Source: Limnoperna fortunei (taxonomy: Eukaryota > Mollusca > Bivalvia > Mytilida > Modiolidae). From it: 64,000 nt of DNA. Every line of letters starts with the position of its first letter. Position 1 is the first letter of the stretch. Under the pieces are notes generated by a model. It was not told the origin of the DNA. It saw only the letters and a program-made list of their open reading frames with translations, and ran no database searches. Below are positions 1 through 64,000 of the stretch, one piece after another. The position numbers and the translations under genes were made by a program. The stretch is taken from NCBI GenBank assembly GCA_944474755.1, contig OX104115.1, positions 67,308,993-67,372,992 of the forward strand. The letters are read 5' to 3'.

Positions 1-149
1 AATAACAATGTGTACTTTATTCCTATACTCTAAAACATTTCTATATAGACATCCTCATTCTCTCTCTATCTCTCTCTCTCGATCTCTCGACATTATAAAT
101 ACTGGTATTCGATGGTATCCTGACATTGGCCAGAAAATACAGATATAAT

Positions 150-260
150 TGACATAGAGGTTGTAAGTTCGAGCCTGCCAGCCTACCGTCGAGACAGATG
201 TGCTCGATTCCATCTTTAATTTACACCGGGTATTAAAGCTTTCTCATCCAAAAAAAAAAC
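150..260 (+). repeat. Possible tRNA-derived SINE fragment
   Basis: Has a B-box-like GTAAGTTCGAGCC at about 168-180 and ends in an A-run near 250-258. No clear A box is visible, so it is a truncated or degenerate copy at best. Confidence 0.35.
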
Positions 261-3200
261 TGGACGCCATCATAGTGCATGAAAAATGGCGGAAAGTGTC
301 GTTAACAAACAGACAAACAACAATTTTTCACACTGGTTTTCTGTAGATAGCTATTGTTAATTATTTTAACTTTTGTCTTTCTTCAGTTTTTATCCAATAC
401 AATTCTAATGAAACAAGGAACTTTGTATTAATAGTCGGGTTCAAAGGGTCATGAATGCCGTCGAGTACCTATACAAAAGTAATGTGACTGTTTTGTTTTC
501 TTATGGCTGGCCGCTGCAGTTTCCTTGTAAAGAAATATCATCGTTGAAAAAATCCACTTTATGAACCATTAAATGTACTTTTCCATCCCATACTGGTGCT
601 TAATGAAAAGTGTCTCGCGTATTTACATATAAAGTGAGTATTTAATGAAGTTGTTTTTGTCAAAATAATCGTGTATTAATCAGTCAATATTTAAAATAAT
701 TATAACATTTATTTTACATACAATTTTCATTCGAATTTAAAGATCTTTAAAAATAAAGACTTGGATTGGAAGTGCGTCGTAATCCGCTTAATAATACAGG
801 CACGTCCCGTGGCCGGTATTGATTCAGAATTTATTTGATTTTACTCAAATCTTCGGACTTACTGGCGACTAAATGGACTGGACAGAGAAACTGAAATATT
901 AAAATTATTTACTTAAATACAAATTACATCTGACATGTTTTAAGATTTTATTTTTAAGCATTCAGGATTGTAGAATTTTCAGATTTAAAGATCGAAATCT
1001 GAAGTGACCAAGTCTTAACCTAGCCTAAAGCAAATATGACAGCGTCAACTCTGTAAATATCTAAGTCTCGTTTTATTATAAAATTTCCTTCAATTGATTT
1101 ACACAAATACTACAAATATTAAACTAATATTTTTGGAAAGTGAAGATCTTGACACCATCGAGAGATCTGACGACATCAAAGAGATGTTGAAATGTAATTT
1201 TTGATAATGCTCTTCAAATCTATCGGTATGCAACTGTACTTTTGTCGGACTAGACTAAATGACTTATATCGCCGCTTTCAGAAATGTTACCATTGTATGT
1301 ATATCAAAAGCCCGAAAACCCTCTGCAGTCCAACGCATTTCATAATTCCTAAGGGATTGTTCCATACTCGCATCCGAAAGTCTACGTTAGACGGCAGAGG
1401 ATTCTCGAACTACTATATTGACAAATACTTTTGTGGTCTGTGGCCCTCAGGGTACGAAATGGACATCATACCCTACACACTGAGTAACTTGGAACCTAGA
1501 TCCGGGCAGATTGTCTTTAGTTTTACTGTCAAGTGCACTGTTTTGTCATCGACAGAAGTCGCAAAATGGTTGTGCTGATGTTCTATTACGGCTACAGTGA
1601 ATGATGATGATACGAGTTAGTTTCCCTATAAAATGATCATATCCCGACTTTCGGAACTAACGTGTCAGATCCATAGTGGCCATCTAATTCACGACAGAGT
1701 TTAACTACCTTAAAAAATTATGGGCTGCTGTGAACAACAGAACAAAAAAAATGTAATCTTGTGAATCGAACACACCTATTAACTGTGCAGAAAGTGCTTT
1801 TTCATAATTCTTTAAACAATGAATTGTAAATTTCTGTGTGTTGAATGTGTTTTTCAAAATTATATATATTTGAAAAAAAATCTTGTTAAGAATAAATCAT
1901 TTTTCACATTTTAATAACAGGTGTTTTGAGTTAGAGTGTCAGATCATCTATTTATTAGTCTTTAAGCGATTTGTACGCACATATGAATCTATTTTATGAT
2001 TGTTAAAAAGATATAATTGAATAAAATTTAATTAAACGCCAGTAGAAAGTTTTATCGTTTTGTCCTGTTCGAAACTTTCCAGCAGATATGTATCTTCTTA
2101 TCTACAAAAGACGTATTGACAACGACCATTTTTTACCTGTAGTTTTCGACTATGATGAATGAGCGATGCGGGCTACTTTTTTACCACTTTCCAATAACTT
2201 CATTTAATAATAACGTATGAAAATTTAATATCACAAAAACTACCATTTATTGTAGTAATAGCGTGGATTAGAAAATAAATAAGTAGATGCTACAAACAAG
2301 AGTGTTATTTGAATTTTGATATAGTTTTGGGTGTACACACCAACATGACCGAACCTAAATCAAAATAATAGGATATTTTCTATGCATATAATGATAATTT
2401 AACAGAATTATTTTCATAAACTTGTCTCCGGTATAATTTATTTCAAAAGATCGCCTTCATTGGAGCGTAACTGAATAACTTCAACTGAACTAATTTTAGG
2501 GGAATTTCACGTACATACAGATAAAAAAAAAGATAGTTTACATTAATTTAAACAACTTTAGTTTAAAATTCGAAAGAAGTCACAGAAGAACACAAAATAA
2601 TGTTTATCACCTACGAATAAAAACATAAATCATTTCATTTTTGACAAAACAAAATATTATTGAATTGTGTAAAATAAAAACAGCACACACGAAATACATT
2701 TCCGAATGAGGCCAGTTTAACACATACTAACACAAAGTTATGTATAAAGTACTTATGGACGTAATATTTTTTTTACTTTAATTTCTGTTAAACGTATTTA
2801 AAATTACAGCAAAAAGAACCATTGAGTTTTAATTATTGCATGGACAGTCTATACTTATTTGGTCTTGGATGGGATTTAGAGGCTAAAAACAAATACTTAT
2901 ATTTCGATCAAGGTTTCCGACAAAATTTTAATTCACACTTTAACAAACAAATAATAAGCTATAAAGACCGTTCTTTTCAAATTGAAGATTGTCCAGAAAT
3001 CCTTGTACACGCTTTTTTCAACATGTTTAATTGAATAAATATTTATACTGATTAACGATTGGTGTAGTTAACGTCTTTCGATGGGGTCTTAATTAACACG
3101 TTGACATTATTATATTTACGATAGATTTAAAGGGACTTAACTTTATAAATAAGGAATTGGGGTGTGAAGTATTTGACGGGTTTTTAAATAGAAAATAAAC

Positions 3201-4169
3201 ATATTCTGTTATAGATAAATAACATGCTTCGTGTAATTTTGATTTGGGTAAATTATTTACACATTAGATTTTTAAAGAGATAGTAATAACTATAAATTCT
3301 GAGTCTTTGAACAATTTAAATTAAGTGTATTTTTCTTAATTTAATCTAACAAGCCGAGATGTAACAAAACATTAGTACGATACGCTGATGTATTTAAGTT
3401 AATAGAATTTTAACAAAAAAAATGTTTTGTTTTTTTATTTCCCCTAAGAGACCGTCCTAAAATTGTCATTATAAAACAAAGACAAAAATGGGAGAATCGA
3501 AGTTAAGAATGCATTCGAGAAAATATATGAGAAGTGTCATTTGTAATTCTTTTTTCTTTCCATGCATATTCTAAATTTCTCAGTCAGTTGAGCGACACTT
3601 CATAACAGGTTTCCGATCTATGAGCAGGACGTGATTGTTAGAATAGATAAACCTTTTCACTTAATTCTTATTTTTTGATGCTAAGTAATTTCTGCACAGG
3701 AAGGATGAAATGTTCGTTGATTTACAAAAATAAATAATCGATAAAAATTGTTTAATGCTCCCAAATGTAACCAATAACGCCACATAGCGTCCCGGTGCAC
3801 GCTACATAAAGCGTACCGGTGCAATTTAGTATAATAGTCACAGTTAATATACTTCTGAAGATATGCACACTGGTTTGACCCAGAGATTATTAAATTCTAG
3901 AAACCTTCTCCGATTTCAAATATTACTTATTCTATGTTCTTTAGATTTTATGGCCTTCATTCACACGGTGGAAAACCAGTAATTAGTCGCTCCAATTACA
4001 CAAGGACTGAATTATTTATGGGTTTGGGGTATATATATAAAACATATATTCGAAGTAGATGTACATGATCAATATGAAGATGTTTCAGTAAATTTTCAGA
4101 GAGTCAAGAACATGCGTCTAAAGCTGATATTGTTCCTAACATTTAAAATGGCTAATTTGTGCATTACTA

Positions 4170-4235
4170 AAGGCAGTCCGAGAATCGTCTGCCGTCCGGC
4201 GACTTTTTAGACTTTAATGGGAGCGTCAAAGACTA
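4170..4235. repeat. Dispersed palindromic repeat, copy A
   Basis: AGTCCGAGAATCGTCTGCCG and TTTTTAGACTTTAATGGGAG are shared with 59319-59480. A fragment (GACGGCAGAGGATTCTCG) also lies near 1391-1408. Confidence 0.55.
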
Positions 4236-5400
4236 AGAAAGCGTTCTTCGGACTGTACTTAAGGGTGGTTCTTTTCTTTAAAAAAAACGACGTATTAAGT
4301 TACGTTGTTTGAAAAAAAATTCCCTTTATTATGAGTTTGCCAATTGCTTATAAGACAGTGAGGATATGAATATAACCGGAATGCTTGATAATTAACCAGA
4401 GGAAATTTTTTATTAATGATTATGAAAATGAAATACATAATAATAAATAATGAAGTTTTATCTTAGGAAGTCATACCCAACCCGAAACCCATCAACCCAA
4501 CTGAATGATCCTTTGTACCAACTGCCTTAAGTATGGATGACGCCACCGAACCCATACTCTGTATCGCACTCTAAAGAATCGTTTGCTAAATTGTTAACGA
4601 CAGGAAAAGACTTTTGATACAGACAACGCAAAAACAAACTAGCAAAATTTAACAAACAATTTTAAGTAGCATATAGTAAACTTCCGATTGAAACGTGATC
4701 GATTGGCTATATATTCGCAACAAAATGATGTACAAAATTATTTATTTGTGTCAGTTCGAGGTTTCCGACGTCTGGACATTAAAGATATTCGCAATTAATG
4801 AAAGTGTGACAAATTTCCTCCTCCTCTAATCAAAACAACTTACTTAGTGTGGTACAGGGGTGGATATAAATATCAAACCTTGATAATATTTGTAATTGCG
4901 TTAATTACAGAAATACAGAAAAAGAGGATTTCTATTAATTTTTTGATTTATCTATCTATCTACCTGAAATTTCTTTTGTTTTGCAGCTATATTTGTATAA
5001 TTCTTAAAATAATTACCCTAACTTCACCCCAATATTAGACAATCGGCGTTATCTGTTATGAAAATGCGCGTTTTGTGGTAACGAAATCCGCCTTTCATCC
5101 TGTTTCATACATCACAAAAATATTTATAAACACTTCAGACAATTGTCATTAAAATGTTAATTGCGTACATAGAGATAAGTAGCGGATATTGAAGAATTTC
5201 CTGCAAAAAAGTGCAACAAATTTTACGCAAATAACATGCAAGTTAATTTTTTTAAGAAAACAATTTTATGCACTTGCAACGAATTCATTTTTAAAAAAAA
5301 TCATATTTCTAAATATAATTGATCTTGAAATCGGACATTATAACTTAAAATAGATACAAATTAATGACGCAAATCAAATATGCTGAGAAAAAATCCTAAA

Positions 5401-5482
5401 TACGATATACCAGCTCCGGATATATAAATACGATATACCAGCTCCAGATATATAAATACGATATACCAGCTCCAGATATATA
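5401..5482 (+). repeat. 28-bp tandem repeat, three units
   Basis: TACGATATACCAGCTCC(G/A)GATATATAAA starts at 5401, 5429 and 5457. Confidence 0.9.
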
Positions 5483-6341
5483 TGAATTTATATTTCTCTG
5501 CTAGATCTAATGAAGGTCTTCAGTAATATGTATTCAAGTTCATATAGCGCATTTAATTTTATTTATACTATTAACAGTGTATAAATATTAAAAGTTGTTC
5601 TCACGCCGAATTTACAAATACATCCCATACATTCTTCATCTGTGTCCAGAAATGTCTAAACTAAAATTGTATTGTTGTTTACAATTAAAACCATTGTTTA
5701 CAATTCGGATTGAATCCTAACATTATGTCAAAGTTTGGTCGTGCTACAATCAAATAAATACATCATTTTTGTTGTCCCCAAGATAACAAATAGAGGATCA
5801 GAAGATAGACAGTAATATTAAAGAATTGTTATCTATTAAATTAGGAAGTTTTTCTGTCTCTAAATGTAGAATTAAATATTTAGTCGGTTGTTTATCGCTT
5901 TCCTTCAAATCCTATATTCAAATAAATCCGTTTCTAAGTTATTTGATGATAAACCTTTTTACAGTTTTTGTTTCGTTTTTCATTTAGAATAAATGTTTTT
6001 ATATGTAATAAAGTAAATTTAAATATCATTTTCAATAAAAATTGTGTAAAATTTGTTCAACAAATGTCATTTTTACGCTTAACTGCAATATTTGCACAAG
6101 ACATCGATCTCCAGGTAGTGGGCGTTTTTATTGATGTCAATCATTATCTCCTTTTATCTGATTGGCTGTTCAAATCCAAGTAATTAGAATCCCAGCCTAT
6201 TATTGCCTGCTGTAACATTATGAAAGATAAAACGCCAGGCCCAAAACATATCTACAAATGTATTTATCTTTCTGTTAAAAACATTTAACTTTTAACTTTA
6301 TTTGAGTGTGCAGTTGCGACAATAGTCAGAGCATTTCTAAA

Positions 6342-6832
6342 ATGGATCTTGTCCACAAAGTCGAGCATCTTAGATCACCACCACAAGCTCATTCCAGTTC
6401 AGGAAATACCCCCGGGACAATCAGCTTAGCCCACGGGACGATGTTGCCAGCACTTAATCTCAACACCAGCCTGATGAACAAAATTCATAAAACGACATCT
6501 TACAGTTCTCCTCCGCCGGTAGCGAACAACCCCGACAATAATGTGTGCAAACTTATCGATTACCGTGGGGCCAAGATTGCCGCCTTTGTTGTGGAGGGTC
6601 GGGAACTCATCTGCCTTCCTCAGGCTTTCGAACTTTTCCTAAAGCATCTCGTTGGAGGACTTCATACAGTATATACAAAACTTAAAAGACTAGACATTAC
6701 TCCAGTAGTTTGTAACGTAGAACAAGTGAGGATTCTCCGGGGGTTGGGAGCAATCCAGCCAGGTGTCAACAGATGCAAGCTTATTTCATGCAAAGAGTTC
6801 GATGTTTTATATGAAGACTGTACTAATTCTAG
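6342..6832 (+). CDS. dach: Dachshund, coding exon 1 (DACH-box N / Ski-Sno-Dac domain)
   Basis: First coding exon of the transcriptional co-regulator dachshund, a nuclear protein of the retinal-determination network that works with Eya and Six/So in eye, limb and neural development. The start is the ATG at 6342: it has A at -3 and G at +4, and the frame upstream of it has no better ATG. The exon encodes 163 residues plus two bases. Residues 1-66 are a Ser/Pro-rich leader that is short compared with insect and vertebrate proteins. Residues 68-160 are the complete DACH-box N, with hallmark stretches CKLIDYRGAKIAAFVVEGRE, ICLPQAFELFLKHLVGGLHT, LKRLDI and ILRGLGAIQPGVNRCKLIS. The donor is AG|GTAAGT at 6833. 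Known from the family: this domain adopts a winged-helix-like Ski/Sno fold that contacts DNA and partner proteins. Recognition is very secure; only the 5' end is open, because a spliced upstream exon could add sequence. Confidence 0.96.
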
Positions 6833-9289
6833 GTAAGTGACAGTTATATAGGTATTTCTGACTATTTAAAATCTCACCTGTAATTTATCTGTTATTTAAT
6901 TCAAATGCAGTGCATACCCAGTAACATTTGTGTTACTTTTTATTGTTTATTATTTCTTCTGTTTTAAATGTGCTAATTTCTCCGACATCCTAAAATTTAA
7001 ATAGGAAAGATAATAATCGATAATCAATGATTATTTTATATACAGATCGATACTCTTGAATTAAAACCATAAATATACATTTTCCAACAAATCGCAGAAC
7101 AATGAGTGAAATGCATTCAATGTAGTGACTTAACCGATACGGGGTGTTTAATGTAAACAAACAACTTACCAAAGTCAATACAAATATGACAAAATAATTG
7201 GGAAGGAAACAAACTGTTTTGACTAACGTGTGGCTTATCGATAATAAAACATTGATCTTTGTTGTTTTAAACCCAGATTAAACAAATGAAATATGTTAGC
7301 CGCATGGGAAAACAAAGAAATCTTCATGTTCTATTAATTTTAAGGAAATCAAATGTGTTCATCATTGTTAAAAAATCGAGATCAGCATATTATGTTTGTG
7401 CTGTCATCTTGTTTAAATTTTTTTTATCAATTAATAGTTTATTTGTTAAATTTAGATAACACCACAGTTGTACCCTAAGATTTTATAATGATATCCAGCA
7501 GAGACTTCTTCTGTAGACAAACCAGTCATTGTTCGTTTTTATTAAATATCAAAAGAATATGACAATAATATTACAATAATCTGTTATTGATATCATATGA
7601 GCACATCCTTGTGAACTGCAGGTGGTAACTTCTGGAATAAGATGGGGGTCACTTTGACGGGAGGTGTCACTTTTATATCCCCCTTCAACAGGGAGTATTA
7701 TCAAAAGATTTCAGTGTCATATGTCAAATTATTTGTAATTAATACATTTTCGTGTAATTGGCAATAAATTGATATGAAAATATTTATTTCTAATTTACGA
7801 TAATTTTTATCAGTCAACTACAGAAAATTGATAGATTTCTTATCATCCATTGAATTCTTATCTATTATTAAATGTAGATAAGTAATAAATTCGTAAATAT
7901 ACTAATTTAAATGGAAAAACAACCACTTATGAGCGATAGCAATTCATAACAATTAGAAATAGCGAATTGCAAATTATTAATGTAAGTTTTTCTAAATGCT
8001 AATCCTTGGAACGCCATATATAATGACATCTAAGCTTCTTGATTTAAACACTTTTTTATTGCAGATTTCATCGATTGTCTTTAAAAAATCTAAGCATGGC
8101 ACTATTTGTCTAATTTTAGATTGTAAACCATTATAATTTGTCAATAAAATTGACATATCGACAATAAATTATTTACCAATAAATTTTGCAGTTGATTTGA
8201 AAACCATGTAGTATTTCGAACTTTAAACTATTGGAAAAAATCACTTTGTGTGACTTTCAAATATCGTTAGTGATTTTCTTTGCAATTGTAAATACCATTT
8301 GATAAGTCACAGACCGATTCGAATTGCATTAATACGGATAATTTACCTTTCTTGAAATTTTATACGGTTCATATGTCTTCAATATGTTTAAATTTTATTC
8401 TTGCCTTAACTTATTCAAATAAATTTATTGTAGATTTGAATTTTTCATCCGAATCTTTTATTTCCCCCTCCCATCTTACTTTCAAATTCTATGGGGTCAT
8501 AAATATTTAGTAGAAATAATTCATAAGCAAAAAATATTGGCACTGCATGTTATCTGAAAAACTACAGTTGTTATAGCGTATTAGCTGCGTGGCCCGAGTC
8601 ATACATAAATTAGCACGCCAGCTGTAAAAAAACTTATTCAAAAATAACTAAATAAAGAAAGAAAGAAATACATTTATTAAAAAAATGATCTTATTCAGCG
8701 AGGCAGATCTTCGTGAAAAAAATGTTTTAAGGTTTACGATTTTATTCTAAAATGTGGCTTCGAAGTGGTTGAAAGTCAATCCGATTCCAGCTCGTAAGAA
8801 TGTGATACATTACATGAAATTAATACCTTAGAAATGCTCCGACCTCTTTGTGACAAATCATACTATAATTTAAGATGCGTGGAAGGAGTGCTCGACATGC
8901 ACATCTTCACTTGGGAGTCACTATTAATACATACAATTTATACAGAAATGTTCTACCGATGCAGTATAAGCCAGTTAAAATAATGCTGGTATTGTGTCCT
9001 TTTGAATGATTTGTTTTTGAAATGTCCTTGATAGTTTTTATGTCGATAGAAATCGAAAGAGTTTGACAGGTGTACTCGATAGTTCAGTTCCTGTTCTCAA
9101 TTTGCGTAGATTCTTGTACATGTGACCCCATGAATAGCATGGATATTATTTTAAAAAAAAACGGGAAAAGATTTTTCTTTAAAAAAAGAAGAAAATGTTT
9201 CAAATGAACTGTCGAATATTCATTAATTCTAACATTACTTCTTGCTTTTTGTCTTATCAGCTGCGATTTATTTCTAACACCTTTATTTT

Positions 9290-9720
9290 ATCATAGAATG
9301 AGAATACTATTAAAGCACCAGGGCAATAAAACAGATTAAGAATCGCCTAAGTAATGAAACTTTATCATTATCAATAATTAGCCGTCAATACACCATATTT
9401 CTTCAATAATTCTTATCGCAAACGAATCACATTCACGCGTATTTCGTGCCAAATGGAAATTTTCATCTCCATAAATTAATGATGTGGTCCCGACCTCGTG
9501 ATACCACAATCATTTTCTAATATTTACTTCTACATATAACTGACAATTAAACAATTATCATTTCGTTACCATGACAACAGTTCTAATTAGCAGATTTCTC
9601 TTTTTGAAATAAAAAGATGTCTCATATATTACGTTTGCAGAACGTCAAAACCTTAACGTATCAGATTGGAAACAGTTTTATGGCGGTTTCTATTGAAAAT
9701 CCCACTTCGTTTTATCTTTT
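9290..9720. promoter_or_regulatory. Candidate regulatory block in dach intron 1
   Basis: Dense TAAT/ATTA homeodomain-type cores (AATAATTAGCCGTC, AAATTAATGATG, TTCTAATTAGCAG) are mixed with CpG words such as ATTCACGCGTATTTCG, and no repeats are evident. It is a weak call based on composition. Confidence 0.2.
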
Positions 9721-11999
9721 GAAATTAATTCCAGATAGTAGGTAATTTATAAGTATACTTTGGTTTGTAATGTCATTGCTATAATTTGTCTGGTAATCCC
9801 GGATAAAGATACCACCGTCAAACCATCATGTTCCCCGTGATAGGATGTCCGACTTCAAATGATTAAATTTATCTGTTTCTTTTGTCATTTAATATCTAAA
9901 TTTGTACCATAGCATTGGAATTGCATTGATTGTTATCAGTACTTTGATAACCGAGAGGTTTGGTATGATCTTTGATTTGAGACCCCCCAAGGATGGGAAA
10001 CTAACGTGGACAAGATAGAAGCTAGCATACTTGTCAAAATTGAAAAGTAATCATTCAAATTTACCCAATACTTCGGATTTGTCTAAATCCATTTTCCTTC
10101 TGTAATATTGACGGAAGATAAGATATATTAATTCAAATTGACATATCACAAATTTTGATTTGAAATTCAATTCAATAATGCGACTATTGATAGTTCGGTC
10201 ACGGGGCTCTTAAGGTTGGTTAAAACAAAAATTAAAAAACAAATTGTCACTTCTGGTATACTCCTAATTTGCCCCGATATTTAGATGCTCACTTATGACC
10301 GGAACTTAAATTAGATCAACGAACAAAAATACACATAACATACATGTATTTCGATACATACTTTGATTCTCTTGCGTCCTTCAGAACGTCAATTTTAATT
10401 ACATCTCGCGCGAAAAATGTTCGATTTTTTTACGATTTCGACAGATGGTCAATAATTCATGTCAAATAACTAATAATTGTCGAAGTTTCATAACCAAATG
10501 AACTTCGAACAGAATATTTTAAGTTTCGACTATTATACACAAACCGACGACATAGGATTCAAGACTTATTTGCGACAAGGTGCGTTCGACTCTTAACTTA
10601 AATAACCAGGATTGCAGGTTCTTTCGAAGAACTGTTGCTTCTTCGAACAAAACGGACTACACCCGTCGACGTGATGACATGGAAAATAGTTCAGTAGCTG
10701 TAATTTAAAACGTCTTTCGTGAAAATAATAATAAGAACTATTTATCGGTTTTATGTTTGAAAACATGGATATTTAAGCTATTAAAAGCAGAAATGTGTTT
10801 TATAGCAATAAATTACCAAAACACTATAATTCCTAAGCTAAATTGTTTGAATGAACCATTTCCAATCGCTCTTATTTCTCAGTTAAAATTATTTGTTCTG
10901 GATTTGGAGAAATAAACACTTGTTTGTAACTGTCTGTATCTGCTTTATCTTTTCAAACAGAAAATTAAAACCCACTCGAACCACTTCACAAAGCTAAAAA
11001 TGTCATTTGTTACAATTTTGTCACTGAGAAGATACTGTGAAAGATAATACTGAAAATGAACAATACAGAAAGCAGCATTTTCTGGTAGTGCAGGAAATGG
11101 GTAACTGCGGATTTGTTTTTATATTTCTACGATTGTTAAAAAATGTTCATACTTCGTTCTCCATAACTACCATTGTGGTCTTGGTAACAGATGAATATTT
11201 TGCCGAGTGTATAACAAAAATAATTTCATCTTTTTAAATTGAAAGAATTGTACTTAATCTACCACAAGGAAGCTATTTGAAAAGTCGACAAAAGGCTATA
11301 CGTATTTATTAGATGTAGATAAAATAATGTTTATCAGTTTAATTTGAAATAGTGACACATTTATTTCATATGCAACTAAAACCGTTTTATAATTTATCAC
11401 GACGCGTTTTCATTAATTCTTAAATTTGAATAACTGCAACCAATTTAGATTTGTAATAATTCAAAAAGAATATTAAGAAAATGCTTAGGTATCTATCCAA
11501 TGGGTAATTATCACTTATGATGGGGTGGTTTGTTCCGTGTGCTTTGCTAGGAAAAAATAATATTTTAATCTGGAAACTTCTAGTTAACAAAGTTAAGCGT
11601 CTCAAATACAAAAAATTCAAATCAGATAACGTAGAAATAATCTTATATTTACAATTTCTGTGTTTATTTTCACTGCATGTGAAAGAGAACATTGAGACAT
11701 AGAAGGCGGTGTGTAAGGTGCACTCGAATAGTCATATTGTTTGTTTGCATATTGTGTTTAATAATGCTTTAAACTTTCCCGTAAAATTCTTTGAAGGAAT
11801 TCCTTAAAATTTTTATTAGACATTTAAAAAGAGAATGTGTGTGTGACTACAGGAAAAGGGGAGAGGGAGGGGACAGAGATGACGTTTTTGATATATCAAT
11901 TTACAGAGTAGCGGTAAAACATCTATCAATAAAAGAACTAGAAGCTGATAATCATACCTTACGGTTGTCGTCTCGTACTTAATAGAGTTCAGGACTAAA

Positions 12000-12240
12000 C
12001 AACGGTTTTTGTTTGCTTGTACGTTTGAAAGAGGTTTTTTTTTTTACAACTTTCAGCAATTTCCGCTGTATTGTGAAATCCAAAATTTTGGTTGGAATCC
12101 CCGACTTTCGGCATGAAAACTTGTATCTATCTTAAGTTAAAGTCGAAGTCGAGCATACCTTACCCTAAAGCGGACTCAAACTCGCAGCCCCAGTGTTGAC
12201 GCTACAGTGATTATAAGTAGTTTGTTGACTACAACCGTAT
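12000..12240 (-). repeat. tRNA-derived SINE, minus orientation
   Basis: On the minus strand a B-box-like GCGAGTTTGAGTCCGC follows TGTCAACAC-like sequence shared with the other copies. The body contains GAAAGTCGGGGATT and GCTGAAAGTTGTA and ends in a T/A run. Confidence 0.5.
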
Positions 12241-15129
12241 ATGTTTGTAATGATACGCTACATGAGATACGCGACAGAGAAGTACATAAAACATCGTGTT
12301 TAGTTATTACGATTGCTTAGTTGTAAACAATTTCAATTGTTAATGTATTTTTACATTTAGAAGTTCGAATTTCTTGAATATTTATAGGCGTCGTTTGTAC
12401 AAATATCAGATTTTACGGAATTTTGTTTCAGTGCATAATTTTCGCATGGTTTACAAAACGGCGTGAAAGGTATGATTCTCGTTATCAACTTTTTAATAAA
12501 ACACTCGAGAAAAGAATTCAAATGAGCCCCTTCTTTTTCTAGTATTTACCTCTGAAAAGTTATTGTCATAAAAACCCACAGCCTTTACTTTAAAATGACA
12601 CTTTTGTAATTTAAAATAACATTAAGAATTGGAATGCATACGAGTGAAACGATCTTTTGTTACAGATACGAATAAATTTATCGGATGAAAAAGATGAATT
12701 TAAAAAAGAATAAATTTGGAACAATAGAACTGACCCATGTGAATGGACAACTGATATTTTCTCTTAAGATCGGACAATGCGCTGTATCATTTTTTGTCAT
12801 CTGCAGTAATTGTTGCATCTGTGTCCCCGGGGACAGATAGTTCACCCCAACAATCAAAAGTTGTAAGATTACCGGATAAATATCAGTTTGGAGTACCCTT
12901 TTACAAAAGAGTAGGCCATTTTTTATTTGATTCTTTTCAAACATTCGATCACATTAACTAGTAAATCGATCCCACCTGCATTTAAATCAAACTTATTTCT
13001 TGTTTAGTCCGTGTCTAAGATGCATTTCTGGACAGATGTTCAAGAAGAAAAAAGATAATTTTTATATTTTTAAAAACACATCCTTTCAACTTTGCCTTCT
13101 AGGGAAATTTCCCACGAAATCGACATCCCACTTAATTATAGACTTGATAATTTAAAATATTAATATTCTTAATAATTTTATGAAACCTTATCGGACATTG
13201 TCTCATAGGCAAAGGAAAATGATAACAGTAAAATTTATAAGAGAGTCTGTAACTATAAGCCATCCATTTAACATGTGCTTTATTCGCTAATCGAACGAAA
13301 ATGTTTGTCGCGGTGTGTTAGATTTGTTGTTTAATTTAATCAAGCCTTTAACCCGTACCATGCATTTAAGTTGAATAAGATTTTAGTTGATATATACAGA
13401 AATATGTCAGTTAAACATAATCTGCTATAACGAAACCCGTTCATCGAGTGAAAGCATTATTCGTCTCATTTCGGTATTTAAAGAAATGATCAGAAACGTA
13501 TGTAAATGATAAATAAACAAAAAATATGTACACGTTGTTTTGTCGATTAAGATTTTTGTCTACGGCGACTGTACCCCAGAGATTTCTATTGTCAAGACAC
13601 GAATCGTTCACTTTGCCTGACATTAAATGTTGACTGTTTTTCTAATCAAATATTATAAAGAAATTTAGAATGATATTTAAACAAAATCAATTTCTTTTTG
13701 TTTATCTACATAATATAACAGGACAGTACAAGTCTTCCATTTTAATTTGATGTAAATACAGTTTAATTCTCTATTTGTTTAAGTGGTAAAGGACCGGTGT
13801 TGTCTTTGAAAGTTTGGCACTTCAAATAAATCAAATAAAACAAGTTATCCTTAAAGAAAAAGAATAAACATTTAGCCATCTCACATTAAATAAAAACAAT
13901 CTACATAATGGGTTCAGGAAGAACACAAAGCACAGATAAATACGAAATGTTTTGGTATTATGAAGTCTCTACACTGTAGTGTTGACAAAAATGTCACGAT
14001 ACGGTAACCCTCCCTAACAAACGGAAATTTAGAACTTTTCAGCATTTGATTTCGTTTGTCTGTGTCCGGTGCATGCTCGTTTTGATTTTGCAGACGATTT
14101 TATTGAAGTTCGTTTTTTTTTAAAAATACTTACATAATCAGTGAATTTAGTCTAGGTTTAAGGCGTAAGTACCACAATGTTAAATAATTTACGAAGGCAA
14201 CGCCTGTATTAATTGGGGTTCAACAATGTTTTGCTGTATTGAGGCCCCTATTTTTGTGTGTTTAGAAATCGGAGTACCATGATGGCATTAGAACCACACG
14301 AAGCCATGCATGTACATGCGTTGCAAAGCCAAAATAAAATAGCGTGTATCTCGTAGATAAAGATGCATGCATATTTATTTATTTAAACATTATGTGTACA
14401 TTTTGTTTAAATTAAAATAAATTCTTTGACAATACTTCCTACAAACTGAATCCATCCATCAATTTTGACTCTAAATTGATGCGGATTCTGAAAAAAACAT
14501 TTTTCTGTTATTTGTATTTAATAATTGAATAAATTCATATGGTCGAAAAATGCATGTTAATTAAACCCGATGCTTATCATTTAATTGTGTGAAAAGTCGA
14601 AATCTCGCATGTGCAGTTTCAGCAAAGCTATCACTTTATTTGTTCGAATGGTTTTTATTTGAACAATATCATTTGTTTTGTGTCAAATTTTGCGCCACAT
14701 TTGATACTGTAGATTAAACAGGCGGTGTTTGAACAAATAAATCTAGAATCAATTTAACATAACCGTTTCGTTATTATTCCCAATGATATCGAATTTCTTT
14801 CTTAATTAGCTTCAGTTGTATTTAATCAAATTATTCAATATAGACAACAGGTTTTTACAAGTTTTGAATAATACATTTGAAAAGCCAATTCCGAAATTGA
14901 CAACCCTACTAAAGATTATCAGTGTCAACATTATCCCAATCAGATTGTCTGAGTGAAAGCTTGAAGGTATCGTCTGGCGATTGCAGCGATTTATGTCGCG
15001 CTTCTTGAAGACTCATCACCTGGTGTGCTTTCCCGCGGCTTTCTTTAAGTGGACAAATAGTGTAATACTCTAGTAATTTGCATATTAAACAGACGCAGAT
15101 CTATGAGATTATAAGATACTTTGTGGTTT

Positions 15130-15265
15130 TTTTTGTTTTTTTTTTTTTCGTTTGAATGGTGTTTAGCTGCACTTTCAGCAATTTTTCAGCATCGTGACGT
15201 GAACAAGCCGGTGTATACCCAGAGAAAACCCGACTTTCGGTAGAAATACTGGCAATCCCTGTTTT
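15130..15265 (-). repeat. SINE body fragment, minus orientation
   Basis: TTGAATGGTGTTTAGCTGCA and AGAAAACCCGACTTTCGGTA are shared with the copy at 58315-58580, but the tRNA-like head is missing. Confidence 0.45.
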
Positions 15266-18200
15266 TTGTTGTTGTTGTGTATGTTTTTGTCTTTAACGGG
15301 TGAATTTTAATCCCAGGACAACAGAGGACGGCTTATCTAACAGAATGAATTGTTTTACAGAAGACAGACATTTAACATTATATGTCTCTGTTAGAGATCA
15401 TCAGGCTGAATTCGGGTCGCTACCACCTTGAATCTTGACTCGGTTAATCATTTCCTGTGATTAACGATGGTTTATACAGCGAACAACTAATTTTGTCAAT
15501 TGAAATAGAAAACGTTGTATTAAAATTAAAAGAAAACAAGTAACAATTGATACATTGTTTCTATGAATAACACGATGCACTTCACAAACATAAATCCGAG
15601 ATTTGTAGAAAGAAACAATATACCATCCCTGGTTCGCTTAGGAATATAATACTTATTATTCAAAAATGACTAATTCTCAGGTTACCATACATCATTTCGC
15701 ATTTAATCAAATTCAACTTTGTGGTATTTAAAACTTTACATTTAATTGTAAAATTAGTTGATACAATTTGTGTTATTCAATTGAAAGATTTTTTACAGAC
15801 GGATGATACATTTTGGGTGTTTCCTCGCGCTAATTCAAAGTTTAATTAGAATTCATATGACAAATGCTACGAGATATAACAATAGGCCAAAAGTTCATAA
15901 ATTTGACGAGTCAAATATTTATACATATGTACAGTTTTTACGACCTAGCATCATTTTTCTTTTTTTGATGAAGGGACTTGTATTTTATAGACGACAAAAT
16001 TCAATTATATTTAAATGAGATAAATTTCAATTGGGATCAAATTACGTTGAACAGTGAAGCGGGTATCTGTTTAAAGCGAAACATAAATAGGTGTAAAATT
16101 TTGAAATAAACATACTGTTTATTTTTTATGGGAGTCATTTCGGTACAATTCGATTGTTCACATTCATAAGAATAAAATCTGTGGTGTTATTTATTTTGTC
16201 GAGATCGTATCAACAAAAGTAGATTGGATATTATATATCGCAAAGGGAGGTAACTGCAATGACAGTTAACGTGACCAAGTATTTGATATATGTTGCATAC
16301 GCTGCAGTACAATTAGCTTTGATGTATACGTTAGTTAGTACATAAAGGTATATAGAAGGGCAAATAAATTTAAAGCGGTCATAGAGAGATCGCATCTTTA
16401 TAGTTTATAAAAATTATATAGACAGGATTTACCTCCCCTGACTTAAAACTTTTTAAAATTTGAATGCACGCACAGCCGGCTGCATCTGAAATGTATCTGT
16501 TTACGTTTATGTTAACAAAAGCTTTCTTTCGGATTAAATCGCTTGTAATTGCAATCTTAATTACATATTTTATGCGCATTCAATAAGTGTTTTGCATTCC
16601 CAACAAAGAACAAAAATTTATTTATGTTAATTTTGAAGTGCTTATCCAATGTAACCTAGCCACAGAAGGCGGTGTAGGGTTAATAATGCGTGTGGGCAGA
16701 AGTGGTGATGATTGCTCTATTTTGCAAGCTTAAATCACATTGAATATTTTCATTTAATAGTACAATGGAATTAAACATTCAAATCAAATGTTAGAATACG
16801 GAGTGAATACAATTATCTTTTTACAAAGCGCAGTCAGACAATGAATTTCAATTTTCAAAATAGTCATCTTATACTTTTGAAATCAGATTTGTAAGGGTTA
16901 CAATCTTTTTTGACAATAATAAATTCCCATTTTCTTTTGAGAGCAAACGTCAAGCTTGTTGTGTGTTGATGTTGCTAGATCTGTCTGTAAGACTGCTCAA
17001 GTGGCTATTGTGAATTATTCATTGTTATGCAGATTCGAAACTGTGGGGCTACACCTGCTGCTTTCCAGACACAGAATGTAAAATTAAATTTTCATCTTTT
17101 TTCTTAATTCATCCATTAAATTCAGAGTCAACAGGTATTTGGAATATATAGAATTTTTATTTTTGTCGGATATCATACCCTGACCTTTTCATTGAGAGTA
17201 GCGGTCCATGTGTAAAATTTCCTGACTGTAGTCACTTCAAAGATTAAACCATATATTTGATTGACTGAATTTGAAAAGGATGGTATACCCTCGACAATTT
17301 AACTCTTCATATTTCTTTTCAAAAAGTGAAATTGTATCCATTAAAATCTATCTCGCAGTAAATCTGTTGACTGATTTGAACCATTTCAATTTCAAAAACA
17401 TATTTAATTTTAATAATGATATTTAAAAGAGAAACGATATTTTGTATTATTCTCATTTTCTCATCTGTAACGATACCAATGGTTCTGATCATATGTTTTT
17501 ATTAAAAAATGAATTAAAAAGTAGTTTACATTGATGAAAATTCTGCAGCGTAAAATGAAATAAAACTTCGAATTTTAATGTCACATGTCAGGCCACCGAT
17601 TTCACTTGCTTGCTGTTTTTGTTTTGTTTTTTGTTTTACTTTCTACATTTTACTTCACCCAAAGTTCTTGTATATAGTTCACAGCATATAAAAATGACAA
17701 AAAATTTAACAAAACCGTTATCATTGATATGAAAATCTTATGTACAAGATCACACTGTACAGAATTGGACATAAAAATGCGTTCTTTGAGCAGAAGGAAA
17801 TAAAAGTTGTAGCTCTCAAATAAATTGTATTATGAAATTCATAATATCCAGGGTCGCATATTGCTTACAGGCAGCTGCCCCATCAAAATTAAAAAAAAAA
17901 GAAAATGTTTTTTTTCAATAACAAAAACAACCTTTTCTTTTTTCATTAAAACGCATTTTCTTAGAAAGAGGGCTGAATAGTCTTTTGTCAAAATATCTCT
18001 AGTTGTTGCCGTCCTCTTATGTCCAATTGAACTTAAGTTTCTAAGTTTTCTTTATTATGATCAACACGTTTTATTTTACATGTACCTACTTCTAAAGCAC
18101 ACACATGTTACAAACGATGATCTGATACGAAACTAAGACTTCAGGTGTAGCAGAATGCCAGCAAATGACAGAAACAAGGAATCGTACTTGACATTAGTTT

Positions 18201-19819
18201 TGTTTCCTTTGAAATAGAAGTTCTTCATTTTCAGGTTAAACGAACACAAGAGTCTAGCAGTTGAAACAAACAATTATTTGATCATTTCTCGTCAAGACCT
18301 CCCACTGCAATATATTTTAATGCAATTTGTACAAGACATTTTCTTTCCTGCACTCGGAGATTGTATACAGATGCATCGCTCGCGAGGTTTTGATTTAGTT
18401 GTTGAATCACAAAAGCAGATAATATACAGACTAATTTTTAAGAAAGTGACACAAGATTATCGAATTATTTACATATGCCATTTGATGCATTTATTAAGTA
18501 CTATCAAGACGTCGGGGGCAACATCGGTTTCCGGTCTAGTTTCAGCACAGGTGCATTCGATACGATACAACAGTTCACGAAAGAATTCTCCCATTCCAGT
18601 TCTGATTCGGGGTTTTAAATACAAGTGGAACATTGATATTTGTGGAAGTGGAAACATCCCGTTGCCAGTTTTGTACTTGAAGTTGTATCTTTTAGAGTCT
18701 TTAAGGGGTGCAAAGCCAGGGGCAGGTTTTGTAGCAGTTTCATCTGTTTTGAATTTTACGCTTTATTTTTACGCTTTATTTTTTTCAATAGGTATACAAG
18801 TAAAGAGAGAAAGCAAGAATATTACACAATGTTAAACAGAGAAATCGAACAGAAAAGTTGTACACAATAAAAATTGATTTGGTATACATGTACCTGTGCA
18901 AGCCAGAGTTAACTGGCTACTAATGATGCTTAAAAATGTCACAAATAAATTCTCAACTAGTTTCTTAGTTTCAAAATAGGCAGTAAAGGTTTAAAATAAC
19001 CATCAAATATTTTATGTTTATTTGCTTTCATTTGACAAATAAAAGTAAGAACCCATATTTTATTGAATTTATTTAAATAAATTTAAAGGACAGTAAATCA
19101 TTTGACTGTATTTTAGACTTTTTACATTATTTACCTAGTATAAACATCCAAATGCCAACAGTACTAGATTTCCTTTGATGTATTGCTAATTACTTGTAAG
19201 TTTGCAAACACATGTGGAATTTTAAGAAACATGCAACAAACTAATACATTTTCAGTGTAAATATTGTATGTATACTTGAAACAAGTGTAGGATTAGTAAG
19301 TACTCACATATTCTGATAAATTACAGTGATTTATATCAGGCAATAAATAATGCAACATTTCAGTAAAACTTAAAAAAAAAGATTTACTTAACCTTGTTTA
19401 AATGTTCCAATTGGTATTAATTGGATTGCAAGCAAGTTAACACTATTCACACTTCTGCAGTAATATTGCTGTGATCAGCTGTGTTGGCAGTAGGGTGCTA
19501 ATCCACCTTAGGAGGGGGTCCAACGAGAGGGGAAGTGGTTTGGGGTTCAGCATTTATATAGATTTTGCATGTACCTATTAAGTTTATTAAGTTTTTGCTG
19601 CTCAAGGATGAAATACTTATTGAGTATGAAAATTTGTAATAATCAATAAAATTAATATAAAAATAGAAGAAAAACATGTTCTGTTGTTAGGTATAGTCCA
19701 TGTGTACCCGTGTCTCAATGTATGCAACATACATGTAACTAAAATTTCTAGCAGATAATGCTTTTCTGTATGGAAACTAAATCCCCATATATAATAGATG
19801 TTTTTTGTTCTTTATGCAG

Positions 19820-19938
19820 TGCTAGGCCAGGAAGACCACCCAAAAGAAGTCCTTCAATTCATGCTAGCCCAGACACACTGGAGAAACTGAAGAAAAGCAG
19901 ACTTGACACAGACTTCCATTATGACCCAAGAATATTTG
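19820..19938 (+). CDS. dach: Dachshund, coding exon 2 (linker, RPGRPPKRS motif)
   Basis: Second coding exon, 119 bp. The acceptor is TTTATGCAG|T and the donor TTTG|GTAAGT. Joining the AG left by exon 1 to its first T gives Ser and continues ARPGRPPKRSPSIHA, which is exactly where family members carry a basic RPGRPPKR motif after DACH-box N. That motif resembles an AT-hook or nuclear localisation signal. The rest (about 25 residues, ending near DFHYDPRIFG) is a charged linker that I cannot match to a domain. It leaves one base for the next exon, and the phase agrees with exon 3. Confidence 0.92.
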
Positions 19939-22334
19939 GTAAGTATAGAGAAAATATCACATGGCTGTCATGTGACTTGACAAATGGTTTCAGCAAATTG
20001 TAGAATTTTGTGATCAATTAATGGTAATGAAGTGAATTAGGCGAATGCTCTAATTTGATTTTATTGGCAGTTTGTTGTTTAATGCCACCTAGTGCAATGA
20101 ATATTATGATTGCTAAAAAATGTTAAAAAAAACCTAAATATACAAACAGCATTTTAAGATGTTTTTTGATCACAATAAATAATCATACCCTGCTTTTTTT
20201 GGTAAATCCGACAAATCACAAATAAAATTGGATTATTACTTCTGTAAAATTCAGCCTAGTTTTGATATACAGTCCTTGATTTCTGATGAACACAAACATG
20301 TGTACATTTTTACAATACACCAAATGCTGCCATTTTTTACCACATTCTTTCTCTCCATCAGAATTAAAAAAATTCCTAAGTCTGAATTTACCTAAGTTTT
20401 AAACATCTCTACAGCATGAATTTATATAAAACATTATATATGAATTATAAATGTTTGACAGCTCATATAATTGTACAATTTGTTTCAAATCTCATACCCT
20501 ATGCATTGTTTTTACCAATTTTCCATCTGAGCAAAATCAAACAGATTTTGACAGTAAATGTAAATTTATAGCATTCTAATCTAAATAACTCCAAGCAAAT
20601 ACATAATAACTCATTAACACTGAATCATTTTGTAATAGAGCGCACCCATTGATTATTGGCACCTTGTCATTCGTGTAAACAAAAAGAGTCAAACGTTCCC
20701 TTTATAGTTTAATTGAAAGTATATTTTCATTTGAAACAAAACAAATGGTTGTAATCAATTCCAGTCAAACAAATAAATTTCTTGCTCAATGTGTATTTAA
20801 TTACAAAAAAGTTGAATTTGATGTTGGTTTAAAGTAAATAAAGCCTTAAAAAGATTAAGTATGGTTTGTTGTTAGAGCTTTAAGGCCTTTTCAGTGTTAT
20901 TTCAAACATTAAAAAGATCATGATTTTTAAACCAATTCATTTTGATTCTTTTATTGCTCAAATAGAAGATAATTTATTCCAATCATCCTGATGATGAAGC
21001 TAATTCATTCTAAAGTGTCAGTTGCACACACAAGACACAATAATGTTTTGTATAAATGTTATTGCGTTGTATTCAATGCAAATTTTGTTTTTTGCAACAA
21101 CACATCCAATTGCAGTGAAACAGGGATATTTTACATACTAAAATAGCATATAATGTTCCTGAGCAAAAGTACTAAGAATTATCTATATCAAGATTATACC
21201 AAACACAAGGTATGCATTATTCAGTAAATTATTTGTTTATTTTTAATATAGATATGTATGGCCTTTTTATCTGTTGATATTTTAAGTAGCAACAATATTT
21301 TTACTTTTATAATCATAATTACCTCCCTTTAATATTATATTTAGCTTTCAAGTGCAAGAAAAACAATATACAACAGATTTGTGCATCTTTTCATGGCCCA
21401 ATTTTCTCCAAATTAAGTAGGTAAACCACACTGTTTATTTTCAATCTGGTATATTGTTCAAATTGACAGAAATTTAATACTTATTTAGCAAAATACAATA
21501 AAACCACAGATGTTAAAATTAAAAGTTTGACATTTAAGTCAAAAGAATTTAACGTTAGCGGAATCGACACCTGTTAAACATGTAACAACAAGACATTGTT
21601 ATATAATAAACTGGTTCATCTTTGTTTTGTGGTATACCTGATTCATCAGTAGGATTGGTTTGAAATTTGGCGTGATTGTTTGTCACACTTTTTGTGAATT
21701 TTAGGGTGTGAGTCACTTTGAAAAATGTATACACTTGTACACTTTTAATTAAATATATAATGTTTTATTTTCTTGAAAAACATGTAACCAGAAAAAAGTT
21801 TATTAGAATTGTTTATTACCAAAGTACCGGGTTGTGGTGTTGCAAGGCAACAATATCAGGGAATCGATTGTCATTTTCTTTCTATAGTAAATATTGTATA
21901 GAGCCTAAGCTGAATAATTTTCAAGATTATTTGCTATAATTAAAACAATAAATGATAAGCTATAGTTTCTTTAAAATAACTGTTGTGTAAATAAGAATAG
22001 CACAAGCTTAAAAACACACTGAAAGACTGGATTAGTTCTGTTGTTGATCCATGTCATCATGTTGTCTATAAGAGTAGGCTTGTTGTAGCTACATCAAAAG
22101 GGTAAATTGTCTGCCCTTTGATATCATATTTAGCTGTCAACACTGAGGTTGCGGCTCATTGTATCTGCTATAAAAGGCTAAATTTTCTGCCCTTACCAAT
22201 ACCACATACTTTTCCAGTGGCATTCAAAATGTTTGCACTTTGGTACACTTTTCCCAAATTAATTTATTGTTTTCTAACTTGTTCTCATCCTGAAAATACT
22301 GAAATACTGCTTGCTGAATGTAAAGCAAAAATCT

Positions 22335-22366
22335 GATCAATCAATCAATCAATCAATCAATCAGTT
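22335..22366 (+). repeat. ATCA microsatellite
   Basis: About seven copies of TCAA/ATCA (GATCAATCAATCAATC...CAG). Confidence 0.9.
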
Positions 22367-25300
22367 TTTACATTCACATTGGTATTGTATACATTAGATA
22401 TATATAGCAATAAATACAATTTATTATTGAAGTTACCCAATGTAAATCACAGAGTTAAATCCCCTTCCTGGTTCTTTCTTCATAGATCTATGTATAGTCT
22501 ATTGGACTGATTTCTGTTTGTAATGTCTGTACTGTAAGCAGTTTTAAGTCTAAACAGATATCATTGTTAAATTCTTGTTAGATTAATGTATTAATTTACA
22601 ATAGTCTGTTTATCAGGGTTGGTCATAACAATAAATTTTTTTTTAAAAGGTGAAAACCCAATCCAAATTTCCAGACCATACTTTACACTATATCAATATT
22701 AATATAGTCTGTTCTGCATTTAACCCATTGAGTCAGGAAATCATAAAAATCAACCTGGTCTTTTTATTGACAATAAGAAAGAGCACTTATCAAAACAACT
22801 CTAATAAATTTTTCTGCAAGATTGAAAATGGATTAAATCAGTCTAGTTTGCTGTTTATCATGGATTGAAGTAATTGAATGGTAAATCTGTCGAAATGATT
22901 TGATTGAAACTTGGAATGACAGCTCTATTAACACTGAGTGACCCATGTTTCTTTGTTTATCCCTAGATCTGAAGAAATTCAATTGATTCACCATTTCATT
23001 GAAACAATAAAAATTAACTGTGCGATAAGAAATTGATCAAGAAATATTTTATTTTAAACAAAGGTGTTTTTGTTTTAAACAAAGGTCTTATAACATAATT
23101 ATTGAATCTGTTGACTTTGATATTTTACATTTTCTGTAGGTGTCATGGGCAGTTACTTAAATCTTGGTACATCTAAATAAATCAGCCCTTTTTAAATCTT
23201 TTATTTTTAACAATTGACTGCTTTAGTGTGAAATTATAGATTTGTTGTGACAGTGATAGGATTTCTATTTTGAATCTGGTTTCATATAATTACATGTATA
23301 TCTGTTCTTCATTCTTTATAGAAGGAGCTTTACCAGCAGAGTAAACCAGTCTCGTTTCCTGTATAGTTCACTGATAATATCTTGTGCATTTTATGCAACC
23401 AACCTGCTTTTTTATTATTACAATAAAATAGTACATTTGACTTGCATCTTTGGACCAAATCCCTACAGGCTAGGGTGTAAATACATTCTACAAGGGTCCA
23501 CACAGTCGTGCAATGCAATTAGAAATCCATAATTTAAGTTTTCCAGCAAAAATAGAATCTGAAAAATTAAGTATTCCACTTAAATAACAATCCAATTTAC
23601 AGAGAAAGTTTCTAGAACTAATTATCTATGATTTATCAGTTACTTATCAAATCAAATAGAAATTTAGTTTTAATTTCCTGCTTAAATTTGTATGTAATTT
23701 TTGGATAAGATAAGTCATATAAATGGAGAATAAAGGAGAAGATTGGGTTACGAACATTTATGCATGATTTGGTGATAATTTGTGCAATTTGTATAAATAA
23801 TCATGGTTCCAAATTGATAAACCAGTTTGTGGAAATAATTTACACAAATTTGATTACTTTGAACATAGCTTGCACCAGTTGACTTGTTTAACTAAATTAC
23901 CAGTTACCTCCCTTTATCAACATGATATGTTGCCCATTAATTTAGACAAGTGTGAAGTGGGATGAATTAATGGAGACAAAAAAAACCCACAAAAATGAGA
24001 ACCTTTTTTTATTCTGCATTTCTGTATATTGAATTGTTGCTAAAAGCTAAATTATTTTCCTTCTTTTAAGCATTTTGTTGGCTCTGTCTAAACATGTGTG
24101 AACACAATGGGTGCGGACTGATGTGAAATAGGAAATTAAAGAAACACAACAAACCCCCCCCCCCCCAAAAAAAAAAACAAAAAAAACAAAAGGGGAACCC
24201 TGTTTGTATCATTTGTATTATATGATTAATTTACTTCTCTATATTAATATGTTTTTTGTTGTCCCTTTATATGCAAGAGACAAAATAAACAAAAAGAGAA
24301 TCTCTTTTGTATCAGTTATTTTTATTTTTCTCTAAAAACTGTTTAGAACAAGAATGAAACAAATTGTTCTTGTGACACAACTGCATTCGTTGCCTCTCAA
24401 CGGTGTTATCTCCCCTTACTCCATTGTCTATCCTCTTTTTGTCCATTGAGTCGTAAGACCCTGATGCCTTCTGACAACCTTTCTGTTAATTTAATGATAT
24501 GTATCATTTTTTTAAAATTAGAAATATAACTACCTAAAATATTTGGCTGGTTCCTTGAAGTAGATGCTTTTGCAAACCAACTATTTGTAATAAATATAAT
24601 ATAACTAGTTTATTAATAAAGTAATGATCTTTGATTTGAGTCATGTTTTGGTTGAACTCAATTTGAACTTCATTAAGTTTATTTATCATATGTATCATTT
24701 ATTGATAATAATTACACTTTGCTGCTATGATTGAAGTTTGTTTTTTAGTCATTTTTGTTTATGCTTTCAATTACGTATACCAAACGTCTATAATCAATGG
24801 AGAAAAAAAGCACAAACGGAAAACCACATTAAAAATTATCCAAATGAAAAATACCGTTAACTAACGAAGTACGTTTGATTTTTATCTTAAGATGTAATTA
24901 GAGGTTTGCTAAGATTAGCCTAAGGTTATTTAGTACGTATCAACAAGTTTAGTCTCACTCGATAAGTCAAACGATGCATTGCAATCACAGAAAACCCTGT
25001 AATTATGACATTTCTACAAGACAGTTTATGTAGGGCTGTTTTAACAAAAATCTTTCCTTTGTAAGGTTCCTAATTGAACATGAATGGACAGTCATAATAA
25101 TGATGAAATCAATAGCTGTAATGAAGTAAAGGAAAAAGACATCATTGTTGATTTCATTTACTCTTTCCTGTGCAATGTAAGTTTCAAAGGTTTTGAACAT
25201 TTATGGTGCATCATCATCATCAATTTTTAAATTAAAATTTAATATTTTATTGGGTGTAAATAAATGTATCAAATCTAGACTAATTTATCTATTTCCGGAC

Positions 25301-26080
25301 GCTTTCATGATGAATCAAGGCCAGTTTTATGTGGTGTAATCAATATAGATAAGAAAAAGAAAACTAAAAATATAGGAAAAAAGCTGAATTTTAATAATTA
25401 TAAACAGATGAAATAATGTATCTGACTGCACCCCCACCCCCACACAATAAATGGATATCATAGACCACTGTTTGATCAGATGACTTCTGGTTTGAGTAAA
25501 AACCACCAAAAATTGTGATTGCTAAATTATAGCCAAAAAAATATTTTCTTAGCAAAAAATGATATGACTGCAGAACAGATGTGCACCTAATGCAGGCTGT
25601 ACAAATATCATTTTATTTGCAGTCATCTTTGAAAAAGATGTAATAAAATAATTGATAAAAGGAATTCTATATTTTCAAGATTTTTATTTGTTTTTTTGGA
25701 AACATCTTGCAGTATTAATACAGAAACTGAACTAAAATTAGACCTATAAACCTTGTTTTTATTTGTCTTAATTGTTCATCGTTAATCGCACCATGTGGTT
25801 AAACTGGTGCAAGAGAAATATTAAGATATGTGAAAACTAATTAACCTTAAAAATTGTGTAGTATTTGATTTTAATGTATGCATAAATTAATCTGTAATGT
25901 TTCAAAGTTAAATCAAAAAATGGAAAAGACTGTTGATACATATTTTATGTCAGTTAGGAAATACTTGGTTTGGATGTCTTTATGAAACCTTTTTAAAAAG
26001 AAACAAACATTCTGGTGCAATATTCATTCTTTACGTATGTTTATTGTACACCTCTTATGACATTATATCTAGCATAGAGA

Positions 26081-26266
26081 GGCCTTGGTGCCCGAGTGGT
26101 TAAGGTAGTTGATCACCTGCCTGTCAACACTGGTGTTATTAGTTTGATTCGCACTGCAGGCATGGTGTGCTTGACTTAAGTCAAATTAGATCTAGCTTCC
26201 TCCTCTTATATAAATTGGATACAGCTGAAAAATTACTAAGAGTGGCATAAAACACCATTTAACAAA
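26081..26266 (+). repeat. tRNA-derived SINE, near full length
   Basis: The A box TGCCCGAGTGGTTAAGG resembles a Ser/Leu-type tRNA head. The B box is AGTTTGATTCGCACT. A tail with AGAGTGGCATAAAACACCAT and TTAAC is shared, in reverse, with the copy at 58315-58580. It is not a functional tRNA: the stems do not close and the sequence continues. Confidence 0.7.
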
Positions 26267-26753
26267 TCAGTCATAAATGAAGAAAAAGTCTTTCAAAATA
26301 GGCTCTTGTATTAAGTTTTTCTTTAACTCTGCAAATAGTCTGTCCTCTTATTTTTCGTTGAAGTTGATATTAATGATAACTTAAACCTGTTGTGCTGAAA
26401 AACATCTTTTACCTTTTAATAGCCTTCAGATAAGGGTATTAAAGTGCACATAAAGGTACCATTTTTTAAAATGGCTGCTGATGACAAGGATGTGTTTAGA
26501 AACCACTGGTCAGCAATTAAGAAACCATTTTTTTTAGTCAGGTGGTCTTGTAGCATAAACAGATCCATAAAATTTGAACCACCCTCAGAAAATTGTTGTG
26601 GTCTATGTTATCTCTGGGGGTCATTGTTTTATTGTGTTATTTGAAGACACATGGACAGTAATCTTGATTATAGGTGACTATTGTGTTATAGTCAGGGTTT
26701 AAGATTATATCAGAATGATGGAATTTCAAATTTCAGCAACACTTCTATTCTCA

Positions 26754-26819
26754 GCATATTTAGACAAAAACATTATCTCCAATCTGGCATATTTAGACAA
26801 AAACATTATCTCCAATCTG
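26754..26819 (+). repeat. 33-bp tandem duplication
   Basis: GCATATTTAGACAAAAACAT plus TATCTCCAATCTG occurs twice without changes (26754 and 26787), a recent duplication. Confidence 0.9.
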
Positions 26820-28550
26820 GCTATCTCCATTGCATTTCCTTGTCACTGTCTAAATTCTGTATTAAAATTACCATACATAATTTTTTGTGACAGCATTAGC
26901 CATAACCTGAACAGTCGCTGAAAAGTACATTTTATTAATGAAATTAACAATCAATTGACACAGAAATGAATTTTTAAAGTGTCATTAATTAATTTATTGT
27001 CATGCTGAAGTGTTCATCCATTTCTGCATGCAATCGTTGTACAATTTCTTTAATTAACTGATCATAGACAAAGACTTTTCCTCACTGTTTCTGTGATTTA
27101 ATTGTGAATCTGAAGATTTGGGAAACCACAAAGTCTGATTGAAATACAACCAGATTTGAATACTTTACATTAATCTAAAACCCATTACGGAAATTGCTAA
27201 TTATTTGATTCCAATCAGATAATTATTCTCTTTTTTTTGGTATTTCTTTGAAATCTGTGGTTTTGGCATTTGTCATTTGTTGAGCAGATTCATTGTTGAT
27301 TAAAATGAATTCTGGAGTTCTTTTTTCTCACATCAATGCTAACTGGCTGCAATGCCAAATGTGATGAATCAGACAAGTTTGCCCAAGTGGATTTATTGTC
27401 TTATATTTATTTAGGCTGAGGCATCAGTTGTTTTATAACTGGACAGTGTTACTCATGTATGTTTGTATATCAGTAATTTTTTATTTTTTTAAAATAATTT
27501 TGATCTTTTGTACAATAATAGTTGTGTCCCCTTTTCATTTATATATATGTTTATGATCAAAGAGTTGCTTCCCCTACATATTTTGTTAAAAACTCTGCTA
27601 TGATAGTGATCATTATTTAGTCATATATCCTTCAATTCATTCTAGCTGTTTGTTTGCGCCTTAGCCGACAATTGTATTCAGTTGTTGTATTGTAATCAAT
27701 TACGAAATAACAATATTTTAATCTAAATGAAAAGATTAAACAGGCATTTCCAACGGAAATAAACATATGAAATTTCTCAGTAGAATTAATGATTTTTGCA
27801 ACTGATGAAATTGAGTGCATAAATTTCACATTTATAGGAAATGATTTGTTGCAAATTGACGTAAGGGGATTCTGACATTTTATTATATTAGATTATCTGA
27901 ATATCAGCGGATGTTCTTCTGCAGGGATTTACAATAAATATGTTATTTGGAAACATTACTCCTAATTTCAACTGTCAAGACCCTTTACTGAATTATTCTA
28001 CAATCAAACTTCCAAATTTTCATTTCCTTTCGCAGAGGAAATAAGAGTTTTACGTTAAAAATTATGACACCGTTATTTAGCTATATGGTCAATAATATTA
28101 TAACAAATGACAAATTATGATTACATATTAAATCCATTTTTCATTCGGAGCTGTAATTTAATAGGCAAAAATTGATAGAACTTTAATTCTATATTATATG
28201 TTGATTCTGTTCAATAAATGTCAGTAATGTCATTTGTATGATATTAACAGCTATTCAATAATAAATAATTTATATGGATTTAAACCATATTAAATTCGAA
28301 ATGAAACAATTCTTTTTACTTAGAGGTGCAATATGCAGATCAAACATTGTAAATTCCAAGATACATATGAATAGAAAAAAAGTTAATCACTGCATGAAAT
28401 TAATCTCATTCCTTGCATTGATTTCTGATAATGATAATAAAAATTTTGAATCTAGATTAAAAAACATACAGCTAATAATTTTATCAAAGCAATCTTATAA
28501 CATAACAAGATGGAGTTTATTTGTTCAGTTTTACAATTTACATCCTAGTG

Positions 28551-28960
28551 ACTGGTTTCTTCACAGCATTCCTGCTAATCAGCTACATCCCCAATGACTG
28601 GTTTCTTTCCAACATTCCAGCTTACCAGCTATATCCCCAATGACTGGTTTCTTCTCATCATTCCTGCTAACCAGATACATCCCCAATGACAGGGTTCTTC
28701 CCAGGATTCCAGGAAACCAGCTAAATCCCCAATCACTGGTTTCTTCCCAGCATTCCTGCTAACCAGCTACATCCCCAGTGACGGGTTTCTTTCCAGCATT
28801 CCAGCTTACCAGCTACATCCACAATGACTGGTTTTTTCTCATCATTCCTGCTAACCAGCTTCATCCCCAATGACTGGTTTCTTCCCAGCATTCCAGCTAA
28901 CCAGCTACATCCCCGAAGACTGGCTTTTTCTCAGCATTCAAGCTAACCAGCTACACAGGT
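28551..28960 (+). repeat. 46-bp tandem repeat, about nine units
   Basis: ACTGGTTTCTT..CAGCATTCC..CTAACCAGCTACATCCCCAATG repeats at 28551, 28597, 28643, 28689, 28735 and onward with an exact 46-bp period. Units differ by several substitutions, so the array is older than the 50-bp one. Confidence 0.9.
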
Positions 28961-29135
28961 CATTAGAGCCTTACAGTTGAAATCTGAGTGTACCATGCTT
29001 TTACTGGTATAAAAAATGTGTGTGGCACAAATCAACCCTTCTAAAAAAAGAGTAAGTTCAGCAGATATTAGCCCTTGTAATATTGCTGAAAATGTGCTCA
29101 GAGGTGGCATTAAACCCATGCAATCCAATTATCTT
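28955..29135 (+). repeat. Possible degenerate SINE fragment
   Basis: The tail AGAGGTGGCATTAAACCCAT resembles the SINE tail at about 26238-26262. The head is unrecognisable. It follows directly on the 46-bp array. Confidence 0.3.
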
Positions 29136-31315
29136 TCCTTTTCTATAACCTATTGCCCCTTCCCTTTCCTACATTTAATACAATTATTTATAACACCATA
29201 GAGTGATGTTTCTAAATTAGCAAATTCATATACCATCTTCATCAACGGATGTTGAATTATGACATCATTGTACGATTTATCAGGTATCATCCTTGACAAG
29301 CATTGCACCTAATAACATAGGATTCAACAAAGTTTATTTGGCCAATTTCTTCAATTACAAGACTTGTCAGCCTGTCAAAATCCACGGTTCTTATGGATGA
29401 TTGACAATTTATTTCTTTGGAAATGTAATGCACCTGTAATCTCCTGTGCAATCGCCATGCGATGTCAGAAATATTATTGCAATGCACGAGAAAGGTTAAA
29501 ATAATTCTGTTGATATAAGTCGAGTTAGGAACCACTCACAAAATGTATACATGCAACTAAAACTCGATTAATTTACTTAGATTTGTTGTATTGATTCAAT
29601 GAGGCACTTGGCATAAATCAGAATTTAGGGAATTAAATAAATGTAATTTTATAGCAGTAAAGTATGTTAAAAACTTAAATATAAATTGAGTTAAAAATTA
29701 TTTAATTGAATTTAAATCTAAAGATATGCAGTACTTAAGCTTTTACTAAGTAATTGATTAATACAACATGATCAGCACTTCTCCAAATCCTTGTAATGGT
29801 TTGTAAAACAGTAATAAGTATTTAAAGTTTCTACCTGTGTGACATACCTTTCTTTTAAATATTTTGACATTTCCACTGCAGATTCTTACTCTAGTAGTAA
29901 AAGGTTATGAAATTTTATCATTTATGATGTCAGATTGGAGCCCCACATATCCACTTTAATTTTTTTAATTTAGGTTTGGAATGTTAAAGGCATTTGTTAA
30001 TACTTATTATAAGATGCTATTGCGTGGTTTTTTTTGGTAATTTTGTCATATATTTGTTTTTAGTTATCTGGCAAATTATTACACAATTACATTTTGTTTA
30101 ACCTGCATGTAATTCTTTAAAAAAAAATCAGTATAAAATAATATAAAAAATAGCTGATAATGCATTTACATATTTGACAAATATTGTAAGAAATATATAA
30201 GAAAATGATCAAAGGGGACATTCCTTCTGTCTGCATAATGTTTGAATTCATAAGAATTAGATCAAAAATGGTGTAATTAACTTAGAAGCAATAATAAAGA
30301 TTATTGTCAACGTTGTCTTGGAAAACATGATACGCTTCTTTGAAATAATTAATTTATGAGATACAGTGCTTTTTTACAATATTATCAATACAGGATTAAT
30401 AACTTTGAAATCAGAGAATTCTTAATTTAACTTAAATATCCATGTTTTCTGACAATGGTAGAAAAATCTATCTAGCCTGAAATAAGAGAATTTAGTTTAA
30501 TGTCAAATCCAAATCATTAGATAATACTATAGTAGAAATATTTATATCAAAAATAGAAAACATAAAATTTGATCGGGATAATTTCCTTAAGCATTGGGTG
30601 GATCATTTCCTAAAAAGACAGAAACAGATTTTATTGTTTCCATATCATTATTACATCAAAAAGAATTGATTTGTTTTAGGTAGTCTTTCAATTCTGTGAA
30701 ATTGACAAGGCAGTGAGACTTTTTTATGCTTATTTAAAATATGATTATCTATTAGTTTTGATTTTTGAAATTGAATTAATATGGAAAAAGGAAGTAATTT
30801 TGAGAAGGGGAATGGAAATTGAGGGATTTAATTAGTTTTAAATATGTAAACATTGCATTGGCAATCTTTGGAAAACAAAGTTTGTATACAAGTTTATTGC
30901 AGTTACTAAATCCATGAAATAGAGATGTCGGTTAAGCTTGAAAGATTATATATCAATTAGAAAAGTTATTAAATAAAAAAAGTGACTTAAGTATTTCTTC
31001 AAGTTAAACATGACATGTCAAAATTATCTAAATGTTTATTTCATTTCATGCATCTTAATTAAAAGTTTTTGCACTTGATTGCCACGGTTACCAGGGACAG
31101 AACAGCATGAAACCGTAAAAATAACACTTATCGCATGCTGCAGCAATGAAAATAAAGAAATAGAAAATATGTTGAAATCCACTTTTTTAATGAATTATTG
31201 TTTTTTTGTAACGTCATTTTTGAAAAGAGAAAATAAATTGCTTTCTAAAGCACAGCTATTTCACTTGGACCATATCAATAAAATGCAGAAATAATAGATA
31301 AATCTAAGGGATCAG

Positions 31316-31324
31316 CCCCTGCGA
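31316..31324 (+). repeat. Left terminal inverted repeat of the transposon
   Basis: CCCCTGCGA, the exact reverse complement of the right end. Both ends then continue with A/G-rich bases and reach an AATGTTCAAGAAC word within about 30 bp, so similarity extends inward with a small offset. Confidence 0.75.
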
Positions 31325-31680
31325 GAAGTTCAAGAAATGTTCAAGAACTATTCTAGAACCTGTTCTAGAACAGTTCATGAACGTTAAATGGCCCAATCAA
31401 GAACTAAAAAGTTCAAGAACAGTTCTTGAATTTCTAGAACCTAGTTCTTGAACATAACTTCTTGAACTAAATGTTCAAGAACTAGGTTCTAGAATTTCAA
31501 GAACTAGGTTCTAGAATTTCAAGAACTAGGTTCTAGAATTTCAAGAACTGTTCTTGAACTTTTTTGGTTCTTGTTCGGACCCTTTAACATTCATGAACAG
31601 GTTCTAGAATAGTTCTTGAACAGTTCTTCAAATGTTCTAGAACAATTCTTCAAATGTTCAAGAAGTTCTTGAAAACTTCT
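31325..31680. repeat. Left subterminal TTCWWGAA palindrome array
   Basis: About two dozen copies of GTTCAAGAAC, GTTCTAGAAC, GTTCTTGAAC or GTTCATGAAC in roughly 355 bp. The two central bases are nearly always A or T. Three exact 22-bp tandem units start at 31477, 31499 and 31521. Arrays like this are the protein-binding region in CACTA elements. TTCnnGAA is also the core of heat-shock elements, but the spacing between units here is irregular. Confidence 0.88.
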
Positions 31681-32119
31681 ATAGAAATTGAGAGTACTCA
31701 ATAAGTTTAAAATGCAAAGGTTATACATTAAGATAGTCAAAAACGAACAAACACAGAGAATAGCCCACTCGTAATGAATCAATGTACAAAGTAACAGTTT
31801 AAAAGTAAGACCCCTGTGACTGGAGTAATGTGAATACAATGAATTAGTTGTGATAATATGTGAGAAAAATTCACTTAATTCCCCAAACAGTAAGTAGATG
31901 TTAAAAAGGCCCGAAATTTAATCCCACCATATGAGACTAACAACTTTTGCTGCATACAATATTTCAGAACCCTACAATAATAGTCTCTGAGAAAGCTTTG
32001 ACGGAAATTTTGATCATTCGACGGACCGGCTAGTCAAAACATGTTGTTGCTTGGTGTAAATATGACACAAAATACCAATGAATGCTAATTTATTTTTGAA
32101 ATGTCAAATAGACATAATT
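31681..32119. other. Transposon left flank, 3' end of the BEN gene
   Basis: About 440 bp between the left array and the stop codon of the minus-strand gene. It contains the likely polyadenylation signal of that gene. I see nothing else. Confidence 0.6.
32089..32094 (-). promoter_or_regulatory. Candidate polyadenylation signal (AATAAA) of the BEN gene
   Basis: TTTATT on the + strand reads AATAAA on the - strand, 26 bp after the stop codon at 32120-32122. It is a canonical hexamer at a suitable position, although AT-rich sequence makes chance matches common. Confidence 0.5.
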
Positions 32120-32663
32120 CTATTGGCATTTTTTAAGATTTCTTCGAAGAATTTTTTGAATGTTTTCAAATTTCTTTATAATTTCATTGGTTTCAAAAGC
32201 GGTATGTTTGCAAACCACCATCTTCAATAATTCAAATTTTTCACTATTTAAAGCTGGTTTCACATTATCACCCGATTTTGCAGTTTTTTTCCCTGTTCTA
32301 CTACAATGAATTAACTCCTCATTTGTAAATAGTTTTGAACAAACGCATTTGAGTTTATTATTGTCACCATTCACATTTTTTATGCTTTGTTCCAACTCCT
32401 CAATAGTACATGTAATATCACGTGTATCTGTTTTTACACTCTGACTCTGTTCAGTTTCTACTTTCTCTTCTGTTTTGGTTTTTTCACTTAGCTCTGCAGT
32501 TTCAGTTACATGTATCTTCTTATTTTTCTCTGATATTGGTTTACTCTTTATCTTTTCTAATGGTTCACTCTTTATCTTCTCTAAAACAGCAATGCGTTCT
32601 TCCAACTTCTTATATTTTTTTTTTAATTTGGTTGTCTCTTCCTCAAGCCTGAGCAGTCTTTTT
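32120..32663 (-). CDS. BEN gene, exon 5 (coiled coil and BEN-like domain)
   Basis: Terminal exon, 544 nt. The acceptor is TTTCTTTGTAG|AAAAAG on the minus strand. It encodes residues 298-478: a Lys/Glu/Leu heptad-like helix, an acidic/Lys spacer with repeated EKIKS, then Cys-Val-Cys and the BEN-like block. The frame fits only when the 85-nt exon at 33532-33448 is included, which supports that exon. Confidence 0.8.
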
Positions 32664-35600
32664 CTACAAAGAAAATCATTTAGCAATAAACAAACTGTTT
32701 GATATCAGATACGTTATGACACATAGCAAAAAAAACAATCAGACTGGATAGCAGGTGTGAGCTACAGTGACACTTTTGTAGAGCTAAATGAGCTGAACAT
32801 TTAAGCAAGCAACAACTTTTCTCTACCTGCAAAATTCTAAACCCTATTTTTGACCTATAAGGGGTCATCTGACAACTTTGACCCAATGGAGACTTTTGCA
32901 TGCTGGAGAAGGCAGGTTGCCTCAGTTTTCCTCAATCTATTATACTTTTTGAACTATAATCTGACCCCCTCGTCTATTTTAAGCAATGGCGGCCATGTAT
33001 TTCGACGGAACAAAATTCGAAACACAAGTTTGGTGCAGACACCGTAAGGAACAACCATACCAAGTTTCAGAGGAAGTTTTTGAAAAGTTGTTTATAGACG
33101 ACTATTGACGCAAAGTGATGGCAATTAGCTCACATGTGAGCTAAAAATACATTTTCCAATAGCATGTCTTTCTATATGTGGATTGTGTCTTTCTGGTACA
33201 TATTCCATAATCTTTCGTTTTAATATTGATGGCAATGATATTGACAGGATGTTCTTCATATTCAATCTGTTTAACTTATAGCTTCACGTTTATTTACATT
33301 TATGTATATATTGACCTCACTTGGATACTCGAGTCTGGTTTTAATGATTGGTTTCAGTGGAGAAGATTGCTTTTAAATTTCATGTTTTATTTTTATTTTT
33401 AAAGTAGTCTACATTCTGAAATATTAAATGTTTATTTGTATGCTTACTGTGTTGATTCATCTGTAGATGAGACAGGACTACATGGATTACTGACTGACCT
33501 GCCAAGGTACATCTGGTGCTGAAGAAACTTTCCTGGAAGCATAACAAATTACTCTTTTACAACAATATATTTACAAGTCGACAAAAGACTAGTACAAACT
33601 CAGATAAAACATTGGCCTCACCGTCTGTGAAATAAAATCAAAGAAACAAGAGGCACCAATAGGGCATTCCAAAGTCATAAGTCAAATATACACGATATAA
33701 CAAAGACAAAACCGATAAACACAAAACGAAACAAGCACAAACAGAAAATACTAATAAAAATATCAAAATACAAAAATGCCTTTCACAGTATGCTAAGCAT
33801 ACCCCCACCAATAACAAAACAGGAAGTAGAAGACCGACTGACCTGGAAAGGGGAGGCACAGGACAAATCATCATGCTGAAGCTGTCTACCAAATTTGAAA
33901 TCAATCCCTTTAGTAGAAGCTGCAAAATTTGTTACGAAAAATTTCCAATTGTTGACCCTTAATAAAGTCGAAGTCGACTTGGAAAGGGGAAGCACAGTAC
34001 AACTCATTATGCTGAAGCTAAATTTGAAATCAATCCCAGCTGAGAAATTGTACCAGACGGACAAGGTGATTGCAATATAGCCCCCTCTCTCTTACGAGTG
34101 GGGGTATAATCATATCAAATACAAACATCTTATCCTTTGATGATCCACATAAACAATATGACATTCACATCGTTGCTGCAGATTTATTAGGACACAGTCT
34201 AGGACTTCCGAAATATTATGAAGTGGTCTTTTCTTGTTTTCTTAAAAAAGTGCTAAGGTCCACCAGAACCAGACAAATTTTCTGACTTGGCCCAATATTA
34301 TAAAAATAAACATAACATACCAAATTTACTTTTATCAGGGGTCCATTGTCTCTTCTCTGGTGAAGTGTCTTCTGAAAGTATAATTGTAAATACTTAATAA
34401 TATAGTCCATATAATACAAGAATGCAGATCATGTACAGTATAAACCACTTCCGTACACTACACATTATGTCTTTGGTGTTTGGTTGGGGAATTAATTGCT
34501 TGTACCATGGTAATATCAAGATGGCACCAGTTGAAGCAAAATAAAGAATAAGCACTGTGAAACTGGATAGTTTTATGACTTTAATGGTGGAACATGTTTG
34601 CGATGTTTTTTTAAATGTTTTTGTTATGCATTTTTCTTTTAAGAAAATAATATTTGCACAGAAATACTTTCCGATTTTGCTAGTGTTCCTGTTATATCGC
34701 AAAATTAGCGAAAATAAACCCTCGTGAAATTTATCCCTATGCGCTGAGTATGCCAAACATAAAAAACAAGGGGTTGCACTGTCGTGCTAAGCATACCCCC
34801 ACCTTAACCAATTACAAAACAGGAAGTAGATGACCGACTGACCTGAAAAGGAGAAACACAGGACAACTCATCATGCTGAAGCTGTCTACCAAATTTGAAA
34901 TCATTCCCCTTAGTAGAAGCTGATAAGGCCAAAACAAAATATATGTTTGTTTCCTGCTTCCTACTCTTGAAAATTAGGGTAGGTAGGTAGGAAATTTTTT
35001 TACAAAATTATTTTACATTGAGTCAATGGGGAAGCAATCTGTGCTTGTTCCAAAATGCCAATAAAAACTTTAGGGTAGGGCAAAAAAATAGGGTGGGTAG
35101 GTAGGGAAGCAGGAAACAGATATATATTTTTTTGGCCTAAATCTGTTACGAAAAATTTCCCATTGTTGGCCCTTAATAAAGTCTATGTCGACTCGAAAAA
35201 CAGGAAGTAGTCTGCCGACTGACCTGGAAAGAGCAGGCACGGTACAACTCGTCATGCTGAAGCTGTGTACATAATTTGAAATCAATCCCTTAAGTAGAAG
35301 CTGAGAAATTGTACCGGATGGACAGACAGACAAGGTAATTGCAATATAGCCCCCTCTCTTACGAGTGGGGGTATAATATGTTTGTTAGCCGTTTCCTGAC
35401 CCAGGGGTTCAAGTGTTGGGTCAGTAGATAGGAAAATTAATAATTTTTATTATTTAAAAATAAATTTTAAAGAACCAAAAAAAAATCTATACATTTTAAC
35501 GATTCTTGTAAACAAACTTTTCAGTCAGGCCATTTAAAACGGGTCGGTCAGCAAACGGCAAGCTAACAATATTTTAATTTTGGCCCTATTCCATTTACAT

Positions 35601-37776
35601 AAATACCTGAACTGCTGTCATGGCTCCTCTGTCTCTTCTTAGGCGTCCTCTCACTCTTCTTTGGTGACTTCTCAGGGGATCTTACTCTCTTCTTTGGTGA
35701 CTTTTCTGGGGACCTTAGTATCTTTTTTGGAGACTTCAGTATCTTTTTTGGTGACTTCAGTGTCTTTTTTGGTGACTTCAGTATCTTTTTTGGCGACTTC
35801 AGTTTATTACTTGATGACTTCTCTATGGACCTCGATCTCTTTTGTGACTTCTCTGGAGACCTTGATCTCTTTAGTGACTTCTCTGGGGACCTTGATCTCT
35901 TTGGGGACTTCTCTGGGGACCTTGATCTCTTTGGTGACTTCTCTGGGGACCTTGATCTCTTTGGTGACTTCTCTGGGGACCTTGATCTCTTTGGTGACTT
36001 CTCTGGGGACCTTGATCTCTTTGGTGACTTCTCTGGGGACCTTGATCTCTTTGGGGACTTCTCTGGGGACCTCGGTCTCTTCTTTGGTGACTTCTCTGGT
36101 GACCTATGTCTCTTCATAGGTGACTTCTCTGGGGGCTTATTGGGTGATGTATTTGGCATGTTCTCTGAAAGAATACATGTCATTTCATGTGAAAAACTGT
36201 ATATCTAACCTACCACGAACTTGCAGTTTATTTAAAACTCCATAGGCATATCAAAATTAGTTAAAGAAAGATCTGACTGAATTTGGCTGAACATATACAT
36301 ACATGTATCTGAACTTCTAATGCAAGTTCGTGTTAAAACCTTTTTGATTGGATAATGACTGCAGTAAAATGTAGGATTTACCTGCCGTAACTAAGGACAG
36401 TGGCCATATTGGAAATTCCATTACATTTCAATACTATTATTTCGAAAAAGAAGCAATTTATAAAAACGATCTGGATTCAAAACATCTTTTTATGTAAATT
36501 TATTTTGATTTGAAGCGTACAGTTTTTCTAAAAATGTGGAAAATTGCAGTTTAAGTTTTGCTGTCTTTTTTACCTTTTCACAGACTTTTTTGTTTTCACC
36601 GTTCCTTGTAAAAATTTTAACATTTAACATACGCATCCGTTTTGGCAACGTATCGTGATCCGGATGGGATTGTGAGCAAGTGGAATCGTGTCACCCCTAA
36701 TATACAATGTACATGCATGTATGCCCAAACCCTAGTAGGCAGGCAGAGTTCGAAATAACAGCCTGCCCGCCAGCCAGAGACTGGTAACGTTTGGGCAGGG
36801 CTGGCAAAAATTCATGAAAATTTGACTGGCTACATGTATATAGCAAAAGCAGGTAGAATTTCAATTCAGGGCTGGTAACTTTTTCAGCAAATTTCCTACC
36901 CTGAGGCAGGGCATAAAATTAGTTAATGCATAAACTTACCTCTATATAGACTGTCTGTGGTATCTTCAAGTAATGAAGTAATATTCTGGTCTAGCCACTG
37001 TTGCATCATTTTTTTTTCTGAAAAAATTATCTTGAATGTAAATGATGTACATGTATAATATAATACAGGACTGTGAGCATTTAACCTTTGGTCATGTTGA
37101 AGACTGCTGGTGGTCTTCCATTGTGGATTTTAAAAATTTACCGACAGGTACATTTTGTAATGTGTAAGAGTACTTTTATTCCAGTGTGTAAAAAATTATT
37201 TGCAAACAAGGAAATGTGTCAAAATGACACTGATGCCCCGCTGGCAAATAAAATAAAACTGTTATTTTTCCCCCATTCCCTTCAAATTAAATAGTCCGTC
37301 CCTTAGTCTTATTTGGACAATCATGATCAGTGAATCACATAAAAAGTCATTGGAAATTCAACCTGAACTGGAGAGAAGAAATCGTTGGCTTTAAAATGAG
37401 TTATAGCAGAAAATTAGCAAAATAATCGGCAATATAACGAGAACTGTTTTTGAGGAAAAAGTGGCGAGATCTACTCTGTCCTTGTCCAGTATCGATTTGG
37501 GGAGGGGACTTTTAGAGGCAGGTGAGCTATTTATTTTACCCCGGTAAGATTTGTTCTCCAAAATTTTAGAAGAAATAGCCTCGATACTTCAAAAAACATT
37601 TTACCTCCTATCCTCAGGATCCGGAACTTCCATAGTCCAGGATAGCCACTATACCGTGCAATACCCTCCGTTCCGACTTTATAATTGGCATCTTTTGGTT
37701 CGACCACCCATTTGAGGTTGTGAACGGACAACCTGTTTCCATCGTTCGTCCACCTCATTACTGCAAATTCTGCCAT
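32120..37776 (-). CDS. Transposon-encoded BEN-domain protein, 478 aa, 5 exons
   Basis: Minus-strand gene assembled from exons 37776-37605, 37017-36940, 36164-35607, 33532-33448 and 32663-32120. Every border is GT/AG, phases agree at all four joins, and the total of 1437 nt is exactly 479 codons with stop. Residues 1-83 are a conserved-looking N-terminal region (RYSGYPGLWKFRIL, then QQWLDQNITSLLEDTTDSLY). Residues 84-269 are SPEKSPKRSR-type basic repeats. A short Ser/Pro linker is followed by a coiled coil at about 299-335 and a BEN-like domain at about 405-472 (LFTNEELIHCS..GK, KPALNSEKFELLKMVV, ending in basic residues). BEN domains bind DNA, often palindromes, and act in chromatin. I infer an accessory DNA-binding factor for this element. 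The start ATG is in the divergent promoter region. The BEN call is by pattern only, without a profile search. Confidence 0.8.
33448..33532 (-). CDS. BEN gene, exon 4 (small linker exon)
   Basis: An 85-nt exon, too short to stand out as a long open frame. The acceptor is ATGCTTCCAG|GAAAG and the donor CACA|GTAAGC. It reads GKFLQHQMYLGRSVSNPCSP then VSSTDEST and restores the reading frame between exons 3 and 5. Predicted from splice sites and phase. Confidence 0.7.
33650..33765. repeat. Dispersed A-rich repeat, copy 1
   Basis: The stretch from AACAAGAGGCACCAATAGGG to the end of ACCGATAAACACAAAACGAA recurs with few changes at 44045-44135, also inside the transposon, and more weakly near 41330-41420. 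It is a short interspersed repeat of unknown class. Confidence 0.55.
33799..34107. mobile_element. ATACCCCCAC-ended element, copy 1 (nested)
   Basis: Starts ATACCCCCAC and ends GTGGGGGTAT, a perfect 10-bp terminal inverted repeat, about 309 bp apart. It lies inside BEN-gene intron 3. The internal sequence (AACAGGAAGTAGAAGACCGA, later ATCATGCTGAAGCTGTCTAC) is shared with copy 2. It has no coding capacity, so it behaves as a MITE-like repeat. Confidence 0.65.
34793..35374. mobile_element. ATACCCCCAC-ended element, copy 2 (nested, itself interrupted)
   Basis: Same inverted termini and internal blocks as copy 1, but 582 bp long because of an insertion at 34926-35138. It lies inside the same intron of the BEN gene. 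Confidence 0.65.
34926..35138. mobile_element. Palindromic insertion inside ATACCCCCAC copy 2
   Basis: Begins AGGCCAAAAC and ends TTTTTTGGCCT. The inverted similarity runs inward over about 35 bp (TTTCCTGCTTCC against GGAAGCAGGAAA). The uninterrupted copy 1 reads straight through this point, which marks this as a later insertion. Target duplication is unclear (TA or TAA). Confidence 0.6.
35607..36164 (-). CDS. BEN gene, exon 3 (SPEKSPKRSR repeat exon)
   Basis: A 558-nt exon coding residues 84-269. The acceptor is TTCTTTCAG|AGAAC and the donor TCAG|GTATTT. It encodes tandem copies of SPEKSPKRSR from a near-perfect 30-bp DNA repeat (about nine units, 35820-36090), flanked by older KSPKKIL repeats of 21-24 bp. 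The product is extremely basic with many Ser-Pro sites, like RS or histone-tail-like segments, so nuclear or chromatin association regulated by phosphorylation is plausible (inference). Confidence 0.78.
36940..37017 (-). CDS. BEN gene, exon 2
   Basis: A 78-nt exon. The acceptor is TTTTTTCAG|AAAAAA and the donor AGAG|GTAAGT on the minus strand. It reads KKMMQQWLDQNITSLLEDTT then DSLYR without stops and keeps phase 1 on both sides. Confidence 0.75.
37605..37776 (-). CDS. BEN gene, exon 1
   Basis: First coding exon, 172 nt, starting MAEFAVMRWTNDGNRLSVHN and containing ARYSGYPGLWKFRILRIG. The donor is GGAG|GTAAAA. The A at -3 and G at +4 around the ATG suit initiation. The aromatic/Gly-rich block looks like a compact folded module, but I do not recognise it with certainty. 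Confidence 0.75.
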
Positions 37777-38097
37777 TTTCCAAGAACCGCGCGCTTTCAG
37801 TCAGCATCCGAGAACGAGGATTTTGATTGGTTCAAATACAGATCCAGATGCTGTTTCGTCCATTCTGATTGGTCAATTTTATTTCTCGCAAAATGGTAAG
37901 TTCGTGATTAAAATATTTCTTTACAATAATTTAATATTTGCAAATTATAACATCATATTGTGTAAAAAAGGTAAAAAAATAATAATGAATATTTAACTAT
38001 AAGTTGGTTTAGAATGTTTAGTTCGTTATGATTGTGAAAATGCTTGTGGTGTCATTTCGTCCAGTGTCCAGGTTTTAGCATGTGTATTGTTCACAAG
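37777..38097. promoter_or_regulatory. Divergent promoter between the two transposon genes
   Basis: The 321 bp between the two opposed start codons are more GC- and CpG-rich than the flanks (for example CCGCGCGC at 37787-37794). They contain two inverted CCAAT boxes, GATTGG at 37825-37830 and 37867-37872, typical of NF-Y driven bidirectional promoters. A perfect donor-like ATG|GTAAGT at 37893-37900 on the + strand may end a non-coding first exon of the transposase transcript. No TATA box is evident. Confidence 0.55.
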
Positions 38098-38239
38098 ATG
38101 GCCGCCTCCAGTAACAAATCGGAGAATATAAAAAAAATAATTGTTGAAGGCGTAACAAAGTTTGAATGCCTTAGATGTAACAGACAATTAAGCACAATGC
38201 AACGCATTATGCATCATCTACATTCCATTCACGACATGT
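38098..38239 (+). CDS. Transposase exon 1 (N-terminal zinc finger)
   Basis: A 142-nt exon with start context AAGATGGCC. It encodes MAASSNKSENIKKIIVEGVT followed by the C-X2-C/His zinc-finger-like segment. The donor T|GTTAGT is non-optimal but acceptable, and without splicing the frame stops at once (TAG at 38242). Confidence 0.7.
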
Positions 38240-41200
38240 GTTAGTAGTTCAAAACTCATATTGTTTCTTGTCATAACGGCGTTCTCGCCATCCGATTTTT
38301 AAAAAGATTTCTTCATTCTTGTGCAAAATCGGGACCAAAACTGGTTGGATGGGTGTAACCCTTTATCTAAGCGATGGTAGGCGTGTTAAGACAAACAGTG
38401 TGTTGTTTGTCTTAGGGGACGACCATTTAACTTTGGGGGTGGGGATGGTAGTTTTTTGTAAAAAAATAATCTGGCCTGGAAAAAATTGTAAAATAAATAA
38501 TCTGGCCTCTGTTTTCAAGAAAATTAATAATCTGTCCCAAGATCCTTGCTCAATTAAGTATATTGTTTGTAAAAAATAAATATTCTTGTCCTGTACATGT
38601 AGCGGCAAAAAATAAATATTCTGGCCCGCAAAATTTGAAAATAAATAATCTGTCTCAACCGAAACCATAGATCTGTATATTAAATAGATTTGCGAAATCT
38701 CACAATATCTCATGCAAATAAACGAGATTTCGTACAAAATAAACAATTTGAAAAGTACAACTGTATACTGTTTTATCTCAAAAACCATAAAAGATTTTTA
38801 CATGATTCTTTTTTACAGCCATCCTTAAATGTTTTGAGATTCTACATGTGTTAAAATAACTGTTATAACATTTGGCATTTTAGAGAAGTATCAAAAGAGC
38901 CCACACTACCCTAGTTTTCATGAAAATACAATATTTTACAAAATTTCCGTAAAGTTTTCACTTTAAATTGTCACAAAAAGTTTATTTCTCAACCAAATTA
39001 AATGAAATTTTCACACAGATATTCCTTAATCTGTTCTCTGTTTAATGCAATTTATTCTGATAAATTCCATAGAAAGACATAAAAGTAGTTCAAAAAATAA
39101 ACCAACTCTCATTTATCAACCAGTGATATTTTCACACATATACTGAACAATTAACAAGTTGCTAATCTATTTAATATACAGGTCTATGCCGAAACTGCCA
39201 GACTCCCCTCAGAATCAAATCATTTCTGTCTTGGGCCCATTTTTTTTTACCTTAAATCAATCAGAGAGCAACATTGTGACTTTATCGTTGCTTAGTGAAA
39301 AAAAAATTATAAAAACTTTTAGGGTAGGCACCATGTACAACCGAAATTAATATTATACTTTATACATGTTATACATGTATGTACTACGGATCCCAATAAA
39401 TTTGTGTTTTTCTTGTATATTTTCCTATCAGCTGTTTTGACACAAAATTCATATAGTGCATCAGGATCTTAGTCTTCATCAAAACCTCTTCTCGAAACAA
39501 TATCAACAAATATTAAAAACTCCACAGTTTACTCAATATTTCAGAAATTCCATCCAATGTTTGAACGAATGACAGACATTTTATGAAATTATTATACTGC
39601 ATAGTGTTAGGTATCTTAACGAAATCTGGATGCACCATGCAAGTACTTAAAGTGAAAACAAAATGTTATTTCTCGGGGACCCGTCACCGTTGTACATAAT
39701 TTAGCACATTTTTGATTTCGGTTGTACAGGGTGGTGGCGGTAAAAAGTAGATAACGTCCGTGACAGTAAACCCCCCCCTTTTTGGGGGCCTTACACTGTA
39801 CCACCATTCTGTTTCAAGAAATTTTATTGCAGTAATTATATGTTTGAGTTGTTTCAACATTTTTTTAATTGTTAATTCTAGCACCTGTCAAAAGAGTAAA
39901 AAAACTGTATGTAGACAATGATGATTTGGAAGTACCAAGACGTACTAAAAACAGATGGAAAAAGAAACGAGAAAATGAAATGGAGACACTATCTTCACAG
40001 ACACCTTTTACATATTCATCACAAGAGGATGATTTAGGTAAGAGTATGACATGTGAAGACACACTAACATGAAGCACTGAAGCAAATATATCCAAACTTT
40101 TCACAGGAATGATATAAGGATGGGGTTCTCACTATTTTTTTAACACAAAATTCAAGGGTTTTTCAAGGACTTTTTAAGGGTATTGAGGTCATTTTCAAGG
40201 ATTACAATAGTCTGCAAAAATTTAAAAAATCCAATATTTTTCAGCCTTTTTTTATCAAATGGTCAACCAATCTGCATATTACAAAATTCCAGGGTTTTTC
40301 AAGGATATTTGATAAAATTCAAGGATTTTTCCAGATTTTTTAACATTGAAATGAAATTCAAGGACTTTTCCAGGTTTCCTTGAAATCTAGGATGGCGTGG
40401 GAACCCTGTAAGGAAGATAGCTCATATCATTCAGAGGGGGGACAACATATTAATCTTCTCTGAAGCTATTAAAGAGGATTTCTCCAAACTTAACAGGAAG
40501 TGCCCTAAAAGTTCATTTTAATGTTTTTTTTCTTTTCATTATTAGAGACTGGAGATGTGTCAACAGAGAATATACAGAATGAACCTGATCATTGTAATGA
40601 ATTGTCACTTCGAACCTTGTATGATGGTGAAACAGACACAGAGATTTCAGGATCATGTGAACAGCCAACTATTTTGCAATCCTCAAGTTCAATGGACTTG
40701 TCAGGGGAATCACTCAGTAGTTCTTGCAGTACTAATTCCTTGACAGATTCATCCGATGCTGAATTTTCATCTGGAACTGACATTTCAAGTGATACTGACA
40801 CTTCATATGATACTGACACTTTATCTGATACAGAATTAAGTTCTTCATCGGAAGGACATGGAACAGAAGCTAACTCTGAGGAAACAAACTCTGCATTTTT
40901 TCTCACAAATGAATTTGAATCTCTCAAGATTATTTCATGTTTCCGCAGACACAACCTGACCACTTCTGCCTCTAAGGATATTATCGATACAATGAAAACA
41001 ATTTTCACAGACTCTGAAAAACATAATATTTTAAATTTTGACTATTTGATGTCATTCATCCAGAAATACCCAATCATTGAAGTTCATTATTGTGAAATTT
41101 GTTTTGAGGTTTTCCCAGACAATCTTGCTGAATTGCATTGTGGAACAGAGAACTGCAACGGTCGTAGATTTGATAGGGATGGTCAGCCAAGAAAATGCTT

Positions 41201-43943
41201 TGTATTTGCAGACTTACAAAAGCAGCTAGCTGATCTATTACAATCTCCAGGTACAATAATATAATTCAAGAAATAACATTCCCTAGAAGCAATGAGGCAT
41301 CCGAATATCATACATGTAAGTCCGAAATTTCAAAGACAAAACCAGAAAACAAAAAAGACAAAGGCAACACAAAGAAACAAACAACAAAAAAAGCCAACTG
41401 AGATACAACTGGCAACACAAACTCAAGTCGTAACAAGAGTGAACTCAGGTGCTCCAGAAGAGTGAGCGGTTCCTGCCTGCTAAAGCACACCAGTTATGTT
41501 ACCAATCGTTCATTCAGCAAGTCAAATCCAGTGAAGAAAAAAAATACAACAAAGCCCTATGACAATCCAACATCTACACTCATCTGAGAGATAGAAATCT
41601 CATATTTGTCTACGAGCTCAGAAACTGCAAATGACATTCACTATATATTTACCATATACATGTATCTTATATAATTAACTAGGGATTTTTAGTTTGCCAC
41701 AATAAAGTTGAGGTAGATCTATTGCAGTATCCTTGGTGTTCACGTGCATGTCTGTTCGCATCCCTCTGGTTAAGTTTTAGGTACATTGTATAAGTAAGCT
41801 TTTTCTCAGCAACTATAAGTAGTAGGATGTTGTAACTTTGTATACTGATGCAACTTGGAGAGTAGAACAGCGTCCATGCAAAAGTAGGTCACTCTGATCT
41901 ATATTTTACACATGAGTGAACTTGGTTAAATTTTAGGTGCATATCTGAGTAACTATATGTGGTATTGTAGGAAGTTTTTGCCTCGTATGCTCCATTTCTC
42001 TAGTATGACTGCTTTAATTAATTGTCTTTTTCTGTACCATACCCGGTAGTCATATTTTTACAGTGTACTGTACTATTGACTACATGTATAATGCTTCCAT
42101 GAATTGAGAACTTTTTTTTACAGGTGTGATTGATGATATTAAAAAGCAGATCAGGTTAATGCAGGAAAGATGGCGACAAAATGAAAATACCCTCACTGAC
42201 TTAACAGATGGAAAAGCTTATCGAAGTATAATTGAAGAATGTGAGGGATTTGATGGCCTCTACTTAACTGCTTTACTAAACACTGATGGTGTAAATTTAT
42301 ATTCTTCGTCGAAAGTTGAGCTGTGGCCAGTCTTTCTGGCCTTAAATGAACTTAACCCCAAAGCCAGATTTTCAAGAGATAATCTACTATTAGTTGGAAT
42401 ATGGCAAGGGAAGGGTAAGCCCCCCTTCAAATCTTACATAAAAAGTCTAAGTGTACAACTGAACAAATTGCTAAGAGATGGAATTCAAATATCTGTTGAT
42501 GGGAGCGCTATCAATGTGAAATTGCGAGTTACTTGTGGCATCTTTGATTTACCAGCAAAGGCAGCAATCCTTAATATGATGTACTTTAATGGTAAAAATG
42601 CATGTATTACATGTGAGGAGGAGGGAAAAACAGTAAAACAGGGAAAAGGGACTGCAAGATGTTTTCCATATAGAAATGGCCAGGTTGTTATGCGATCACA
42701 CATGAATGTTTTGGATTGCATGGAAAACGGAACAATTAAAAAACCTGTCAAAGGATTTAAAGGAATTTCAGGACTTACATTTTTAGATTCCTTTAACCTT
42801 GTAGACGGCATAATTCCTGACTATATGCATGGGGTTCTTTTAGGAATAACCAGTATGCTATTGGCAAAGTGGTTTTCTCCGACTAACGGAGGCAAAGATT
42901 TTTTTATAGGTAAGAATTTGAAAAAGATTTCAAGTCGTCTGCAGCACATTAAACCACCATCCAGCATAGAAAGACTACCCCGTGACCTTGAAAAACACTA
43001 CAAATCATTAAAAGCGACTGAATTACAGGCTTTTCTGCTTTACTATGGGATTCCATGTTTAATTGGCATATTGCCCGATATTTTTCTAAATCACTACAGC
43101 TACCTATCTGAGGCCATTTATATCTTGCTTGGTGACAACATAACAGTTAATAAATTAGAGAGAGCAGAAAGTTTATTAACAAAGTTTTATGAATCATTTA
43201 CTGACCTTTACGGCCCAGGAAGCTGTGGGCTAAACATACACAATACATGCAGTCACTTGGTTCATTATGTCAAATTATGGGGACCACTTTGGGCATGGAG
43301 TTGCTTTGGTTTTGAGGATAACAATGCAAATCTTCTTCAATCTGTACATGGAACAGGAGTTGTTACCAAACAAGTAATGTTGTGCAAGCAAGTAGAGTCT
43401 ACCCTACGCAGAAAAAGTCTTAGTGTTAATGAATCTAGAATCTGGAAGATTACATATACAGCTCAAAACTGTGAGGTCTGTGGAAAGTTGATGTCTTTTG
43501 ATAATTTGGAAGGCTATCATATAAATCCAAATTTACTTGAAATGCTTTCTGTTGACAATGCTCAAGATGGTATCAAAATAATTGGCAGAATAAGTGTTAA
43601 AGGTCAGCAATTCGCCTCATCAATCTACAAACGTATGAAAAAGCGTATTTGTAGTTACGTATTATATGATTCTACTTTGATTGGATGTTTGAAGTATTTT
43701 GTGCTTGCTGTTTCTTCAAATGTTGTGTATGCTGTTATAGAAAAATATGAAGTAGCTCATCATTCAACAATTTTGGATCTTGAAGGTGGTAAACAAATAA
43801 TTCCAGTCCAAAATATAGGGACAGAAGACATAAGGCCTGCTGATAAATTATCAGAAACTCTTGTTTATGTAAAAACCTGTCATGAAGTTGAAGACTGTGT
43901 TGTAATGATGCCCAGTCGTCATGGACATGCAATCTTCAAATGA
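38098..43943 (+). CDS. CACTA/EnSpm-type (tnp2-like) transposase, 940 aa, 4 exons
   Basis: Assembled from exons 38098-38239, 39882-40037, 40546-41250 and 42124-43943. All have GT/AG borders (first donor GTTAGT), phase 1 at each join, and 2823 nt equals 941 codons with stop. Residues 1-47 hold a zinc-finger-like C-X2-C...H..H motif (FECLRCNRQL...HHLHSIH). Residues 48-99 are a basic nuclear-signal-like region. Residues 151-211 are Ser/Asp-rich and acidic. Cysteines 282, 285, 298 and 303 form a second zinc ribbon (HYCEICFE...CGTENCNG). From 335 on is the tnp2-like core. Candidate catalytic acids are Asp389 (NTDGVNLYSS), Asp476 (GIFDLPAK) and Glu732 (GFEDNNAN). Cys495/Cys498 and PDYMHG at about 566-571 are also family-like. 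The protein would cut and join the element's ends. An in-frame ATG at 38080 could add six residues. Catalytic assignments are inference. Confidence 0.85.
38666..39188. mobile_element. 523-bp MITE-like element in transposase intron 1
   Basis: Starts CATAGATCTGTATATTAAAT and ends with its complement; the outer 30 bp match at 27 positions. It is flanked by the exact 7-bp duplication CCGAAAC (38659-38665 and 39189-39195). No coding capacity is seen. It sits between exons 1 and 2 of the transposase gene, so it is removed by splicing. The long perfect duplication and conserved ends point to a fairly recent insertion. A 7-bp duplication does not fit CACTA (2-3 bp); it is nearest to hAT-like (8 bp) or other 7-9 bp families. 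Confidence 0.75.
39882..40037 (+). CDS. Transposase exon 2 (basic region)
   Basis: A 156-nt exon. The acceptor is GTTAATTCTAG|CACC and the donor TTAG|GTAAGA. It encodes PVKRVKKLYVDNDDLEVPRR followed by TKNRWKKKRENEME, a likely nuclear localisation or DNA-contact region. Confidence 0.75.
40140..40395. repeat. TTCAAGG(A/G)TTTTTC repeat block
   Basis: Transposase intron 2 contains at least five copies of a word close to TTCAAGGACTTTTCCAGG, irregularly spaced. It is simple, degenerate repetition, distinct from the TTCWWGAA terminal arrays. Confidence 0.5.
40546..41250 (+). CDS. Transposase exon 3 (acidic region and zinc ribbon)
   Basis: A 705-nt exon. The acceptor is CATTATTAG|AGAC and the donor CCAG|GTACAA. 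It carries the Ser/Asp/Glu-rich stretch and the four-cysteine HYCEIC...CGTENC module, ending FVFADLQKQLADLLQSPG, which typically precedes the tnp2 core. Confidence 0.82.
42124..43943 (+). CDS. Transposase exon 4 (tnp2-like catalytic core)
   Basis: An 1820-nt terminal exon. The acceptor is TTTTTTTACAG|GTGT. It encodes residues 335-940 without interruption: the helical ERWRQNENTLTDLTDGK lead, DGVNLYSS and ELWPVFLALNELNPKARFSR, then GIWQGKGKPPF. Further along are the CITCEEEG zinc pair, PDYMHGVLLG and CFGFEDNNANLLQSVHGT. The C-terminal 200 residues, with another C-X2-C (CEVCGK), are less conserved and of unknown role. Confidence 0.9.
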
Positions 43944-44754
43944 GTATGATACATGTAAATTGTATTTAAACTGTTATTTAATCATGTTAATACCCCTTAT
44001 TTACAAAAATTTTACTGGTGTTACTATGTTACATTAATTGAACTCAAGAAAGAAGCAAGAGGTACCAATATGGCATTCCAAAGCCAAAAGTCCAATATAA
44101 CAAAGGCAAAACCGATAAACACAAAACGAAAAATATTATTCATTTCTTATTAATACATGATGTTATTATTCATTGTAATGGTTATTTATAATAATATAAC
44201 AATAGAGACGAAGGATTTTATCTAGAATGCAATCCCAAACAGAAGATTTCGATATCTTTCCTAGAGTTTTGGTTGTTTAAATATGATGGGGAGACATATT
44301 GTTTTTGTTGTTTCTGTCTGTCCATCATAAAGTTTGTGGACGCAACTCCTTTAAAACTACTGGACAGAATTTCACAAAACTTGGCATGTAGGTTGAGTAC
44401 ACTATATGCATACTACCAGGAAATTTTGATCCATCACATTTTGTGGGAGTTATGGCCCTTTGAACTTATAAAATTTGCTGAAAATCACTATTTTCATCTT
44501 GTGGACACAACTCCTCTGAAACTACTGGACAGAATTTCATGAAAACTTAGCATGTAGGTTAGTAACCTCATATATAGTTGTACATACAGTCATGACAGTG
44601 GTAATATATATATACAAATATTTATGAGGCCGGGGGGAAACATCATTTTTGTAGGCAAAAACAAACTTTAATTTTGAGCTGAATTTTGCCAGAATTTCTA
44701 TTTTTGTCTGAATGTTTTGTGTGTGATTTATTAAAACAAATGTATCTAATTCAT
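43944..44754. other. Transposon right flank after the transposase gene
   Basis: About 800 bp containing the second A-rich repeat copy (44045-44135). A diverged pair of segments near 44338-44385 and 44500-44550 (GGAC.CAACTCCT..AAACTACTGGACAGAATTTCA) follows. No gene is seen; an 89-codon open frame across that pair is a product of the repeat. Confidence 0.5.
44045..44135. repeat. Dispersed A-rich repeat, copy 2
   Basis: Shares GGCATTCCAAAG, CAAAACCGATAAACACAAAA and neighbouring words with the copy at 33650-33765, in the same orientation. Confidence 0.55.
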
Positions 44755-45197
44755 GAACTTGAGTTCTAAAATTTGTATTTTAGTGAGGAGATCTGTTCTA
44801 GAACCCTGGTTCAAGAACTTTTTGACTAATGAGTAATCAGTTGAATGAATCATGTTCTAGAACTAAGTTCTGGAAATATGAGTTCTAGAACCCTGGTTCA
44901 AGAATTCTGTAATTTGAGTTCTTGAATGGGTCATGTTCTAGAACTAAAGTTCTTGAAATTTGAGTTCTAGAACCCTGGTTCAAGAACTCTGTAATATGAG
45001 TTCTTGAAATGGTAATGTTCTAGAACTAAAGTTCTTGAAATGGTAATGTTCTAGAACTAAAGTTCTTGAAATTTGAGTTCTAGAACCCTGGTTCTAGAAC
45101 TTTTTGAAGGGAGTTCTAGAACAGTTCTTGCAGTTCAAGAATAGTTCAAGAAGTTCAAGAGAATTTCTTGAACTCCATATATGTTCTTGAACATTTT
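44755..45197. repeat. Right subterminal TTCWWGAA palindrome array
   Basis: Mirror of the left array, with about two dozen TTCTAGAA / TTCAAGAA / TTCTTGAA words in about 440 bp. Here they are organised in a higher-order unit beginning GAGTTCTAGAACCCTGG at 44880, 44962 and 45075 (82 bp, then 113 bp because a 31-bp sub-unit is duplicated). Confidence 0.88.
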
Positions 45198-45206
45198 TCG
45201 CAGGGG
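45198..45206 (-). repeat. Right terminal inverted repeat of the transposon
   Basis: TCGCAGGGG, the complement of the left terminus, followed by AG on the host side as at the left end. Confidence 0.75.
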
Positions 45207-45208
45207 AG

Positions 45209-46600
45209 GCTTGTCATTGTGAAAAAGATAGGGGGAAAATTACCAAAGCTGTGTTTGGCATCATATTGAGGCATTATGAAGGTGTTATGCCTTCTATTAT
45301 GCAAAAATAAAAGAAGGATAAAAAATTATGTTTTGCAATCAAAACAATTAATGCAATTAATTTGGTTAGCAAAGCATAAAGGTTATGCTTTAAAATTCTT
45401 TAGTTCCGATTCATTAACAATCATGTTCCACCAAATTGGAAATTGGATTACGGTGAAATGCATTTGTTGGATTTCAATTAAATTTAATTCCATAGCTTAT
45501 ACTGAAAGAGATTTATAAAAAAAAATTTCCGAACAAATAACTTTAGTTTTAAATAAAGTTTATAGGGATAAACTAAAAAATCATTTGGTTTAGTTCTTCT
45601 CAGGTTGTATAAGGGATTTCCCCCCGTGTACCTCAATAATCGTCAATTTCTGTAATAGAGAATTATATTTGTCATAACACATGTTTTGTGATTGGATCCT
45701 CATCATAATTCAGGATAACGTTTCTCCCGTCGTGGACAGATAATAGTTATATTGTATCAATCGTAAAAATGACAATTCAATCAATAAATAGTTTACTAAC
45801 TAAGTTTGTAGATTTAATAAAAAGGGAAATAAATATCGGCTGGATCAATTCATATGAAATTATTGCATTATGAATGTATTGGATTTTGACTTTTTCTCAA
45901 ATAACAATTGGAGAGAGATCAAATTTATCAAGGAACACCTTACTTTAACGCGATTGTATTTATTTATTTACCCCGAAGAGGTCTTCAGTTGATATCTTAG
46001 GATAAAACGCAGGGTTTATTTAAAATGCATTGTCACTGATCTTAGATGACCAGGTTAGCAATATTGAAATCTCAATTTTACTCTTATCACCCAAAGAGTG
46101 TTTTCAAATTACAGTTTGGGATTTAAAAGATTGACTGTTTTATTTATGACATCCAGAAGTATACATTTGTATAGTGAAATTCATTTTAAAATATGTGTTG
46201 AGATAAACAGAAGAATGCCACTGTCAATCTTCTCAGTATATTGTTTGGTACAGAAACTTATAAAGTAGCATTAGTGTTTTGATAGTATAGATGATACCCT
46301 GGTCAAAGATTTTACTTTCCATACATTTTATGGGACTGGTTATAACCTTTTTTTATACAGATATCAACCTTGTATTTTGGTTATAAAAAATGTTACCCAT
46401 ATAGCAGCATGTTGTTTTATTTTATTGTTTTTTTCCAACACTTACAGCCATTTTTTACCTATATCTTGATTCCAATTATCATTGAAGTGAGAGTACCCAG
46501 TAAAAGCCCTTGACATTAGGGTTGAAAAACTGACAATCTGTGTCAAATAATGTTGGAATCAAACATACCCTGTTGTAAGCACCCTAAGGTCATCTATTTT
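45209..46600. other. Intron 2 sequence between transposon and 50-bp array
   Basis: AT-rich sequence with no gene or repeat that I can name. Confidence 0.5.
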
Positions 46601-47065
46601 GTTGTCTGTAACACATTAGACATTAGAATTTTTGTTGTCCCATTTATTTTGTTGTCTATAACACAGTAGACATTGGGATTTTTGTTGTCCCATTTATTTT
46701 GTTGTCTATAACACAGTAGACATTGGGATTTTTGTTGTCCCATTTACATTGTTGTCTATAACACAGTAGACATTGGGATTTTTGTTGTCCCATTTACATT
46801 GTTGTCTATAACACAGTAGACATTGGGATTTTTGTTGTCCCATTTACATTGTTGTCTATAACACAGTAGACATTGGGATTTTTGTTGTCCCATTTACATT
46901 GTTGTCTATAACACAGTAGACATTGGGATTTTTGTTGTCCCATTTACATTGTTGTCTATAACACAGTAGACATTGGGATTTTTGTTGTCCCATTTACATT
47001 GTTGTCTATAACACAGTAGACATTGGGATTTTTGTTGTCCCATTTACATTGTTGTCTTTAACACA
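46601..47065 (+). repeat. 50-bp tandem repeat, 9 units plus a partial
   Basis: Unit GTTGTCTATAACACAGTAGA, then CATTGGGATTTTTGTTGTCC and a 10-bp tail, repeated from 46601 to 47050. Units 1-2 end in CATTTATTTT (unit 1 also has CACATTAGA and CATTAGAATT). Units 4-9 are essentially identical. The last partial unit diverges (GTTGTCTTTA). Confidence 0.92.
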
Positions 47066-47212
47066 TCAGTAAATTTCAAACAAATACAATTTACTGTAAA
47101 ATACCTCTGAAGATTTTTTTCCCAAAAATAAACTGTATTGATGGTTTTTATTAAAGATCTATAGCAGGTTTTGAGATAATAAATTTCTCAGTGAAGATTT
47201 CGGAATACAATT

Positions 47213-47551
47213 TTGAAATCAATAATTCTTTTTATTGTAGGTTCCATTGGTGGTATTTGTTTAAGTAAAATCACTGGTTTTCAAATGTTGACATTCTTAC
47301 CTTCATTTCTAGAGAGTATTGTTTTGGCTATGTCAATACAATATTTTAATATCTTCATAACAATGACAGAGCGATATTTTGCGTCAGTGCGATATCCGCT
47401 GCATCCATACAATACATTCCTATTTCCTGTTGCCGTAAGTTTTAGCAAACATTTGAGTTGTGATCGTAAAAGTCATCATCGTCTAATTGTAGTCCTGTTC
47501 CTGCAGTCATCTATTGTTTTATTTTATTTTTCATTTTTGTTGATTCCTTGA
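47213..47551 (+). pseudogene. Possible rhodopsin-type GPCR fragment
   Basis: The open frame reads a hydrophobic segment, then SIQYFNIFITMTERYFASVR and YPLHPY, closely resembling the TM3/E-R-Y/second-loop signature of class A receptors. A second hydrophobic stretch (HHRLIVVLFLQSSIVLFYF) follows before a stop. The first part is bracketed by splice-like sites: TTTTTATTGTAG before 47241 and GCC|GTAAGT after 47434 (194 bp). The conserved TM3 Cys and TM4 Trp are not visible, no other receptor exons are nearby, and it lies in a dach intron. It is best read as a stranded exon or pseudogene fragment, or a chance resemblance. Confidence 0.3.
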
Positions 47552-47998
47552 AAATCATTTCGTTTGTTGATAGAGAGAGTAATTTCGGCTGTTGAAATAG
47601 GATTTGTATTGTTAAGGTTTCACATTGGATGTCAATATCGAATTCAGTAATATTTGCCATATTTTTAATTACTTTTTTTCTTATTAAAGCTGTCTGAAGA
47701 CTGAATAGAATTATTATAAATGGAAAAGTATGGATTTATATGGATATATATTTGACTGAAGGACCATACTTTAAAGTTTTTAGTCAGTTATACAACGCAG
47801 TAATTGCATTGACTTAAAATTGTTTTATATGAGAATAAATGAAGAACAGAAATCTTATTTGTTGATTTTTAAACATTTAAACAATTCATTCTAGAAATTT
47901 TAGTGTTGCTTTAAATAATATGCCTACTTTCATGACTGCTTTAACTACAATGCCACTATTGTCAATTTTATATCTTTTTTGTGGCCACCTTTATTTTT

Positions 47999-49090
47999 GT
48001 CTCGCCTGCGACGAAAGTCGCTGGAGGCGAGACATATGTATGGGAATCCAGCAGCGGCTGCGGCGGCGTAAACACATCTTGCTGCATATATTTGTAAGCC
48101 CAAGCCCTAGGTCCATCAAATTTGGTACAGAGGTAGCTTATGATGAGTACTTGCCAGTCAGTCACCTGTCACCTGACCTTGACCTCAATTTCACGGTCCA
48201 GTGACTACGTTAAAGTTTTTGGGTTACGACAGTTCCTCTGTTACCACGCATGGTTGGATGACAATATTTGGTATATAGGTTGCTGATGACTAGTACATGA
48301 CTGTCTGGTAGGTGTCACCTGACCTTGACCTCAATTTCACGGTCCAGTGACTACGTTAAAGTTTTTGGGTTACGGCAGTTCCTCTGTTACCAAGCATGTT
48401 AGGATGACAATATTTGGTATATAGGTTGCTGATGACTAGTACATGACTGTCTGGTAGGTGTCACCTGACCTTGACCTCAATTTCACGGTCCAGCGACTAT
48501 GTTAAAGTTTTTGGGTTACGACAGTTCCTCTGTAACCACGCATGGTAGGATGACAATATTTGGTATATAAGTTGCTGATGACTAGTACATGACTGTCTGG
48601 TAAGTGTCACCTGACCTTGACCTCAATTTCACGGTCCAGCGACTACGTTAAAGTTTTTGTGTTACTGCAGTTTCTCTGTAACTATGCATGGTAGGATGAC
48701 AATATTTAGTATATAGGTTGCTGATGAATAGTACATGACTGTCTGGTAGGTGCCACCTGACCTTGACCTCAATTTAACGGTCCAGCGACTACATTAAAGT
48801 TTTTGGGTTACTGCTGTTCCCCTGTAACCAAGCATGGTAGGATGACAATATTTGGTATATAGGTTGCTGATGAATAGTACATTACTGTCTGGTAGGTGTC
48901 ACCTGACCTGGACCTCAATTTCACGGTCCAGCGACTACGTTAAAGTTTTTGTATTAGGACAGTTCCTCTGTAACTATGCATGGTATGGTGACAATATTTG
49001 GTATACAGGCCGCTGCTGATATTTAATGCTATTTACATAATGCTTATGACGAAATTTATTTTCGTTACTGATGCGGAATGCAGGCGAGAC
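47999..49090 (+). mobile_element. HINE/Helentron-like non-autonomous element with internal satellite
   Basis: Begins GTCTCGCCTGC and ends GCAGGCGAGAC, a perfect 11-bp inverted terminus, in T-rich flanks. The left end folds: GTCTCGCC pairs with GGCGAGAC at 48025-48032 around an inner GCGAC-GAAA-GTCGC hairpin. The centre is six 146-bp tandem repeats. Inverted ends, a terminal hairpin and a central satellite are the plan of Helentron-associated elements, including mollusc pearl-like repeats. No coding capacity is seen; the open frame over the left end is repeat-derived. Class assignment is inference from architecture. Confidence 0.65.
48171..49015 (+). repeat. 146-bp tandem repeat, six units
   Basis: The word ACCTGACCTTGACCTCAATT recurs at 48171, 48317, 48463, 48609, 48755 and 48901, exactly 146 bp apart each time. 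The units are similar throughout (ACGGTCCAG.GACTAC, GATGACAATATTTGGTATA) and the last is truncated. It is contained in the element at 47999-49090. Confidence 0.95.
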
Positions 49091-49381
49091 GTTTTTCTGT
49101 GTCCACACTTGTTGTTATGCATTTATTACTTTCAGTGTAGTTGTTTCTAGCATGCTAATGAGAAAGGGAAATTTTGTTTGAATTATGGCAAGAAAGTTTT
49201 TTGTAATTTCGTGAAAGGTCCTAATATTACTTTGGACAGAGGTTAATAAACTTCTCTCCCTACTTATGTCACAGTACTGTGCTTCACCCATTTCAAGCTC
49301 ACCTTGTCTTGTTATATATTAAGAAAAAGATGAACACTTTATTGTAGAAATGAACTGTAAAAATATATGTTTTCCTTTCAG

Positions 49382-49574
49382 CGGACAGAAAAGCTTTATT
49401 CAATGGCTTTGCTCACCATCCTTATGCCATGGGACCATTGCCATTTATGCCATTCAACAATCATATGTTGTCTCCACCTGTTTCCCTGGCAATGGCCTCT
49501 CACCTTGGCCTACGGCCTGATGGATCCATGCTGAAGGACAGATCAAGTTCAGAATCTGACATAATATCACCAAG
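49382..49574 (+). CDS. dach: Dachshund, coding exon 3 (proline/methionine-rich linker)
   Basis: Third coding exon, 193 bp. The acceptor is CCTTTCAG|CGGAC and the donor CAAG|GTAATG. Using the one base from exon 2, it reads ADRKALFNGFAHHPYAMGPL and continues with Pro/Met/His-rich sequence, then LGLRPDGSMLKDRSSSESD. This is low-complexity linker between the two DACH boxes. The DRSSSESD stretch is a plausible acidic/phosphorylation patch, which is inference. Assignment rests on exact phase fit with exons 2 and 4 and on position. The linker itself is poorly conserved in the family, so an extra skipped exon between exons 2 and 3 cannot be excluded. Confidence 0.85.
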
Positions 49575-52500
49575 GTAATGGCCTTTGATTTTTAATCTAT
49601 ATTTTTACTACACAAAAAGAAGGAATGAGACAATTTCAGTTTAAAGTTGTGGGTTTTTTCTCTTCGTCACATTTGTTAATCTTCAGTGAAACAATTGGAG
49701 TTAACTGTTAGTTATCCATCTGATCTGTTCACAATGTCATGATCCAATGGAAGTATTTAATTTTACCTTTCACTTTGTCAAAGCAAAATGGCAGTTTATT
49801 TAAAGATGAACTGTATTAAATCATCCATTCTGTAGGAACATCTGATTTGAGAAAGATCAAAATAATTCCTGTAGATCATCCTATATAGGTATATATAATT
49901 GATACAGTCAAGGTTAATTTTTTCAGCAATACATGGATGTTATCACTTATTATAACAAAGATTAGAAATATTACATAATACATAGAAGTGGTTACATTAT
50001 TAGGTTAAAATTGGTATACATGGCATGTTTTTGACAAATATCTTAATTTATAGTCGTTAGTGATTCTTTTGTATTGTGTGTGCAGCAGACATTTTTTCCA
50101 TTTGTTTTGTGGGTTGTAGACATACCTTTTTTTGAGTTATGTTGAGGTTTTGTAAGAATGGATTTGATTATCAGTTTTTGTGTTTTCAGCAGACATTTCT
50201 TCCATTTATTTGTTGGTTGCAGACGTTCTATTTGTGAGTTATGTTGAGGTTTACCCTTTTATTAACTTCCCATGAGCAGTCAATAAGACCACCCTATAAA
50301 GCACAGTTTGACACTCGGTAATCTCCTGCCGCAACACAAACATATGGTTATTACAATTAAATCAGTCACTTATAATAACATCTGTGTTGCCATCCATATT
50401 GAGATGTCATTTTATTTTGTCCATTTGTTGTCTGTTGCTTCGACAAACACCCAATTATTGTACAATTTATACTCGTCATGAAAACGTCTTAACACTAAGT
50501 GGCAGAAAATCAGATCTTCGGAGTCGGAATCATTGTAAATGATATATATTGAGGAGGATTGTAATCGGAGAAAATGATCGGCTTTCATTGACAAACTGTA
50601 GAAATTGTCTCCGTTATTGGTTGTGATTTACATGTTTATAACAATTATAGACGATTTACTTTATTTGTCTTTTATAAAGTGGTATTGGCATGCATTATCG
50701 TAAATACAGAGATTGATTCTCAATTGGGAAGAAATTGAATTATTTCAGTCTCACAGTAAATTGATACAGTCAAGCAAAGACATCTTGGTTTAGTGGTCTT
50801 CTTGATTATTTTGGTAATTTTAGTAGAATAGTACAATGAATGCAAAAGTCTAACTTAAAGAACATGAAATGTTTAAAAATAAAAACCATATATAGAGGGG
50901 TTATGTAGCAACACAACAGTTTGTTTGTCCTGTTCTAAATTTCACGCTTTACATCTTGCTGGGAGCTGGGTTACAGAAATTGGTCAGAGGTTACTAAGTA
51001 AACAGGTCATGCGTGCAATGGTTCTGATTGCAAGAGAAGGGTAGCATGCGATTCTGTGATGAAGCTATGTGTTTAATTTCCTTTTTATAGTTGAAGACTT
51101 TGATTCTTTAGCTAAATGGGTGGTCCCTAAAAAATTGGTGTAAACAAAATTCAATTGTAAGGGCTAGCCAAACTCTTACGCTTGACAACCATCTTTAAGA
51201 TGAATTTTCTTTGCAAAGACATCAATGCATAACTGATCTAATCAACGAATAAAAAAATTCTTTATATTTAAATAGAATTCTTTTTATTTGTTTGAAGATG
51301 AGGAAATAAAGATTTTATTTTAAAGAAAACCGTAATCATTTAATGTGAATGATATTCAATCAATAAGACACTGGGGATAAAAGAAAGATTTTATTATATC
51401 TTTGATTTTAATGGCAGTCTTACATCATAAGGATGGTATCATTTGTACATCTTTGAAATAAATAGAAAAGGAGGGATAAAACCTACTTCATCTTAAAAGC
51501 ATTAATTAGGAAGAACCATTTACCGAAAATGTTATCAAACGTTTCATATATATCTTTGTGTTTTGTCGAGTAATATTTGAATTATTAGGATTCTTTTGAA
51601 GAAGAGATGGTTTCAAACATACAAAGATTTCTCCAAACCTTAATAAGATTTTAGTAGCTCAAATGATAAAGTGGTAAATTTTTTGCACTCAGACTCAAAG
51701 CAGGAAATTGAAAATCAGAAAAAAAGCAAAAGGATTTATATTAGAAATAATTATAATCATCTTAGTGATATTTGTTGAAACCATATGGATAATTATCGTT
51801 GATGACATAACTCTTTTATACCAACAGGTTAATATAACTACTGTTATTCTATAACGGAAAGCTTAAAAGATTTGAAACATCTTTAAATGATTATTTCTAA
51901 TATATATGATCTATTGCATTTTTTTTACTGTTGGCACATATTAAACATCTGATCGTGAAAAACATTATTTTATTTAAAGTGAAAAGTACATTTGTTTAAA
52001 AATGAGAGTGAAAAGCAGAAAATAGAGAAATATTCTGACAAATATCACTGTGCTATATGCAACATGTTTGTAAAGGTCCATTAAAATTTAAAATTTTAAT
52101 TCTCCTATTTTTGCAAGAATAGTATGTAACATCTAAGCAAAAACTTAAATTATGGAGGTGTGAGTGGTACAGTCTTCTTATTACTGAGTATTATCTTCTA
52201 TTGATCACTGGGATGTCAACAGAGGTCTTGATTCTGATTAATGTGTGCTCAATTGAGTCAGTCTTAATTGACAAGGACTACCATCTTTTTTGCTGAAAGT
52301 CATTGGTACTGTGTATATTCCCAAGCAATAAGAAGGGGATACTACGTAGAACCGAAAACAATGCTTTGGTATAAAAGCTCATTCAAACAATCATTGTAGA
52401 TGCAGGTTCTTCTAAATGTTGTCTGTAATCTATTCGCAACTCAATTAATGTCCACTCTGTGTACACGCAACTTTTGGAGATAAGTTTACTGGTAATATGT

Positions 52501-52996
52501 CCACTCTGTGTACACGCAACTTTTGGAGATAAGTTTACTGGTAATATGTCCACTCTGTGTACACGCAACTTTTGGAGATAAGTTTACTGGTAATATGTCC
52601 ACAATTAGTGTCCAATCTGTGTACACGCTACTTTTGGAGATAGTTTACTGGTAATATGTCCACTCTGTGTACACGCAACTTTTGGAGATAAGTTTACTGG
52701 TAATATGTCCACAACTAGTGTCCACTCTGTGTACACGCAACTTTTGGAGATAAGTTTACTGGTAATATGTCCACAATTAGTGTCCACTCTGTGTACACGC
52801 AACTTTGGGAGATAAGTTTACTGGTAATATGTCCACAATTAGTGTCCGCTGTGGACAGTTCATGCTTTTAAAAAATCTGCCTTGCAATTGAAAAATTGCT
52901 GAAAGTAGTAATAAGTCATCTAGTTCTTTCATAATTTTTAAGGAATTATCAGTTGTTAACAGGCTGTTTATAGCATTGTTTACATGTTTTTTCCAG
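49575..52996 (+). other. dach: dach intron 3 (about 3.4 kb)
   Basis: Intron with GTAATG donor and TTTTTTCCAG acceptor. It contains a diverged direct duplication of roughly 105-bp spacing near 50085-50255 (GCAGACATTT...GAGTTATGTTGAGG). A 49/62-bp tandem array at 52450-52857 ends only about 140 bp before the exon 4 acceptor. No gene is seen. Confidence 0.8.
52450..52857 (+). repeat. 49/62-bp composite tandem repeat, seven units
   Basis: The core GTCCACTCTGTGTACACGCA plus ACTTTTGGAGATAAG and TTTACTGGTAATAT has a 49-bp period at 52450, 52499 and 52548. Some later units carry a 12-13 bp spacer (CCACAATTAGT), giving 61-62 bp. It lies just before the dach exon 4 acceptor. Confidence 0.9.
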
Positions 52997-53085
52997 GATG
53001 AGAGATGACAGATTAGATGGACTCCAGAAACCAATCAGATCCTCACCAACCTATGACATGGATAACAGAACACCAGATTATGATA
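52997..53085 (+). CDS. dach: Dachshund, coding exon 4 (linker)
   Basis: Short fourth coding exon, 89 bp. The acceptor is TTTTCCAG|GATGAG and the donor GATA|GTAAGT. In frame with the two bases left by exon 3 it reads RMRDDRLDGLQKPIRSSPTY followed by DMDNRTPDYD. It is a charged linker with no identifiable domain. It leaves one base, which is completed by exon 5 to Asn. Support comes from strong splice sites and phase matching on both sides. Confidence 0.85.
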
Positions 53086-54732
53086 GTAAGTTGAGTGAAA
53101 GAGGAGCGTGTTCTGGGCAAAGTACATAGGGATCCAGTTTTTTCTACTGGTTTAAATACTGTAATATCTGTATAGGGAACCAGCACTTATATGTCATATA
53201 GTAAAAAACCAACTATTTAATCACTGAAATTTTAACACAATAAGGAGAAAAAATTTTATTGTTGATGATATAAATAAGTTTATTTATAAATGAGATGTAA
53301 ACATGGTGTTTATAAAATACTACGTCTTTTCTTCAGTTCTTTCTTCCAAATAACTTACATGTAGGATACTTCATTTATATAGTGCATGCTCATTTGCTAT
53401 ATTGTAAGTTAAAAAGATCAAAAGTTCTGCAAAGAACATGTTGTACATGGATTAATAGTTTTACAATATTAAACACATTTTCAACATCATAAGAAAATAT
53501 ACTGAGAATTTCATTGGCTTAAACAAAAATGAATAAAAGTACAAGTAATTAGTGTTGTGATGAATGACTTGGAATAACATCTGTAGAAGTGTGAAATATT
53601 ACAACAAATATGCACTTAGGTGATAACTGTATATGCTTAGAATTCTCAGTAATGACATATTTTCAGAACTCAGCTCACGATTAAATCTTTACATAATAAA
53701 ATCCTACCAGACAAAATTCATTTTCTACATTTGAAATGTACATTAAATAACGATGTTTCCAAGATTAGATACAGTCCCAGAAACGTTTATGGCTACCTTG
53801 TGTAATGGCAAAATGTGTTTTTTAATATAAAACACAAATTTCTTGACATTCTTGATCTGATAGATGTTTGTAAATTGTTTTCTGCTGTTAAATTTCCGTC
53901 ATTACATTATGATTTTTGATGTTTTAGAATTAATGTACCTTCATTTATCCAGTTGATTATTCTCAAAGATCAAGAAATGAATCACAAGTGAAATGGATTT
54001 ATTGTTTATTTCTCTGTAACATCTGTATTTTCCATTATTTGTACATTTGTTGTGAGACATTAAAGATATTGAAGTATCTTACAATAATCAAAATTGTAAA
54101 TAAAAGTCTCTGCTGAAAAATTTTAATATTATGCTATAAAAAAGAAATGCTAGCCAGGGAACATGATTTCAAGTTCAAGCATTTGTCATTCAGTACATGA
54201 AAATATTTCCAATGTTTGTTTTGGAGGAGCATTTGTTTATGTTTTTTAGTATATAAAGGGAACAAAATAAAGAATTCTGTTAATTAATGAGTTATTGAAG
54301 ACTTAGACGTGGATAGTCGATTGACAGGGCTCTCGAAAAAAATTACTATCTCAATTGACTGTTGTAGATATCAATGTTTTGAAAGTTAACTTAAAATTTT
54401 CATACTTATGTCAGTAATAATTTGCAGGCCTAAAAAATGGCTAAATTGCCAGTTGCAGCATATTTTGAGAACCCAAGCTTGGTAAAAAAAAAAATTTCAG
54501 AAAAGCTTATTTATTCAAATGATTGTTTAAAAAGGGGCTTTCTGCAATTGTTCAGTTATATGATAGTAATCAGTGTATATTAAGGATAAAGTCTGACTCA
54601 AACTCACAATTTCAGTGTTGACACCCCTGTGATCGATAGTCAATGGCTAATTACCATAACCACTAGTACACAAAAGCCTTCACTTGAAATGGAAAAGGAC
54701 ATTTAACACACAACTAAAACTTCTTATTTTAG
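53086..54732 (+). other. dach: dach intron 4 (about 1.6 kb)
   Basis: AT-rich intron with borders GTAAGT and CTTATTTTAG. A partial minus-oriented tRNA-derived SINE head lies at about 54590-54668. I see nothing else in it. Confidence 0.8.
54590..54668 (-). repeat. Partial tRNA-derived SINE head, minus orientation
   Basis: On the minus strand: CTAGTGGTTATGGTAATTAG (A-box-like), then GTGTCAACACTG and the B-box-like GTGAGTTTGAGTCAG. The body is missing. Confidence 0.5.
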
Positions 54733-54849
54733 ACAATAGACCTTTGAACCTTCATATCAATGGCCATGCTAAAGACTTGACCAACAATAAAAGTGATGAT
54801 GAATTAGATGATGAAGATGACAGATTATCTGATGATGAAAGAGATGAAG
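54733..54849 (+). CDS. dach: Dachshund, coding exon 5 (acidic linker)
   Basis: Fifth coding exon, 117 bp. The acceptor is TTATTTTAG|ACAAT and the donor GAAG|GTAAAT. It reads NRPLNLHINGHAKDLTNNKS followed by a strongly acidic run (DDELDDEDDRLSDDERDEG). Dachshund proteins carry an acidic/serine-rich stretch ahead of DACH-box C, so order and composition fit. One base remains and joins exon 6 to give Asp. The frame also stays open into the intron to 54950; that read-through could make a truncated protein only if the donor were skipped. Confidence 0.9.
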
Positions 54850-54999
54850 GTAAATTTAAAGAATATACTAGTTATCTTGAAGAATGTATGATAAAAGTGG
54901 ATTTTAAAATGGAGATGCATTTGATGTGTAAAGCTCCTACTGGAAAATGAATGTGTTTTTGTTGATGAAGTAAAAGCAATAAATGTCATTGTAAAATGT

Positions 55000-55107
55000 G
55001 TGGCTATACTATGTTGCGTCACCTTTGTATGACCAGTGGCTATACTATGTAGCGTCACCGTTGTATGACCAGTGGCTATACTATGTAGCGTCACCGTTGT
55101 ATGACCA
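55000..55107 (+). repeat. 36-bp tandem repeat, three units
   Basis: GTGGCTATACTATGTAGCGT plus CACCGTTGTATGACCA starts at 55000, 55036 and 55072; the first unit has two changes. Confidence 0.9.
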
Positions 55108-56432
55108 GAGTAGAAATTTGATAGTTAAAATGTTTTGCTTATAATGTAATAAATGGTTGCAAAACTCTCATTCTGGAATCTGTTCTGTTATAGCAGTCCA
55201 TTATGTCGTCTGCTGTCAGACAGAAAAGACAGCAATTCAAAAATTTGAAGAAGCTCCAATTATAAAAAAGAGTACTGTGTTTGATTAAAAGGATGCAGTT
55301 TTTAAAATTATTCTAAAACAGATGAACATTTTTCCCTCATTAGCCGGAGTGTGGTATCGTTTGGAGCACAGCAGGACCATGCGAAATAGCTATTCCCAAA
55401 AATATCCCAAATGGAATGTATTCCATTTAAACTATTTTATTGAAACAGTGAAATTATAAATTTGATTTCTCCCCATGTGAAAGTCTTAGAACTCTGTGAG
55501 ACGTATGTAATAACGTTTGTTTGTTATTAGCTGCGTGCATCTTGGTGCATCTGTATTGCTAAGGAAACAGCATGCGTCGAAGAGTTTCGTTTTATCAAAT
55601 TGTTATTTTTTAATTTCTATCTGTTCACAACAAACTATTTATTCATTTCTTTCACAGAAGAAAATATTTTGTCTCACTTTGAAACAAACAAGCAGACACA
55701 AGAAATAAAGACATGTTCAAGTTAGATAATGAGCATGCTCAGTATGCATGTTGATTTGTTCTTAAAATCTTCATTTTGACCATGCTTTGCTCATTAAAAC
55801 TACCAAATTATACATATTTTTTAAAATGTGGAGGAGAAATTGGATCATAATTATTTCATATAATCTTCATTTACTAAATTCATCAAAATAAAACAAGCTC
55901 GGCAATTTGCTAATTTTAATGATTTTATTTCAGACAACATCTGACTTCGCTAATTTTCTCTTAAATGCTCTGTCGCCATTTCAGAAAGTTTTTTACTAAT
56001 TGCATGAAGTACTCAGTGCTGTTGTGGTACATTCTGTTAATTTTAACAAGATTGTTGTTAAATATATTACGTTTAACCACAGTAATCATTTTGAAAACAA
56101 ACAGGAATAACAAGAAAGTATCATAGTATAGTGTAGTATTTCCATTCAAGGCAAAATGAAACAAGAGTTGGACAAATGAACTCTGCACTTAAAGCTGAAA
56201 CTACATTGCAATGCATACTGCATATCAATGTTGCAATACTAGTATATTGCAATATTTATATAGGTATTGCACTATGTATTGTTACATTTTGTAAATATTA
56301 TATATAATATTATTGTATATATATGATATTTGTTACAAAATGATCTTTTCCAAAAATAAGAAAAAAATTTCAGTACAGCTCATTTCAAACGACTTATTGA
56401 AATTAATGGCAAGCAACTAAATCTATAAACTA

Positions 56433-56555
56433 AAGCATTAACCCCCCCTCTCTCCGTAACCAAGCATTAACCTCCCCTCTCTCCGTAACCAAGCATTTAC
56501 CTTCCCTCTCTCCATAACCAAGCATTAACCTCCCCTCTCTCTGTAACCAAGCATT
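56433..56555 (+). repeat. 29-bp tandem repeat, about four units
   Basis: AAGCATTAACCTCCCCTCTC plus TCCGTAACC starts at 56433, 56462, 56491 and 56520. Confidence 0.85.
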
Positions 56556-57209
56556 TGATACACATGTAATCGCTATTAAAGAAATACATGGACATATAAT
56601 ACATTGATTAAATAAGGACTTTTCATAATTTGGTTTTACCATGCATGCAGTTCAACTTGAATGAAAGATTACACAATTAAGTGGCAAAATATTGGTTAAT
56701 TCTTTGGTGTTTAATGCCAAATCAGAATGTAACCAGCCATACTGTGGCATGTCCTGGTTTACTGTTACTATTAGGTATTATTAATTGTCTGTTTGGCATT
56801 AAACAACATACTTGTACTTTCACTACAGGTAAATTTCAATCAGTTTATTTTTTATGCAAACCTTTAATTACATGTGTTTTTTTTTATAGGGCTTAAATAG
56901 ATTTATTGCATATTTTTTATTTTAAAATGTACTTTGGTGTAATTTACTCTATACTGCACTGGGCCATTTTATTTTCTTTTAATCTAATGCCTGCTGGCAT
57001 TGTCATTTTGTCTTTAATTCCAATTAATGCATTTTCCAGAAAATTCCATTTAACGTGAAACAAAAAAAATTCTACTAAGAAAATATGTTTTTGTTTTCTT
57101 AGTGGTTTCCATCGCTTTTCATTTCCTATTGAAACTAATTTTATTGGAGCTGATATAAAACAGTTATAAGATAATATGATGAGTGGAGTGTCTTTTACTG
57201 AAGTGTAAA

Positions 57210-57480
57210 TCTAATCCATGATGTGATCTCCTTTAGGATACGCTTGTACCACTGTCGCGTAATATTGGCAAATTCAATCATATGCGACAGATAGGAAAAG
57301 ACATGAAAATAACGAGGGGAAAAAGCAATGATCGTCAAATTAATAAAGTCGCAATTAACAGAATAAATCTATGACATGTTATTAGAGGGACTGTCATCTC
57401 TGCGCGGTTGATTTCTCGAAGTGCTCCGAGGTATGACATTTTACGATTCCGTTTTGATAGGAAAATCACTCGTATGAATG
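57210..57480. promoter_or_regulatory. CpG-richer block in dach intron 5, candidate enhancer
   Basis: CG dinucleotides cluster here (GCGCGGTT, TCGAAGTGCTCCGAGG, TGTCGCGTAA, ATGCGACAG), against AT-rich flanks with few. No ORF or repeat explains it. Function is inference. Confidence 0.25.
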
Positions 57481-58314
57481 AAAAGATTTGTTCCTTTGTT
57501 TTAGAGCTGTTTAGTTATAATCCAAAGAGTAAATTAGTATAGAATAAGATATATGAAAACAACAATGCCACAACCGAAAATAATGAAGAAATGAATTGAA
57601 ATGTGAAATAATATCATTTAAAGCAGAAAATTATTTTCCTTTGACTATGAGGCTTTTATATCAGAAGATAACAGGTACATTAGCTTTCACTAATAGAAGC
57701 AAGTATCCTGCAGGAAAACCATCATTCATTTAAGAAATAAATAAGATTTCCAATGTAATCAAAAGTACTGTCATGTGACCTTTTTTGCATTAAAGAATGA
57801 TTTCAGTTTTTTTATGTATAAACAAAAGTATTCAGATTTGTTACATTTTATACGGACAAGGAATAAAATATCCCAACCCCAGCCCCCTTTTTACCTATAT
57901 ATTTATAGTTCATAGCTAAAATCCTGTCATGTGACAAGCCAGTGTTTTTTTTAAGACTTTAAAGATCAGTACTAAAAATCAGGGACGTAGCTACAAAATT
58001 CACGTGCCTGCAGTAAAATTTGTCTTTAAAAAATAACTTTTTTATATGTCCGGTCTCACCATATTATTTAACCAAAACACACCAATTTTTTTAGCTTTAT
58101 TTGGCCATTGCCTCGTGGACTACCTTCCTTTAGCAGCCCCTCACCCCCTGCGGAATCAGTGTCTTCACTCAATAGAAGCCTCTTATGCCCCTGAAATACT
58201 GAAACTTTGAAACTGGTTTCATTTGAACCCAAAATTTAATTATGTCTTCTCATTACAGTTTTCATATAAAATGTATGCCGTGTGCATCATATGCTGCATA
58301 ACTTGGTATGTTAG

Positions 58315-58580
58315 TTTGTTTGTTTAAATGGTGTTTAATCCACTTTAAGGAATTTTTTCTTAGCTATATCATGGCATCCAGTTTTTATTGGGGGAGGAAG
58401 CTGGAGTACCTGGAGAAAACCCCCAACCTGCGATAGAAAAACTGGCAATCCTTTTCAGTTAAGGTTGGAGTCTGGTACATCCTGCCCACAACGAGACTCG
58501 CATTCTCAACCTCAATGTTGATATACCAAGTGGATCAATGGTAGATGACTAACTACCTTAAGTGATCAGCCACTGAGACC
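58315..58580 (-). repeat. tRNA-derived SINE, near full length, minus orientation
   Basis: Minus strand: CTCAGTGGCTGATCACTTAA (A-box-like), a B-box-like GCGAGTCTCGTTGTG, a body containing GGATTGCCAGTTTTTCTATC, and the tail GGATTAAACACCATTTAAAC. Confidence 0.65.
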
Positions 58581-59318
58581 TTTAACTAAGTATGAAGAGT
58601 CCGCTTTACCTGGAAAATGTAAAGTATAGTTGATGTCAACACAAAACATGGAATCAGAAATTGCCAAAGACCATGACAAGCTTGTCATTCTTGATCCTAT
58701 ATGAGGTCTGCCATACACTGAATCGTGGAGTTAAGTGTCCCAACACTGCTATGATAGCCTTTTTTCATAAGTAAATTCATAACATCTCTGCAATAAAATT
58801 AATGCTACCTCAGATTATTACAATTTAAACCGCAGCAGTTACGATAATATCCATGTAAATTTCAAATAAATCCTTTTGTAACGATTTGAATAGATTTCAA
58901 TACACGATATTTGATAAAATGTACAATTTAAATGTATTTACATCCCTGACATTTGAAATGTAAAAGTTTAATTTTCCAGGTATTTGATAATTGAATATAA
59001 ATCAAATGAAACATATACAAATGTATACTTTTTTTTTATCAAAAATCATTTAAAATTGATGATGGGGAGAAATTTAATCTTGTGGGGTGTATTCAAGTCA
59101 GTCAGCTTATATTTAATTTGATGTCATGGGGAGATAATTTGGTTAAAGTCTGAGATACATGTACCCCATTTAATGTCATTTTTCCTGTTTGCTGGAGAGA
59201 AATAAGATGGAGATTTTCTACTGGCAGTAAACTTGCGTAAAAAATCTTACAATAGTCGATCATTGTGATGAAAATGTTCTGTCAAAGAATTATCTTCCCG
59301 TTTGTGGCAACGTGCCAG

Positions 59319-59480
59319 AATTCAGTCCGAGAATCCTTTTTTAGACTTTGATGCGAGCATGCAAGGCTCCATCATAGTGAAAAAAAATGTTGGACGGCAG
59401 AGGATTCTCTGACTCATGCTCCCATCAAAGTCAGAAAAAAACGTTGGACGGCAGAGGACTCTCGGATCAGTGAGAATAAT
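59319..59480. mobile_element. Palindromic MITE-like repeat, copy B
   Basis: Starts AGTCCGAGAATCC then TTTTTAGACTTTGATGCGAG, and closes with inverted counterparts (CTCCCATCAAAGTC, GAGGACTCTCGGA). GTTGGACGGCAGAGGA occurs twice in the right half. It is non-coding. Confidence 0.55.
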
Positions 59481-61391
59481 GTAATTTCACTATAGTCTCT
59501 TTCCCAATATTTATTCAATCAATTATCTTTCTATGCAGTTTTGTTACAAAATATGGAAATAACATTTTCTTCCCAAAACACTGAACCACCTTTTGGTCAT
59601 AAACAAAATGGTGTAAGAATACATGTAATTTTATATTCATTACAAATATATAATGTAAAGGAAATACTAAGTTACCTGCCTGTCTCAGAGTCATTTTCAG
59701 TTCTTTATCTATGTTATGTTCACCACAGATCATAGTCAAACATTTAAAAAACCATCCCCCTCCCTGTTTTACAATATAATAGTTTTGCCTTGAGAAATTG
59801 ACCTTACTCCCCGGTGCCGATTTCATAGCAATACTGTCAATATCACTCTGTAAACTTGAAACGAAACAAGATATGAATTTATAAGTAAGTTTATCTATTA
59901 GGAACATATGTTTTCTAATGATTTGAAGTCGTAAATCAACACATGTTTAATTTTCATACATTTATATTTTTCACATTTTGATAATTGAAGATGTTATAAA
60001 CATCTGCATATAATGGGAATTTGCAGAATAACAAACATAATGTCTTTGAAATGTATGGCATGTCAAAGCTAATTACAGTACCCCAAAGTCTTGTTTAAGA
60101 CTGGAAATAGATTTTCTAAGACCTTTTAGGGTATTGACAAGTACACATTTTTCATAACATTGAAGAATCTAATAGCTAAAGCTGGTAAAGGAAAATATAA
60201 ATTTGGGGAGACTTTGTTTGAAGGTTTCAGTTCCCACTCTAAAGATGCCATTTATATGACATCAGGTCAGGAGAAGGTACGCAGTTATTCCCCTTTACAC
60301 CAAATAGTATAAATTGAGAATTGTCCTTGAATTCCTTTAAAAATGTGTTATCCTAACCCAAACAAAAACATAAAATTTTGTCAACATTTCAAAATAATAA
60401 GACAAACAAGTTAAAACAAGTTAGCCATAAAAAATATTTTTAAAAACGTTTTGTCAAATTAATCATTTCTTGCTGTTGGATTTGCGTTATAATATTTAAA
60501 AAAAACAACAACTACATCGCAGATCACATTTTGTTTAAAACAAAAGAAATTTAACCTGTTCTTAAAAATTAATTACGTTTAAAAAACTAAAATAGTAATT
60601 AACCAGGAAACATACATCACACAATAATTACAAAAGCAATTTGATTTCTGGCCAAACATCAATTTCAAGGACTTACATACAAAATATTGTATCTTGATAA
60701 AACAAATGATACAAATTCTTATGTTTTAAGTTCATTTTCTTCATAAATTAGAACAAAATCGACTTTCTGCATTAGAATTGTAATAGGAATACTTGTCTAA
60801 ACTTAGCCCACACTTGTACCCTTGTTTGAAGAGACATATTTATCATATATATGATCATTAATAATTTTACCGACCCTTTATTCTAGCATTCAAGTGTTTA
60901 ATTTTTGCACTTGTGTTTATTATTTTCTTTTTATGTTTTTGTAAGTGTTTCGTGGTAATAAATTACAGGTTTTACATGCGTTCATTTCATAAATCAGCCA
61001 TTTTTAATGTCGTTGTAGAAGGAGAGCTCACCTGGCAATGGTTTAAATTTTAGATTTATTTTATTTTAATAATAGATATGTCTGTACCATAATAATTTTA
61101 CTGCAGCATTTACTTCCTGTTGTATACTAGAAGAAAATGAAAAAACCAAGATGTAAATGACAGAGATCCATATATTTAAACACCCATGAAAACCCCACAC
61201 AAGAATGCAGAAAAATCCTCCATGTTAAAAAAATGTGCAAGGTTTTGTGTAAATAAAATGTTTATATTTCACACTTTTTTGTTCACTTTTGACCCCCAGA
61301 ATAGAAATAAAATGTAATAACTAATCAAACTGAATGTGACATTGGTTGCAGAATTTCTGTATTTAAATTTGATTTCTCTTTTTATTTTTAG

Positions 61392-61607
61392 ATTTAGACA
61401 ACAGCCATGATGAAAGCGATGTTGGTGCTTTGAGTGAAAATGGTGACAAAACCGTCACCCAGTCAAATGGATTCTCCAATCCCCTGTTAAATGGTGAAAC
61501 TGCATCTATTTCATCCATAGAGACATTACTTCTTAACATACAAGGGCTCTTGAAAGTTGCAGCAGAAAATGCACGCCACCATGAAAGACAACTTAGTTAT
61601 GAAAAGG
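61392..61607 (+). CDS. dach: Dachshund, coding exon 6 (start of DACH-box C)
   Basis: Sixth coding exon, 216 bp. The acceptor is TTATTTTTAG|ATTTAG and the donor AAGG|GTAGGT. It begins DLDNSHDESDVGALSENGDK, continues through a Ser/Asn-rich linker, and ends with SSIETLLLNIQGLLKVAAEN then ARHHERQLSYEKG. The block SSIETLL.NIQGLLKVA.ENAR is the diagnostic opening of DACH-box C, the conserved C-terminal coiled coil that mediates protein contacts such as with Eya in this family. The exon ends in phase 1, so the remaining helix and the stop codon lie right of 64000. This exon fixes the identity and direction of the whole split gene. Confidence 0.95.
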
Positions 61608-64000
61608 GTAGGTTTTTTAAATATTTTTTCATGAATGTAGAACTGAATACATGTACCTGTGACTTGATTTGGAAGAATTTTATTAGGTATCCTTGACTCT
61701 GACTATGTAGGTGGGGCATTAAGTTTTTTTTAATACTATGTTAATTTTTAACAGTTTTTATCAGATTATTGGAACCAAAACCACCAAACTGATTTGAAAT
61801 GCTTATTTTGTTCAAACCAAGACACGATATCTGATATATCTTGGCTAACTTAAAAATCTTGACAAACAAGGAAACGATTTTGTGCGTAGGTGTCACTGCA
61901 TTTTTGTCACAAGGTTATATTTTTCATGGTTCATTTTCTGAATGAATTCTTCTGCTTGAGATTTGTGAATGGATGTTGTTTATTTCTTGTTAAGGCATCT
62001 GTGCAAACCCAAATAAACTGCACCGATTAACTTCAGATGAGTTGTAGATTAAGTTTACACTATATTCGGCAATTGCGTTTTGATAGGAAAATTGCACATT
62101 TAATCAACAGTAAATATTTTTTCTTAAGTTTATTATTCATAATTTAACATTATATCCTTGTTCAAAATCAGTGTCAAGTATCAACAATTAAAAGATTATT
62201 ACAAAAATAAATGCATGTTTAATTGCAGATTTGATTATGACATGCCTTTATTTGAAAAAAAAACCACATTTACAGATTTGTGAAAAGTAGTTTAAGGGGA
62301 GGTTTTATATTACTTTGTTAAATATTGAGGAAAAAAAGTTTTCTAAGTACCATAATCGCTGATTACACTAGCAGGTGGGCAGATGTAATTCAGTGATGTA
62401 ACGAAGGTCGCCAGTCGTAATACCAATGTTTGTAGTGTTATCGACGATGCATGCATAATTATAGGGAACCATTTAAAAACATTCATAAAATTGCAGAATA
62501 TATACTTAGCTTCGTAACAAATGATCACAATTAAACAAAAAGGTAGCTTTTCTATGATATTTGATTTTTTTTGTGGCGAGGTGATCTTAGCTGAACCGTT
62601 AAAAATTTGCTCAGTGAATATGTCATAAAATGCAGAAAATAACATAGGAAACACTCAAATCCTATGATCTTAAGGTCATTAGTACAATAATTCCGATTGT
62701 TGTTTATGCTTCAGCGCTCCAGTACTGATTCACCTAAGTATCATTTCAATCCATCCAAATTATACCACTTTTTGTTCAAAAAGAAAATCGTGTATTATCA
62801 GTGAGACGTACTATGGATTGCAATGTGATTCTAATTTTCCAATATTCATTCGGAGAAAAATTTGCCGCTTAACTGAAATTTAAAAAGAACACTGGGTACA
62901 TTTACGAATCGTATACACTTGACTAAGATTAGCTTCCACAATTAACTGCCTCATAAATCGTGGTTTTCTTTATATGTAAATAACTGAATGGTAATGATTA
63001 AATTTCATTAAGTTTTCAAGTCCGTTTTCAACTTTATGACATTGTCGTGCATTAGCTTATTTGCATAATCAAACCGACTTTATTAAATACACAGAAAGCA
63101 TTTTTCTTTTGATTATGTAAAGTTGTGCATTTTCTTCTAAAGATATTTACCATTATTATACTTTTGGTATTGATTTAGGTTAGACAAGTGTGAAATTTAA
63201 CGAGTTTTGATTGCTGAACTTAATTTGTGGTTTTAAAAATGTTCAAAGACTGTAAAATTATTGAATTGTAATTCTAAGTATGACATCCGAACTTCAAAGA
63301 GACTGATGGATTATGTAGCATTATTTCTTATGAAATGAATTGATGAAATTTTTTACTGTAATCGAAATAATTTAATTTGCAGTGATGGATTTTCGGATTA
63401 GTGTTCATTTTATTTCAATGGACCAAGATTGAATTGCAATCACAGTTTGAACTTTTAGAGTAGTTGATTCTTCTCCTTTTCGGTGCATATTTTACTTTTA
63501 TTTCATTAGTTTCTAGACATATGATATGGATTGCAACATTTCTATAGATTTCTAATTTCCTGAAAATTTCAGACTTACAGTGTAGGTATTCTTTTACAAA
63601 TTTTTGTGCAGACTTCGCAGAAGTTTAAAATCACTGATATTTGATGTTTGCTAGACATAAATGTAATTTTATTGAGTTTTTTTACATTTGTGTACTAGAC
63701 ATTCAGGTCTTGTGGTCGGGAACATTTCAGTATGCTGAAATTCATCCTTTAGGCTTTATTTTTGTCATTTTACAACTATAAACATCAGCAGAATAGTTTT
63801 AGTTTCACTCTGGAGTTTACTACTGGCTAGTAGTGTGCCTCCATCTTTGTACCAAAATTGACTCTTATGATAATAACTCTTAATCATGTATATAGGAACC
63901 TTATGACATCTGTATCTTAAACATTTATTTGGTGAATTAGTTCAGAATTGGCAAGGATTCTTTTCCATTAAGAGCCAATTGGGATGGGGTTTGTTAAATT
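61608..64000 (+). other. dach: dach intron 6 (start only)
   Basis: Beginning of the next intron (donor GTAGGT), running off the window. There are no exons with matching phase and DACH-box C content. Around 62340-62460 and 62690-62900 the sequence has more CpG and fewer homopolymer runs than the neighbouring intron, a weak hint of regulatory DNA. I see nothing else. Confidence 0.7.

Follow-up and report, generated by a model that had tools for sequence, protein, structure and literature searches.

The question raised by this locus is whether the stretch from 31316 to 45206 is one transposon that still carries everything needed to move and, if so, what its second gene would contribute. The window, meaning the whole stretch of DNA analysed, is 64 kb long, and the element occupies 13,891 bp of it as one bounded unit. 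Its ends, arrays and nested repeats were the following:

31314..31315, no strand: left AG target-site copy (2 bp), from the flank sequence
31316..31324, + strand: left terminal inverted repeat CCCCTGCGA, 9 bp, perfect, single occurrence in the window
31329..31673, no strand: left subterminal array, 24 TTCNNGAA palindromes, judged against dinucleotide shuffles
33780..34115, no strand: MITE-like repeat nested within an intron of gene 2, with related units at 34760-34960 and 35160-35385, from self-BLAST and alignment
44750..45191, no strand: right subterminal array with 24 TTCNNGAA palindromes, in part within tandem units of 82-113 bp
45198..45206, - strand: right terminal inverted repeat TCGCAGGGG, single occurrence in 64 kb
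45207..45208, no strand: right AG target-site copy, from the flank sequence

CCCCTGCGA was found once in 64 kb, at 31316, and its reverse complement TCGCAGGGG was also found once. Both flanks carry AG, so that the junctions read AG/CCCC...GGGG/AG; the duplication carries modest weight, since a 2-bp match has a 1 in 16 chance. These observations confirmed the ends that the sequence-only reading had placed at 31316 and 45206 and supported its proposal of a single element with two divergent genes in intact reading frames. The bounded element is real, and we hold this with high confidence. Its termini begin with CCCCTGCGA and not with CACTA, and it is therefore not a CACTA element in the strict sense. 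The CCC terminal bases, the 2-bp duplication and Transposase_21 place it with the TRC elements as characterised in the passages of PMC1636069 used here. The earlier label "CACTA-like" fits membership of the CACTA/EnSpm group, and TRC/EnSpm describes the class better than CACTA-ended. CCC ends and a 2-bp target-site duplication are also given for a Hydra TRC (PMC4298943, in part), and a bivalve repeat survey reported CMC elements in all genomes analysed, with two CMC transposons in its curated library (PMC10294476, in part).

The rightward gene encodes the transposase:

38098..38239, + strand: exon 1, C2H2-like finger, a motif also present near the N-terminus of homologues
39882..40037, + strand: exon 2, from the spliced frame and homologues
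40546..41250, + strand: exon 3, from the spliced frame and homologues
42124..43943, + strand: exon 4 with stop, covering Transposase_21/DUF1258, a predicted RAG1/Transib-like core and a predicted C-terminal BAH-like barrel

The four exons join into an unbroken frame of 940 codons plus stop. The 941 codons with stop proposed earlier were borne out, as homologues cross each join (6, 23 and 49 of the 120 matches listed for joins 1-2, 2-3 and 3-4, respectively). The C2H2-like finger scored below the Pfam cut-off; it recurs near the N-terminus of 6 of the 120 homologues listed (P0008, P0030, P0037, P0049, P0060 and P0115), and many of the other listed homologues are without the N-terminal exons. 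Transposase_21 scored 38.9 bits against a cut-off of 28.6. In CMC transposases, by definition, the second D and the E of the DDE triad enclose C(2)C and H(3-4)H (PMC12730594, in part), and all seven residues are present here and in 67 of 70 aligned rows. The definition places H(3-4)H ahead of the last E, and for this reason E397 of exon 4 (E732 of the protein, 70/70 rows) was preferred as catalytic glutamate and E299 of exon 4, also in 70/70 rows, was set aside. The strict pattern of Motif I of DeMarco 2006 had no match; by eye the sequence departs from it at a single position, with DG...Y...WP present. Box A, [LVI]-D-x-[LM]-H-x3-L-G, was found as DYMHGVLLG preceded by P instead of L, V or I. 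The core has a predicted RAG1/Transib-like fold, with approximately 10-12% identity in the structural alignments. The sequence search for a solved transposase relative gave nothing but a designed protein (E 0.14), and NCBIfam gave no match above its cut-off. A protein of the Antarctic icefish Chaenocephalus aceratus (P0078) was 49% identical to the transposase over 82% of the query and lay closer in the tree than the Saccostrea and Mytilus copies; horizontal transfer or deep mixing of the family would be possible causes of this placement.

Beyond the core, the transposase is predicted to end in a BAH-like barrel (C-terminal domain, exon-4 residues 447-592), which structural comparison matched to the BAH fold. 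This region is covered by 70/70 aligned rows. The Pfam BAH profile did not match the C-terminal part of this transposase, and BAH was not among the best 25 of the 46 Pfam families listed for 43 homologue rows. The resemblance of the C-terminus to BAH domains is supported by the predicted structure. "BAH domain" was absent among the matches listed for the openly accessible literature on transposases, CACTA and EnSpm. The PHD finger of RAG2 is an analogue for chromatin targeting, and a BAH-like reader, if true, would give this transposase a comparable route; chromatin targeting through the predicted domain is put forward as an open proposal.

The leftward gene (gene 2) and the spacer between the two start codons were resolved as follows:

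37777..38097, no strand: 321-bp spacer between the start codons, presumed bidirectional promoter from its position only
37605..37776, - strand: exon 1, start codon at 37776, 79% identity to P0121
36940..37017, - strand: exon 2, from the splice model
35607..36164, - strand: exon 3, SPEKSPKR-type repeats (a 30-bp tandem repeat in the DNA)
34321..34371, - strand: exon 4, 51 nt, 84% identity to P0121
33448..33532, - strand: exon 5, 85 nt, 87.5% identity in tblastn with P0121, from frame and splice sites
32120..32663, - strand: exon 6 with stop, coiled coil and likely BEN domain, from Pfam, fold and P0121-P0123

Gene 2 has six exons coding for 495 amino acids plus stop, with GT-AG at all junctions, and every exon is matched by a protein from Tegillarca granosa (6/6). 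With exon 34371-34321 the frame has 496 codons and without it 479, the frame being kept. The gene had been proposed with five exons and 479 codons; its intact frame stands, and the exon count gives way to the six supported by the homologue. Since 479 codons correspond to the six-exon model minus 34371-34321, this 51-nt exon was seemingly missed, and a transcript skipping it may be a real form. A different five-exon model of 468 amino acids, without exon 33532-33448, was rejected. The exact closure of both frames had also been offered as an argument, and it is true that they contain no stops; taken alone the argument is weak, because 60 splice combinations for the transposase and 1632 for gene 2 also stay open in the combination scans. 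The sequence-only reading further held that different splicing would make the single-element model fail. This rule was stricter than warranted: gene 2 is indeed spliced differently, and the element still stands. The spacer at 37777-38097 has a CpG o/e of 1.24, high for the element. This value was given no weight and a CpG-island promoter was set aside, because 300 of 3184 windows reach it.

The C-terminus of the gene 2 protein combines a coiled coil with a predicted fold whose best structural matches are BEN domains. The BEN profile PF10523 scored 23.5 bits on exon 6 against a cut-off of 23.2 and fell below it (21.8) on the whole protein. We consider a terminal BEN domain likely from these models; the second gene itself had been recognised before, and its likely BEN identity had not. 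Three relatives were found (P0121-P0123), far fewer than for the transposase, and one of them is a Tegillarca protein annotated on a contig of 74.5 kb. This scarcity, together with the fact that BEN proteins are host chromatin factors, is what would be expected if a single copy had captured a host BEN gene that is no standing component of the family. Gene 2 lies between the ends, divergent from the transposase, its frame unbroken and its splice sites preserved; the Tegillarca protein spans 6/6 exons. Both points speak for a resident gene while being compatible with capture too, and we regard capture as improbable. No BEN gene within a DNA transposon was described in the openly accessible literature checked, mainly titles and abstracts and including PMC5704228 and PMC11075544. 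As far as these searches reach, a BEN-type gene beside palindrome arrays together with a BAH-like tail is new within the literature covered. DUF4806 is a BEN subtype according to Pan et al. 2023, cited in PMC11075544 (in part). In the table of PMC7642931 (in part), which also lists transposase domains, DUF4806 has counts of 69 and 54 for the two Hydra genomes and of 0-6 for the remaining cnidarians listed; the Hydra copies could be transposon-borne BEN genes. A pattern scan of IMG/VR for viral relatives of the transposase or gene 2 gave candidates, and tblastn confirmed none.

The subterminal arrays proposed earlier were upheld by counting. TTCNNGAA occurs 24 times in 31316-31700, 24 times in 44700-45206 and 29 times across the remaining window, while 300 dinucleotide shuffles per array gave means of 0.56 (left) and 0.52 (right) and a maximum of 4. 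The 10-bp form GTTCNNGAAC accounts for 22 of the 48 sites (9 left and 13 right) and is absent from the window outside the arrays. Steps between sites are 9-15 bp in 19/23 cases in the left array and 11-22 bp in 21/23 cases in the right array. TTCNNGAA is a component of the heat-shock element, and arrays of such elements would render the transposon stress-responsive. However, neighbours at the GAAnnTTC spacing numbered 0 and 0 in the two arrays and the three-unit element occurs in neither; this identity was rejected and is very improbable.

What binds the arrays is the central point for the second gene. The BEN domain of Insv binds CCAATTGG as a dimer, and multimers could bridge distant sites (PMC6317261, in part), although palindrome binding is not general for BEN domains, NAC2 and BANP being cases in point. 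Plant TnpA binds subterminal repeats and is dissimilar among elements (PMC2613891, in part). Because some BEN domains dimerise on short palindromes, the gene 2 protein is advanced, by analogy, as a candidate TnpA-like array binder, which is an open proposal. Alternatively, the C2H2-like finger of the transposase, or another part of it, might bind the arrays, leaving gene 2 as an anti-silencing factor, a repressor or a protein with some other job. The presence of the finger in exon 1 and in the N-termini of 6/120 listed homologues agrees with this alternative, as does the far greater scarcity of gene 2 relatives compared with transposase relatives; in addition, the central part of gene 2, rich in SPEKSPKR, could associate with chromatin in an unspecific way. 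Against it, some BEN domains prefer short palindromes, and in plant CACTA elements it is the second protein that binds, or is presumed to bind, the subterminal repeats (PMC2613891, in part). We judge array binding by the transposase to be rather unlikely, and binding by the gene 2 protein is the reading carried forward.

The setting and age of the copy bear on whether it could still move. The nearest named relatives of the transposase and of gene 2 suggest a mollusc, perhaps a bivalve, as host. The dachshund DHD exon was located at 6306-6832 on the + strand (PF02437, 2.2e-39); a second dachshund exon, likewise on the + strand at about 19820-19938, was recognised by the motif GRPPKR, and a 13-kb intron separates them. 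The motif search gave no further dachshund exons in the window. The element starts more than 11 kb downstream of the nearest identified exon, and its position after two dachshund exons is likely. The claim that it lies "inside dachshund" holds to that extent; the intron location is an inference, because no later exon came from the motif search. Its presence there had been called unusual for a key developmental gene, which we do not maintain: large elements in large introns, far from exons, are not unusual. The copy had also been described as unlikely to be old, and this was not established, given three MITE-like units in the introns and CpG-depleted exons. The pieces of the three units are 71-89% identical in self-BLAST, with ends that by eye are ATACCCCCAC / GTGGGGGTATA-like, and CpG o/e was 0.37 and 0.50 in two element exons versus 0.71 in one dachshund exon. 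Nested repeats and CpG depletion are what an old, silenced and immobile copy would accumulate, its frames having survived by chance. Opposed to this are the perfect 9-bp ends with a matching duplication, the absence of stops and frameshifts in ten exons and the retention of all seven signature residues, and we find an immobile relic rather doubtful. A separate nested repeat pair (33640-33731 and 44049-44131, about 83-92 bp) is 83% alike. Outside the element, a tandem array at 46599-47065 consists of a 50-bp unit repeated 9.3 times with 98% matches; others have 146-bp (x5.8) and 46-bp (x8.8) units or belong to a 49-62-110 bp family, with coordinates 48167-49009, 28549-28955 and 52448-52847. The window contained no structured RNA at the gathering threshold and no tRNA genes by ARAGORN, and three other ORFs in it matched no Pfam family above cut-off.

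Taken together, we favour, with a probability of roughly 0.72, a structurally complete and potentially autonomous TRC/EnSpm-type cut-and-paste transposon, an estimate that includes jointly the proposed array-binding, cutting and BAH-steering roles. In the arrays of both ends, dimers of the gene 2 protein would occupy the TTCNNGAA palindromes and oligomerise through the coiled coil, bringing the ends together in a TnpA-like manner. Next, the transposase would cleave the element at its CCCC ends, the chemistry probably being RAG/Transib-like, and insertion would take place with a 2-bp stagger; the BAH-like domain may steer the transposase to marked chromatin. More tentatively, and with considerable doubt, animal TRCs in general might be two-protein machines in which a RAG1-like transposase with a BAH histone reader chooses the targets and BEN dimers coat the palindromes and pair ends 13 kb apart. 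Read in this way, BEN chromatin factors may originate from DNA transposons or recurrently reside in them.

The closest known systems are the animal TRCs of PMC1636069 (SmTRC1 of Schistosoma and the elements of Tribolium and Aedes), which, in the passages used here, share the CCC termini, the 2-bp duplication, Transposase_21, the D-x-[LM]-H-x3-L-G motif and CxxC. The present element is larger (13.9 kb versus about 4.5, 5.2 and 9.2 kb) and is set apart from them by its separate divergent BEN-like gene and its palindrome arrays. The presumed TnpA analogue of SmTRC1 is a product of alternative splicing for which its authors found no relatives, and in the same account the candidate TnpA-like partner of animal CACTA-group elements awaited experimental verification. 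A later settlement of this question was not found in the literature searched, and the pairing of a BEN-type protein with palindrome arrays opens it to a direct test. Plant CACTA elements (En/Spm, Tam1 and Tgmt*; PMC2613891, in part) are likewise large, with subterminal arrays and two functions, a transposase and a (presumed) array-binding protein. They differ in their CACTA ends and, in Tgmt*, a 3-bp duplication; in Spm and Tgmt* both products come from one transcription unit, unlike the divergent genes here, and that part of the source describes no BEN protein, in contrast to the BEN-type gene of this element. The likely BEN domain is held in common with Drosophila Insv/Elba and with vertebrate BEND, NACC and BANP proteins. 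Insv forms palindrome-binding dimers and multimers and has a coiled coil, whereas the likely BEN gene described here is transposon-borne and its target putative. Transib, RAG1 and ProtoRAG share the predicted core fold and the C(2)C...H(3-4)H layout with this transposase. They differ in their termini and partner, and a RAG2-like gene was not recognised in the present element.
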